A DNA stretch of 46,483 nucleotides, taken from positions 1 through 46,483 of the forward strand of contig JALFLB010000006.1 of the NCBI GenBank assembly GCA_022775045.1, in the 5' to 3' direction. This document shows positions 1 to 46,483 of this stretch, piece by piece (within the stretch, counting starts at the first letter, position 1; the number at the start of each line of letters is the position of its first letter). A program made the position numbers and the translations under genes. This DNA is from Agathobacter sp. GTDB lineage: Bacteria > Bacillota > Clostridia > Lachnospirales > Lachnospiraceae. The notes under the pieces were generated by a model, which was not told the origin of the DNA, did no database searches, and was given only the letters and a program-made list of their open reading frames with translations.

Positions 1-132
1 GCGGAATACCGCGCATGCGGACTGCCAGTAATCGGCTTAAAAGCCGTGATAACAGCGGATAATGTATTCTGGGATGTGGAGATGTTATTTCAGGAATTGC
101 TAAGTGAGCACATGAAAATGCCGAGAAAATAA
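1..132 (+). CDS. C-terminal end of a DUF3783-like protein (partial)
   Basis: An open frame runs from the first base to a TAA at 130-132, giving the last 43 residues of a protein whose start lies outside the window. The tail reads ...LKAVITADNVFWDVE... followed by LFQELLSEH, which resembles the C-terminal pattern of DUF3783 proteins (an AVxT-x-N turn followed by a helix ending in ELxxEH). That family has no established function. The family call rests on a short fragment recognised by eye, so it is tentative; that the frame is coding is likely because a terminator-like hairpin follows. Confidence 0.5.
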   Translation, partial: AEYRACGLPVIGLKAVITADNVFWDVEMLFQELLSEHMKMPRK

Positions 133-162
133 GTTATAAAAAGCAAAAAGCTGTCAAAATGA

Positions 163-197
163 GCATTCACACGTTAAAGTGTGAAAATGTGGTTTTT
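163..197 (+). terminator. Putative intrinsic terminator of the DUF3783-like gene
   Basis: TTCACAC (166-172) and GTGTGAA (179-185) form a perfect 7-bp stem around a six-base loop, and a TTTTT run lies at 193-197. The gap between stem and T run (about 7 bases) is longer than ideal, so this could be a weak terminator. Confidence 0.4.
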
Positions 198-250
198 AAT
201 CTTTTACAAAACGGCTATATGAAATGCACAAAAACTTTACACTGAATTTG

Positions 251-279
251 TTGATTTTGAACAAAATAAGTGCTATACT
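251..279 (+). promoter_or_regulatory. Sigma-A type promoter for the 42-residue ORF
   Basis: TTGATT (251-256), a 17-bp spacer and TATACT (274-279) form a good sigma-A promoter. Transcription would start near 286, giving a leader of about 90 bases before the ORF at 375. The leader holds a short hairpin made by GAAATGA and TCATTTC (around 287-306). Confidence 0.6.
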
Positions 280-374
280 CAAGAAGAAATGAGAAAATCA
301 TTTCATCACAGCTTTATCAAATCAGCATATCTTAATTGATGAAAGTGTAGAAGAGTAAAAGGAGGTGTATCGAT

Positions 375-503
375 ATGTACACAATTGATCCAAGTATGTC
401 CTTTGCTCAGGTAGTTCAGTTTTACAAGGACTATGTAAAGCGGACGAAGAGCTGTGGACGTAAACCGGTATCCTTCCTGCGTTTCATAACAGGCAGATAC
501 TAA
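375..503 (+). CDS. Small basic peptide of 42 residues, function unknown
   Basis: ATG at 375 is preceded by an excellent ribosome binding site (AAAGGAGGTG, about 358-367) and the frame stops with TAA at 501-503. The 42-residue product is basic (several Lys and Arg in the second half), has one cysteine (in TKSCGRK), no signal peptide and no membrane segment; an N-terminal SFAQVVQFYKDYV stretch could be an amphipathic helix. It sits between its own promoter (251-279) and a long terminator-like hairpin (501-562), so it appears to be a self-contained transcription unit rather than a leader of the sugar operon downstream. I do not recognise the family. The combination of promoter, ribosome binding site and terminator is the argument that it is real. 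Confidence 0.65.
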   Translation: MYTIDPSMSFAQVVQFYKDYVKRTKSCGRKPVSFLRFITGRY

Positions 504-562
504 TAAGTCGGATGATCCGAGCTGGTAGCGAAGATGCTGCCGGAGATCACCCGGCTTATTTA
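501..562 (+). terminator. Long hairpin / terminator after the 42-residue ORF
   Basis: AATAAGTCGG at the left and CCGGCTTATT at the right pair over 10 bp with one G-U; inside them ATGATC/GATCAC and CTGGTAGC/GCTGCCGG also pair, closing on a GAAGAT loop. The result is an interrupted stem of more than 20 bp overlapping the stop codon, followed by the T-rich TTATTTACTTG. It is larger than a typical terminator, so a structured RNA role is possible. Confidence 0.55.
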
Positions 563-699
563 CTTGAATGACTTTCGGGCAGGAAGGCTGCGGACTCCTG
601 CCTGAATTTTTTGACTATTTTACAGAAACTATATTTTGTCACATCTGCACAAAAATCACTTGTAAAAATTGGGATTGTATACGAAAACAGAAAAAAGTC

Positions 700-729
700 T
701 TGCAGAATAGGGAGAAACTATTATATACT
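700..729 (+). promoter_or_regulatory. Promoter of the sugar ABC operon
   Basis: TTGCAG (700-705), an 18-bp spacer and TATACT (724-729). The predicted start near 736 falls at the left edge of the palindrome at 739-774, the usual geometry for a repressor that blocks open-complex formation or early elongation. Confidence 0.6.
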
Positions 730-738
730 CACATTACC

Positions 739-774
739 GAAAACATTACCGAGAACGTTCTCGGAAACGTTTTC
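739..774 (+). promoter_or_regulatory. 36-bp palindromic operator, probable LacI-family site
   Basis: The core CCGAGAACGTTCTCGG (749-764) is a perfect 16-bp palindrome, and flanking GAAAAC (739-744) and GTTTTC (769-774) extend the same dyad to 36 bp with only two mismatched base pairs. A central AACGTT and outer AAACGTTTT-type half-sites are typical of LacI/GalR operators. The obvious candidate regulator is the LacI-type protein at 4093-5094. The right part (GGAAACGTTTTC) also looks like a partial CcpA cre site. Confidence 0.7.
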
Positions 775-805
775 AAAAACGAGGATCTTTTTAGGAGGAA
801 GAAAA

Positions 806-2203
806 ATGAAAAAGAAATTAGTATCTGTATTATTAGTTTCCGCAATGGCAGCAAGCATGCTTGTTGGATGTGGCGGAGGAGATGGTGCAGCAAGCACTCA
901 GAAGGGTGGAGATGCTTCTAACAAGACAGAGGCAACCGGTTCTGTATATCTGTTGAACTTCAAGCCTGAGACAGATGAGGCATGGAAGAATCTTGCACAG
1001 ACCTACACCGATCAGACTGGCGTTGATGTGACCGTACTTACCGCAGCAGATGGACAGTACAGCACAACCTTACAGTCAGAGATGGCTAAGTCTGAGGCAC
1101 CAACAATCTTTACAATTGGTAATACAACAGCAGCTCAGACATGGAATGATTACACACTTGACTTAAAAGACAGTGCACTTTATGAGCACCTTACTGACAA
1201 GTCACTTTCTATTACATATGACAACAAGATTGCCGGTGTTGCAAACTGTTATGAGTGCTACGGAATCATTTACAACAAGACAATTCTTGAGGGATATTGT
1301 GGATTAGATGGTGCTGTTGTATCTTCTGTAGATGAAATTAACAGCTTTGATACTTTAAACAAGGTTGCAACTGATATCAACTCTCGTGTAGATGAAATCA
1401 ACGATGCACTTGGAACTCACTTGACAGAGGCATTTGCTTCCGCAGGTCTGGATGATGGATCTTCATGGAGATTCTCAGGACACCTTGCTTGTCTGCCATT
1501 GTACTATGAGTTCAAGGATGACGGATGCGATCTTATCGCTGGTGAGGGTGAGATTGATGGAACATACTTAGATCAGTTCAAGAACGTTTGGGATATGTAT
1601 GTAAATACTTCAGCAGCAGATCCTAAGACATTAAACTCTGGTGCATTAAATGCAGAGGCTGAGCTTGGAATGGGCGAGGCAGTATTTTATCAGAATGGTG
1701 ACTGGGAGTTCTCAGCACTGACCAATCCGGACAACGGTTACGAAGTAACAGCAGATGATTTATCTATGATGCCAATCTACTTTGGTGTTGACGATGCTAA
1801 TCAGGGACTTTGCGTAGGTACAGAGAACTATTGGGCAGTTAACTGCAAGGCTCCACAGGAAGATATCGATGCTACACTTGCTTTCTTAGAGTGGGTAATC
1901 ACTTCTGACGAGGGACGTGACGCTATTACAAACCAGATGGGACTTACTGCTCCATTTGATACCTTCACAGGTGACTATGAGACAGCAAACGCATTTGCAC
2001 AGGCTGGAAACGCTCTTATGACATCCGGAAAGACTTCTGTAGCATGGAGTTTCAACGCTACTCCAAACGTAGATGACTGGAGAGCAGATGTTGTTTCTGC
2101 ATTGACTGCATACACAGACGGATCCGGAGACTGGGATGGTGTTAAGACTGCATTCGTTGATGGATGGGCTGATCAGTGGAAACTGGCTCATGCAGAGGAG
2201 TAA
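806..2203 (+). CDS. Sugar ABC transporter substrate-binding lipoprotein
   Basis: A 465-residue extracellular solute-binding protein for carbohydrate uptake, likely CUT1 family, delivering a sugar or oligosaccharide to the two permeases downstream. Residues 1-22 form a lipoprotein signal peptide (MKKKLVSVLL...) ending in the lipobox LVGC, so Cys22 would be lipidated; a Gly/Ser/Thr-rich linker follows. The body has the size and pattern of family-1 binding proteins, with the AIF-like stretch EAVFYQNGDWEF in the centre. The ATG at 806 is chosen over upstream in-frame codons because TAGGAGGAAG (792-801) is spaced correctly and the signal peptide starts there. Transcription would come from the promoter at 700-729 under the 739-774 operator. 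No ATPase gene is nearby, so a shared MsmX/MsmK-type ATPase encoded elsewhere is expected. The exact sugar cannot be told. Confidence 0.9.
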   Translation: MKKKLVSVLLVSAMAASMLVGCGGGDGAASTQKGGDASNKTEATGSVYLLNFKPETDEAWKNLAQTYTDQTGVDVTVLTAADGQYSTTLQSEMAKSEAPTIFTIGNTTAAQTWNDYTLDLKDSALYEHLTDKSLSITYDNKIAGVANCYECYGIIYNKTILEGYCGLDGAVVSSVDEINSFDTLNKVATDINSRVDEINDALGTHLTEAFASAGLDDGSSWRFSGHLACLPLYYEFKDDGCDLIAGEGEIDGTYLDQFKNVWDMYVNTSAADPKTLNSGALNAEAELGMGEAVFYQNGDWEFSALTNPDNGYEVTADDLSMMPIYFGVDDANQGLCVGTENYWAVNCKAPQEDIDATLAFLEWVITSDEGRDAITNQMGLTAPFDTFTGDYETANAFAQAGNALMTSGKTSVAWSFNATPNVDDWRADVVSALTAYTDGSGDWDGVKTAFVDGWADQWKLAHAEE

Positions 2204-2236
2204 TTGCAGACGCAGATTGAATAATTAGTAGTATAA

Positions 2237-2269
2237 GGGGGTAAGTGGATGTCCGCTTACCCCTTTTTT
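2237..2269 (+). terminator. Intercistronic terminator between binding protein and permease
   Basis: GGGGTAAGTGGA (2238-2249) pairs with TCCGCTTACCCC (2252-2263) over 12 bp with one G-U, followed by TTTTTT (2264-2269). Placed directly after the binding-protein gene it would let only part of transcription reach the permeases, giving the usual excess of binding protein. Confidence 0.8.
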
Positions 2270-2300
2270 GAGAGATGAAAAGCGAAAGGAATCATTCATT

Positions 2301-3158
2301 ATGGAAAAAGCAATGAAAAAATATTCCCCGATATTCTTGCTTCCGACAATGATCGCATTTACCATTGGATTTATTGTTCCGTTTGTTTATGGAATTTTCT
2401 TATCATTCTGTAAGTTCACAACGGTAACCGATTGGAAGTGGGTGGGACTGCAAAATTACACAAAGATTTTTTATGTAAACGGAAAGCTCGACACAACATT
2501 TTTACATTCGCTATGGTACACGGCATTATTCACATTAGTATCAGTGTTGATCATCAACATTGTCTCTTTTGTGATTGCAATGCTTCTGACGAAGGGAATC
2601 AAGGGAACCAATTTGTTCCGTACCGTATTCTTTATGCCGAACCTTATCGGTGGAATTGTATTAAGTTACATCTGGTTGATGATCTTCAACAGTGTACTTT
2701 CCAATTTCTCTAAGACAATTGTATCCACACAGTGGTATGCATTCTGGGGCTTGATTGCAGTTGTCTGCTGGCAGCAGATTGGTTACATGATGATTATCTA
2801 TGTGGCAGGAATTCAGAACATTCCGGGCGAATTAATTGAAGCGGCAAAGATTGATGGTGCCAATTCATGGCAGCTGCTTCGTCATGTAACGCTTCCAATG
2901 TTGATGCCGACAATTACAATTTGTACATTCCTCACATTGACCAATGGATTTAAGCTGTTTGACCAGAACCTGGCGCTGACCGGAGGTAACCCGGGTAAGA
3001 TGTCACAGTTACTGGCATTGAATATTTATGATACGATGTACGGTACAACCGGATGGCAGGGCGTAGGTCAGGCTAAGGCGGTTATCTTCTTTATTCTGGT
3101 TGCATTGATTGCAGTTGTTCAGAATAAGTTGACTACAAGCAAGGAGGTTGAGAACTAA
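2301..3158 (+). CDS. Sugar ABC transporter permease (MalF/UgpA type)
   Basis: A 285-residue integral membrane subunit of the importer, with about six hydrophobic segments (first at roughly residues 12-35). The cytoplasmic EAA loop that contacts the ATPase is visible near residues 180-200 (EAAKIDGANSWQLLRHVTLP). The ATG at 2301 has AAAGGA ten bases upstream; an earlier in-frame start at 2268 would lie inside the terminator T run and is unlikely. The stop codon overlaps the ATG of the next gene by one base (TAATG), showing translational coupling with the second permease. Confidence 0.92.
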   Translation: MEKAMKKYSPIFLLPTMIAFTIGFIVPFVYGIFLSFCKFTTVTDWKWVGLQNYTKIFYVNGKLDTTFLHSLWYTALFTLVSVLIINIVSFVIAMLLTKGIKGTNLFRTVFFMPNLIGGIVLSYIWLMIFNSVLSNFSKTIVSTQWYAFWGLIAVVCWQQIGYMMIIYVAGIQNIPGELIEAAKIDGANSWQLLRHVTLPMLMPTITICTFLTLTNGFKLFDQNLALTGGNPGKMSQLLALNIYDTMYGTTGWQGVGQAKAVIFFILVALIAVVQNKLTTSKEVEN

Positions 3159-4063
3159 TGGCAAAGAAGGATGATAATGTAAGCACCGTAAGACGTGCAA
3201 AGCACGGTTGGGTGCTCACGGTATTTTTTTCAATCTTAAGTGTATTGTGGATTTCACCGATTCTGGTTGTTTTACTGAACTCCTTTAAGAGGAAGGCATA
3301 TATTTTTACACATCCATTTAGCCCGAGCGCAGTTTCTCTGTCGGAAGGCTGGGATAAGTTTGTGGACGGAATCCACAGAGCTATGTGCGGATGGTTGAAT
3401 TATTCCAATGGTCTGCGAAAGACCAATTTCTGGTCCTGCTTTGGTAATTCCTTGTTTATTACGGTTGGAGCGGTTTTGGCAATTGTCATCTGTTGCTCGA
3501 TGTGTGCATGGTATATTACCAGAGTACATACCAAAGTGACAAAGGCAATTTATGTATTGTGCCTTTTCTCTATGATTGTACCATTCCAGATGGTAATGTT
3601 TACCTTGTCTAAGTTCGCAAACATTCTTCATCTGTCAAATCCGGTTGGTATTATTGTGGTATATCTTGGATTTGGCGCAGGACTTTCGGTATTTATGTTT
3701 ACCGGCTTTGTCAAGGGAATTTCTCTTGAGATTGAAGAGGCAGCAATGATTGACGGCTGTACGCCGCTGCAGACGTTCTTTCGGGTTGTATTCCCTATTT
3801 TAAAGCCAACTGCTGTTACGGTTGCAATCCTTCAGGCAATGTGGGTTTGGAATGATTATCTCTTACCTGCTCTTGTATTAAATGTAAATAAATACAAGAC
3901 TATTCCAATTGCGGTACAGTATTTGAAGCAGAGTCATGGACAGATTGACTGGGGTGCAATGATGGCAGTGCTTGTGCTTGCTATTATGCCGATTATTATC
4001 TTCTATGTCATTTGTCAGAAATATATCATTGAAGGTGTACTTGCGGGTGCAGTAAAAGGTTGA
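3158..4063 (+). CDS. Sugar ABC transporter permease (MalG/UgpE type)
   Basis: A 301-residue second membrane subunit that would pair with the product of 2301-3158. The N-terminal hydrophobic segment (about residues 18-40) and four or five further segments fit the MalG class. The EAA loop is at about residues 194-213 (EEAAMIDGCTPLQTFFRV), followed by the FPILKP turn typical of MalG-like proteins. A GGAGG lies just upstream of the overlapping start at 3158. With the binding protein and partner permease it forms the membrane-embedded importer. Confidence 0.92.
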   Translation: MAKKDDNVSTVRRAKHGWVLTVFFSILSVLWISPILVVLLNSFKRKAYIFTHPFSPSAVSLSEGWDKFVDGIHRAMCGWLNYSNGLRKTNFWSCFGNSLFITVGAVLAIVICCSMCAWYITRVHTKVTKAIYVLCLFSMIVPFQMVMFTLSKFANILHLSNPVGIIVVYLGFGAGLSVFMFTGFVKGISLEIEEAAMIDGCTPLQTFFRVVFPILKPTAVTVAILQAMWVWNDYLLPALVLNVNKYKTIPIAVQYLKQSHGQIDWGAMMAVLVLAIMPIIIFYVICQKYIIEGVLAGAVKG

Positions 4064-4092
4064 TATATTTGGCATAAGTGAGGGATAGAGGG

Positions 4093-5094
4093 ATGACGAT
4101 TGTTGATATAGCAAAGGAAGCGGGATATTCTGTCAGTACGGTTTCAAGAGTATTGAACGGACGGCGGGATGTCAGTCCGGAAGCGAAAGAAAAGATTATG
4201 GCGATTGTGGATGCCCATCAGTTTGTGCCGAACAAAAATGCAAAGCATTTAAAGCAGACGGTCAGCAAAAGTATATTGATTCTGGTAAAGGGTATATCAA
4301 ATATGCTTTTTGCCAATGTGATCGAGGCACTGCAGATGATACTTGAAGCTTCGGATTATTCACTTCGGGTTCATTATCTGGATGAGGATGCGAATGAGGT
4401 ACGGGAAGCAATTCAAATGTGCAGGGAGCATCGGCCGATGGGGATATTGTTCCTTGGAGGTTATGCACAGAATTTTCTGGAAGCGTTCGATGCGGTCAGT
4501 GTACCATGTGTTCTTGTAACAGATCGGGGGGATGAACTCGGTTTCGACAATTTATCATCAGTTTCTACGGATGATGTGGCGGCTGCTGAAAAGGCGGTTG
4601 ATTACCTGTTTGCGCATGGTCATCGACACATTGGTGTGATTGGTGGTGACATGGGGATGTCTTCACCAAGTTTACGCCGTAAAAAAGGAATTTTGAAAAG
4701 TTTTGCAAAGAATGGAGAGGCGTTTGACGAACGCTATTATGCAACGGCGCGTTTCTCGTATGATAGTTCCTATCGGGCCATGCAGCAGCTCCTTTCGCAG
4801 AATCTGCCGATTACGGCAGTCTTTGCGATGAGTGATGTGATGGCAATCGGTGCGATGAGGGCCATTTTTGACGCGGGGCTGCGTGTTCCGGAAGATATTT
4901 CTATCATGGGTTTTGATGGAACACTCCTGGCAGATTATTACAATCCTAAGATTGTGACGATTCGTCAGGGTTATGAGGAAATCGCAAGGCGGAGTGTGGA
5001 GATTCTTCTTAGTATGATTGATCTGAATAAACAGGCGGTGCACGAATTGATTCCATTCGCTTTAAAAAATACGGAAAGTGTTATACAGCTTTAG
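4093..5094 (+). CDS. LacI-family transcriptional regulator
   Basis: A 333-residue repressor with an N-terminal LacI helix-turn-helix (residues 1-25, TIVDIAKEAGYSVSTVSRVL, the hallmark of the family), hinge helix near residues 45-60 and a periplasmic-binding-protein-like effector domain up to the C terminus. The ATG at 4093 is preferred to a GTG at 4078 because the HTH normally begins one or two residues after Met and a GAGGGA lies 7 bases upstream. It is the last gene of the sugar operon and therefore the natural candidate to bind the 739-774 palindrome and to control its own operon in response to the transported sugar; this link is inferred from position. Confidence 0.9.
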   Translation: MTIVDIAKEAGYSVSTVSRVLNGRRDVSPEAKEKIMAIVDAHQFVPNKNAKHLKQTVSKSILILVKGISNMLFANVIEALQMILEASDYSLRVHYLDEDANEVREAIQMCREHRPMGILFLGGYAQNFLEAFDAVSVPCVLVTDRGDELGFDNLSSVSTDDVAAAEKAVDYLFAHGHRHIGVIGGDMGMSSPSLRRKKGILKSFAKNGEAFDERYYATARFSYDSSYRAMQQLLSQNLPITAVFAMSDVMAIGAMRAIFDAGLRVPEDISIMGFDGTLLADYYNPKIVTIRQGYEEIARRSVEILLSMIDLNKQAVHELIPFALKNTESVIQL

Positions 5095-5115
5095 AAAACT
5101 GAGGGTTATTAGATG

Positions 5116-5152
5116 CCCGGAGGTCTGTCATTGACAGACTTCCGGGTTTTTG
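5116..5152 (+). terminator. Terminator of the sugar operon
   Basis: CCCGGAGGTCTGTCA (5116-5130) and TGACAGACTTCCGGG (5132-5146) are complementary with one G-U, giving a very stable stem, followed by TTTTTGT. Confidence 0.85.
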
Positions 5153-5222
5153 TATTCTCTAAGTGTAAAAGCATAAAAACTGGGAATCCTAGAGAAAAAA
5201 GAGTTCGGGGGGAAAAAGAGCA

Positions 5223-6083
5223 ATGATTTCGCTGGTTGTCGGTTGCGTGATAGCGTATATAGTCAATATTCTAATGTCATTCTACGAGAGACATTTGATG
5301 GTATTGAAACGCTGGAAACGTGCGTTTTGTATGAGCTTGGCATTTTTGACTCTGATACTTGTGGGAGTGATTTTGTGGAAGCTCATTTTCCCGCAGCTTG
5401 CGGCTTGCGTAGCGATTGTCTGTGAACGTTTTCCGGATGGTCTGGATCGGCTATATGGCTGGCTGGAGGGGCGGATACACATTGAAAAAATACTTTCAAA
5501 GCTGGGTTCCCTTTTATTGACATTGGTATTGGGAATTGTTTTTTCCATCTATATCCTGGCACGTAAGGAGCAGTTGCAAGACGATTTCTGCCGTGTTGGA
5601 GAGCGTTTTTTGAAGCAGACGGCACGGATTAGAATCGGGCATTTGCTTGTTGTATTGAATCGGGCATTTCATAGTTTTATTGTTGGACAGTGTGTAGAGG
5701 CGGTGATTCTTGGCGTGCTGTGCGTCGTCGGTATGTGGATTTTTCAGTTCCCTTATGCGCTGATGATCGGATGCCTTATGGGAGCAACAGCGCTGATTCC
5801 TGTGGCAGGGGCATACATCGGAGCCGGTGTGGGTGTGGTTATGATTTTGACGGATTCACCGGGAAAAGCGCTGTTGTTTTTGATCTTTATCACGGTGCTG
5901 CAGCAGATTGAAGGAAATTTCATCTATCCACGCGTGGTAGGGAGTACAATCGGACTTCCGGGAATATGGGTATTTGCTGCAGTGGTTGTGGGAGGCAGTG
6001 TGTTTGGAATTATAGGGATGTTTCTTGCGGTGCCGCTGACCGCAGCAGCATATCAGCTGTTAAAAGAAGCAGTTGATGCTTGA
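5223..6083 (+). CDS. Short AI-2E/PerM-family membrane protein
   Basis: A 286-residue polytopic membrane protein of the AI-2E transporter (PF01594, YhhT/PerM) family. The C-terminal half has the family signature: the LIGCLMGATALIPVAGAYIGAG-like loop near residues 180-205, QQIEGNFIYPRVVG near 220-235 (family pattern QxxEgnfiyPrv) and a final GxxGmFLAVPLTA segment. It begins with ISLVVGCVIAYIVNILMSF, which in full-length relatives is the second hydrophobic stretch, so the usual first 40-60 residues are absent, and the region between residues 60 and 110 is also short; relatives are commonly 350-400 residues. GGGGGGA 8-9 bases before the ATG supports the start. It may be a working short form or a trimmed, decaying gene. 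Substrate unknown. Confidence 0.8.
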   Translation: MISLVVGCVIAYIVNILMSFYERHLMVLKRWKRAFCMSLAFLTLILVGVILWKLIFPQLAACVAIVCERFPDGLDRLYGWLEGRIHIEKILSKLGSLLLTLVLGIVFSIYILARKEQLQDDFCRVGERFLKQTARIRIGHLLVVLNRAFHSFIVGQCVEAVILGVLCVVGMWIFQFPYALMIGCLMGATALIPVAGAYIGAGVGVVMILTDSPGKALLFLIFITVLQQIEGNFIYPRVVGSTIGLPGIWVFAAVVVGGSVFGIIGMFLAVPLTAAAYQLLKEAVDA

Positions 6084-6107
6084 AACTGGTTGGGAGCATG
6101 GTATACT
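6080..6107 (+). promoter_or_regulatory. Promoter of the patatin-like gene
   Basis: TTGAAA (6080-6085), 16-bp spacer, TATACT (6102-6107). It overlaps the end of the preceding gene and lies 25 bases before the chosen ATG. Confidence 0.55.
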
Positions 6108-6131
6108 AAAGTTACAGAAAGGAAGAGCAGA

Positions 6132-6977
6132 ATGAAAACAGGATTGGTTATGGAAGGCGGCGCTATGCGCGGCATGTTCACCGCCGGTGTCACAGATGTG
6201 ATGATGGAACATAAGATAACTTTTGACGGGGCCATTGGTGTATCTGCGGGTGCAGTGTTTGGCTGCAATTTTAAATCAATGCAGCCGGGGCGTGTCATCC
6301 GATACAATGCTGCGTACTGCAGCAGTCCGCACTATGCAGGACTGCATTTGTTGTTTAAGACCGGAGATCTTTTCGGGGAGCAGTTGTGCTATCACGATAT
6401 TCCGGATCATCTGGATCCTTTTGATTTTGAGGAATATAAGAATAATCCGATGGAATTCTATGTCGTGGCAACCGATGTCAACACTGGAGGACCGGTATAT
6501 AAACGAATTGATGTGTGTGATGCGAAAGGCTTAAAGTGGATGCAGGCATCCGCTTCGCTTCCAATCGTTTCGAAGATTGTTCAGGTGGATGGTTATGAAT
6601 TGCTGGACGGCGGGATTGCAGATTCGGTTCCGGTCAAGTTTATGGAGGAACATGGATATGATTGTAACGTTGTCATCTTGACCAGACCCCTTGATTATGT
6701 AAAACATAAGAACCAGATGATGCCTTTGGCAAAAGTTGTGCTGCGCAAATATCCGAAGATGATTGATGCAATGGAGCACCGCCATGAGATTTATAATGAG
6801 AACATTGCATATATCCGGGAGCAGGAGGCTGCGGGAAATCTTTTTGTTATCCGTCCCCCAAAGGCAATTGAAGTTAATCCGGTGGAGCGTAACCGCCAGA
6901 GATTGCTTGATGCGTACCGCATGGGAAGAGAAACCATGAAGAAGGAATTGCGCAAATTACAGGAGTTTATAAATTGA
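6132..6977 (+). CDS. Patatin-like phospholipase
   Basis: A 281-residue cytoplasmic serine hydrolase of the bacterial patatin (RssA/YjjU-like) family, expected to deacylate phospholipids or other lipid esters with a Ser-Asp dyad. All three landmarks are visible: the oxyanion-hole loop GGAMRG near residues 8-13, the nucleophile elbow GVSAG around residue 37-41, and the catalytic Asp in LLDGGIADSVP near residue 157. The ATG at 6132 fits the family start (MKTGLVMEGG) and has AAAGGAAG upstream; the frame is open further upstream to 6090 but without homology. It has its own promoter. Length matches the family (about 280). Confidence 0.9.
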   Translation: MKTGLVMEGGAMRGMFTAGVTDVMMEHKITFDGAIGVSAGAVFGCNFKSMQPGRVIRYNAAYCSSPHYAGLHLLFKTGDLFGEQLCYHDIPDHLDPFDFEEYKNNPMEFYVVATDVNTGGPVYKRIDVCDAKGLKWMQASASLPIVSKIVQVDGYELLDGGIADSVPVKFMEEHGYDCNVVILTRPLDYVKHKNQMMPLAKVVLRKYPKMIDAMEHRHEIYNENIAYIREQEAAGNLFVIRPPKAIEVNPVERNRQRLLDAYRMGRETMKKELRKLQEFIN

Positions 6978-7002
6978 TTTAGAAGAGACGAATCGCTATT
7001 GT
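6974..7002 (+). promoter_or_regulatory. Promoter of the 7062 gene
   Basis: TTGATT (6974-6979), 17-bp spacer, TATTGT (6997-7002); the -35 overlaps the stop codon of the phospholipase gene. Confidence 0.5.
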
Positions 7003-7061
7003 AAAATGGAAAAATTTTCGATAAAATATACGAAAGAGGAAGTGAAATGAAGGAGGGTTCT

Positions 7062-7889
7062 ATGGCAAGTCCAGAATATAGCGCATTGATGAAGCAGCTT
7101 ACAAGGTACCGTCTGTCAGGTCTGGCAACAGGGGCACGGGCAATGGAGGGGGGAATTGAGTATGAGATTGAGAGCATCAAGTATATGATCGATCAAAATG
7201 AACTCAGTCCGGAAGCCTGCCGGGAATTGTTGCAGGAATTTCAGGATCCGCAGAAGGTGGATGTGATATCCAGACCTTTTAGGGAAATATATCGGCAGGT
7301 GGGAAAGGAAGGCAACGAAATCCTGCTTGCAGATTCCGTATGGGAAGAACTTGCAGCGGCATGGCAAGAAGGACACAATATCCTGATAAAAGGCGGAGCT
7401 GATAATCAGAAATGTGATGTTATTCAGGCCGCATGCCAGCGCTACATGGGGGAACATACAGAGTTTAAGCAGCTGCGCATGGCAACCAGAAAATGCACGA
7501 AGCGTACCTCAGAGATGGAAGTGTGCTATGGACGTCGGAGATATATTGACAATCGCATTCAGCTTGGTTATATCGCGGAGGGAATGGCGCTGGCAAACGA
7601 ACATCCGCAAGATTTGATGGTATTGGTATTGGATGAGGTCGATACCATGGATTTGGTACATGCACTTTCGCAGTTATGGAATCTGTTGGGACAAAAAGGG
7701 CGGGAAAGTATGATCTGTCGTGATTTTGTTGTGCGAAATTGTGAGAATTTCATGTTGTTTGTAACAGACAATATGGAGAATCCGAACCGGAATGTGAATA
7801 TGGACAGTCCTGCAATGCATCAGCTTTTTCATGAGGTGAACATCTGGAATCCAACAATGGAGAAGCAGGCACGGCATCGGATGGTTTAG
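7062..7889 (+). CDS. Unrecognised AAA-like protein with degenerate P-loop
   Basis: A 275-residue soluble protein that I cannot assign to a named family. Its layout recalls AAA-type ATPases: a hydrophobic strand plus loop NILIKGGADNQKCD (about residues 104-117) where a Walker A motif is expected but the GxxGxGKT signature is missing, a clear Walker B strand LMVLVLDEVDTMD (about residues 185-197), and a sensor-1-like strand FMLFVTDN near residue 230. The N-terminal 60 residues look helical. AAGGAGGG ends 4 bases before the ATG at 7062; an alternative ATG at 7047 has AGAGGA upstream and would add five residues. It has its own promoter and faces the DUF4321 gene across a shared terminator. It may bind without hydrolysing nucleotide, or be a pseudoenzyme. 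Confidence 0.7.
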   Translation: MASPEYSALMKQLTRYRLSGLATGARAMEGGIEYEIESIKYMIDQNELSPEACRELLQEFQDPQKVDVISRPFREIYRQVGKEGNEILLADSVWEELAAAWQEGHNILIKGGADNQKCDVIQAACQRYMGEHTEFKQLRMATRKCTKRTSEMEVCYGRRRYIDNRIQLGYIAEGMALANEHPQDLMVLVLDEVDTMDLVHALSQLWNLLGQKGRESMICRDFVVRNCENFMLFVTDNMENPNRNVNMDSPAMHQLFHEVNIWNPTMEKQARHRMV

Positions 7890-7900
7890 AATCAGGAGAA

Positions 7901-7950
7901 TAAAAATAAGGCTGCGTACCGGTATAAAAGCAACGGTACACAGCCTTTTC
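7901..7950. terminator. Bidirectional terminator between convergent genes
   Basis: AAGGCTGCGTACCG (7908-7921) and CGGTACACAGCCTT (7934-7947) pair with one mismatch. TTTTC follows on the plus strand and TATTTTTATT follows on the minus strand, so it can serve both the 7062 gene and the DUF4321 gene. Confidence 0.8.
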
Positions 7951-7951
7951 T

Positions 7952-8215
7952 TTATAAGAAACGATAGATGATAATTGCCAGAACGATGCCGAGAATTCCT
8001 GCAATTGTGATTTTGATTGTTAAGCCGAATGTAAGTACCAGAATCCCAAGATCCAGTATCAGAGGCTTTGATAAGCCGAATGTCTGACCGTAATTCAGCC
8101 AGCTCAAAAATGGCACGTTTGAGGCAAGCTGTCCGATGAATCCACCCAGCACAACGCCGGCAAGAAGCATCAGCAAAAGCGCCCAGTTATTTTTTCCTAC
8201 AGTTCCTTTTGCCAT
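7952..8215 (-). CDS. DUF4321 domain membrane protein
   Basis: An 87-residue protein with two or three hydrophobic segments (about residues 11-30, 50-66 and 68-86). The pattern WALLLMLLAGVVLGGFIGQL, then FLSWLNYGQTFGLS and a hydrophobic C terminus matches the DUF4321 family of small clostridial membrane proteins, whose function is not established. The ATG lies 7 bases after AGAGGA on the minus strand. It has its own promoter at 8286-8258 (minus) and ends at the shared terminator. Confidence 0.85.
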   Translation of the reverse strand: MAKGTVGKNNWALLLMLLAGVVLGGFIGQLASNVPFLSWLNYGQTFGLSKPLILDLGILVLTFGLTIKITIAGILGIVLAIIIYRFL

Positions 8216-8257
8216 AATGGTAGTCCTCTTTTCTCAATAGATATTTACGATATTTGT

Positions 8258-8286
8258 ATTTTAGCATAAATACAACTGTGATACAA
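8258..8286 (-). promoter_or_regulatory. Promoter of the DUF4321 gene
   Basis: On the minus strand TTGTAT (8286-8281), 17-bp spacer, TAAAAT (8263-8258), about 43 bases before the start codon. Confidence 0.55.
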
Positions 8287-8321
8287 TGATATCAATTGAT
8301 TTGAAATCGGGTTAGTGATAG

Positions 8322-8562
8322 TACTTTCACATCAGAGCACAGCGCAATATCGCTGTGTGCGTTGCGGGGAAATCTGATAAGGGACCGGCAGATGAGGTGA
8401 CTACAGAAAATACTTCGGATGCTGAAGTCGATTATAATACAGACACCAATCTGGTTGTGGAAGGTTGAGGTAAACGTTACATTTCCGGATAACTATGGAA
8501 GTGAAGAGCTAAATGGGAAAAATGCTGTATTTGAAGTGACAATTAATGGAATATATGAGTAA
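8322..8562 (+). pseudogene. Remnant of a trigger-factor/FKBP-like gene
   Basis: The 423-base gap between DUF4321 and livJ holds two short frames in sequence. Frame one (8322-8468) ends in an acidic linker (ADEVTTENTSDAEVDYNTD) of the sort found after clostridial lipoprotein signal peptides. Frame two (8464-8562) gives 32 codons whose product, VEVNVTFPDNYGSEELNGK then AVFEVTINGIYE, closely matches the end of a trigger-factor FKBP domain (V-x-VTFPxxY...LxGKxAxFxVTxxxI). There is no start codon, and the catalytic FKBP core between linker and tail is gone, so this is the residue of a gene that lost its centre. A perfect 7-bp inverted repeat with arms CACAGCG and CGCTGTG (8338-8357) lies in the first half. 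Confidence 0.65.
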
Positions 8563-8570
8563 TATTAGTA

Positions 8571-8599
8571 TTGCTTTTCACTTTTTCGTGTAGTAAGAT
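8571..8599 (+). promoter_or_regulatory. Promoter of the liv operon
   Basis: TTGCTT (8571-8576), 17-bp spacer, TAAGAT (8594-8599). The leader is only about 33 bases, with no room for a T-box or riboswitch. Confidence 0.55.
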
Positions 8600-8638
8600 A
8601 AGACTCGTGAAAAAGGGTTATGAAAAGGAGGAAGCACT

Positions 8639-9787
8639 ATGAAGAAATTAGTCAGTGTATTACTTGCCGCAGTTATGGCAGTTGGATGTTTGTCAGGCTG
8701 TGGGGCTAAGGAAGCAAAGAACGCGAATGCATTTTATATCGGAGGAATCGGACCAATTACCGGTGATGCCGCGATTTATGGAACTGCCGTGCAGAATGGT
8801 GCGCAGATTGCAGTAGATGAGATCAATGCAGCAGGAGGAATTAACGGTTATCAGATTGAGTATAATTTCCAGGATGATCAGGGAGATGCCGAGAAATCAG
8901 CTAATGCATATAACACATTAAAGGATTGGGGAATGCAGATGTTAATGGGAACTGTTACGACTGCTCCGTGTGTGGCTGTTGCAGATCTGACTGCAGCAGA
9001 CAATATGATTCAGATCACACCGTCTGCATCATCAACCGATGTGATCAAGAACGATAATGTATTTCAGGTATGCTTTACGGACCCGGCACAGGGAACAAAG
9101 TCCGCACAGTATATTGGTCAGAACAATCTGGCCAAGAAGGTAGCAATCATTTACAATAGTTCGGATATTTATTCTTCCGGAATTGAGGCAACCTTCGTTG
9201 AGGAAGCAGCAAACCAGAATTTCGAAGTTGTTGCAGAGGAGGCATTTACTGCTGACTCCAAGACAGATTTCTCAACACAGTTACAGAAGGCGAAGGATGC
9301 AGATGCCGATCTGGTATTTCTTCCAATCTATTATACAGAGGCATCCATTATTCTGACACAGGCCAATGCCATGGGATATGATCCGACGTTCTTTGGCTGC
9401 GACGGTATGGATGGAATTTTAGGTGTTAAGAACTTTGATACTTCTTTAGCAGAGGGGCTGATGCTTCTGACACCATTTGCTGCTGATGCACAGGATGATC
9501 TTACTAAGAAGTTTGTTGATACATACAAGGAGAAATATGGTGAGATTCCAAACCAGTTTGCAGCAGATGCATACGATGCAGTCTATGCAATGAAGGCTGC
9601 TCTGGAGTCCGCAAATGCGACACCGGATATGAGCGCTTCTGATTTGTGTGATGCATTAAAGCCGGTAATGACAACAATCAGCATTGACGGTCTGACAGGT
9701 ACTGGAATGTCATGGTCCGAGACCGGTGAAGTAAATAAGGATCCGAAGGCTGTTGTAATCCAGAATGGTGAGTATGTGGGAATGTAA
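8639..9787 (+). CDS. livJ: Branched-chain amino acid ABC transporter substrate-binding lipoprotein
   Basis: A 382-residue type-I periplasmic-binding-fold lipoprotein that captures leucine, isoleucine, valine or a related amino acid. The signal peptide ends in LSGC with Cys21 as lipid anchor. The start of the mature domain (FYIGGIGPITGDAAIYG, then GAQIAVDEINAAGGINGY) is the classic LivJ/LivK opening, and PSASSTDV near residue 125 belongs to the amino acid pocket. AAAGGAGG sits 7 bases before the ATG. It heads a five-gene importer; a terminator after it (9836-9861) should reduce read-through. The precise amino acid cannot be told. Confidence 0.93.
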   Translation: MKKLVSVLLAAVMAVGCLSGCGAKEAKNANAFYIGGIGPITGDAAIYGTAVQNGAQIAVDEINAAGGINGYQIEYNFQDDQGDAEKSANAYNTLKDWGMQMLMGTVTTAPCVAVADLTAADNMIQITPSASSTDVIKNDNVFQVCFTDPAQGTKSAQYIGQNNLAKKVAIIYNSSDIYSSGIEATFVEEAANQNFEVVAEEAFTADSKTDFSTQLQKAKDADADLVFLPIYYTEASIILTQANAMGYDPTFFGCDGMDGILGVKNFDTSLAEGLMLLTPFAADAQDDLTKKFVDTYKEKYGEIPNQFAADAYDAVYAMKAALESANATPDMSASDLCDALKPVMTTISIDGLTGTGMSWSETGEVNKDPKAVVIQNGEYVGM

Positions 9788-9835
9788 AACCCGGGATTGC
9801 GAATTTTCGGGGCGTGCAGAACTGATATAAAAGAA

Positions 9836-9861
9836 GGGGTTGCCAATGGCAGCCCCTTTTG
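9836..9861 (+). terminator. Intercistronic terminator after livJ
   Basis: GGGGTTGCC (9836-9844) pairs with GGCAGCCCC (9848-9856) around an AAT loop, with one G-U, followed by TTTT (9857-9860). The short T run suggests partial termination, giving more binding protein than membrane subunits. Confidence 0.7.
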
Positions 9862-9900
9862 TGTATGATAGTACTATTAAAGAAAGTAAGAGGTGTTGTT

Positions 9901-10776
9901 ATGAGATTCATCACGTATCTGATCAACGGAATCAGTCTCGGCAGCATCTATGCAATTATTGCCCTTGGTTATACCATGGTATACGGAATTGCAAAGATGC
10001 TGAATTTCGCTCATGGCGATGTTATTATGATTGGCTGTTATGTCGTCTTTACCTGTATGAGCGGGATGGGACTGAATCCCTTTGTGAGTGTAACGCTGGC
10101 GGTTGTGGTATGTACCGTACTGGGTATGGTCATTGAGAAAGTGGCGTATAAGCCTTTGCGTAAAGCGACTCCGCTTGCCGTATTGATTACGGCGATTGGT
10201 GTCAGCTATTTGCTGCAGAACATTGCGCTTCTGGCATTTGGTGCAGATACCAAATCTTTCACTTCTGTTGTTCCAATTCCGAACATTTCGTTGGGAGAAG
10301 TGAATGTGACCGGCGTTACTGTTGTGGCGGTTGCCGCATGCATCATCATTATGATCGTGCTGATGCTCTTTATCAAGAAGACAAAGGCAGGACAGGCTAT
10401 GCTTGCAGTATCCGAAGACAAGGAAGCGGCACAGCTGATGGGAGTGAATGTAAATGGAACGATTTCTTTGACCTTCGCAATCGGTTCTGGACTTGCAGCC
10501 ATTGCGGGTGTGTTACTCTGTTCTGCATATCCGACCCTGACACCATATACCGGTTCCATGCCTGGTATCAAAGCCTTTACGGCGGCTGTATTTGGTGGAA
10601 TCGGTTCTATTCCGGGAGCCTTTATCGGAGGAATCCTGCTTGGAATTATTGAGATTCTTGCCAAAGCGTATATCTCGTCTCAGCTTGCAGATGCCATTGT
10701 CTTTGCAGTGCTGATCCTTGTATTGTTAGTGAAGCCTACCGGTATTCTGGGTAAGCCAATCCATGAGAAAGTGTAG
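9901..10776 (+). CDS. livH: Branched-chain amino acid ABC permease LivH
   Basis: A 291-residue permease with about eight hydrophobic segments. The N terminus (ITYLINGISLGSIYAIIALGYTM) and the following GIAKMLNFAHGD are diagnostic of LivH. The ATG at 9901 is preferred to upstream in-frame codons (from 9859) because those lie in the terminator and AAGAGGTG precedes 9901. The gene is followed after nine bases by livM. It forms half of the membrane channel for the amino acid delivered by the lipoprotein encoded at 8639. Confidence 0.93.
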   Translation: MRFITYLINGISLGSIYAIIALGYTMVYGIAKMLNFAHGDVIMIGCYVVFTCMSGMGLNPFVSVTLAVVVCTVLGMVIEKVAYKPLRKATPLAVLITAIGVSYLLQNIALLAFGADTKSFTSVVPIPNISLGEVNVTGVTVVAVAACIIIMIVLMLFIKKTKAGQAMLAVSEDKEAAQLMGVNVNGTISLTFAIGSGLAAIAGVLLCSAYPTLTPYTGSMPGIKAFTAAVFGGIGSIPGAFIGGILLGIIEILAKAYISSQLADAIVFAVLILVLLVKPTGILGKPIHEKV

Positions 10777-10785
10777 GTGGGCAGA

Positions 10786-11865
10786 ATGAGTAAACTGAAT
10801 TTGAAAACAATGAAAAAATCAACAAAGAGCAATCTGATTACATATGCGATGGTGATTGTTGTGTTTGCAGTGGTGCAGATTCTGGTGGCAACCGGCAGTA
10901 TGTCAAGCCTGATGCAGGGACTTTTAGTTCCGCTTTGCACCTATTCGATTGTAGCAATCGGATTAAATTTATGTGTCGGTTATCTTGGGGAGCTGAGTCT
11001 GGGACACGCAGGATTCATGTGTGTTGGTGCTTTTTCCAGTGCCTTTTTTACAAAATGCATGGAAGATACTGCGATGAATCCGACACTGCGTTTTATCATC
11101 GCTCTGTTAATCGGAACCTGTGTGGCCGCATTTTTTGGTTTCCTGATCGGAATCCCGGTACTGCGTTTAAGAGGCGATTATCTGGCGATTGTAACACTTG
11201 CTTTTGGTGAGATCATCAAAAATGTAATTAATGTTCTTTATGTTGGAAAAGATGAAAATGGACTGCATTTTGCAATCAATGATCCAAAGAGCATGAATCT
11301 GACGGAAAATGGTAAGATGATCATTGACGGTGCAAAGGGAATTACCGGAACACCGAGGCAGGCTTCTTTCCTGATTGGAGTGATCCTGATCCTGATTGCA
11401 TTGTTTGTGGTATTCAATCTGGTCAATTCCAGAAGTGGCCGGGCAATTATGGCGATTCGTGATAACCGGATTGCGGCAGAATCAGTTGGTATTAATATTA
11501 CGAAGTTTAAGCTGATGGCATTTACTATTTCAGCAGCAATTGCAGGAGCAGGTGGGGTTCTGTATGCCCACAATCTTTCCAGCCTGATTGCGCAGCCTGC
11601 AAACTTCGGTTACAATATGTCCATCATGATTCTGGTATTTGTCGTACTTGGCGGAATGGGTAATTTTCGCGGTTCGATTATCGCAGCTGTGGTGCTTACC
11701 ATGCTTCCGGAGGTACTGCGTGGCCTGAGCGATTACCGTATGCTGATTTATGCGATTGTTCTGATTGTCATGATGCTCTTTAACTGGGCACCTGCAGCAA
11801 TCACATGGAGACAGACACATTCCCTGAAGACTTTATTCGCAAAGAAAACGAAGGAGGTAGAGTAA
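10786..11865 (+). CDS. livM: Branched-chain amino acid ABC permease LivM
   Basis: A 359-residue permease partner of LivH. Landmarks are the early AIGLNLCVGYLGELSLGHAG loop (family pattern N-L-xxG-xxG-x-xSLGHA) and the cytoplasmic coupling loop AIRDNRIAAESVGINITKFK near residues 222-245. The ATG at 10786 is chosen over GTG 10777 because AGGTGG is five bases upstream of it. The stop codon is separated from the livG start by one base, indicating coupled translation. Confidence 0.93.
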   Translation: MSKLNLKTMKKSTKSNLITYAMVIVVFAVVQILVATGSMSSLMQGLLVPLCTYSIVAIGLNLCVGYLGELSLGHAGFMCVGAFSSAFFTKCMEDTAMNPTLRFIIALLIGTCVAAFFGFLIGIPVLRLRGDYLAIVTLAFGEIIKNVINVLYVGKDENGLHFAINDPKSMNLTENGKMIIDGAKGITGTPRQASFLIGVILILIALFVVFNLVNSRSGRAIMAIRDNRIAAESVGINITKFKLMAFTISAAIAGAGGVLYAHNLSSLIAQPANFGYNMSIMILVFVVLGGMGNFRGSIIAAVVLTMLPEVLRGLSDYRMLIYAIVLIVMMLFNWAPAAITWRQTHSLKTLFAKKTKEVE

Positions 11866-11866
11866 G

Positions 11867-12625
11867 ATGGCAATGTTAGAAGTTAAAAATCTTGGTATTT
11901 CCTTCGGAGGTCTGCGTGCGGTAGACGGATTTGAATTGAAGATAGAAAAAGGCCAGTTGTACGGACTGATCGGACCGAACGGGGCCGGGAAGACGACGGT
12001 GTTCAATATGCTTACCGGTGTGTATAAACCGGATGATGGAAGTATTGTGCTCGATGGAGAAGATATTACCGGGAAGAGAACCATTGATATCAACAAAGCT
12101 GGTATTGCGAGAACCTTCCAGAATATCCGTCTGTTTAAAGATCAATCGGTACTGGATAACGTTAAGGTGGGATTGCATAATCATCATACATATTCTACCC
12201 TCACCGGAATTCTGCGACTGCCGAAATATTTTAAGGTGGAAGAGGAAATGAACCAAAAGGCCATGGAGCTTTTAAAGGTGTTTGGACTTGAGGAGGAAGC
12301 GGATTATCTGGCCTCTAACCTTCCATATGGAAAGCAGAGAAAACTTGAGATTGCAAGAGCACTGGCAACGGAACCGAAGCTTTTACTTTTGGATGAGCCG
12401 GCAGCAGGAATGAATCCAAATGAGACAAAAGAATTGATGGATACCATTCATTTCGTAAGGGATGAATTTGATATGACCATTCTTCTGATCGAGCATGATA
12501 TGAAGCTGGTATCCGGTATTTGTGAGAAATTGACAGTACTGAATTTCGGACAGGTTCTTGCCAGCGGAAATACCGGAGATGTATTGAATGATCCTCAGGT
12601 AATCAAGGCATATTTGGGAGAATAG
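11867..12625 (+). CDS. livG: Branched-chain amino acid ABC ATPase LivG
   Basis: A 252-residue ABC ATPase energising the LivHM channel. Walker A GPNGAGKTT is near residue 37-45 and Walker B LLLLDEPAAGMNP near 170. The signature is YGKQRKLEIARAL: LSGGQ is replaced by LPYGKQ, which is normal for LivG. The N-terminal GISFGGLRAVDGF strand is also typical. AGGAGG lies immediately upstream of the ATG. Confidence 0.94.
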   Translation: MAMLEVKNLGISFGGLRAVDGFELKIEKGQLYGLIGPNGAGKTTVFNMLTGVYKPDDGSIVLDGEDITGKRTIDINKAGIARTFQNIRLFKDQSVLDNVKVGLHNHHTYSTLTGILRLPKYFKVEEEMNQKAMELLKVFGLEEEADYLASNLPYGKQRKLEIARALATEPKLLLLDEPAAGMNPNETKELMDTIHFVRDEFDMTILLIEHDMKLVSGICEKLTVLNFGQVLASGNTGDVLNDPQVIKAYLGE

Positions 12626-12638
12626 GAGGAATGAGGCA

Positions 12639-13349
12639 ATGTCAATGCTTGAAATAAAGGATTTGGAAGTATATTACGGCGTGATTCAGGCGATAAAGGG
12701 AATTTCCTTCACTGTTAATGAGGGGGAGGTCATTGCACTGATTGGAGCCAATGGCGCCGGAAAGACGACAACCCTGCAGACAATTACCGGAATGCTGAGC
12801 CCAAAGAAGGGAAGCATTCTCTTCGAGGGAACGGATATCACAAAGGTGCCGGGGCACAAGATCGTGTCTATGGGAATGGCCCATGTACCGGAGGGCAGGC
12901 GCGTGTTTGCGGAGCTTTCGGTTCTGGAGAACTTAAAGCTTGGCGCGTACACCAGAAAGGATAAGCAGGAAGTTGCAGAGTCTTTAGAGCGCGTCTATAA
13001 GAGTTTTCCAAGGCTGAAGGAACGCAAAAACCAGCTGGCCGGGACCTTAAGCGGTGGAGAGCAGCAGATGCTTGCCATGGGCCGGGCGCTGATGAGCAAG
13101 CCGAGAATTATCCTTATGGATGAACCTTCCATGGGGCTGTCTCCAATCTTCGTTGAAGAAATTTTCAATATCATTCAGGAAATCTCCGCATCCGGAACGA
13201 CAGTACTTCTGGTTGAGCAGAATGCAAAGAAGGCATTATCCATCGCTGACCGTGCATATGTGCTGGAGACCGGCAAAATTGTATTAAGTGGTGATGCCAA
13301 AGAGCTGATGAATAATGAGTCCATTAAAAAAGCATATTTAGGAGAGTAG
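12639..13349 (+). CDS. livF: Branched-chain amino acid ABC ATPase LivF
   Basis: A 236-residue ABC ATPase, the second nucleotide-binding subunit of the importer. Walker A GANGAGKTT, the LivF-specific VPEGRRVFAELSVLENL stretch, signature LSGGEQQMLAMGRAL and Walker B IILMDEPSMGLSP are all present in order. Length matches the family. It is 13 bases downstream of livG with AGGAGGAATGAGGC as translation signal, and is followed 9 bases later by the kinase-like gene. Confidence 0.94.
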   Translation: MSMLEIKDLEVYYGVIQAIKGISFTVNEGEVIALIGANGAGKTTTLQTITGMLSPKKGSILFEGTDITKVPGHKIVSMGMAHVPEGRRVFAELSVLENLKLGAYTRKDKQEVAESLERVYKSFPRLKERKNQLAGTLSGGEQQMLAMGRALMSKPRIILMDEPSMGLSPIFVEEIFNIIQEISASGTTVLLVEQNAKKALSIADRAYVLETGKIVLSGDAKELMNNESIKKAYLGE

Positions 13350-13358
13350 GTGTTGTAG

Positions 13359-13985
13359 ATGGAGCATACGGTAATTACAATAGCAAGAAGCTATGGAAGT
13401 GGTGGACGGACGCTTGGGAAGAAGCTTGCGGAGGAACTCGGCATTCATTGTTATGACCGGGAACTGATTCGGATGGCTTCCGATGAGAGCGGAATCAATG
13501 AGGCACTTTTTGGAAAAGCAGATGAAAAGCTGCAGAAAATGCCTCTGTTTCGTATTGCGAAGAAAAATTACAATGGGGAAGTTCTGACGCCGGACAGTGA
13601 TGAGTTTGTATCCAATGACAATCTGTTCAATTATCAGGCCAAAATCATCCGGGAGGTTGCACAGGAAGAATCCTGCGTAATTATCGGCCGCTGTGCCGAT
13701 TACATTCTGCGGGACCAGCATTATGTAAAGAGCCTGTTTTTCTATGCGCCGAAAAAGGACTGTATTGCCCGCGTGAAGGAACAAAATGGCGGTACGGAGA
13801 AAGAGATTGAAAAGAAAATCGAACGGACTGATAAATACCGGGCGGACTATTACAAGTACTATACCGGAAGAGACTGGAATGACGTAAGAAATTATGATTT
13901 CTGTCTGGATACGTCATCTTTGAGCTATGATAAACTGATTCGGGTTGTGAAAGCATATCTTGAGATCAGTGAAAGCGAGCAATGA
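13359..13985 (+). CDS. Cytidylate kinase-like family protein
   Basis: A 208-residue P-loop protein. The opening ITIARSYGSGGRTLGKKLA, with YGSGG replacing the usual GxxGxGK loop, followed by LGIHCYDRELI, matches the cytidylate-kinase-like family (PF13189, AAA_26) rather than true Cmk. The IIGRCADYILRD motif and the lid-like ARVKEQNGG and RADYYKYYTGRDW stretches near residues 140-175 are also family features. The substrate is not established. It is the last gene before a terminator and so appears co-transcribed with the liv importer; a metabolic link is not obvious. Confidence 0.85.
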   Translation: MEHTVITIARSYGSGGRTLGKKLAEELGIHCYDRELIRMASDESGINEALFGKADEKLQKMPLFRIAKKNYNGEVLTPDSDEFVSNDNLFNYQAKIIREVAQEESCVIIGRCADYILRDQHYVKSLFFYAPKKDCIARVKEQNGGTEKEIEKKIERTDKYRADYYKYYTGRDWNDVRNYDFCLDTSSLSYDKLIRVVKAYLEISESEQ

Positions 13986-14006
13986 AAATAATGGGGATTA
14001 TAAAGA

Positions 14007-14039
14007 GGGTATCTGCCAGTAATGGCGGATATCCTTTTT
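14007..14039 (+). terminator. Terminator of the liv operon
   Basis: GGGTATCTGCC (14007-14017) pairs with GGCGGATATCC (14024-14034) with wobble pairs around AGTAAT, followed by TTTTT (14035-14039). Confidence 0.75.
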
Positions 14040-14072
14040 AGATACAATTTAGATACATATGAGATATATAAT
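14037..14072 (+). promoter_or_regulatory. Direct-repeat operator and promoter of the two-component system
   Basis: TTTAGATACA occurs twice (14037-14046 and 14048-14057), an exact 10-bp direct repeat with an 11-bp period, immediately upstream of a TATAAT -10 (14067-14072). No good -35 exists at the right distance (ACAATT at 14044). Direct repeats one helical turn apart replacing the -35 box are the standard arrangement for activation by OmpR/PhoB-type regulators, so the gene at 14132 probably activates itself. Confidence 0.6.
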
Positions 14073-14131
14073 AAGTCATGGTTGGACTGGCCCCCGGCAA
14101 GTGGCCGATGTTCAAAAGGGAGTGTACAAAA

Positions 14132-14803
14132 ATGATACAAATTCTGATTGTGGAGGATGAGCATCCTATCTCGGATCTGATCAGGCTGAATCTAACGCGG
14201 GCAGGCTATAATTGTACTGCGGCATACGATGGATTAGAGGCTGCCGACATTTTAGAGGAGCAGAGATTTGATCTGGTTATCTTAGACATTATGCTGCCGA
14301 AGATAAACGGCTATGAGCTGATGGAATATATCAGGCCACTGTCAATCCCGGTTATTTTTCTGACGGCCAAAGGATCGTTGGACGACCGAATGAAGGGGCT
14401 GACATCCGGTGCGGAGGACTATATGGTAAAACCTTTTGAGGTCGTAGAACTATTGGCGCGTGTCAATATTGTGTTGCGCCGCTATCACAAAGCACAACAG
14501 CTGCTGAGGTTTGAAGATATTGTTGTGGATGCGGAAAACCAGACAGTGAAAAAGGCGGGGCAGGAAGTTGAACTTACGCCAAAGGAACTGGAACTGCTCG
14601 TGCTTTTGATACGCAATCAGAATATTACGCTTTTTCGTGAGAGAATTTACGAGGAAATCTGGGGAATGGAGTACTCGGTAGAATCCCGGACACTGGATCT
14701 GCATATTCAGCGGCTTCGAAAGAAGCTAGCTCTTGGGGAACAGTTAAAAACCGTTTTTAAAGTGGGATATAGACTAGAGGAGACAAATGAAGTTTCGGTA
14801 TAA
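14132..14803 (+). CDS. OmpR/PhoB-family response regulator
   Basis: A 223-residue two-component response regulator. The receiver domain (residues 1-115) has the acidic pair in ILIVEDEHP, phospho-acceptor Asp52 in LVILDIMLPKINGYE, the Thr/Lys pair in IFLTAKGS and EDYMVKPFE. The C-terminal winged helix (about 128-222) has LTPKELELLVLL and the recognition helix in SRTLDLHIQRLRKKL. The ATG at 14132 matches the family start and has AAAAGGGAG upstream; the frame upstream to 14078 is not homologous. Its end overlaps the sensor kinase gene by 17 bases. It is the predicted regulator of the export cluster to 27869 and of its own promoter. Confidence 0.93.
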   Translation: MIQILIVEDEHPISDLIRLNLTRAGYNCTAAYDGLEAADILEEQRFDLVILDIMLPKINGYELMEYIRPLSIPVIFLTAKGSLDDRMKGLTSGAEDYMVKPFEVVELLARVNIVLRRYHKAQQLLRFEDIVVDAENQTVKKAGQEVELTPKELELLVLLIRNQNITLFRERIYEEIWGMEYSVESRTLDLHIQRLRKKLALGEQLKTVFKVGYRLEETNEVSV

Positions 14804-16253
14804 AGTATTAATCATCAATCTTGTATTGCTTTCTATCAGCCTTGGGATTGTAGGGTATCTGATGATTCGTAAAAACTTTGAGCTCGTGCAGGACGCACAG
14901 ATGCGGAATGCCATCGTGGAGAACAATCTGGTGCAGTCATCCGTGGAGTATGAATTGCTTCAGGTGCTGAACAGCACGGGGAATCATATCAGGGAGGATC
15001 TCTCCGACATTGGAACAAAGGTGGCTGGCAGCATGCTGACCACCGATTCCTTTTTTTACATCAAATATGCGGACGATTATGCCTATTCCGGAGATGGAAA
15101 GGAAGCACAAATCAGTGAGACGTTGTTTGAGAATCTGGCTGTTGGAGGGAAAAATTTTGTTGTTGGTAGTTCGCAGGGACACCATTATATTTATGTCAGC
15201 TCTTGCAGCTGCGTTAATGAAAGATATCTCTATGTCATTACCAAATCTGATATCTCTGAGGCGTACAGTCTGATGAACAGACAGATTTCGTATTTTCGGT
15301 TGCTTATTACGATTGTCTTGATGGTTGCATCTGTAATCATGTATGTGATCAGCTGCTATCTTACCCGCCCACTGGAGACACTTAATTGTGTGACGGAGAA
15401 AATTGCGGGTGGATGCTACGACACCAGAGCCAATGTGAAAACGTGTGATGAAGTTGGACAGCTTGCAGGCAGCTTTAACCGCATGGCGGAAGCCGTTTCG
15501 GAGCATGTGAAGGAACTGCGGGACATAATTCATCGCAGAGACCAGTTTGTGGCTGACTTTACCCATGAAATCAAGACACCGATGACAACTATTATTGGAT
15601 ATGCGGACACGATGCGTTCCATGGAGCTTCCCCGCAAAGAGCAGATCATGTCCTTAAATTACATTTTTTCGGAGGGAAAACGTCTTGAGGCAATGTCGGA
15701 AAAACTGTTTGAACTGATTTACTTAAAGCAGCATGAGATTGAGCAGCAGCCAATTCATGTGGAAGATTTGGCAGGGGAAATTGAAAAAATTGTCTCCCCT
15801 GCTCTTCAGAAGAAAAAGATTACCTTGTCGGTGGAGGTGGAACCGGCGGTTATTTTCGGAAGCCGGGAGCTGCTGGTCACGGCGTTTGTCAACTTGGTGG
15901 ATAATGCGAGAAAGGCTTCGGTGGAGAAGTCCTCGATTGCACTTACCGGATGCATTGTGCTACGGGAGAATGAATCCGGGGAAAAAGTGCAGCAGTATGA
16001 ATTGTCAGTGACGGATCATGGAATTGGAATGATGAAAGAGGATGTCAGGCATATCTGTGACGAATTTTATATGGTGGACAAATCACGCTCTAGAAAGGAG
16101 GGCGGAGCTGGAATCGGGATGTCGCTTGTGGCTCTGATTTTGGATCGTCACGGAGCTGCACTTGGCATTGAAAGTGCACTGGGCGAGGGGACGCAGATGA
16201 AGGCGATTTTTTCAGGGGTGACGGAAGGAGCACACAGTGAAAAAAAGGAATAA
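14787..16253 (+). CDS. Membrane sensor histidine kinase with HAMP domain
   Basis: A 488-residue sensor kinase, cognate to the regulator encoded just upstream. One membrane segment (about 7-26), an extracellular sensor region of about 145 residues, a second membrane segment (about 172-193), a HAMP domain (CYLTRPLETLNCVTEKIAGG onward), the HisKA dimerisation helix with phospho-acceptor His260 in ADFTHEIKTPMTTIIGY, and a HATPase domain with N box LVNLVDNARKA, G1 VTDHGIGM and G2 KEGGAGIGMSL. The extracellular part includes two closely spaced cysteines (SSCSCVNERY) that could form a disulfide or bind a metal. AGAGGAG precedes the ATG; translation is coupled to the regulator. Its 3' end overlaps the next gene by 17 bases. 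Confidence 0.92.
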   Translation: MKFRYKVLIINLVLLSISLGIVGYLMIRKNFELVQDAQMRNAIVENNLVQSSVEYELLQVLNSTGNHIREDLSDIGTKVAGSMLTTDSFFYIKYADDYAYSGDGKEAQISETLFENLAVGGKNFVVGSSQGHHYIYVSSCSCVNERYLYVITKSDISEAYSLMNRQISYFRLLITIVLMVASVIMYVISCYLTRPLETLNCVTEKIAGGCYDTRANVKTCDEVGQLAGSFNRMAEAVSEHVKELRDIIHRRDQFVADFTHEIKTPMTTIIGYADTMRSMELPRKEQIMSLNYIFSEGKRLEAMSEKLFELIYLKQHEIEQQPIHVEDLAGEIEKIVSPALQKKKITLSVEVEPAVIFGSRELLVTAFVNLVDNARKASVEKSSIALTGCIVLRENESGEKVQQYELSVTDHGIGMMKEDVRHICDEFYMVDKSRSRKEGGAGIGMSLVALILDRHGAALGIESALGEGTQMKAIFSGVTEGAHSEKKE

Positions 16254-17028
16254 ATACAGCAAAAAGAATATTAGAGACGGAATGCTTGTATGTGGAACAA
16301 TTGTAATTGTGGCGCTGGGGATTTTTGCACCGGGGAGGATACTTACAATTCAAAGCGAATCTGCCTCGTATGAGGTTATGGCAGTGCCAGAACAGTATTA
16401 TTCTTCATATAGCTCCGCGATGGCGCGCAATGCTTCTACCCATCTTGGGGTTCAAGATAAAATTCAGCTCATCTCAGGGGAATGGGAAAGTGAGACGATG
16501 GAGGCTGCTGGATATGAGATGGAACTGGAGGATTATGAGGCAGTTGCGAAGGCACGGGAAGAAATTAAAAATTTGTATGATGCAGGACTTTATCCGGACA
16601 GTATTTCCACGGATTATGGAGATTGGTATAGCTGGCAGGCTAAACCACGAAAAGCGGTGGATGCAACCTTCCACACTTATGCCGCATATTACTGGGAGAT
16701 TGAGTTTAAGCGGTATGACGGACAAAAGCAGCATACTATATATCTTCTTGAAGATGGAACTGTATTTTTGGCAGAGGAATATGCACAGGAAATTTGTGAC
16801 ATCGATGAAATCGTGGAAATTGGGACTGTTCTTGCTGGGCAGGAGAAATTGACTGCGGCGGTACAAGATACGCAAAATTGTACCCTTGCAGAGATCTTGC
16901 CGTACTATGAGGGAAATCTGGCGGGGCTGCAGTGGAAATCTTTAACTCAAATAACTGCGGGAGAGGATATCTTTCTTGTATTGCAGGCATATACGGAGAA
17001 CCGGTATCTTTTGGCAATAGCGATGTGA
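16237..17028 (+). CDS. Membrane-anchored extracellular protein of unknown function
   Basis: A 263-residue protein with a short basic cytoplasmic N terminus (MKKRNKYSKKN), one hydrophobic anchor (about residues 15-36) and an acidic extracellular domain rich in Tyr and Glu. No lipobox and no recognisable catalytic motif. The start is GTG at 16237, 6 bases after AAGGAG, and overlaps the end of the kinase gene, so it is translated together with the two-component system; an accessory role in sensing or signal input is a reasonable guess from position. I do not recognise a family. Confidence 0.75.
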   Translation: MKKRNKYSKKNIRDGMLVCGTIVIVALGIFAPGRILTIQSESASYEVMAVPEQYYSSYSSAMARNASTHLGVQDKIQLISGEWESETMEAAGYEMELEDYEAVAKAREEIKNLYDAGLYPDSISTDYGDWYSWQAKPRKAVDATFHTYAAYYWEIEFKRYDGQKQHTIYLLEDGTVFLAEEYAQEICDIDEIVEIGTVLAGQEKLTAAVQDTQNCTLAEILPYYEGNLAGLQWKSLTQITAGEDIFLVLQAYTENRYLLAIAM

Positions 17029-17048
17029 AAGAAAAATAACGGCAGGCA

Positions 17049-17080
17049 GATACAAAATGTTTACAAGTGCTGGATACAAT
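17049..17080 (+). promoter_or_regulatory. GATACAA repeats and promoter before the first lipoprotein
   Basis: GATACAA (17049-17055), TTTACAA (17060-17066) and GATACAA (17073-17079) lie in a row; the first two are 11 bases apart and the last overlaps a possible TACAAT -10 (17075-17080). The units resemble the TTTAGATACA repeats at 14037-14057, suggesting the same response regulator acts here. No canonical -35 is present. Confidence 0.45.
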
Positions 17081-17106
17081 AGACTTATGAATAAGGAGGG
17101 GTTACC

Positions 17107-18519
17107 ATGAGAAAAAATATATGGACGAGCCTGTTTTTGACAGGGGCACTTGCTCTGGGTCTGCTGACCGGATGCAGCAATAAAAAAGTAATCTATGATA
17201 TTGATCATACGCAGTCAACACAAAGCGGAATGAAGTCGGACGGAGGTTTTGGACTTGCACAGTTTGCAGATGCCGAAACATGGAAGGAAAGCTGGAAAGC
17301 CACCAATGCTGCCGGAGATACTTATGATATCTCAATCTCTGCCGACATTTCTGTGCCGGAGGTGGACCAGATGTCTGTAGTGGAGGTCAAAGAAGCAGAG
17401 ATGGATGAGGCATTCAAAAAGCAGATCATAGAGGGACTGTTCCCGGAGGAGACGGTTTATAACAATGACGCAGACCACTGGCCGAAAGAGCGGGTACAGC
17501 AGCAGATTGAAAAGTTGGAAGAAGAACTGAAACAGATGAAACAGAATAAAGAGTCTTTTGATGAGGAGGATTACAATCAATCCATCAAGGCGCTTGATGA
17601 TGAGATCAAGAAATACACTGCGCAGCTTAGCAGTGCGCCTTCCGATTATCAGCCAGTTGAGGAGTACAGAGGCAGTTCATACCTGATAGAGCATGACGGT
17701 ATATTCTATAGAATTGAATTTGATGAGACAAATTATGGCGCTTTCTGCATGAAAACGGTTCATATGGAACCGGACGATTATCAAACTCTTTGTCCAGATG
17801 AACTAAAGGAGAAAGACTGGCATTGGTATGAGGGGGAGGAAAGCACGGAAGAAAACAAGTGCAGCCTGACGAAGCAGGAGGCACAGGCAGTGGCGGAGCG
17901 CGCCCTTTCTGCAATGAATCTGACGGATATGGTACTTGAAGAAACACTTCCACTCGTCTGGGGAGGAAACATCTCAGGAGATGATGGAATAGGGATTGAA
18001 AATGAGAAGGTGACAGATGGCTGGAAGTTCTCTTATGGAATGGGCATCGAGGGCGTTTCTTTCCGTCAATATGGAACAGAGAATGACTATAGGTTTGATG
18101 AATTCTATGAGAGTATGGCAAAAGGGGAAGACTACATGTATTCCATGAATTCTGGAATTGCACTGTCCATCATGGATGAGGGTGTTATCGGAATGGAGCT
18201 TTGCTGCCCAATTGAAATTACTTCTGTTACGAAGGATGTGGAACTTCTTTCGATGGAAAATATCCAGACTATCATGCGCAATGAACTGACGGAGCATATA
18301 GATCAGTATCCGTCTCTCGAGAGTGTCAATTACTATACAAACATGGAGTTAATCTATTTTCGGATCCGGGATGAGGAAAAGAAGGGCTATTACAGCTATG
18401 TTCCGGTGTGGCGGCTGTCGGTTCAGTTTGAAGATGAGGACGGCAATCAGCAGATGGAGCGTGCAGTGCTGGTCAATGCCATTGATGGAGGAGTCATTTA
18501 CCTGCAGGATGAATTCTAA
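17107..18519 (+). CDS. Large lipoprotein, first of a paralogous pair
   Basis: A 470-residue surface lipoprotein: signal peptide ending LLTGC (lipid on Cys23), then NKKVIYDIDHTQSTQS and an FADAETW box. Residues about 130-180 form a Lys/Glu/Gln-rich coiled coil (ERVQQQIEKLEEELKQMKQ). The C-terminal region carries YYSYVPVWRLSV and LVNAIDGGVIY, recalling the fold of PepSY/YcdB-like secreted proteins. It may belong to DUF6034, from memory only. The next gene encodes a paralogue of identical length. AAGGAGG precedes the ATG at 17107. It opens the export part of the cluster, and a role as an external receptor, chaperone or immunity factor for the exporter is conceivable but unproven. Confidence 0.8.
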   Translation: MRKNIWTSLFLTGALALGLLTGCSNKKVIYDIDHTQSTQSGMKSDGGFGLAQFADAETWKESWKATNAAGDTYDISISADISVPEVDQMSVVEVKEAEMDEAFKKQIIEGLFPEETVYNNDADHWPKERVQQQIEKLEEELKQMKQNKESFDEEDYNQSIKALDDEIKKYTAQLSSAPSDYQPVEEYRGSSYLIEHDGIFYRIEFDETNYGAFCMKTVHMEPDDYQTLCPDELKEKDWHWYEGEESTEENKCSLTKQEAQAVAERALSAMNLTDMVLEETLPLVWGGNISGDDGIGIENEKVTDGWKFSYGMGIEGVSFRQYGTENDYRFDEFYESMAKGEDYMYSMNSGIALSIMDEGVIGMELCCPIEITSVTKDVELLSMENIQTIMRNELTEHIDQYPSLESVNYYTNMELIYFRIRDEEKKGYYSYVPVWRLSVQFEDEDGNQQMERAVLVNAIDGGVIYLQDEF

Positions 18520-18657
18520 TAATCAGATGCAGCCAGACCAAATGTGTTTACTACACTTGGGGACATATAGAAAAGATTTTAAGCGCATATGGCCACCGAG
18601 AGATGCTCTCTGGGCGAATTAGGTGAAAAAGAATCAAGAACGAAGGGAGAAATTCGC

Positions 18658-20070
18658 ATGAAGAAAAGAATTGTGGCGGCACTTCTGTGCGTGTCCATAT
18701 TTCTGTTGACCGGATGCAGCAATAAAAAAATCAACTATGATATTGAAAACACACAGTCAACACAGAGCGAAAAACAGACAACGGGCGACTCCATGCTTGC
18801 GCAGTTTGCGGATGCTGAAACCTGGGAGGACAGCTTCGAGGCGGTGGGGGAATATACCACAACGAAGATTACGATTGATGCCCAAATTGAGGTGCCGGGC
18901 GTGCAGAGTATGTCTGTGATCGAGGTACAGGAACCAAAGGTTGACGCCGCCTATCGGGAGAAAATGGTAAAAGCTGTTTTCGGTGACAGCGAAATATACT
19001 TTTATGATGAGACCAATCTTCCGAAAGGACAGCTGCTGGAAAAAATTGCAGCATATCAGGAACAGCTGATTCAATTGCAGGAGCAGCAGGCGCAGGTGGG
19101 CGATGGACTGGTGGATAAAAATAAACGGGATTCCATCCAACAGCAGATGGATGAATGTCAGCGGCAGATTGATTCTCTGGAAAAGAGCTATGAAACGGCG
19201 CCGGAGGACTTTATTTCTGCAGATAATTATCAGTCGGATGTGTATCTGGCATACAAAGATGGAAACGGTTATGTCCTGCGATTCGAGAATGGCGACGAAG
19301 AAGGAATGCAAGGTGTGAGACGGACATTTTGCATCACTCTCTCGCCAGAAGAAAATCATGACCTTTGTCCGGAGGAAGTGAAAGATTCGCCGCAGATTTT
19401 TTACGCGGGTGCTGGAGACATCGGCGATGCGGATGATAATTCCTGCAGGATGAGCCGGGAGTCAGCTGAAAATCTCTCCCTTGGAATGCTGTCGGATTTG
19501 GGTTTTTCCAATCCGGTGCAGACAGATGCATGGGCGCTGGGATGGTTTGGCTATAATGAGGAGAACTCCGAGGAGGGGTTCTGCATCGATGGCTATCAAT
19601 TTGTGTATCAATTGGGAATTGACCAAATGCCGCTTGTGGATAATGGATTTTATTTCAGCAGTTTCCTTCCTAAGGACAGAGAAAACCCAGAAAAAACAGA
19701 ATATTCGGAGAACGCCCGGGCAGCAGTGTCGGTGACGGATGACGGAATTATCGGGATTGAGATCAGCAATCCGGTGGAGGTGACCAACCGGACGCCGGAC
19801 GTGGAACTGCTTCCATTGGAAAATGTAAAGGAAATTTTCAAAAATGAGCTGATGAACCATTTCTTTGACTATGACATTCACATTGACCAGACAATGCATT
19901 TTACAAAGCTGTCGCTGATCTACCTTCGGGTGGCGGCTGACAATGGAAATGGAACCTACAGCTATATTCCGGTCTGGCGGCTGTGCTATGAGGATGATGG
20001 CACCTACCGTAACACCCTTTTCCTGAATGCCATTGACGGAAGCATTGTCTATGGACCGAGTGCATATTGA
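18658..20070 (+). CDS. Large lipoprotein, second of a paralogous pair
   Basis: Also 470 residues and a clear paralogue of the product of 17107-18519. The shared blocks are TGCSNKK-x-x-YDI then TQSTQS after the lipid Cys (Cys20), LAQFADAETW, VP-x-V-x-SMSV-x-EV, a central coiled coil (KGQLLEKIAAYQEQLIQLQE), the GI-x-GIE-x-x-NPVE / GMELCCPIE equivalent, and the ending YSYIPVWRL plus LNAIDGSIVY. The middle part is diverged. The ATG at 18658 has AAGGGAG upstream; an in-frame ATG at 18589 lacks a signal peptide start. The 138-base gap before it has no convincing promoter, so it is probably co-transcribed. Function unknown. Confidence 0.8.
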   Translation: MKKRIVAALLCVSIFLLTGCSNKKINYDIENTQSTQSEKQTTGDSMLAQFADAETWEDSFEAVGEYTTTKITIDAQIEVPGVQSMSVIEVQEPKVDAAYREKMVKAVFGDSEIYFYDETNLPKGQLLEKIAAYQEQLIQLQEQQAQVGDGLVDKNKRDSIQQQMDECQRQIDSLEKSYETAPEDFISADNYQSDVYLAYKDGNGYVLRFENGDEEGMQGVRRTFCITLSPEENHDLCPEEVKDSPQIFYAGAGDIGDADDNSCRMSRESAENLSLGMLSDLGFSNPVQTDAWALGWFGYNEENSEEGFCIDGYQFVYQLGIDQMPLVDNGFYFSSFLPKDRENPEKTEYSENARAAVSVTDDGIIGIEISNPVEVTNRTPDVELLPLENVKEIFKNELMNHFFDYDIHIDQTMHFTKLSLIYLRVAADNGNGTYSYIPVWRLCYEDDGTYRNTLFLNAIDGSIVYGPSAY

Positions 20071-20101
20071 GGCACATTGTTCAAAAAAGGAGGAGGTTCA
20101 T

Positions 20102-21073
20102 ATGGAAAAGAGAAACGCGGCAGTTCTTCTATGCACTGTTATTCTCTTCTTCACCGGATGTACCGCGCAGAGTACGCAGGTTGTTATCATCGACCGTGAG
20201 CCCTATGAGAGGACCGGCTATCAGACCACCGAGGTGCAGAAAGGAGATTTGCAGCCAAAACTGGAATTGAAGCTGACAGCTGACGGATACGAGCAGATCA
20301 TCTATGATGCTACTAACACAAATCTGCAGCTGGACAAGGTCTATGTTTCCGTTGGGGATAAGGTGAAAAAGGGTGATCTGCTGGTGGCCTTCCGGTCGGA
20401 AAGCATCCAGAAAATCATGGACAGTTACAGCGAACAGGCGGATCAGAACCAGCTTCTGGTGGAACATTACACAAACCTGATGCGAATCGACAAAACCTTA
20501 GATTACAGCAGCGATATTAAAATGCTGAAGCAGGATATTGAGGTGGCAAAGCTGTACATTGCGGAAGCGAAGGAGAAACTGGAGGGCTATCAGATTGTTG
20601 CAAAGAGAGACGGTACGATCACGGAAATGAACGAGTTTCTGCAAAAAGGCATGTTTGTGCCGGGCAGAAAACAGATCACACAGGTCTGCGGCAGTGGCAA
20701 TTACACAGCGAACAAGCCCGACAATTATGTGATTTCCGTGGGGGAAGTCTACCAGGCGACAGTGGGAGTTGCATCCTACGAGCTGATGGTGAAAAAGATT
20801 ACAAAAAGTCAGGTCATCTTTGAACCCATTTCGGATATGTCAGCGGTGTCGGAGGATGATGAGCTGACCATGGTGATTACAAGAGAGACAATGAAAAATG
20901 TGGTCTATGTGGACGCCGCCGCGGTGCAGGAAGGCATTGACAGCTATTATGTCTATGTAGTGGATGAGGATGGCTACCGGGATGCGGTGGAAGTAAAACG
21001 CGGAGAGCGGGTGGATGACTATTATGTGATCAACGACGGTCTTTCGGGAGGGGAGAAGGTGACGTTGCATTGA
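20102..21073 (+). CDS. Lipoprotein membrane-fusion (HlyD/MacA-like) adaptor
   Basis: A 323-residue adaptor subunit for the ABC exporter encoded downstream. Signal peptide ending FFTGC (lipid on Cys20). The lipoyl/barrel-sandwich half-motif is visible in LDKVYVSVGDKVKKGDLLVAF (about residues 77-100), followed by a helical hairpin (about 105-165) and the second half YQIVAKRDGTITEMNEFLQKG; a beta-barrel and the C-terminal YYVYVVDEDGYRDAVEVKRG hairpin complete the RND/MacA-type layout. AAGGAGGAGG precedes the ATG at 20102. The stop (TGA) overlaps the TTG start of the next adaptor gene. In a Gram-positive such an adaptor probably caps the external face of the MacB-like permease. Confidence 0.85.
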   Translation: MEKRNAAVLLCTVILFFTGCTAQSTQVVIIDREPYERTGYQTTEVQKGDLQPKLELKLTADGYEQIIYDATNTNLQLDKVYVSVGDKVKKGDLLVAFRSESIQKIMDSYSEQADQNQLLVEHYTNLMRIDKTLDYSSDIKMLKQDIEVAKLYIAEAKEKLEGYQIVAKRDGTITEMNEFLQKGMFVPGRKQITQVCGSGNYTANKPDNYVISVGEVYQATVGVASYELMVKKITKSQVIFEPISDMSAVSEDDELTMVITRETMKNVVYVDAAAVQEGIDSYYVYVVDEDGYRDAVEVKRGERVDDYYVINDGLSGGEKVTLH

Positions 21074-23346
21074 GAAAAATATGGAAATCGACGACTGCTG
21101 CTCTCGTGTTTTCCCTTTTTCTGACCGGCTGTGGCAGCACAAACCAGCAGACCGTACCGGAATTGATGGAGCCGGTGGCCACGAATGCGGCGTACCGCCC
21201 GGTGGAATATGGGGATGTAGGGCAACTCACTGTTCTGGTTGGAACCGTTGTGCCCACAGATTACTGCCATTTCTTTGAAACCAGCGTGACGGTTTCCGAG
21301 ATTCTGGTGGAGGTGGGGGATAGGGTCAAAAAGGGGGATGTGCTGGCATATGCCGACACGGCTGCGGCGAAGGAGGAGTTGAAGGCGCTCCGTGGGGATC
21401 TCGAGAAAGAAAACAGTATCTATCAGATTAATTTTCAGATTTCCGACAGGAAAATCGCGCAGTTGAATTATGAGATTAAGAATCTTGTCAAGAATGACGC
21501 TGATACAGGAACTTCGGGAGAAACTGAAATTACAGAATCAGACAAGCCGTCCATAGACTCCGACACAGATGATATCCCGGAAAATGAAATCTCCGCAAAT
21601 CAGGAATCACCCGGTGCCGCCATAAAAGAGCTGAATTCACAGATTCAGATTCTCAAGGAGAATGCCCGCTACGACAAACTCCTGCATGAGTATCGCGTCG
21701 GCAAATTAAACGAATCCATCGCGGCAAAGGAAAAAATTGTGGAGGATGGGACAATCCGGGCGAAGCATGCCGGGCAGGTGACCTACACAAAAAATCTGGC
21801 GGCGGGACGGGAAGCAAGCGGCAATGAGAACATTGTGATTGTGTCAGACAAGAAGGAACGCTATATTGAGCTGAAAGATATGACCGTAAACAATTACACT
21901 GCATATGAGAACTGTGAAGTGAAATATATCAGCCGTGCCGGGAAAAAACTTCCTGTGAAGGAACTGTCTTATACCTCCGACGAACTGATTCTTGCGAAGG
22001 CCAACAACACATATCCGAACGTGCGCCTTTCCTGCCCAAAAGCGGGAAAGCTGACCTATGGAGAGAACTATCTGGTCTACTACCAGAAAGAGGATGTGCA
22101 GGATGTGCTTGTGGTGGGGAACGATTCTATCTATATGGAGGAGAACAGCACCTTTGTCTATGTGCAAAACGACAGCGGAGAAAAGGAGCGGCGCCAGGTG
22201 GTCCTCGGTGCGAAGGGCAGCAATTACACCGAGGTAAAACAGGGCCTCTCGGAGGGAGAACTGGTCTACTATGAGTCGAAGGAACGGATGCCGGTGGATT
22301 ACGGCACCTATACAGTTGCTTATTCGGATTTCGAGCGTCAAAACTATGCTTCTTCCTACGCCCGCTGTAGCACTGTGGGATTTCCGTACACCTCGGAGTA
22401 TGAGGGCACGGTCACAAAGGTTGTAGTGGAATCCAATCAGGAGGTACAAAAGGGCGACCTCTTATGCGTCATCGATACCGGCGAGGGAAAGGCTGCTTTG
22501 AAGGATGCGCAGAACCAGATTGAGCGGGAGAATTCCTCTTATCAGGAAACCATCAAAAGCTATGACGAACAGATTGCCGCCGCGGAAAACAAATACGAGA
22601 AAGAGATTCTGTCTCTGGAGAAAAAGCTTGCCGGAATCAACCATAATGACACACTGAGCCAGCTGCAGGAAATACTTGGATCCATTCAAAAGAATAATGA
22701 TGGAACCGGAAAGGTTTCCGTTTATGCAAAGTCAGATGGAATCGTAGGAAAAGTCACTGTGAGCGTCGAAAATCAGGTGGAAAAAGGGGATGAACTGATG
22801 ACCATCAGTGAAACCTCCGGCAATCTGATGCTCATGGAGATGAAAGCCGCCCCAAATGCAAAGAATTTTACGGACGACCTGGCAGATATCGGGGAAAAGC
22901 TCACCATGACTGTAGGCGGGAAGACCTATACCGGCACCTGTGTGGGAAATGCCGTGGATTTTGACAATGCCCGGAAAGTCTATCTGACTTCGGATAAAAA
23001 AGGGGCAAAGCTTTCCACCAGCAGTCAGTCCGGCTATTCTGATCCGGCATTTTTTGTGAAAATGGACGAGGAAGAATTTTATGAGGAAGTGCCGGCGGGG
23101 GGCAAGTTCTATTTTTCCTACGTGAATGTAAAGAAAGTATGCGCAATCCCAACATCCATGATCTACAAAGAGAGTCGTGTGGAAAGCGGCGGGAAAGAAT
23201 TTTTCTATGTGTGGCGCGTGGTGGACGGGAAACTGGTAAAGCAGTATATTCAGACGGATCCCCAGGGGAGTCTTGCCGATGACCGGATGACGGTTGTACT
23301 TTCCGGCCTGAACGCGGGGGATGTGATCGCTTCTGGTAATAAATAA
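21070..23346 (+). CDS. Tandem (duplicated) membrane-fusion adaptor lipoprotein
   Basis: A 758-residue protein, about twice the usual adaptor length. Signal peptide ends FLTGC (Cys21). It contains two adaptor modules: module one has a lipoyl half-motif at about 70-95 (ILVEVGDRVKKGDVLAYAD), a helical hairpin with an acidic Ser/Thr/Asp insert, and the returning half near 228 (IRAKHAGQVTYTKNL). Module two repeats this at about 440-475 (TVTKVVVESNQEVQKGDLLCVID), a coiled coil (NQIERENSSYQETIKSYDEQ) and a returning half near 550 (VYAKSDGIVGKVTVSVENQV). The C terminus has the typical YVWRVVDGKLVKQYIQT hairpin. Translation must start at TTG 21070 (no ATG keeps the signal peptide), overlapping the previous stop; GGAGGGGAG lies upstream. 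Confidence 0.8.
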   Translation: MRKIWKSTTAALVFSLFLTGCGSTNQQTVPELMEPVATNAAYRPVEYGDVGQLTVLVGTVVPTDYCHFFETSVTVSEILVEVGDRVKKGDVLAYADTAAAKEELKALRGDLEKENSIYQINFQISDRKIAQLNYEIKNLVKNDADTGTSGETEITESDKPSIDSDTDDIPENEISANQESPGAAIKELNSQIQILKENARYDKLLHEYRVGKLNESIAAKEKIVEDGTIRAKHAGQVTYTKNLAAGREASGNENIVIVSDKKERYIELKDMTVNNYTAYENCEVKYISRAGKKLPVKELSYTSDELILAKANNTYPNVRLSCPKAGKLTYGENYLVYYQKEDVQDVLVVGNDSIYMEENSTFVYVQNDSGEKERRQVVLGAKGSNYTEVKQGLSEGELVYYESKERMPVDYGTYTVAYSDFERQNYASSYARCSTVGFPYTSEYEGTVTKVVVESNQEVQKGDLLCVIDTGEGKAALKDAQNQIERENSSYQETIKSYDEQIAAAENKYEKEILSLEKKLAGINHNDTLSQLQEILGSIQKNNDGTGKVSVYAKSDGIVGKVTVSVENQVEKGDELMTISETSGNLMLMEMKAAPNAKNFTDDLADIGEKLTMTVGGKTYTGTCVGNAVDFDNARKVYLTSDKKGAKLSTSSQSGYSDPAFFVKMDEEEFYEEVPAGGKFYFSYVNVKKVCAIPTSMIYKESRVESGGKEFFYVWRVVDGKLVKQYIQTDPQGSLADDRMTVVLSGLNAGDVIASGNK

Positions 23347-23373
23347 TGATTGGAAAAGACAGGAGGCAGCAGT

Positions 23374-26187
23374 TTGCTACAGTTTGTAATACATAAGATA
23401 AAAAATAAGAAATGGCTGAATCTTTGCCTTCTGGCGGGAATCACACTGCTGGCAGCAGTCTTCGCCTGCCACCCGATGTTTGCAGGCGGCGCGGACAATT
23501 GGCTGTTGCAGACCGGTTTTGCAGATTATGTGGCTGAAAAAGAGGAATTTCCGGCGGTATTTGCAAGAAGCGGAAGCTATGATACGAAGCAGTATAAAAA
23601 TGTGCAGACCATCTATGAGCGGCTGGACGCCTACGAGGCAAAATGGACGGAGTACGTGAATGTGGATCCGGTGGGGTCCCAGCAGTCCCTGAAATTATCC
23701 GGGGACAGCACGGAAAGCAGTCTGGGACGAGGCAATATCTATCTGAGTGTGGGGCTTCTGCGGGATATGGAGGACCACATACAGGTGGTAAAGGGCGAGG
23801 ATTATAACACTACCGAAAGTCATGGCGTCTTTTCCTGTCTGATCAGCGAGAGCGTTATGGACACTTACGGTTTGGTGGTGGGGGAGGAAGTGACATTTCC
23901 CTATTCCCTGAATAAAGAGGGAGAACCGGCGCGCTTCCGGATTGCGGGAATTATAAAGGAGGCCTCAACATCGGACAACTATTGGTATCATGACCTGACC
24001 TACTACGAAAAAGAAATCTTTGTGACTCAGGAAACCTTCGATACGCTGATTGCGGATTACGGCTTTGCCACCGTGCAGTTCGAGGACAATCTTCTGTTGA
24101 ATTATACCCAGATCAATGGGAAAAATGCCATGGATTACCTTTCTTATATCCAGGAATTTCAGCAGGCGGACAAAGCATTTTCCACGAATCTGGTTGCATT
24201 GCTGAAAAGCTTCGCCACCCAGCGCCAGACTGTGCGCACCATTCTCTGGGTGCTGGAGCTGCCCTGCATCGTGCTTCTGCTGTTGTTCATTTACATGGTG
24301 TCCAATCAGGTGCTGGGGACGGAGGAGGGGGAAATTGCCTCCCTTCGAAGCCGCGGCGTGACAAGGGGGCAGACCATGTTTTTGTATATCCTGCAGTCGC
24401 TGCTGCTCTCTCTTGCCGGTATGCTCTTCGGCACGGCCATGGGCTTTGGAATGTGCAAAGGTGCGGTTTCAACGGATGGATTTTTGCACTTTGTGAAAAA
24501 GGATGTAAGTCTGTATACCTTCACGCCGTTGATGCTTTTATACGCCCTGGCGGCCTGCGCCATTGCGATGCTTTTTATGACAATCCCGGTGTGGAAACGG
24601 GCACGCCTGACCATCGTGGAGCAAAAAAGCGGGAATAGTCAGATCGACAGGAAACCTTTCTGGGAAAAATGTTTTCTGGATGTAATCCTGCTTTGTATTT
24701 CCTGCTATCTTCTCTACAACTACAGGAAGCAGACCACAGAGCTGTCCCTGAGGGTGATCGGAGGTGAGAATCTGGATCCGATGATTTTTCTGAATGCTTC
24801 GCTGTTTATCTTTTCCTGCGGACTATTATTTCTGCGTCTGATTCGGTATCTGGTACTGCTCATTGACAGGATTGGAAAGAAACGCTGGAAACCAGCAATG
24901 TACGCATCCTTCCTGCAGATTACGAGAACCTTTCACAGGCAGAGTTTTATCTCCGTTTTTCTGATTATGACCATCGCCAGCGGCATTTTTAACGCAAATA
25001 TGGCGCGGACCATGAACCGCAACAACGATGAGCGGATAACCTACAACATCGGCACGGATGTCCGGCTTTTGGAAAAATGGAAGCTACACATTTACTGGAC
25101 CGATGATGGAACGGTCTGGTATTATGATGAGCCAGATTTTGGGCGCTATGACACACTGGTGGAGCAGGGAATCTGTGACAGAGTCACCCGGGTGATCGAG
25201 GACAATCGGGTGGATGTCAGCGCCGGCGGCAAAATTTTCTCCACGTGTCACCTGATGGGAATTTCCACAAAGGAATTCGGGGAGACTGCACGGCTGAAGG
25301 AGGGGCTCAACGATACCCACTGGTTCAACGCGCTGAATGCTCTTGCAGGGGATGCAAATAGCGTGATCATATCACAGAATCTGGCTGAGGAGGCGAGCCT
25401 TAAGGTAGGGGATGCAATCACATACACCCGTTACAGTCCGCTGCAGCCCGATCAGGACATGGGCACGGTGTCGGCAACGGTGTGCGCCATCGTGGAGTGT
25501 TTTCCAGGCTATGAAAGGTACAATTATGTGACGGACGAAAATGGGAAAGTGACGGAGAAAGAAAACTATCTGGTTGTTGGAAATTATGCGGCCATTGCCA
25601 GTGACTTTAAAATGACACCCTACAGTATATGGATGAGATTCTCTGAAGGGGCGGTCACCGAGCAGGTGAAAAACTGGATTTCGGAGGAGAAAATCGCCCT
25701 GATTAGCTGGATCTCCATGGAAGAAAATCTTTCGAAGAGCAAAAACTCTGCGCTTATTCAGATTACCAACGGGCTGTTTACCATGACATTTTTTATTTCA
25801 ATCCTGATCTGTTCCGTGGGCTTTCTGATTTACTGGATTATGTCCATTCAGAGCCGGGAGCTGATGTTCGGCATCTATCGGGCAATGGGAATGCGGATGA
25901 AGGAAATCCGCAGGATGCTTGTCAATGAGCAGATTTTTGGTTCCCTGCTCCCGATTGCAGCAGGAGCCGGCATCGGAGCGCTTGGAACGAAATTATATGT
26001 GAAGCTTCTGACCCTTGTGTATCTTCCGAAGAAGCATAACATTCCAATCTGCATCTATATTGAGGCGACAGACTTTGCAAAATTGTTTGCTGTCATTGCT
26101 GCGGTGGTGTTTATCTGCTTCTTCGTACTGCGTAGGCTGTTGCGGAAGATGAAGATTGCCCAGGCACTGAAACTGGGAGAGGATTAA
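23374..26187 (+). CDS. FtsX/MacB-type ABC exporter permease
   Basis: A 937-residue membrane subunit. One N-terminal segment (about 14-33), a large extracellular domain (about 34-285), then several membrane segments in the first FtsX unit (about 290-430), two further segments, a second extracellular domain (about 560-780) and a C-terminal FtsX unit (ITNGLFTMTFFISILICSVG, the cytoplasmic IQSRELMFGIYRAMGMRMKEI coupling helix, then two more segments). This double-FtsX layout is that of LolCE/BceB-like exporters with two ectodomains. The TTG at 23374 is chosen because AGGAGG (23361-23366) is 7 bases upstream; TTG 23350 lacks a site. It probably works with the two ATPases and adaptors around it. 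Confidence 0.88.
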   Translation: MLQFVIHKIKNKKWLNLCLLAGITLLAAVFACHPMFAGGADNWLLQTGFADYVAEKEEFPAVFARSGSYDTKQYKNVQTIYERLDAYEAKWTEYVNVDPVGSQQSLKLSGDSTESSLGRGNIYLSVGLLRDMEDHIQVVKGEDYNTTESHGVFSCLISESVMDTYGLVVGEEVTFPYSLNKEGEPARFRIAGIIKEASTSDNYWYHDLTYYEKEIFVTQETFDTLIADYGFATVQFEDNLLLNYTQINGKNAMDYLSYIQEFQQADKAFSTNLVALLKSFATQRQTVRTILWVLELPCIVLLLLFIYMVSNQVLGTEEGEIASLRSRGVTRGQTMFLYILQSLLLSLAGMLFGTAMGFGMCKGAVSTDGFLHFVKKDVSLYTFTPLMLLYALAACAIAMLFMTIPVWKRARLTIVEQKSGNSQIDRKPFWEKCFLDVILLCISCYLLYNYRKQTTELSLRVIGGENLDPMIFLNASLFIFSCGLLFLRLIRYLVLLIDRIGKKRWKPAMYASFLQITRTFHRQSFISVFLIMTIASGIFNANMARTMNRNNDERITYNIGTDVRLLEKWKLHIYWTDDGTVWYYDEPDFGRYDTLVEQGICDRVTRVIEDNRVDVSAGGKIFSTCHLMGISTKEFGETARLKEGLNDTHWFNALNALAGDANSVIISQNLAEEASLKVGDAITYTRYSPLQPDQDMGTVSATVCAIVECFPGYERYNYVTDENGKVTEKENYLVVGNYAAIASDFKMTPYSIWMRFSEGAVTEQVKNWISEEKIALISWISMEENLSKSKNSALIQITNGLFTMTFFISILICSVGFLIYWIMSIQSRELMFGIYRAMGMRMKEIRRMLVNEQIFGSLLPIAAGAGIGALGTKLYVKLLTLVYLPKKHNIPICIYIEATDFAKLFAVIAAVVFICFFVLRRLLRKMKIAQALKLGED

Positions 26188-26235
26188 AGAAGTGCTTTAA
26201 CTGCTGAAATATATCGAATTGGAGGAAAGTGAAAA

Positions 26236-26910
26236 ATGGCAGAGGTGTTAATACATACAAGTCATCTTGTCAAATGTTTCCCCACAGGGGACGGCAAAAC
26301 CTTCCGCGCCCTAAATGGAATCAATCTGGATATTCAAAAAGGCACCCTTACCATCCTTAAAGGGAGATCCGGCTCCGGTAAGACAACACTTTTGAATACG
26401 CTGAGTGCCCTGGACGAACCGACGGAGGGCGAGGTGGAATGCTTTGGGGAAAAGATTTCTGGTATGACGGAAGCTCAAAAAGAAAATCTGCGCCGCTACC
26501 GTATGGGGTTTGTCTTTCAGTCCATCGCGCTGGTGCCGGTAATGAGCGCCTACGAAAATATAGATTTTGCTCTGCGCCTGGCAGGTTACCCGGATAATCG
26601 GGATAATCGGATTCGCGAATGTTTGGAGAAGGTGGGGCTGTTGAAACGTATGAATCACATGGCTGGGCAACTCTCCGGTGGGGAACAGCAGCGTGTGGCA
26701 ATTGCCCGGGCGTTGTCCCACCGTCCCGACGTTATTTTCGCTGACGAACCCACTGGCGCATTGGATACCGCCTCAGGTCTGGTGGTCATGAAGCTTTTTC
26801 AGGAGCTCGTCCGCAACGAAGGAGTCACCATAGTCATGACTACCCACGATCCCAATCTGATGGATTTGGGGGACGCCGTCTTCGAGATTGCGGATGGGGC
26901 AATTGCCTAA
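26236..26910 (+). CDS. ABC exporter ATPase 1 (MacB/LolD type)
   Basis: A 224-residue ABC ATPase of the MacB/LolD/BceA class. Walker [10 protein letters not shown] (about residue 42), Q-loop [18 protein letters not shown], signature [15 protein letters not shown] and Walker [13 protein letters not shown] are complete, as is the H-loop in [20 protein letters not shown] precedes the ATG. It lies 48 bases after the permease gene and 29 before a second ATPase gene; the two could form a heterodimer on the two halves of the single large permease. Confidence 0.92.
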
Positions 26911-26939
26911 GAGGGAATATATGCGAAGGGAGACACAAC

Positions 26940-27869
26940 ATGGAACAGATACAGGAAGAGATTCCGTCCGATGCACTCATTTACTGTGACGGTCTGGTTA
27001 AAATATATATGTCTGACAATCTGAAGGTCATGGCTCTGCAGGGTCTCGATCTCACAATTAAACGAGGCGAGATAGTAGCAATCATCGGCAAGTCGGGTAG
27101 CGGGAAATCAACCCTGCTGAATATGATCGGGGGACTGGAAACTCCCACTGCGGGGCGTCTGTGCGTGGATGGACGTAATCTGTCCAGTCTGAAAGAGAAG
27201 GATATGGTACAGTACCGGAAAAGCAAGGTTGGCTTTGTCTGGCAGAAGAGCGTCCGCAACTTGTTTCCATATATGACAGCGGTGGAGAATGTGGAGACAC
27301 CCATGTGTTTCGTAAAGGGAAATGACAGCAGGAAAGCCAGAAGGGCAAAGGCACTGGAACTTCTGGAGGAAGTGGGCGTGAAAGATCACGCAGATAAGTT
27401 TCCAGATCAACTGTCCGGAGGTGAGCAACAGCGTGTGGCGATTGCGGTGGCACTTGCCAACAGTCCGTCCGTTCTTCTGGCAGACGAGCCAACAGGTGCG
27501 GTGGATACCCAGACCTCTGATATGATTTTCCGGTTGTTTCAAAAGCTGAATCGGGATCTGGGACTGACCATTCTTATAGTGACGCATGATGTTGCGCTTT
27601 CCCAAAAAGTAAGTCGAGTTGTCATGATTTCCGATGGAAAAATCAGTACAGAAAAAATTAGAAAAGAATCCGATTCAAATGATATGACGGAGCGCTTTTC
27701 CTTTCGGGAAACACACGAGGAATATTCGGTTCTTGATAAGGCACGCAGGGTACAGCTCAGCGAGGAAATGCTCGAACAGGCAGGCATCCATTCCAATAAA
27801 GTAAAGATTGAAATGATTGGCGATAAGATTGTTATTACAAAACCGATTTCCGTTGAAACACTCCAATAA
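26940..27869 (+). CDS. ABC exporter ATPase 2 with C-terminal extension
   Basis: A 309-residue ABC ATPase. Walker A GKSGSGKST, a divergent Q-loop FVWQKSVRNLFPYMTAVENV, signature [16 protein letters not shown] and Walker B VLLADEPTGAVD are intact; the H-loop is VTHDVALS. Unlike its neighbour it continues for about 75 residues beyond the catalytic domain (from about 235: RKESDSNDMTERFSFRETHE through AGIHSNKVKIEMIGDKIVITKP). The last stretch looks like a small beta-rich regulatory domain of unknown role. GGGAG precedes the ATG. It is the last gene of the cluster. Confidence 0.9.
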   Translation: MEQIQEEIPSDALIYCDGLVKIYMSDNLKVMALQGLDLTIKRGEIVAIIGKSGSGKSTLLNMIGGLETPTAGRLCVDGRNLSSLKEKDMVQYRKSKVGFVWQKSVRNLFPYMTAVENVETPMCFVKGNDSRKARRAKALELLEEVGVKDHADKFPDQLSGGEQQRVAIAVALANSPSVLLADEPTGAVDTQTSDMIFRLFQKLNRDLGLTILIVTHDVALSQKVSRVVMISDGKISTEKIRKESDSNDMTERFSFRETHEEYSVLDKARRVQLSEEMLEQAGIHSNKVKIEMIGDKIVITKPISVETLQ

Positions 27870-27899
27870 TTGTGATAGATTAAAATAGAGCGTTATATT
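27870..27899 (+). promoter_or_regulatory. Possible promoter of the diguanylate cyclase gene
   Basis: TTGTGA (27870-27875), 18-bp spacer, TATATT (27894-27899), directly after the stop codon of the second ATPase. No terminator separates the cluster from this gene, so read-through is also possible. Confidence 0.4.
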
Positions 27900-27934
27900 G
27901 CTAAATGGAAAGAGGTATAAAGTGAGGGAAGGGC

Positions 27935-29791
27935 ATGAAGAAGATTGCATTAATTTCAGACGGATGGCGCCGCCTGATTACCTATGAATGGGTGAACGGA
28001 ATCATGAAGCGAATCCGGGAATTAAATTTGGATGCAGTTTTGTATCAATATAATTCCTATGGCAACTGGAGCAAAGATGCAATGTACAACGTGGGGGAGT
28101 ATAATATTTATAATCTGCTGGATTTGTCATCGTTTGATGGGATTATATTAGATTGCAGCAATATAAAAGAGGATAAGATCAGGGAGTCGATTATTCAGAG
28201 ACTGAGAGAGAGCAAAGTGCCGGTTGTTACCATTGATTATGATGTGGACGGATTTTACTATGTCGGTAGTGACAATTACAGTCCGATTCGTGAGATGGTA
28301 CACCATCTTTATGAGGTGCATGGATGCCGCCGGTTTATCTTTGCCGGCGGACCGAAAAATGCCTCCGGAAACCGCCGCCGGGAGCAGGCATACCGGGAAG
28401 CTTTGGCGGAGCTGGGTCTTGATGAGAAGGAGAATCCTGCGTGGGATGGCGATTACGATTATGAAACCGGCGTCCGATATATGAAAGAAGTATGCGAACA
28501 CAATCTTCCACTTCCGGATGCATTTGTGTGTGCAAATGATAATATTGCAGCAGGCATGTGTGCGGAAGCGGAGAAACACGGCTATTTTGTGCCGAGGGAT
28601 TTTCTTGTGACGGGGTTTGATAATCTGGATAAGGCCGCTTATTTCCGTCCGCAGATTTCAACGGTATACCAGCACAGGGGTGATATCGGTGGAAAATGTG
28701 TAGATGTTCTTACCGACCTTTGGGAAGGAAAGCAGGTACCGGAGCATAATTATGTTCCCGTGGAGTGTATCTTTGGGGAGAGCTGTGGATGTCCCAACAG
28801 CGGTCAGGTAGATTATCGTGAGTGCGTTAGAAATCAGATTGTTCACAAGGTAAAAAAAGACGAAGAGGATATGCTTCTGGTCGAATTGGAAGCAGAAATG
28901 GCCGTACATAACCGCTTTGAGGATATTTTCAGGAGTATTGTGACATACTTTGAAAAGCTGGACTGCGATGGGGTGTATATCGTGGTGGACCGGAAGCTTT
29001 ACAATGGTGTTGTTGGTACGGTATTTCCGACTGAAGGCTATGACTGGGAAAATCTTGTTGTGGCAGATGGATTTGAGGATCATGAGCGGACAACCATTTG
29101 TGATCTGGATGAATTAAACCATCATATTGAGATGGTAGGAAGCGGAAACGTATATATGTATACGCCAATTCATTTCAGGGAGCAGGCAGTAGGATATATC
29201 ATATTGAAAAACGGTCGTTTTTTGTATGATAATCCCTATTATTATGATATTCACAGTTCCATTGTTACTCGTCTGGGAAACCAGTTTAAGCAGAACCAGC
29301 TGGAAAATGCAGTAAATAAGCTACAGGATCTGTATAATCGTGATCCGCTGACCGGTATTTACAATCGCATTGCTTATTCGGATATGATCCGTTCTTCATT
29401 TCTGGAATATAGCCGGCAGGGAATTGTATGTGCACTTGTTTTTGTGGATGCGGATGATTTTAAATCGATAAATGATAATTTCGGTCATGAATTTGGAGAC
29501 CGTGTATTGATTCGTATTGCATCGGTGCTGCAGGAGGAGTGCCCGAGAGATGGGTATGCCTGCCGTTATGGCGGAGATGAGTTTGTCACTTTCTTTCCAC
29601 ATGCGACACCTGCCAATGCAAAGGCGTATGTGCAGCGGGTACAGGAGAAGCTTGATCGAGAGCATATTTCTATCAGTATGGGAGTTCAGCTGACACACGC
29701 CGGAGTTGGTGAGACATTGGATGCCTATCTCTCTAAGGCGGATCAGAGTATGTATCGGCAGAAAGAGGAGCACAAGAAGAAAAAGGAATAA
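27935..29791 (+). CDS. Diguanylate cyclase with LacI-type sensor domain
   Basis: A 618-residue protein without signal peptide or membrane segment. Residues 1-280 form a periplasmic-binding-protein-like domain of the LacI/GalR effector type (KKIALISDGWRR, FVCANDNIAAGMCAEAE, VTGFDNLDKA), but without a helix-turn-helix. Residues about 320-440 look like a GAF-type domain, then a short linker helix and a GGDEF domain (DPLTGIYNR start, active-site GGDEF at 546-550). The catalytic motif is intact, so c-di-GMP synthesis is expected; the RxxD inhibitory site normally just before RYGGDEF is absent. Thus a soluble ligand, perhaps a sugar, may set c-di-GMP levels from within the cytoplasm. It starts a separate unit after the export cluster. 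Confidence 0.9.
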   Translation: MKKIALISDGWRRLITYEWVNGIMKRIRELNLDAVLYQYNSYGNWSKDAMYNVGEYNIYNLLDLSSFDGIILDCSNIKEDKIRESIIQRLRESKVPVVTIDYDVDGFYYVGSDNYSPIREMVHHLYEVHGCRRFIFAGGPKNASGNRRREQAYREALAELGLDEKENPAWDGDYDYETGVRYMKEVCEHNLPLPDAFVCANDNIAAGMCAEAEKHGYFVPRDFLVTGFDNLDKAAYFRPQISTVYQHRGDIGGKCVDVLTDLWEGKQVPEHNYVPVECIFGESCGCPNSGQVDYRECVRNQIVHKVKKDEEDMLLVELEAEMAVHNRFEDIFRSIVTYFEKLDCDGVYIVVDRKLYNGVVGTVFPTEGYDWENLVVADGFEDHERTTICDLDELNHHIEMVGSGNVYMYTPIHFREQAVGYIILKNGRFLYDNPYYYDIHSSIVTRLGNQFKQNQLENAVNKLQDLYNRDPLTGIYNRIAYSDMIRSSFLEYSRQGIVCALVFVDADDFKSINDNFGHEFGDRVLIRIASVLQEECPRDGYACRYGGDEFVTFFPHATPANAKAYVQRVQEKLDREHISISMGVQLTHAGVGETLDAYLSKADQSMYRQKEEHKKKKE

Positions 29792-29822
29792 AGCTGCTCA
29801 TGTATAAAGAAAATGATAACGA

Positions 29823-29862
29823 GACGTTGCCACTTGATTTTTGGTGTGGCAGCGTCTTTTTG
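29823..29862 (+). terminator. Terminator of the diguanylate cyclase gene
   Basis: GACGTTGCCAC (29823-29833) pairs with GTGGCAGCGTC (29846-29856) with one G-U, followed by TTTTT (29857-29861). Confidence 0.85.
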
Positions 29863-29897
29863 ATGTTAGATCTTGGGGACGAGATGTATAATGGGGA

Positions 29898-29926
29898 TTG
29901 ACAAACGCATACTGTGAATGTATAGT
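29898..29926 (+). promoter_or_regulatory. Strong promoter of the Fe-S (isc) operon
   Basis: TTGACA (29898-29903), 17-bp spacer, TATAGT (29921-29926). Near-consensus, so regulation by repression is likely; the repeat elements at 29931-29969 lie at the start of the transcript. Confidence 0.8.
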
Positions 29927-29930
29927 TGTG

Positions 29931-29969
29931 TAGTAGGAATTAAAAAACAAAAACAGATAGGAATTAAAA
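29931..29969 (+). promoter_or_regulatory. Probable Rrf2-regulator operator (direct repeats)
   Basis: TAGGAATTAAAA occurs at 29934-29945 and again at 29958-29969 (24-bp period), immediately downstream of the -10 box. The first copy extends to TAGTAGGAATT (29931-29941), whose exact reverse complement stands in the cysK leader at 33328-33338. The AT-GGAATT type of core resembles sites I associate with CymR-type Rrf2 repressors. Confidence 0.6.
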
Positions 29970-30022
29970 CGAATTAGGGTATTGATTTGTAATCAATAAT
30001 AGAAAAGAGATGAGAAGATAAT

Positions 30023-30460
30023 ATGAAGATTTCAACAAAAGGAAGATATGCGCTGAGGCTGATGCTTGATCTGGCAATGAATGATACTGGTGAACCAATT
30101 AGTCTGAAAGATGTGGCACAGCGGCAGGGAATCTCAGATAAGTATCTTGAGCAGATTATATCGGTGCTGAATCGTGCCGGATTTGTCAGGAGCGTGCGTG
30201 GTGCGCAGGGAGGGTATTTTCTCCGTAAGGAGCCGCAGGATTATACTGTGGGAATGATATTACGACTTACGGAAGGATCCCTTGCTCCGGTGGCCTGTAT
30301 CGAGGATGATGAGGAGGTCAACTGTGACCGGCAGGAATCCTGTGTGACACTGATTTTGTGGAAGAAGATCAACGAGGCGGTCAATAATGTTGTAGATCAT
30401 ACAACATTACAGGATCTGGTTGACTGGCAGCAGGAGAAGAATGGAGATTATGTAATCTAG
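30023..30460 (+). CDS. iscR: Rrf2-family regulator (IscR/CymR type)
   Basis: A 145-residue winged-helix regulator. The start KISTKGRYALRLMLDLA and the recognition region ISDKYLEQIISVLNRAGFVRSVRGAQGGY are hallmark Rrf2 sequences. Three cysteines at 92, 101 and 107 are placed like the [2Fe-2S] ligands of IscR, though the first spacing is longer than in E. coli, so Fe-S sensing is possible. It heads the operon with the cysteine desulfurase and scaffold genes and probably represses its own promoter through the TAGGAATTAAAA repeats. Because related repeats precede cysK, it might instead sense cysteine status as CymR does. Gene symbol by context. Confidence 0.85.
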   Translation: MKISTKGRYALRLMLDLAMNDTGEPISLKDVAQRQGISDKYLEQIISVLNRAGFVRSVRGAQGGYFLRKEPQDYTVGMILRLTEGSLAPVACIEDDEEVNCDRQESCVTLILWKKINEAVNNVVDHTTLQDLVDWQQEKNGDYVI

Positions 30461-30474
30461 AAAGAAGGACGAGT

Positions 30475-31662
30475 ATGAGTAAGATGATATATCTGGACAA
30501 TGCAGCTACAACGCAGGTTTATCCGGAGGTAGTAGATACTATGCTTCCGTATTTTACGGAGCATTATGGAAACCCTTCTGCAATCTATAGTTTTGCAGGG
30601 GAGGCAGAAAAAGCAGTAGCCAAGGCGAGAGAAACCATCGCTTCAGCAATAGGTGCTAAGAGTGATGAGATTTATTTTACAGGGGGCGGCAGCGAATCAG
30701 ACAATTGGGCACTGAAAGCGACAGCTGAGGCATATGCTTCTAAGGGAAAGCACATTATTACGACGGCAATTGAACACCATGCCATTTTACACACAGCGCA
30801 GTGGCTTGAGAAGCAAGGTTTTGAAGTGACTTATGTTGGGGTGGATGAAAACGGTACAGTCAAGCTGGACGAGCTTGAGGCGGCAATTCGCCCGGATACG
30901 ATTTTGATTTCTGTGATGGCGGCGAACAATGAAATTGGAACGATTCAGCCGCTTAAGGAGATTGGCGCGATTGCAAGAAAGCACGGTGTGCTTTTTCACA
31001 CGGACGCGGTACAGGCGTTTGCACATATTCCGATTAATGTGGACGACATGAACATTGATATGCTGAGTGCAAGCGGACATAAGATTGGCGGTCCCAAGGG
31101 GATCGGTGTGATGTATATCCGAAAAGGTGTTAAGATTCTCTCTTTCATCCATGGTGGTGCACAGGAGCGCCATCGGCGTGCAGGAACCCATAATGTTCCG
31201 GGTATTGTCGGCATGGGGAAAGCAACGGAGATTGCCGTCAGGGATATGGAGAAAAATAATGAATATGAGACAACATTGCGAGATCATCTGATTGAGCGTG
31301 TTCTCACGGAAATTCCGTATTCGCGGTTGAACGGGGAACGAGAGAAACGTTTGCCGAATAATGCAAATTTTTGTTTTCGTTTTATCGAGGGTGAGTCAAT
31401 GTTAATTTTATTAGATCAGGCGGGGATTTGCGCCAGCAGCGGTTCTGCCTGCACTTCGGGATCGCTGGATCCATCTCATGTGCTTTTGGCAATTGGTCTG
31501 CCGCATGAGATTGCTCACGGCAGTTTGCGTCTGACTCTGTCTGAGAAGACAACTCTGGAGGATATTGATTATACAGTTGATACATTAAAAGCAATTATTG
31601 AACGTCTGCGTGGCATGTCCCCGCTTTATGAGGATTTTGTACGCAAGAATGGCGGTAAGTAA
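30475..31662 (+). CDS. iscS: Cysteine desulfurase
   Basis: A 395-residue PLP enzyme that takes sulfur from cysteine and hands it, as persulfide, to IscU and MnmA. The start MIYLDNAATTQVYPEVVDTM, PLP-binding His in TTAIEHHAI, Schiff-base Lys203 in SASGHKIGGPKG and catalytic Cys326 in SSGSACTSGSLDPSHVL are all present; the short SGSACTSG loop is of the NifS/IscS class. Fourteen bases separate it from the regulator gene and AGAAAGGACG provides translation start. It could equally be called nifS. Confidence 0.94.
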   Translation: MSKMIYLDNAATTQVYPEVVDTMLPYFTEHYGNPSAIYSFAGEAEKAVAKARETIASAIGAKSDEIYFTGGGSESDNWALKATAEAYASKGKHIITTAIEHHAILHTAQWLEKQGFEVTYVGVDENGTVKLDELEAAIRPDTILISVMAANNEIGTIQPLKEIGAIARKHGVLFHTDAVQAFAHIPINVDDMNIDMLSASGHKIGGPKGIGVMYIRKGVKILSFIHGGAQERHRRAGTHNVPGIVGMGKATEIAVRDMEKNNEYETTLRDHLIERVLTEIPYSRLNGEREKRLPNNANFCFRFIEGESMLILLDQAGICASSGSACTSGSLDPSHVLLAIGLPHEIAHGSLRLTLSEKTTLEDIDYTVDTLKAIIERLRGMSPLYEDFVRKNGGK

Positions 31663-31674
31663 AGGAGATTGTGT

Positions 31675-32118
31675 ATGTACAGTGAAAAGGTAATGGATCA
31701 TTTTAATAACCCGCGAAATGTGGGGGAGATTGAAAATCCGAGTGGTGTGGGCACCGTCGGCAATGCCAAGTGTGGTGATATCATGCGCATGTATCTGGAT
31801 ATTGATGATAATGGCATCATTCAGGAAGCGAAGTTTAAGACATTTGGTTGTGGTGCAGCAGTTGCAACAAGCAGTATGGCAACGGAACTGGTTAAGGGAA
31901 AGACGATCCAGGAGGCTTTGCAGGTGACCAACAAGGCTGTTATGGAGGCTTTGGATGGACTTCCGCCGGTCAAGGTGCACTGTTCTCTGCTTGCGGAGGA
32001 GGCAATTCACGCAGCTCTGTGGGATTATGCACAGAAGAACAATATTGAGATTGAGGGATTAGAGCCGCCGGTCAATGATATCAGTGAGAAGGAAGAGAGT
32101 CCGGAAGAGTCATACTAA
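31675..32118 (+). CDS. iscU: Fe-S cluster scaffold protein IscU/NifU-like
   Basis: A 147-residue scaffold on which Fe-S clusters are assembled with sulfur from the upstream desulfurase. The conserved sequence MYSEKVMDHFNNPRNVGE opens the protein, and the three ligand cysteines are seen in NAKCGDIM, FGCGAAVATSS and VKVHCSLLAEEAI. The C terminus carries an extra acidic tail (SEKEESPEESY). The ATG at 31675 is 7 bases after AAAGGAG. It belongs to the clostridial iscR-iscS-iscU-mnmA arrangement. Confidence 0.93.
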   Translation: MYSEKVMDHFNNPRNVGEIENPSGVGTVGNAKCGDIMRMYLDIDDNGIIQEAKFKTFGCGAAVATSSMATELVKGKTIQEALQVTNKAVMEALDGLPPVKVHCSLLAEEAIHAALWDYAQKNNIEIEGLEPPVNDISEKEESPEESY

Positions 32119-32133
32119 ATAAGCAGAAAGGAT

Positions 32134-32167
32134 TACGCCAGAGAGCGCGCGAGTGTTCTTTGGCGTA
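32134..32167 (+). other. Hairpin between iscU and mnmA
   Basis: TACGCCAGAGA and TCTTTGGCGTA pair over 11 bp with one G-U around a GCGCGCGAGTGT loop. The T run after it is poor (TTTGTGTATG), so it may act as an RNA-processing or attenuation element rather than a full terminator. It lies 16 bases before the mnmA start. Confidence 0.55.
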
Positions 32168-32182
32168 TTTGTGTATGTTTCT

Positions 32183-33259
32183 ATGAAAGAAAAAGTTGTT
32201 GTTGGAATGTCGGGAGGGGTAGATTCCTCTGTTGCGGCATATCTGCTGAAAGAGCAGGGATATGAAGTGATCGGTGTCACGATGCAGATCTGGCAGGATC
32301 AGGATGTGTTTACACAGGCAAAGGAGGGAGGGTGCTGTGGACTTTCCGCAGTGGATGATGCACGCAGGGTTGCCGAGCGACTGGAAATCCCATATTATGT
32401 GATGAATTTTAAAGAGGATTTTCAGAAATCGGTTATTGATTATTTTGTGTCAGAATATGAGAAGGCCCGAACGCCGAATCCATGTATTGCCTGCAACCGC
32501 TATGTCAAGTGGGAATCCCTTTTGCAGCGGGCGCTGGAAATCGGGGCAGATTACATTGCGACAGGGCATTACGCACGCATTACACGCCTGCCCAACGGAC
32601 GTTACAGTATCCGCAATTCTGTCACAGCGGCAAAAGATCAGACTTATGCACTTTATAATCTGACACAGGAGCAGCTTGCACGCACTCTTATGCCGGTCGG
32701 TGATTACGAGAAGCCACAGATTCGTCAGATTGCAGAAGAAATCGGACTTTCGGTTGCCGCCAAGCAGGACAGTCAGGATATCTGTTTTGTGCCGGATCAC
32801 GATTACGCAGGATTTATAGAAAGAGAAACAGGCAGACAAAGCTGTCCAGGCAATTTCGTAGATGAGGAGGGCAATATCATGGGACAGCACAAGGGAATCA
32901 TTCACTATACAATCGGACAGAGAAAAGGGCTCGGAATATCTTCGGAGACGCCAATTTTTGTGAAGGAACTGCGTCCGGAGACGAACGAGGTCGTCCTGTG
33001 TAAATCAGAGAGCCTTTTTGCTAGGGACTGCCATGTCGCAAATGTCAATTTCATGGCAGAGGCTGGTCTGGCGGAGCCGGTTCGCGTAATCGGGAAAGTG
33101 CGCTATTCCCATGCAGGAGCTCCCTGTCTGCTTTCTCCACAGCCGGACGGAACGCTGTTAGCCACTTTTGATGCCCCCCAGCGTGCTATGACGCCGGGAC
33201 AGGCAGCAGTGTTTTATCGTGATGACTATGTACTCTGCGGCGGCACCATTGAGAAATAG
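32183..33259 (+). CDS. mnmA: tRNA 2-thiouridine(34) synthase MnmA
   Basis: A 358-residue enzyme that thiolates U34 of Lys, Glu and Gln tRNAs using sulfur from the desulfurase. The ATP-pyrophosphatase loop GMSGGVDSSVAAYLL is at residues about 8-22, catalytic Cys101 in NPCIACNRYVKW and Cys201 in SQDICFVPD. The ATG at 32183 matches the family start (MKEKVVVGMSGG) although no good ribosome binding site precedes it; a GTG at 32153 is inside the hairpin. Presence next to iscS/iscU fits the shared sulfur supply. Confidence 0.92.
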   Translation: MKEKVVVGMSGGVDSSVAAYLLKEQGYEVIGVTMQIWQDQDVFTQAKEGGCCGLSAVDDARRVAERLEIPYYVMNFKEDFQKSVIDYFVSEYEKARTPNPCIACNRYVKWESLLQRALEIGADYIATGHYARITRLPNGRYSIRNSVTAAKDQTYALYNLTQEQLARTLMPVGDYEKPQIRQIAEEIGLSVAAKQDSQDICFVPDHDYAGFIERETGRQSCPGNFVDEEGNIMGQHKGIIHYTIGQRKGLGISSETPIFVKELRPETNEVVLCKSESLFARDCHVANVNFMAEAGLAEPVRVIGKVRYSHAGAPCLLSPQPDGTLLATFDAPQRAMTPGQAAVFYRDDYVLCGGTIEK

Positions 33260-33284
33260 TGCAGTGAAACAATTGAAAAAAGTG

Positions 33285-33313
33285 TTGACATCATAAATGA
33301 ATAGGTGTATATT
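33285..33313 (+). promoter_or_regulatory. Promoter of cysK
   Basis: TTGACA (33285-33290), 17-bp spacer, TATATT (33308-33313). The leader is about 60 bases long. Confidence 0.8.
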
Positions 33314-33327
33314 CAATACAACAAAAC

Positions 33328-33364
33328 AATTCCTACTAACTAAGTATGATAACACGGAATTAAA
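33328..33364 (+). promoter_or_regulatory. Probable Rrf2-type operator in the cysK leader
   Basis: AATTCCTACTA (33328-33338) is the exact reverse complement of 29931-29941 in front of the Rrf2 gene, and GGAATTAAA (33356-33364) repeats the other half in direct orientation. Both lie just after the predicted transcription start. Confidence 0.55.
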
Positions 33365-33380
33365 GATGGAGGATAAAACT

Positions 33381-34313
33381 ATGGCACACATTTATGAAGG
33401 AACACTGGGGTTGATTGGACATACCCCGCTTGTAGAACTGACACATATTGAGAAGAAGTACGGATTGGAAGCAAGATTACTGGCAAAGATTGAGTATTTT
33501 AATCCGGCTGGATCCGTCAAAGACCGTATTGCCAAGGAGATGATTGAGCAGGCAGAGGCTGATGGAAAGTTAAAACCGGGTTCTACCATTATTGAGCCGA
33601 CTTCCGGCAACACCGGAATCGGACTTGCGGCAATTGCAGCAGCCAAGGGCTACCGTCTGATCATTGTATTGCCGGAGACGATGAGCATTGAGCGTCGGAA
33701 TATCATTAAGGCATACGGTGCGGAGCTTGTCCTTTCTGACGGAAGTAAGGGAATGAAAGGCGCAATTGCCAAAGCAGAGGAGCTTCATAAGGAGATTCCG
33801 GACAGCTTTATTCCGGCGCAGTTTGATAATCCTGCGAATCCGGCAGCACACCGTAAGACGACTGGACCGGAGATCTGGGAAGATACTGATGGAGAGGTTG
33901 ATGCATTTGTTGCAGGTGTGGGGACTGGTGGAACCATTACCGGTGTTGGTGAGTTCCTAAAAAGCAAGAATGCAGATGTTAAGATTGTGGCAGTTGAGCC
34001 GGAGTCCTCTGCAGTATTGTCTACCGGTCAGGCCGGAGCACATAAGATTCAGGGAATCGGAGCCGGATTTGTTCCCCAGACACTCAACACCGAGATTTAT
34101 GATGAGATTCTTACAGTTTCCAATGAAGATGCTTTCGAGTATGGGAAACAGATTGCAAAGGAAGAAGGGGTGTTAGTTGGTATTTCTTCCGGTGCTGCGC
34201 TCTATGCTGCAATTGAAGTGGCGAAGAGACCGGAGTTTAAAGGGAAGACTGTTGTGGCATTGCTGCCGGATAGCGGAGATCGTTACTACTCAACAGATCT
34301 GTTCAAAGATTAA
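33381..34313 (+). CDS. cysK: Cysteine synthase (O-acetylserine sulfhydrylase)
   Basis: A 310-residue PLP enzyme making cysteine from O-acetylserine and sulfide. PLP Lys47 in [11 protein letters not shown], the asparagine loop [11 protein letters not shown] and the [14 protein letters not shown] phosphate-binding loop are present, and length equals the family norm. The ATG at 33381 is preferred to 33366 or 33297 because GGAGG is 8 bases upstream. It supplies the cysteine consumed by the desulfurase gene nearby but has its own promoter and the shared operator motif, pointing to co-regulation. Confidence 0.94.
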
Positions 34314-34330
34314 TTAAGAATGCATGTACA

Positions 34331-34382
34331 CAGCCGTATGTCCTGGGAAACTGCGGAGTTCTCAGGGGATGCGGCTGTTTTT
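34331..34382 (+). terminator. Terminator of cysK
   Basis: CAGCCG (34331-34336) pairs with CGGCTG (34372-34377), with an inner TCCTG/CAGGG stem, followed by TTTTT. Confidence 0.7.
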
Positions 34383-34439
34383 ATGGTATCTTAACGCAAA
34401 TTTAATGTTATATTTATTCAGTTTTATGTCAGAATCATA

Positions 34440-34478
34440 TATAATGAAGTGAGCGTCAAAAGAACTTTTGACACTCAC
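34440..34478 (+). promoter_or_regulatory. Promoter and inverted repeat before the alarmone synthetase
   Basis: TATAAT (34440-34445, weak -35 TTCAGT at 34417-34422) is followed by GTGAGCGTCAAAAG (34449-34462), AA, CTTTTGACACTCAC (34465-34478): 14-bp arms with one mismatch, covering roughly +1 to +26. There is no T run, so an operator or a 5' stabilising hairpin is likelier than a terminator. Confidence 0.6.
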
Positions 34479-34513
34479 ATGATATACGAAAGAACAAAGG
34501 TGGGGGGAAATAC

Positions 34514-35239
34514 ATGAACAATATAGAGGATGAGTTTTTGGATTTGATACAGGAAAATACCAAGCCCTTAGATACGTTGATGGCGTATTATCGCTGTGCA
34601 ATCATGGAGGTTGAGACGAAGTTTAAGGTGCTCAACGAGCAGTTTTCGTTGGAATATGATCGCAATCCGATCGAGTCGATCAAGACCCGGGTAAAGTCAA
34701 TTGACGGCATCGTTAAAAAGGTTCACCGTAAAAACATTCCACTGACGCTTCAGTCAATTGAACAGAATATTACGGATATTGCCGGAGTTCGCGTTGTGTG
34801 CTCTTTCCCGGAAGATATTTATCTGCTGGCAGACTGCCTGCTGCAACAGGATGATATCCGTCTGATTGAGAAGAAGGATTATATCAAGAAACCCAAAGAC
34901 AGCGGTTACCGAAGTCTGCATCTGATTGTTGCAGTGCCGATCTTTCTGCAGGATGAGAAGAGGGAAATGAAAGTAGAGGTACAGCTTCGTACGATCGCAA
35001 TGGATTTTTGGGCTAGTCTGGAGCATAAGGTCCGCTACAAGAAGAATATTCCGGAGAATGAGGCAGAGCAGCTGGCGGTGGAACTGACTGAATGCGCCCG
35101 GATCAGTGCTGAGCTGGATAACCGTATGCAGGATATCCGGAATCGTATTGCGGCGGCGGAAAAAACAGGAACGGATGACCAGATTCAGAAGCAATCCCGA
35201 ATTATATCAGGTACTCTGAGAAAATCCACGAACCGTTAA
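34514..35239 (+). CDS. relQ: Small alarmone synthetase, RelQ type
   Basis: A 241-residue GTP pyrophosphokinase family protein without hydrolase or regulatory domains, expected to make pppGpp/ppGpp from ATP and GTP/GDP. The synthetase motifs are visible: VRVVCSFPEDIY (acidic site region), KPKDSGYRSLHLIV and KVEVQLRTIAMDFWASLEHKVRYK. The N- and C-terminal helices (TECARISAELDNRMQDIRNRI) fit the RelQ tetramer rather than RelP. The ATG is preceded by AAAGGTGGGGGG. The gene is monocistronic and converges with the pyridoxamine kinase gene. Confidence 0.92.
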   Translation: MNNIEDEFLDLIQENTKPLDTLMAYYRCAIMEVETKFKVLNEQFSLEYDRNPIESIKTRVKSIDGIVKKVHRKNIPLTLQSIEQNITDIAGVRVVCSFPEDIYLLADCLLQQDDIRLIEKKDYIKKPKDSGYRSLHLIVAVPIFLQDEKREMKVEVQLRTIAMDFWASLEHKVRYKKNIPENEAEQLAVELTECARISAELDNRMQDIRNRIAAAEKTGTDDQIQKQSRIISGTLRKSTNR

Positions 35240-35270
35240 GGGGACACCGCGGGCATCGGTAATCATCTGG

Positions 35271-36161
35271 TCACTGTGTACATGAAGATTCTCTGTTATA
35301 ATTTGTTCCTTCCATAATGAGTTCTATCAGATATTTTTCAAAATTCACGCCAGCATTTCCAGCGCCGTTTTCCTGCATCGTATCAGCGATGCTGTGATAG
35401 AGAAAACGCCCGGCAAGATTGACGGCATCTTCCGTGCACATTCCATTCAAGCGGCAGCCACACAGAACTGAGGCGAGGAGATCTCCTGTGCCAGAAAAGC
35501 TCCGGTCGAAAAAAGGAGAGCGGCTTTCGTGAACTCCATTTGCCGTAGCCGTAATATTGCAGATAAATGGGGCGGCATCGTTACGACATTTGATACCGGT
35601 GATGACTACATCCTGATCCACAAAGGCAAGCGCGCGAAGCCTGCTGGCGGTTTCCCCTGCAAAGGCAAGCATACTTGCGGAATCGGAGTAGTTAGCTGCT
35701 TTTGTAATGTCAATATCGGCGAGAAGACAGGCTTCAGTGAGATTCGGTGTGATTAGATTGGCATCGCGGGATAATTCCTTCATACCGTCCAGCAGTTCAG
35801 GGGAAAAGAAGCCATATACATGCCCATCGTCACCCATGATCGGATCCACAAGAAGAAGTGTGTTCGTCGTGCGGAAATGCGAAAGAAAATCTAAAAGATA
35901 GTCTATCTGTGTGTGACCTGTCATGAATCCACTGTAGATTGCATCAAAATGTACCTCATTTCGGCTCCATGCGTCGGTGTATGCCGGCATCATGGAAGTT
36001 AGATCGGTGCAGTGGTAATAGGAATAGCCTGTCTGCCCGGTCAGCACGGCGGTGGCAAGGGGACAGCATTGTACGCCGAGAGCGGACAGAACTGGGATTG
36101 CTGCTGTGAGCGAGCATTTGCCAAAGCCGGAAAGATCATTGATAACTGCTGCCTTTTTCAC
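35271..36161 (-). CDS. pdxY: Pyridoxamine/pyridoxal kinase
   Basis: A 296-residue ribokinase-superfamily enzyme phosphorylating B6 vitamers to give PLP precursors. The start AAVINDLSGFGKCSLTAAIPVLSALG, the DPIMGDDGHVY motif, LITPNLTEACLL and the anion-hole FSGTGDLLASVL near residue 225 are family marks; the catalytic Asp is in GTGD. Translation begins at GTG 36161, 7 bases after AGGAGG on the minus strand, and no better ATG is available. It faces the relQ gene with a 31-base gap that has no clear terminator. PLP is the cofactor of the two neighbouring sulfur enzymes. Confidence 0.9.
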   Translation of the reverse strand: MKKAAVINDLSGFGKCSLTAAIPVLSALGVQCCPLATAVLTGQTGYSYYHCTDLTSMMPAYTDAWSRNEVHFDAIYSGFMTGHTQIDYLLDFLSHFRTTNTLLLVDPIMGDDGHVYGFFSPELLDGMKELSRDANLITPNLTEACLLADIDITKAANYSDSASMLAFAGETASRLRALAFVDQDVVITGIKCRNDAAPFICNITATANGVHESRSPFFDRSFSGTGDLLASVLCGCRLNGMCTEDAVNLAGRFLYHSIADTMQENGAGNAGVNFEKYLIELIMEGTNYNRESSCTQ

Positions 36162-36189
36162 TGGGATACCTCCTATAACTTATGATCAA

Positions 36190-36219
36190 ATTATAAACTG
36201 GTCTGATTCCATTTGTATA
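36190..36219 (-). promoter_or_regulatory. Possible promoter of the pyridoxamine kinase gene
   Basis: On the minus strand TATACA (36219-36214), 18-bp spacer, TATAAT (36195-36190), about 28 bases before the GTG start. Confidence 0.5.
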
Positions 36220-36267
36220 TCCAAAAGAGAAAAAAATAATAGGGCCAGACTAAAGAAGAAAAGCATT

Positions 36268-36296
36268 TTGAAAAATGCAGACAGTTGTGATATGAT
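36268..36296 (+). promoter_or_regulatory. Promoter of the CarD-like gene
   Basis: TTGAAA (36268-36273), 17-bp spacer, TATGAT (36291-36296), about 35 bases before the ATG. Confidence 0.6.
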
Positions 36297-36330
36297 ACAA
36301 ATAGTATTTTGATGATTCAGGGTGACGATT

Positions 36331-36648
36331 ATGTTTGAGAAAAAGCAAATTATATATAGCGAGACGCAGGGAGTATGCCAGGTGGATAATATTGTCTCTC
36401 TTTCTGCGACAAGAGGTGAGAAAGGGATTCCGTATTACGTGCTCCGCTCTGTGTTTGATGAATCTAATGTGTCTTATATTCCGGTGGATCACCATCAGGT
36501 AAAGCTGCGAGAGTTGTTTACCAGAGAGGAAGCCAGAGCCCTTTTGGGGAAAGAGGAACTCGCCAGGGACGAAAAGTTAAAAGAAGCAGTAGATTATGTG
36601 TTACAGAGCAAGGAGGGTGAAGATGGCGCAGCAACAGACGATACATAA
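36331..36648 (+). CDS. CarD-like transcriptional regulator (small)
   Basis: A 105-residue protein resembling the RNA-polymerase-interacting CarD/CdnL/TRCF domain: KKQIIYSETQGVCQVDNIVSL corresponds to the pattern VxYxxxGvGxVxxI, followed by YYVLRSVFDESNVSYIPVDH. It ends after a short helical part, so it has less of the C-terminal DNA-binding helices than full CarD proteins (about 160). The ATG at 36331 is preceded by AGGGTG at good spacing. Its end overlaps the next gene by 26 bases, so the two are translated together. Regulation of transcription initiation is inferred. Confidence 0.75.
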   Translation: MFEKKQIIYSETQGVCQVDNIVSLSATRGEKGIPYYVLRSVFDESNVSYIPVDHHQVKLRELFTREEARALLGKEELARDEKLKEAVDYVLQSKEGEDGAATDDT

Positions 36649-36988
36649 ATTTGTACTTGGGAATAAGGAACTTGACGGAAAGACAGCTGAGTTTTTGTAT
36701 GATAAAGGCTGGTACAGTATTACAGATATTGTCGGGGAGGAACGTAACGTGATTTATAAGTCACGCAATGCACAGGAAGCATATATGAAGTGGAATGTGT
36801 ACATTGGCCGAAAGAAGGAACGATCGATTCCGGGAAATAATCGTCCGGAAGCGTTGCGTGCGGATACAGGAGCACAGCCCCAACAGGACAGGCGTGGCAG
36901 AAAAGAAAGTTCGCAGCCGCGTGAAACCGGTGGGCGCAAAAGATATCGGAACAACAAGGAGTACCGGAGACAACAGGATGAAATGTAA
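36623..36988 (+). CDS. Basic protein of unknown function
   Basis: A 121-residue protein. Residues 1-65 form a compact globular part (HKFVLGNKELDGKTAEFLYD, then GWYSITDIVGEERNVIYKS); the remainder is rich in Arg, Lys, Gln and Gly and probably disordered (RRGRKESSQPRETGGRKR), suggesting nucleic-acid binding. The ATG at 36623 has AAGGAGGG upstream and overlaps the CarD-like gene, so the two probably act together. I do not recognise a family. Confidence 0.65.
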   Translation: MAQQQTIHKFVLGNKELDGKTAEFLYDKGWYSITDIVGEERNVIYKSRNAQEAYMKWNVYIGRKKERSIPGNNRPEALRADTGAQPQQDRRGRKESSQPRETGGRKRYRNNKEYRRQQDEM

Positions 36989-36992
36989 AAAT

Positions 36993-37024
36993 AAAGCCCC
37001 GATGGCATTGCTATCGGGGCTTTT
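36993..37024. terminator. Bidirectional terminator between basic protein gene and tRNA-Ser
   Basis: AAAGCCCCGAT (36993-37003) pairs perfectly with ATCGGGGCTTT (37013-37023); T runs exist on both strands. Confidence 0.85.
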
Positions 37025-37026
37025 GA

Positions 37027-37116
37027 CGGAGAGCATGGGATTCGAACCCACGTTGCGTCTATTCGACGCAAACCGCATTTCGAGTGCGGCACCTTCGACC
37101 ACTCGGACAACTCTCC
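37027..37116 (-). tRNA. tRNA-Ser (anticodon CGA)
   Basis: On the minus strand the sequence begins GGAGAGTTGTCCGAGTGG and ends GGTTCGAATCCCATGCTCTCC plus discriminator G. The acceptor stem has seven pairs, the anticodon stem CCGCA/TGCGG closes the loop CTCGAAA with anticodon CGA (reads UCG), and a long variable arm (TTGCGTCGAATAGACGCAA) marks a class II serine tRNA. CCA is not encoded. In Bacillus a serine tRNA also lies near dnaX-yaaK-recR, though here pfkA intervenes and no SRP RNA is seen. Confidence 0.96.
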
Positions 37117-37174
37117 AAATTATTCGAACTTTATTATATCAAATCAATAGAAAAATTCAAGCCTGCTTTTCGTC

Positions 37175-37203
37175 TTGTCGTTCTTTGCTTTTTATATTAT
37201 AAT
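37175..37203 (+). promoter_or_regulatory. Promoter of the 6-phosphofructokinase gene
   Basis: TTGTCG (37175-37180), 17-bp spacer, TATAAT (37198-37203), about 65 bases before the ATG. Confidence 0.6.
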
Positions 37204-37274
37204 AAAGGAACAAAGCATGATTTTTCATCAATATGGAAATAATACAGTACACAGAATACCAGGAGGAGACGCAC

Positions 37275-38348
37275 ATGATGAGAATTGGAATGTTGACGAG
37301 CGGCGGCGACTGTCAGGCTTTAAATGCGGCTATGAGAGGCGTGGTTAAAGGACTTACAACCAATTTGGATGAGCTGGAAATCTACGGCTTTGAAAATGGT
37401 TATAAAGGACTGATTTATGGAAATTATAGATTGCTGACATCAGCTGATTTTTCCGGAATACTGACAAAAGGTGGCACCATTTTAGGATCCTCCCGTCAAC
37501 CGTTTAAACTGATGCGTGTACCGGATGAAAATGGTTTAGATAAGGTTGAAGCGATGAAGCAGACCTATCATAAGCTCAATCTGGACTGCTTGGTAATTCT
37601 TGGCGGGAATGGAACGCAGAAAACTGCAAATCTGCTTCGTGAAGAGGGGCTCAACATCATCCATCTTCCGAAGACCATTGACAATGATATTTACGGTACG
37701 GATGTGACATTCGGTTTCCAGAGTGCAATTAACATTGCGACGGATGCAATTGACTGTATTCATACAACAGCGGCTTCCCATAACCGCGTTTTTATAGTTG
37801 AAGTTATGGGACATAAGGTTGGCTGGCTTACATTGTATGCGGGGATTGCAGGCGGTGCAGATATCATTCTGCTGCCGGAGATTCCTTATGATATCGATAA
37901 GGTAGTAAATGCAATTCATAAACGAACCAAGGATGGAAAGGGATTTACCATTCTTGCTGTCGCAGAGGGGGCGATTTCCAAGGAGGATGCGGCACTTTCC
38001 AAGAAAGAATACAAGGCGAAGGTTGCAGACCGTAAGTATCCTTCTGTTTCCTATGAGATTGCAGATAAAATTAAGGAAGTCTGCGGCACAGAGGTGCGTG
38101 TTGCGGTTCCGGGGCACACACAGAGGGGTGGAAGCCCGTGTCCGTACGACCGCGTACTGTGTACAAGACTCGGATCTGCTGCTGCAAAAGCAATTATGGA
38201 TGGTGATTATGGGTGCATGATCGCGATGATCAATAACAAGACGAAGCGTGTGCCGCTTGCAGATGTGGCGGGCAAGCTGAAGATGGTTGATCCGGACAGT
38301 CAGATGATTAAGGAAGCAAAGAGAACCGGAATCAGTTTCGGTGACTAG
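37275..38348 (+). CDS. pfkA: 6-phosphofructokinase
   Basis: A 357-residue glycolytic kinase adding phosphate to fructose 6-phosphate. The start RIGMLTSGGDCQALNAAMRG, the LPKTIDNDIYGTD motif and the VPGHTQRGGSPCPYDR substrate loop are family marks. The donor loop reads GGNGT at 110-114 instead of GGDGS (Asn112 for the usual Asp), with Gly113 favouring ATP, while Lys133 in PKTIDND is typical of pyrophosphate-using or mixed group III enzymes. The ATG at 37275 follows AGGAGG by 8 bases. Stop and dnaX start are 14 bases apart, so the two are probably co-transcribed. Confidence 0.9.
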   Translation: MMRIGMLTSGGDCQALNAAMRGVVKGLTTNLDELEIYGFENGYKGLIYGNYRLLTSADFSGILTKGGTILGSSRQPFKLMRVPDENGLDKVEAMKQTYHKLNLDCLVILGGNGTQKTANLLREEGLNIIHLPKTIDNDIYGTDVTFGFQSAINIATDAIDCIHTTAASHNRVFIVEVMGHKVGWLTLYAGIAGGADIILLPEIPYDIDKVVNAIHKRTKDGKGFTILAVAEGAISKEDAALSKKEYKAKVADRKYPSVSYEIADKIKEVCGTEVRVAVPGHTQRGGSPCPYDRVLCTRLGSAAAKAIMDGDYGCMIAMINNKTKRVPLADVAGKLKMVDPDSQMIKEAKRTGISFGD

Positions 38349-38362
38349 GAGGAAGAACAGAC

Positions 38363-39934
38363 ATGTCTTATACGGCGTTATACCGGAAGTTCCGCCCTCA
38401 GGAATTTGAGGATGTGAAGGGGCAGGAGCATATCGTTACTACTTTGAAGAATCAGATAAAAGCCGATCGAATTGGACATGCCTACCTGTTTTGCGGAACC
38501 CGTGGTACCGGCAAGACGACGGTTGCCAAGATTTTTGCAAAAGCGGTTAACTGTGAACACCCTGTAGACGGAAGTCCTTGTGGAGAATGCCCTGTATGTC
38601 AGGGCATCGCCGCCGGGACTTCTATGAATGTAATAGAGATTGATGCGGCATCCAACAATGGCGTTGATAATATTCGTCAGATCCGTGAAGAAGTTGCATA
38701 CCGGCCGACGGAAGGAAAATTCAAGGTCTATATTATTGATGAGGTACATATGCTTTCGGCAGGTGCCTTCAACGCACTGCTGAAGACGCTGGAAGAACCG
38801 CCGGCATATGTGATCTTTATTCTCGCAACCACAGAGGTGCACAAGATTCCGATTACGATTCTTTCCCGGTGTCAGCGGTATGATTTTCATAGAATATCGA
38901 TTGATACGATCACCGATCGCCTGTCCGAATTGATGAAGACGGAGCAGGTCGAGGTAGAAGAACGTGCGCTTCGCTATGTGGCAAAGGCGGGAGATGGTTC
39001 CATGCGTGATGCGCTGAGCCTTCTCGACCAGTGTATCGCATTTCATCTTGGAGAAAAACTGACTTATGAGAATGTGCTTGAAGTGCTCGGTGCGGTGGAC
39101 ACCGAAATCTTTTCAAAACTTCTGCGGCAGGTCATAGACCGTGATGTGGTCGGGGCAATCCGTACAGTAGACAATCTTGTGGATGAGGGGAGAGAGCTGG
39201 GACAACTGGTCAATGATTTTACTTGGTACATGCGTAATCTTCTACTGATCCAGAGTGCGGACGATATGGAAGAAGTGCTGGATATGTCGGAGGAGCATCT
39301 GGCAGCACTCAGGGAAGAGGCCGCGATGGTAAGTCAGGAGACCCTGATCCGCTATATCCGTATTTTCTCAGAACTCGGAAATCAGATTAAGTTTGCCTCA
39401 CAAAAACGGATCCTGCTTGAGATTGCAATTATTAAGCTGTGTAAGCCACAGATGGAACAGGATTATTCTTCCCTATTGGAACGGATGGACGAATTAGAAC
39501 ATAAGATTGAGACGGGAACGGTTGCAGCAGTTCCTGCGTCATCGGTGGAGAGTATGCCCCGAAAGGCGCAGACTCCCATAGAAAAACCGGCACTTCCAAA
39601 GGCGGTTCCGGATGATATTACGCAGGTAATGCGGAACTGGAAATCGATTATTTCCGAGTCGGGAGGTATTACAAAACAGTATTTGAACAGGGCAGTGCCG
39701 AGTCTTGGCAATGCCGGTGAACTTCTGCTGGTTTTTGATGATGCGAATGCTTACAGTTATCTGAACGAGGACAAGGCTGGCTGTATGAGCATGTTTCGAG
39801 AACTTTTGGAAGAGCGGACAGGAAAAAAGATGGAAGTCGTGCTCCATATGAACGAAAGTGGGAGAAGCGCGGTGGAAACGGTGCCGGATTTAAGAGAAAT
39901 CATTAACTTTGATATTGAGGAAGAAAACTTCTAA
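38363..39934 (+). CDS. dnaX: DNA polymerase III subunit gamma/tau
   Basis: A 523-residue clamp-loader ATPase. Opens SYTALYRKFRPQEFEDVKGQEHI, Walker A GTRGTGKTT (about residue 45), a four-cysteine zinc module (CEHPVDGSPCGECPVC), Walker B IIDEVHMLSAGAFNALLKTLEEPP and the sensor segment LATTEVHKIPITILSRCQRYDF. The C-terminal third is the tau-specific tail. AGGAGGAAG precedes the ATG. It is followed by ybaB and recR, the common Firmicute order. Confidence 0.96.
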   Translation: MSYTALYRKFRPQEFEDVKGQEHIVTTLKNQIKADRIGHAYLFCGTRGTGKTTVAKIFAKAVNCEHPVDGSPCGECPVCQGIAAGTSMNVIEIDAASNNGVDNIRQIREEVAYRPTEGKFKVYIIDEVHMLSAGAFNALLKTLEEPPAYVIFILATTEVHKIPITILSRCQRYDFHRISIDTITDRLSELMKTEQVEVEERALRYVAKAGDGSMRDALSLLDQCIAFHLGEKLTYENVLEVLGAVDTEIFSKLLRQVIDRDVVGAIRTVDNLVDEGRELGQLVNDFTWYMRNLLLIQSADDMEEVLDMSEEHLAALREEAAMVSQETLIRYIRIFSELGNQIKFASQKRILLEIAIIKLCKPQMEQDYSSLLERMDELEHKIETGTVAAVPASSVESMPRKAQTPIEKPALPKAVPDDITQVMRNWKSIISESGGITKQYLNRAVPSLGNAGELLLVFDDANAYSYLNEDKAGCMSMFRELLEERTGKKMEVVLHMNESGRSAVETVPDLREIINFDIEEENF

Positions 39935-39975
39935 TGGTATGATAGACAGGAATGATGAGATAGGAGGATGCCCGT

Positions 39976-40320
39976 ATGGCAAAAAGAGGTGGATTTCCGG
40001 GTGGAATGCCAGGAAACATGAATAATATTATGAAACAGGCGCAGAAGATGCAAAAGCAGATGGAAGAGGCACAGAAGGAACTTGAAGAGAAGGAAATTAC
40101 AGCGGCAGCAGGTGGCGGAGCCGTGGAAGTAACCGTGTCAGGCAAACATGAGATCACAAAAGTCAAGCTGTCCGAGGAGGTTGTTGATCCGGATGATATT
40201 GAGATGCTTGAGGATCTGATTATGGCAGCAACCAATGAGGCACTGCGTCAAATTGATGAAGCTTCCCAGAAGTCTATGTCACAGATTACCGGTGGTCTGG
40301 GCGGAGGATTCCCATTCTAA
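39976..40320 (+). CDS. YbaB/EbfC family nucleoid-associated protein
   Basis: A 114-residue DNA-binding protein: a Gly-rich N terminus ([21 protein letters not shown]), a coiled-coil ([21 protein letters not shown]) and the [33 protein letters not shown] core of the family. It usually sits between dnaX and recR, as here. TAGGAGG lies upstream. Binds DNA as a dimer; role in chromosome organisation and repair is inferred from the family. Confidence 0.93.
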
Positions 40321-40321
40321 G

Positions 40322-40918
40322 ATGGATTACTACAGTAACGAGATTTCAAAATTAATCGAAGAACTGTCGGGGCTTCCGGGAATTGGAGCCAAGTCAGCAC
40401 AGCGTCTGGCTTTTCATATCCTGAATATGCCAGAAGATCATGTGGAAGCACTTTCTTCTGCTATTCTTTCGGCAAAGCGTAATGTAAAATACTGCAAATG
40501 TTGTTTTAACTTGACAGATCAGGAGATTTGTCCTATATGTAGTGATGAAGCGCGTGACCATAAGACAATCATGGTCGTTGAAAACACGAGGGATCTTGTG
40601 GCTTACGAGAAGACCGGAAAGTATGAAGGGGTGTATCATGTGCTGCATGGTGCCATTTCCCCGATGCTTGGCATAGGCCCGGGGGATATTAAGCTCCGGG
40701 AACTGATGGTGCGTCTTGAGAGGGATGTGAATGAGGTTATTGTTGCTACCAACTCGAGCCTTGAGGGGGAGACGACAGCGATGTATATCAGCAAACTGAT
40801 CAAGCCTACCGGCATTAAGGTGACGCGGATTGCCAGCGGAGTTCCGGTCGGCGGAGATTTGGAGTATATTGATGAGGTGACGCTGCTGAGAGCACTGCAG
40901 GGAAGAACAGAGCTTTGA
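40322..40918 (+). CDS. recR: Recombination mediator RecR
   Basis: A 198-residue protein loading RecA at gaps with RecO. Begins [33 protein letters not shown] (helix-hairpin-helix), has a four-cysteine zinc finger ([16 protein letters not shown]) and a Toprim domain ([14 protein letters not shown], then [20 protein letters not shown]). Length is typical. It starts one base after the ybaB stop; the ribosome binding site GGCGGAGGA is inside ybaB. The longer upstream frame is not homologous. Confidence 0.96.
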
Positions 40919-40941
40919 CATCAGCGGAAAAAGGAGAAACC

Positions 40942-41778
40942 ATGAATAATTTAGAACTGGAAAAGATCGCGAACGAAGTTCGCAAAAGTATTGTAACTGC
41001 AGTACACAGTGCAAAGTCCGGTCATCCGGGCGGATCTCTGTCGGCGGCAGATCTTTTTACGTATCTGTACTTTGAGGAGATGCATGTAGATCCGAAAAAC
41101 CCGAAGGATGAAAATCGTGATCGTTTTGTGCTGTCTAAGGGACATGTTGCACCGGGGCTGTATTCGGTTCTGGCGGAGAAAGGCTTTTTCCCGAAGGAGG
41201 ATTTGATTACATTGCGTCATACCGGCTCTTATCTGCAGGGACATCCGGATATGAAGCATATTCCAGGAGTGGATATGTCCAGTGGATCTTTGGGGCAGGG
41301 CGTGTCTGCAGCGGTCGGAATGGCAGCAGCTGCGAAGTTTGATAACAAGGATTATCGTGTTTATACATTGACTGGAGATGGGGAGATTCAGGAAGGACAG
41401 ATCTGGGAGGCGGCGATGTGGGCCGGACATCGGAAGCTGGACAATCTGGTGGTGATTGTTGACAATAACAATCTGCAGATTGATGGAGAAATTGATAAGG
41501 TATGTTCTCCATATCCGATTGATAAGAAGTTTCAGGCCTTCAATTTCCATACCATTGTGATTGACGGAAACAATTTTGATGAAATTCGTGCTGCTTTTAC
41601 AGAGGCGCGCAATACCAAGGGACAGCCGACGGCAATTATTGCCAAGACCCTGAAGGGCAAGGGTGTATCTTTTATGGAGAATCAGGCGGGGTGGCATGGA
41701 AAAGCACCGAATGATGAAGAGTACAAGATTGCAATGGCAGATCTTGAGAAAGTAGGTGAGGCATTATGTCAGAAGTAA
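40942..41778 (+). CDS. Transketolase, N-terminal subunit
   Basis: A 278-residue subunit carrying the thiamine-diphosphate pyrophosphate-binding part. VHSAKSGHPGGSLSAADL, the LSKGHVAPGLYSVL motif and LTGDGEIQEGQIWEA ... DNNNLQIDG (GDG...NN ThDP/Mg site) are visible. Works with the product of 41766 as a heteromer interconverting pentose and hexose phosphates. The ATG at 40942 follows AAAGGAGAAACC. The end overlaps the next gene by 13 bases, giving coupled synthesis. Confidence 0.94.
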   Translation: MNNLELEKIANEVRKSIVTAVHSAKSGHPGGSLSAADLFTYLYFEEMHVDPKNPKDENRDRFVLSKGHVAPGLYSVLAEKGFFPKEDLITLRHTGSYLQGHPDMKHIPGVDMSSGSLGQGVSAAVGMAAAAKFDNKDYRVYTLTGDGEIQEGQIWEAAMWAGHRKLDNLVVIVDNNNLQIDGEIDKVCSPYPIDKKFQAFNFHTIVIDGNNFDEIRAAFTEARNTKGQPTAIIAKTLKGKGVSFMENQAGWHGKAPNDEEYKIAMADLEKVGEALCQK

Positions 41779-42707
41779 AGAAGATTGCAACGCGTGACAG
41801 CTATGGAAATGCTTTGGTTGAGATAGGAAAGGAGCATGAAGACCTGATCGTGTTGGATGCTGATCTTGCAGGGGCAACCAAGACCTGTATTTTTCAGAAG
41901 GAGTTCCCTGAGCGCCATTGGGACTGTGGTATTGCAGAGTGTAATATGACGGGTATTGCAGCAGGATTGTCCACTTGTGGGAAAGTGCCGTTTATTAGTT
42001 CTTTTGCGATGTTTGCGGCAGGACGTAATTTTGAGCAGGTACGTAATTCGATTGGATATCCGCATCTGAATGTTAAGATTGGTGCAACGCATGCCGGCAT
42101 TTCCGTCGGGGAAGATGGAGCAACCCATCAGTGTCTTGAGGACCTTGCGCTTATGCGTGAGATACCGGGAATGGTTGTGATTAATCCTTCAGATGATGTT
42201 GAGGCAAGGGCAGCAGTACGCGCGGCATATGAATATGTAGGACCGGTTTATTTGCGTTTTGGACGTTTGGCAGTGCCGGTGATCAATGACACACCGGATT
42301 ATAAGTTTGAGATTGGAAAGGGGATTGTGCTCAAAGAGGGAACAGATGTGACGATTCTTGCTACCGGGCTGGAGGTTTCTGAATCTCTTGAGGCTGCTAA
42401 ATTGTTGGAAGAAGACGGAGTTTCTGCTGAAGTGATCAATATTCATACGATCAAGCCGTTGGATGAGGAACTTGTAATAAAATCTGCAACGAAGACAGGG
42501 AAAGTTGTTACGGTTGAGGAGCATTCGGTTATTGGCGGTCTTGGAAGCGCGGTTGCGGAGGTGCTCTGTGAGAAGGCCCCGACCAAAATGCTGCGTATCG
42601 GTGTTGAGGATTGTTTTGGCGAATCTGGACCGGCAGTGGAGCTGCTTCATAAGTATGAACTGGATGCAGAAGGAATTTACAAAAAAGTAAAAGCTTTTGC
42701 AAAATAA
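41766..42707 (+). CDS. Transketolase, C-terminal subunit
   Basis: A 313-residue partner carrying the pyrimidine-binding and C-terminal domains. IVLDADLAGATKTCIFQKEFP, the glutamate of the ThDP site in CGIAECNMTGIAAGLSTCG, THAGISVGEDGATHQ and VTVEEHSVIGGLGSAVAEVL are characteristic. Split transketolase genes are common in Firmicutes. TGAGGC sits near the overlapping start. A terminator follows. Confidence 0.94.
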   Translation: MSEVKKIATRDSYGNALVEIGKEHEDLIVLDADLAGATKTCIFQKEFPERHWDCGIAECNMTGIAAGLSTCGKVPFISSFAMFAAGRNFEQVRNSIGYPHLNVKIGATHAGISVGEDGATHQCLEDLALMREIPGMVVINPSDDVEARAAVRAAYEYVGPVYLRFGRLAVPVINDTPDYKFEIGKGIVLKEGTDVTILATGLEVSESLEAAKLLEEDGVSAEVINIHTIKPLDEELVIKSATKTGKVVTVEEHSVIGGLGSAVAEVLCEKAPTKMLRIGVEDCFGESGPAVELLHKYELDAEGIYKKVKAFAK

Positions 42708-42726
42708 TAGTTGTAAAAATAGAATG

Positions 42727-42757
42727 GCTGTCGTGTTTTGGACACGGCAGCTTTTTT
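42727..42757 (+). terminator. Terminator of the dnaX/transketolase unit
   Basis: GCTGTCGTGT (42727-42736) pairs with ACACGGCAGC (42742-42751) with one G-U, followed by TTTTTT (42752-42757). Confidence 0.85.
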
Positions 42758-42825
42758 ATGAGAAAATTTGTCGTTCGATTTTTGGAATTGCTGTCATGAT
42801 TTTCCAAATTATTACTGTTTTTCTG

Positions 42826-42856
42826 TGCTATAGTGAGCGCGCATGAAGTGATGCGC
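42826..42856 (+). promoter_or_regulatory. Extended -10 promoter and hairpin before the LysM gene
   Basis: TG-C-TATAGT (42826-42834) is an extended -10 without a good -35. GCGCAT (42839-42844) and ATGCGC (42851-42856) form a perfect 6-bp inverted repeat spanning the predicted start of transcription. Confidence 0.45.
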
Positions 42857-42875
42857 AAAGTATAGGAGGCGGAAA

Positions 42876-44057
42876 ATGATTGATATTGAAACAGGCAAAG
42901 AACACAATTTGAAGAATATCCGGCAGATTGGTGCTCCGACAGAGGACGACCGGATTTACATAGAAAATGCAGCATATGCAAGAATTCACGAAGAGGATTA
43001 TGCGCAGCGCCGGGCGTTTATTTTTATGGGGCATACAGAGTGCATGCAGGGAAAGTATACAACTTTTGTGGAAGCGGCAATTCCAGTGCATGATTTGGAA
43101 TTTATACAAAATACGCCACGTTGGAGCACTCATGCATGGAGCGATGTATTTCGGGAAATCAAGCGGTCCTATGAGAATTCAATTATTGTGGGCTGGGCAC
43201 TGGATATAAAAGGGTTTGCACCTCGTATGACAGCGGAGCTGGAAGCTGTGCACAGAGAGCAGTTTGGCGGCGCACACCAGGTACTTTTTCTGATGGACAG
43301 CATAGAAGGGGAAGAGTACTTTTATTTGAATAAAGGGAACCGTCTGCAGCAAAAGGAGGGCTTTTACATCTATTATGCAAGAGAACTGCGTAAAGTGCAG
43401 TCAGCGGAAGTGACGGTTGAGATGCCGAGGCGGGAAAGCGTTCAGGTTCTGCCGCAGATGGAGGAACAGGCGAAAGGACGCTACCGGGAGTGTGCACGGG
43501 AAAAGGCAAATCAGACAGGTGGGCACAAGGCAACCTCTTATGCGATGGTGGCGGCAATTGCTCTTTTGGTAATTATAGGAGGGGCAGGGATTGCACAGGG
43601 AAGAATCAGTTTATCTGGAATTGAACAGGCAATCAGTGCGATGAGCCATAAGGCTGGTGCGCAGAATGACCCGGCAGAGGTCCTTGTCGGGTCTGAGATT
43701 CGGGAGACTACGGAGTCTGTACAGACACAGGATGGAACTCAGTCATGGACAGAGACGTTGAATCTTGTACCAATCGAGGAATTACCTGCTGGAGATATTA
43801 AAAAGGTGGAGCCGACACAGCAGCACGAGACGCAACAGCAGGAGACGCAAAGCTCACAGAGTGAGCAGGAGGAACAACAGACTAGCGCAAAAGCCGCAGA
43901 GGATCAGAAATATTATGTTGTTCAAGAGGGGGATACACTTACCGGGATATGCAAGGAGCTTTACGGTTCCACGGATTCGGTTTCTGAGTTGGTAAAACTG
44001 AATGATATGGAAGATTCGGATGATATTCGTGTGGGCCAGAAATTGTTACTTCCGTAA
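42876..44057 (+). CDS. Membrane protein with degenerate MPN-like domain and LysM
   Basis: A 393-residue protein. Residues about 48-172 read like an MPN/JAB domain (RAFIFMGHTECMQG ... IIVGWALDIKGFAPRMTAELE ... QVLFLMDSIEGEEYFYLN), but the zinc ligands of active JAMM proteases are missing: where HxH follows the GW motif there is ALDIKG. One membrane segment (about 222-241) follows, then a Gln/Glu/Thr-rich linker, and a C-terminal LysM repeat (346-393, VVQEGDTLTGICKELYG...). The N terminus has no signal peptide, so the MPN-like part is predicted cytoplasmic and the LysM outside, binding peptidoglycan. AGGAGG precedes the ATG. Likely linked to the wall-associated genes downstream. Confidence 0.78.
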   Translation: MIDIETGKEHNLKNIRQIGAPTEDDRIYIENAAYARIHEEDYAQRRAFIFMGHTECMQGKYTTFVEAAIPVHDLEFIQNTPRWSTHAWSDVFREIKRSYENSIIVGWALDIKGFAPRMTAELEAVHREQFGGAHQVLFLMDSIEGEEYFYLNKGNRLQQKEGFYIYYARELRKVQSAEVTVEMPRRESVQVLPQMEEQAKGRYRECAREKANQTGGHKATSYAMVAAIALLVIIGGAGIAQGRISLSGIEQAISAMSHKAGAQNDPAEVLVGSEIRETTESVQTQDGTQSWTETLNLVPIEELPAGDIKKVEPTQQHETQQQETQSSQSEQEEQQTSAKAAEDQKYYVVQEGDTLTGICKELYGSTDSVSELVKLNDMEDSDDIRVGQKLLLP

Positions 44058-44159
44058 TATTACGGGAAATGATATAATAAGCATAACACTCCGCGCAAAG
44101 TTATTGTTCGGGCGTGGGATATACGTGAAGTGATAAGATGGGTAAGGAGAAATGCGCAA

Positions 44160-45356
44160 GTGGCAAAAAAATCGGATTTTAAAACCGTAGAGACAAGTCA
44201 GGAAGAACTGGAAGAAATCAATGAAAAAATACGGGAACATCGGCACAAAACATTTCGGCGGATTATTATTACGGTGGTGCTGCTTGTACTTGTGGTGACA
44301 GGCATTCAGCTTTGGTTGCAACTGCGCAGCTATACCTCTTTTGAAGTGATTTCTTCGATGGAACGGAAGGATAATGCAGCGGCAAAGTATGAGATGTTTC
44401 TGGGAAATACTCTGGAGTATAACAATGACGGGATTGTATATCGGGGAACAGAGGATGAGTTGATCTGGAATCAGTCCTTCGAGATGACGACTCCGATGCT
44501 TACAATCTGCGAGAGTTATCTGGCGGTTTATGACAGTGGCGGGACATCCATCTATATTATGGGGGAGAAAGGTCTGGTCCAAAGAATTGAAACATCCACA
44601 CCAATCAACAGGGTTTGCATCGCGAACCAGGGAACAGTGGCGGTTTTGATGAAAGAAGATCATATTTCTTATGTACGCCTGTATGATCGGAAGGGGAAAG
44701 AACTTGCAAATGGAGAGTTTTATGAAGAAAAAGAAAGTTTTCCGGTAGATATTGCTTTATCGTCAGATGGACAAAAACTTGCGGTAGATATGTTGGATGT
44801 GACGGAAGGAAAAGTTCGGTCGACCATCAGTTTTTACAATTTCGGTTCTGTTGGGCAGAATGAAATTGATAATAATGTTGGTACATATACATATGAGGAT
44901 ATGTTTATTCCGGAAATAGAATATATGGATGCTGATCGCATGCTCGCAATCACCAATCAGGGGTTTGTGATTTATGAGGGGGCGCAGAAGCCTGCACCAA
45001 AGAAGGAAATAAAATTCGATACCGATGTGCAGAGCGTGTTTCACAACAAAAAGTATGTGGGAGTTACCTATAGTAATCCACAAAAAGAGGGTAATTGGCA
45101 CATAAAAGTTTATGACATGAATGGAAAAGTTGTCATGGAAAATGATACGGAGATTGCATATAACCGAATCGAATTTCTGGGCAGCGATGAAATCTGTGTC
45201 AGGGACGATTATCATTGCGAATTGTTTACAATCCATAGTATTCGTAAATTCTCATACACGTTTGACAGGGAACTGTATAAAATACTTTCAGGAGAGGACA
45301 GCCAAAGTTATATCTTCATAATGAACGGAGAGGTTGATGAGGTGCGTCTGCGATGA
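44160..45356 (+). CDS. DUF5711 family membrane-anchored protein
   Basis: A 398-residue protein with a cytoplasmic N terminus, one membrane segment (about 35-56, IIITVVLLVLVVTGIQLWL) and a long extracellular domain of repeated short beta strands (SYLAVYDSGGTSIYIMG, FPVDIALSSDGQKLAVDML), suggesting a beta-propeller. It resembles DUF5711 proteins of Lachnospiraceae, of unknown function. The start is taken as GTG 44160 (AAGGAG ten bases upstream, MAKKSDFK start); GTG 44130 is possible. Its stop overlaps the ATG of the CvpA-like gene. Confidence 0.82.
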   Translation: MAKKSDFKTVETSQEELEEINEKIREHRHKTFRRIIITVVLLVLVVTGIQLWLQLRSYTSFEVISSMERKDNAAAKYEMFLGNTLEYNNDGIVYRGTEDELIWNQSFEMTTPMLTICESYLAVYDSGGTSIYIMGEKGLVQRIETSTPINRVCIANQGTVAVLMKEDHISYVRLYDRKGKELANGEFYEEKESFPVDIALSSDGQKLAVDMLDVTEGKVRSTISFYNFGSVGQNEIDNNVGTYTYEDMFIPEIEYMDADRMLAITNQGFVIYEGAQKPAPKKEIKFDTDVQSVFHNKKYVGVTYSNPQKEGNWHIKVYDMNGKVVMENDTEIAYNRIEFLGSDEICVRDDYHCELFTIHSIRKFSYTFDRELYKILSGEDSQSYIFIMNGEVDEVRLR

Positions 45357-46033
45357 ATTGGATATTGATTTTGACAGTTTTGATTGTATCGGGAAATATT
45401 GTATGGGGCTTTTGCAAAGGCTTTCTCAGGGTGATTTATTCGATGGTGGCCTGGCTGGTGATATTGGTTTTTGTTACTTGGGCAACGCCGCATATGACCG
45501 TTTGGATGGCGGAACATACTACGATTGATGATCGGATTGAGAGCGGTTGTAAGGATAGAATTCGGGAATTAATGGAGGAAAATAAAGAGGAAAAAGAGAG
45601 GGATGAGAAACTGGAAGACCTTGCAGCAAAGGTTCCGGAAGCCGTATTTGATAAACTGGCAGATACAACGGATGATTATTTGGAGAAGAGCGGATTGTAT
45701 GATTCGGTGGCTTTACGGGCATCCGATATGGCGATGCGTGCGATTTCGTTTGTGATTGTGCTTTTGGCTACGCTGACTGTATTCCATATTTTTGCGATGA
45801 CACTGGATCTGGTAGGAAAATTGCCGGTTATAGGAGAGGTTAACCGTTTCCTTGGACTGCTGGCAGGTTTTGTAAAAGGGATGCTTTTGGTGTGGCTTGT
45901 ATTTGCGTTTCTTGCCATGGGGAGTGGGACTTCGCTGGGAACCCAATTAATTAAGCTGATATATGAGTCAAAATTGTTGGTGTGGCTGTATGAAAATAAT
46001 ATGGTACTCTCTATTCTAATGAGGTTCCTGTAA
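45353..46033 (+). CDS. CvpA family membrane protein
   Basis: A 226-residue protein with about four hydrophobic segments (1-20, 24-45, 125-150, 165-190), matching the CvpA family (PF02674): GFCKGFLRVIYSMVAWLVILVF near the start and RFLGLLAGFVKGMLLVWLVFAFL near the end. A charged extracellular or cytoplasmic loop (RELMEENKEEKERDEKLEDL) separates the two pairs. It overlaps the DUF5711 gene by four bases (ATGA), and the pair is co-translated. Family function in envelope maintenance is not defined here. Confidence 0.88.
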   Translation: MNWILILTVLIVSGNIVWGFCKGFLRVIYSMVAWLVILVFVTWATPHMTVWMAEHTTIDDRIESGCKDRIRELMEENKEEKERDEKLEDLAAKVPEAVFDKLADTTDDYLEKSGLYDSVALRASDMAMRAISFVIVLLATLTVFHIFAMTLDLVGKLPVIGEVNRFLGLLAGFVKGMLLVWLVFAFLAMGSGTSLGTQLIKLIYESKLLVWLYENNMVLSILMRFL

Positions 46034-46117
46034 TCGACTGGATACTGTCTGATAATTCAGCACCGCAATCTATATGTTGTGGTGCTGAAATTTATTCCTA
46101 CAAATTTAAATTTTTTA

Positions 46118-46146
46118 TTGACTTTAGGTTTTGACCGTGCTATTAT
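46118..46146 (+). promoter_or_regulatory. rRNA-type promoter P1
   Basis: TTGACT (46118-46123), 17-bp spacer, TATTAT (46141-46146), after an AT-rich UP-like stretch (CAAATTTAAATTTTTTA). Confidence 0.7.
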
Positions 46147-46200
46147 TAACAAGCTGACTCGTGCGAACAAAGCCGCGAGTTAAAAAAATAAAAAAAGTTG

Positions 46201-46229
46201 TTGACAAACAAGTTTGAAGCTGATATACT
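46201..46229 (+). promoter_or_regulatory. rRNA-type promoter P2
   Basis: TTGACA (46201-46206), 17-bp spacer, TATACT (46224-46229), preceded by an A-rich tract (46187-46197). Confidence 0.85.
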
Positions 46230-46483
46230 TAAGAAGTTGCCGCTGAGAACAGCAACAACAAAGAACCTTGATAACTGAACAGTGAAAAACCTTGAAAGAT
46301 TTAACAAGCAGATGACGAGAAGTAGAACCAAGTGATACTTCAAGTTATCGGTCAATTCTTTTAAATAAGAACAAACCTTAAAACAGTAAATCAGGAATGA
46401 AAATTTCTGATAAGCCAGATTTTGTCTGGCTGGGATTAAAGTTTTTGCAGGAATGACGGGATGTGCTCGCATTTAAAATCCGC
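46230..46483 (+). other. Leader of a ribosomal RNA operon (16S gene beyond the window)
   Basis: The stretch contains no ORF but carries AAGAACCTTGATAACTGAAC (46262-46281), the sort of leader element I associate with Lachnospiraceae 16S operons. GCCAGATTTTGTCTGGC (46414-46430) makes a small hairpin. Two near-consensus promoters precede it. The 16S start itself is not reached. Nothing here looks like a riboswitch. Confidence 0.7.

Follow-up and report, generated by a model that had tools for sequence, protein, structure and literature searches.

A ten-gene run of Agathobacter sp. combining a Lachnospiraceae sensor trio, DUF6034 lipoproteins and a three-adaptor ABC exporter: a candidate envelope-stress module

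A run of ten genes on contig JALFLB010000006.1 of Agathobacter sp. places a two-component system (TCS), several lipoproteins and an ABC exporter side by side in a bacterium without an outer membrane, which raises the question of what such a combination senses and what it exports. The window, i.e. the whole stretch of 46,483 nucleotides that was analysed, had been described in a sequence-only reading as carrying a lipoprotein-rich export system, with ten genes in one direction, four lipoproteins, and no cargo gene. An ORF check of the window recovered ten consecutive genes, all on the + strand, at 14132-27869. A lipobox cysteine is visible in the translations of four proteins (LTGC, LTGC, FTGC, and LTGC), and none of the ten genes encodes a cargo, so that the description of this locus stands on these three points. 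The genes are the following:

14132..14803, + strand: response regulator (RR) of the OmpR/PhoB type (Pfam Response_reg and Trans_reg_C; 71-84% identity to six relatives)
14787..16253, + strand: sensor histidine kinase (HK; Pfam HAMP, HisKA, and HATPase_c)
16237..17028, + strand: MemP, a single-pass membrane protein with an outer domain and companion of this family of kinases (no Pfam domain; one TM helix)
17107..18519, + strand: Lip1, DUF6034 lipoprotein (PF19499, 66.8 bits; lipobox LTGC; C-terminal half YycI-like by profile)
18658..20070, + strand: Lip2, DUF6034 lipoprotein (PF19499, 94.1 bits; lipobox LTGC; C-terminal half YycI-like by profile)
20102..21073, + strand: adaptor unit 1 (membrane fusion protein), a lipoprotein (sub-threshold HlyD and RND_mfp; unit-1 clade)
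21070..23346, + strand: a lipoprotein that carries adaptor units 2 and 3 as a fusion (Pfam: HlyD_3 and two lipoyl stretches)
23350..26187, + strand: fused permease of YbbP-like layout (two halves of MacB/FtsX type with two ectodomains; about 10 predicted TM helices)
26236..26910, + strand: ATPase 1, DevA/FtsE/LolD-like (ABC_tran; all catalytic motifs)
26940..27869, + strand: ATPase 2, LolD-like (ABC_tran; all catalytic motifs; C-terminal extension of about 60 residues)

Relatives in other genomes keep the gene set at 25-84% protein identity, and we thus consider the ten genes to be more than a chance assembly. The most divergent part is the lipoproteins, with 25-35% identity as opposed to 42-61% for the permease. 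A PADLOC search with four of the proteins returned no match.

The exporter had been credited with two adaptors. There are indeed two adaptor genes, but they are equal to three adaptor units, as both a locus survey and a tree indicate. Adaptor unit 1 has only sub-threshold matches to the HlyD and lipoyl families of Pfam (HlyD_D23 at 20.9 bits, cut-off 30) and to NCBIfam RND_mfp (56.6, cut-off 94.9), while the double-length adaptor has two lipoyl matches and HlyD_3 above the Pfam cut-off. Upstream DNA of 5 kb or more was available for 42 related loci, 40 of which have three adaptor units upstream of the exporter. A tree of 126 units resolves into three position-specific clades of 42 units each (SH-aLRT 96, 97, and 96), with the N-terminal half of the double-length adaptor in the unit-2 clade and its C-terminal half in the unit-3 clade; the double-length protein is therefore a fusion of adaptors 2 and 3. 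A relative on a Paenibacillus plasmid (24% permease identity) has a single annotated adaptor, so that the number of three does not hold everywhere. A literature phrase search returned no account of three adaptors or membrane fusion proteins with an FtsX-like permease, although other wording is possible.

Domain content and motifs place the exporter among the Type VII (MacB/YbbP-like) ABC systems. It has an FtsX-type TM domain with a MacB-like ectodomain and Lol/MacB-type ATPases with intact motifs, as expected for the MacB/FtsX/Lol type. In Pfam, the permease scores above cut-off for FtsX (80.5 bits) and for MacB_PCD (37.6), each in two stretches; a match to LolC is weak. Its hydropathy peaks fit 4+2+4 TM helices, and according to this crude topology prediction the protein has the YbbP-type arrangement, in which two MacB units are joined by two TM helices in a single chain with two ectodomains. 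Walker A, signature, Walker B, and H-loop are kept in both ATPases. The top NCBIfam matches of ATPase 1 are DevA, FtsE, and LolD; for ATPase 2, LolD tops the NCBIfam list yet stays below the equivalog cut-off, and the best matches of known structure include LolD and MacB. The view that this TCS-linked export system departs from the standard Bce, Mac, and Lan arrangements is borne out: two ectodomains and three adaptor units are found instead of the adaptor-free, single-ectodomain permease of BceAB, and separate ATPase genes and three adaptor lineages instead of the single adaptor kind and the ATPase fused to the permease N-terminus of MacAB. A match to an already characterised transporter family had been named as a possible refutation; the permease core is recognisable as Type VII ABC, while the set as a whole is neither BceAB nor MacAB.

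RR, HK, and MemP are a Lachnospiraceae sensor trio. The HK has two TM helices and an outer loop of about 146 residues. A MemP-type gene lies 3' of the kinase gene in 28 readable loci (29 loci of kinase relatives were opened). MemP has 37 database matches, the top one (99%) being probably the window's own, and its profile matches, at 98.1% in hhalign, the gene that follows the kinase in 21 outlying loci. It has no domain match in Pfam, and its profile has none among PDB sequences. A YycI-like nature of MemP was rejected (hhalign 0.3-0.4%), and homology to DUF6034 was not accepted, the match of 29% against full-length DUF6034 covering 33 columns in the N-terminal signal region.

Of the 21 outlying loci, 17 continue with a peptidoglycan hydrolase gene, in one case behind a second MemP-like gene; this is a raw count, and these loci represent outlying members of the kinase family, outside the clade of the window. 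Because hydrolases adjoin these outlying relatives, the relatives of the sensor point to the cell wall. The HK itself is no WalK, having no listed PAS domain and scoring 154 bits against an NCBIfam cut-off of 725.

An exclusive clade of DUF6034-linked kinases proved too strong a claim. The first kinase tree compared 19 DUF6034-linked with 19 background kinases (L097 omitted as a near-copy), and a larger sample contains closer kinases without DUF6034 (1.5 kb seen). In the rebuilt tree, from which L097, L121, and three low-score background kinases were left out, the HK of the window groups with 46 other kinases from MemP- or DUF6034-linked loci (SH-aLRT 99), and both kinds together form this one clade. 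Ten of the clade kinases lie directly 5' of DUF6034 and have no MemP match; MemP is thus not universal.

YycI serves WalK, the wall kinase, as an accessory, and in S. aureus YycH and YycI stimulate WalK according to PMC7355866. The C-terminal half of DUF6034 is, on profile comparison, homologous to the outer domain of YycI (hhalign 97.6%, P 4.7e-12); eight column shuffles did not exceed 1.7% and five unrelated profiles did not exceed 1.9%, and YpeB, a more distant PepSY protein, reached 63.7%. The match is confined to this half (1.6% for the N-terminal half), and in place of the N-terminal TM anchor of YycI, DUF6034 has a lipobox. PDB sequence matches of the DUF6034 profile were dismissed as mainly coiled-coil or helical look-alikes in the central region (best E 0.0018). 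DUF6034 was not mentioned in the texts returned by a literature phrase search, other wording being possible.

Related kinases are also followed by DUF6034 lipoproteins where another type of exporter is adjacent: in seven of ten other loci, the lipoproteins head two multi-TM genes and an ATPase gene. A LanFEG identity for this second exporter type was not adopted, six permease proteins from three loci having no NCBIfam match at E 0.01.

The gene-neighbourhood survey that had been proposed gave a divided result. Within its clade, the full set travels together: of 62 genomes of the genus, the 7 that have the permease (at least 43% identity) are also those with MemP and with DUF6034. Elsewhere the modules occur apart. 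The permease is present in 39 of 295 genomes of the order, and the other 38 comprise 37 without a DUF6034 match and one with DUF6034 on another contig; the term "lipoprotein-rich export system" merges modules mostly found apart. The lipoprotein number applies to this locus, with DUF6034 copies among relatives ranging from 0 (L267) to 9 (L162). L267 has TCS, MemP, and exporter without DUF6034; the exporter thus does not depend on the lipoproteins. The exporter relatives L061 and L114 have no TCS in the DNA seen, and a scan of genome contigs returned five loci, of which L116 has none of the ten genes. Inspection of 37 exporter loci by eye revealed no recurring cargo-like neighbour.

We consider it an even bet (probability about 0.5) that the run is a composite envelope-stress module, in which a sensor of envelope damage drives export of an envelope-active compound. 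The trio, from a cell-wall-linked family, would be aided by the YycI-like DUF6034 lipoproteins, which most likely meet an outside ligand or damage and may tune the kinase. Phosphorylated RR would raise expression of the run, including the exporter. The latter would consist of one fused permease of the MacB/YbbP-like kind, two LolD-type ATPases that differ from each other, and a three-adaptor tube, most simply a hexamer with two copies of each adaptor. It may lift an amphipathic envelope-active compound, such as an antimicrobial peptide, an antibiotic or a lipid-linked wall intermediate, from the outer face of the membrane into the tube and away.

NisI and SpaI bind and hold off lantibiotics at the membrane, and a gene order of RR, HK, immunity lipoprotein, exporter is known. 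By this analogy, the run could be an immunity device, with the DUF6034 lipoproteins as shields that hold off antimicrobial peptides rather than kinase partners, and the exporter expelling the peptides. Lipid anchoring, high divergence, and variable copy number are consistent with such a role, and the loci with the second exporter type resemble the order with an immunity lipoprotein; we nevertheless think it rather improbable, as the YycI-like half is a kinase-accessory domain, the kinases beside both exporter types share one clade, and the six permease proteins lack an NCBIfam match.

Envelope upkeep instead of defence, with a lipid, lipoprotein or wall precursor being extracted as by LolCDE or YbbAP-TesA, is less probable again. 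The LolD-like ATPases, the YbbP-like fused permease, the lack of a recurring cargo-like neighbour, and the hydrolase-linked sensor family argue for it, and PMC12646458 proposes that YbbAP-TesA extracts hydrophobic molecules from the membrane; the patchy presence in the order, divergent lipoproteins, and dedicated TCS rather suggest a variable outside challenge. Lol-like ATPases and the weak LolC match would also allow the DUF6034 lipoproteins, the nearest secreted products, to be the cargo, freed from the membrane by Lol-like action. This is very unlikely, given permease genomes and a locus (L267) without DUF6034, and DUF6034 beside another exporter.

For the envelope-stress module, a bolder version is tentatively proposed, which we hold to be possible but doubtful: a new exporter class in which three adaptors of ancient divergence build an obligate heterohexamer tube, a fusion of two of them having arisen in two separate lineages. 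The tube would be matched to a single asymmetric fused permease and a pair of non-identical ATPases, and the whole would be coupled to a WalRK-like kinase. The specificity of that kinase would lie in a fast-evolving, tandem-amplified repertoire of YycI-like lipoproteins, interchangeable detectors of outside ligands that serve two different exporter types. A conserved three-adaptor ABC exporter in the absence of an outer membrane would let one ask why a single tube needs three walls, and natural fused and unfused adaptor versions offer ready comparisons. DUF6034, a family of unknown function now placed beside YycI and near related kinases with two exporter types, permits tests of how WalRK-like sensors read the wall. 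The locus is also a lead on envelope stress systems in gut Lachnospiraceae.

Among known systems, WalRK-YycHI shares the order of RR, HK, and membrane-anchored outer accessory genes, the YycI homology (here in DUF6034), and hydrolases (here beside outlying relatives). It differs from the present system, in which the kinase lacks PAS and scores far below the WalK cut-off, MemP is not YycI-like, DUF6034 is lipid-anchored, and an exporter is attached. BceRS-BceAB likewise has a TCS beside an FtsX-type ABC exporter. To our knowledge, BceB systems have no adaptors, and Bce-type kinases lack a large outer domain, which the HK has here. BceB has one ectodomain according to PMC5985334, as opposed to two ectodomains and three adaptors in the window.

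YbbAP-TesA, a Type VII ABC system of E. coli, has a hydrolase partner (TesA) and, as far as we know, one ATPase gene and no adaptor, unlike the two ATPases and three adaptors found here. Shared features, as given in PMC5985334, are the fusion of two MacB units through two TM helices and the presence of two ectodomains. More than one adaptor gene per pump operon is also found in TriABC-OpmH of P. aeruginosa, which has two (PMC8277102); that pump is an RND system of a Gram-negative bacterium, whereas the present one is an ABC system with three adaptor units and without an outer membrane. Closest are the Gram-positive MacAB-like pumps Spr0693-0694-0695 (S. pneumoniae) and YknWXYZ (Bacillus), which, according to PMC5768738 and PMC5985334, share an adaptor, a MacB-type permease, and a separate ATPase without an outer membrane. 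Their adaptor is hexameric (PMC5768738, PMC5985334), with a stoichiometry of 6:2:2 for the pneumococcal MacA-like one (PMC5768738). These pumps have one adaptor, and in the pneumococcal pump permease and ATPase are each present twice, whereas the window combines three lineages of adaptors with a single fused permease and two ATPases, next to a TCS and DUF6034 lipoproteins.

The span 14132–27869 of the window comprises ten genes, all on one strand, which confirms what the sequence-only reading had observed:

Gene 1: response regulator (RR).
Gene 2: histidine kinase (HK), forming a two-component system with gene 1.
Gene 3: MemP, a single-pass membrane protein without Pfam matches.
Genes 4 and 5: the DUF6034 lipoproteins Lip1 and Lip2 (Lip2 at 18658–20070).
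Gene 6: lipid-anchored adaptor.
Gene 7: lipid-anchored adaptor of double length.
Gene 8: permease of 945 residues in which Pfam detects FtsX and MacB_PCD twice each.
Genes 9 and 10: ATPase 1 and ATPase 2.

Neighboring genes overlap or are separated by less than 100 bases, except for ca 140 bases between Lip1 and Lip2. As terminator-like matches in the run are not above the level in shuffled sequences (12 vs. 11.3), a single transcript for the whole run is plausible. The first adaptor has sub-threshold profile matches only, and the full motif set is kept in both ATPases. At its C-terminus, ATPase 2 is extended by ca 60 residues (27690–27869), and on visual inspection this extension looks like a swapped hairpin of the AbrB type. 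Only ca 65 bases further on, a same-strand gene (27935–29791) was judged by eye to code for a LacI-like sensor domain and GGDEF; phmmer gave no match directly past ATPase 2 in related loci L112, L113, L118, L120, and L121. The host assembly has a size of 2.45 Mb.

The interpretation of the run as a single system is only partly supported, and we now resolve it into three modules: the exporter (adaptors, fused permease, and two ATPases), the RR-HK-MemP sensor, and the DUF6034 lipoproteins. Among 62 genomes from the genus, 11 have the permease, 7 have MemP, and 9 have DUF6034. The seven MemP-positive genomes are exactly those with a permease of at least 43% identity, and all seven have DUF6034 (in genome G313, the run is split across two contigs). 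The four genomes with a permease of 32–35% identity are devoid of MemP and DUF6034, while G296 and G304 carry DUF6034 without permease or MemP (in G304 with a score under the family cut-off). Among 295 genomes from the order, 39 have the permease and 11 have DUF6034; both occur only in the window and in G008, there on separate contigs. The neighborhood survey proposed in the sequence-only reading thus has a split outcome: the full set travels together within the clade (7 of 62 genus genomes), but its modules occur apart elsewhere. Because the full set coincides within the clade while exporter and DUF6034 are separate in other genomes and loci, we consider the full set, on the basis of these distributions, to be a clade-specific assembly of modules.

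Gene order in L112, L113 (one record with L117), and L118 is RR-HK-MemP, a variable number of lipoproteins, adaptor, double-length adaptor, permease, and two ATPases. It is rearranged in L119 and in the near-copies L120 and L121 (RR amid lipoprotein genes, or adaptor 1 ahead of MemP), and L115 and L162 are incomplete as they are cut by contig ends. L061 and L114 (permease identity 41% and 40%) have an exporter with a double-length adaptor, and the DNA before their first adaptor (ca 8 kb and ca 3.7 kb, respectively) showed no phmmer match to the two-component system, MemP, or the lipoproteins. Modules are mixed in seven nearer loci (L264–L270): six DUF6034 copies plus adaptors up to the end of the DNA seen (L264), one divergent DUF6034 (L265, L266), an exporter without DUF6034 (L267), DUF6034 accompanied by multi-TM proteins and an ATPase (L268, L270), or two MemP and two DUF6034 (L269).

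Ten further loci have DUF6034 right after RR-HK, and seven (L098, L099, L163, L164, L168, L169, L170) continue with two multi-TM genes and an ATPase, which are not next to DUF6034 in L100, L167, and L172. This predicted second exporter type, which thus appears to share the same lipoprotein family, is termed "ABC-2-like" by us; this is our own label because only one of six tested permease proteins gave even a weak ABC-2 Pfam match. Its genes are followed by a CARDB protein in L099 and by a protein with a weak NPCBM_assoc match in L098.

The DUF6034 family profile (39 sequences) was compared to a YycI profile (26 of 30 loci, the four weakest being excluded). The C-terminal half of DUF6034 matched YycI over 148 columns with an hhalign value of 97.6% (P 4.7e-12); for the family as a whole the value was 97.0%, for the last 95 residues 88.6%, and for the N-terminal half 1.6%; eight column shuffles reached at most 1.7%. 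The value was 63.7% against YpeB and at most 1.9% against five unrelated profiles. In Pfam, single members (n = 39) matched YPEB_PepSY (2), DUF4901 (2), and YycI (1), and several unrelated families were matched equally often. YycI itself had no match in the window's own genome. In Staphylococcus aureus, WalK is stimulated by YycI and YycH (PMC7355866).

With 25–35% identity to the window, the DUF6034 lipoproteins are the most divergent component (RR 71–84%, HK 51–66%, MemP 38–49%, permease 42–61%, adaptor 1 46–58%, double adaptor 37–46%, ATPases 57–74%; some pairs are partial, and ATPase 2 from L119 was excluded due to a contig end). Copy number is nine in L162, six in L264, zero in L267, and three, two, or one elsewhere; in a tree of 32 DUF6034 sequences, many copies cluster by genome. 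The nine tandem genes of L162 (G313, contig C73, 1660–13263) are flanked by MemP on one side and adaptor 1 on the other, and form two groups of their own genome in the tree, two copies being very close. The N-terminal half of Lip2 has a helical, coiled-coil-like insert (residues ca 117–181), based on weak matches to coiled-coil structures.

Kinase matches at E 1e-26 were found in 191 of 250 family genomes, and the best match from each of 30 genomes, among many more, was used to open a locus. Apart from the window itself and L249, whose downstream part is masked, all of these (28 loci) have a single-pass MemP-type gene after the kinase. Since the MemP-type label of the 21 outlying loci (L271–L291) comes from an HMM built on those same loci, independent evidence is provided by a profile comparison of MemP and its near relatives with the outlying set (98.1%, against no more than 0.2% in five column shuffles). 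In 17 of these 21 loci, a same-strand peptidoglycan hydrolase is next (VanY 9, Amidase_3 6, Amidase_2 1, NlpC/P60 1; raw counts), with a second MemP-like gene intervening in L283. No hydrolase is shown next in L272, L282, L286, or L291, where the scan covered the next genes of L282 and L286, and L272 has SpoIIP two genes downstream. In a tree of 63 kinases, the 47 MemP- or DUF6034-linked ones cluster in a single clade (SH-aLRT 99); of the 16 kinases outside it, 12 are from the window's own genome. Within the clade, MemP-type kinases group with a support of 86, and ten kinases belong to RR-HK-DUF6034 loci without a MemP match. We know of no name for this wall-linked two-component family, an RR-HK-MemP-like trio beside wall hydrolases.

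Most likely, the run would sense wall damage or an attack on the envelope, with MemP and DUF6034 as modulators, and would export the offending compound. Three lines of evidence point to envelope stress: the outlying sensor neighbors are wall enzymes, DUF6034 carries what appears to be a wall-kinase accessory domain, and known members of the exporter's superfamily work at the membrane, on peptides, antibiotics, or lipids. The system may instead serve upkeep by extraction of lipids or wall precursors. The DUF6034 lipoproteins, for which the likeness to YycI suggests modulation of sensing, may alternatively have a shield-type immunity role.

The most surprising result of our analysis is the three-adaptor pattern of the exporter. 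In 49 exporter loci, adaptor genes of more than 250 residues up to 8 kb upstream of the permease were counted, three units being either three separate genes or a single gene and a fused one of at least 640 residues. Where 5 kb or more of upstream DNA was present, 40 of 42 loci have three units (exceptions: L090, L096), and three are also visible in L082, one of seven loci with less. In L064, L065, L066, and L068, the middle gene of three (648–694 residues) was scored as one unit; its HMM match is in two pieces flanking an insert. In a tree of 126 units (three each from the window and 41 loci, numbered by gene order), units 1, 2, and 3 form three separate clades (SH-aLRT 96, 97, and 96) with two label changes, the minimum possible, whereas 200 shuffles averaged 59.8; the tree is from a quick search and has several long branches. 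The loci are not independent events because several are near-copies (L064/L066, L069/L074, L120/L121). The N-terminal half of the window's double-length adaptor falls into clade 2, the C-terminal half into clade 3. Fused adaptors form two separate groups, one with 10 entries around the window and one consisting of L078, L123, L124, and L125. A lipobox-like motif was found in 22 (unit 1), 28 (unit 2), and 23 (unit 3) of 28 three-gene loci.

By eye, none of the recurring neighbors of 37 exporter loci resembles a gene for cargo or biosynthesis. Pfam had no match for one such neighbor, a 703-residue protein from L091. In five loci of group f5 (L091–L095), a protein of ca 734 residues precedes the adaptors (the scanned L091 copy had no Pfam match), with both ATPase genes before it in four of five. 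Many exporters of group f8 (L064–L077) directly follow, as judged by eye, dnaX-, ybaB-, and recR-like genes, which suggests a stable chromosomal site.

We consider the exporter to be a novel form within the Type VII ABC family. Its permease matches the layout of YbbP (PMC5985334). A plasmid-encoded relative from Paenibacillus (24% permease identity) has one annotated adaptor, and triABC is described as an operon with two adaptor genes (PMC8277102). Because known Gram-positive MacA-like adaptors are hexamers (PMC5768738, PMC5985334), the three units of the exporter may form a ring of 2 + 2 + 2.
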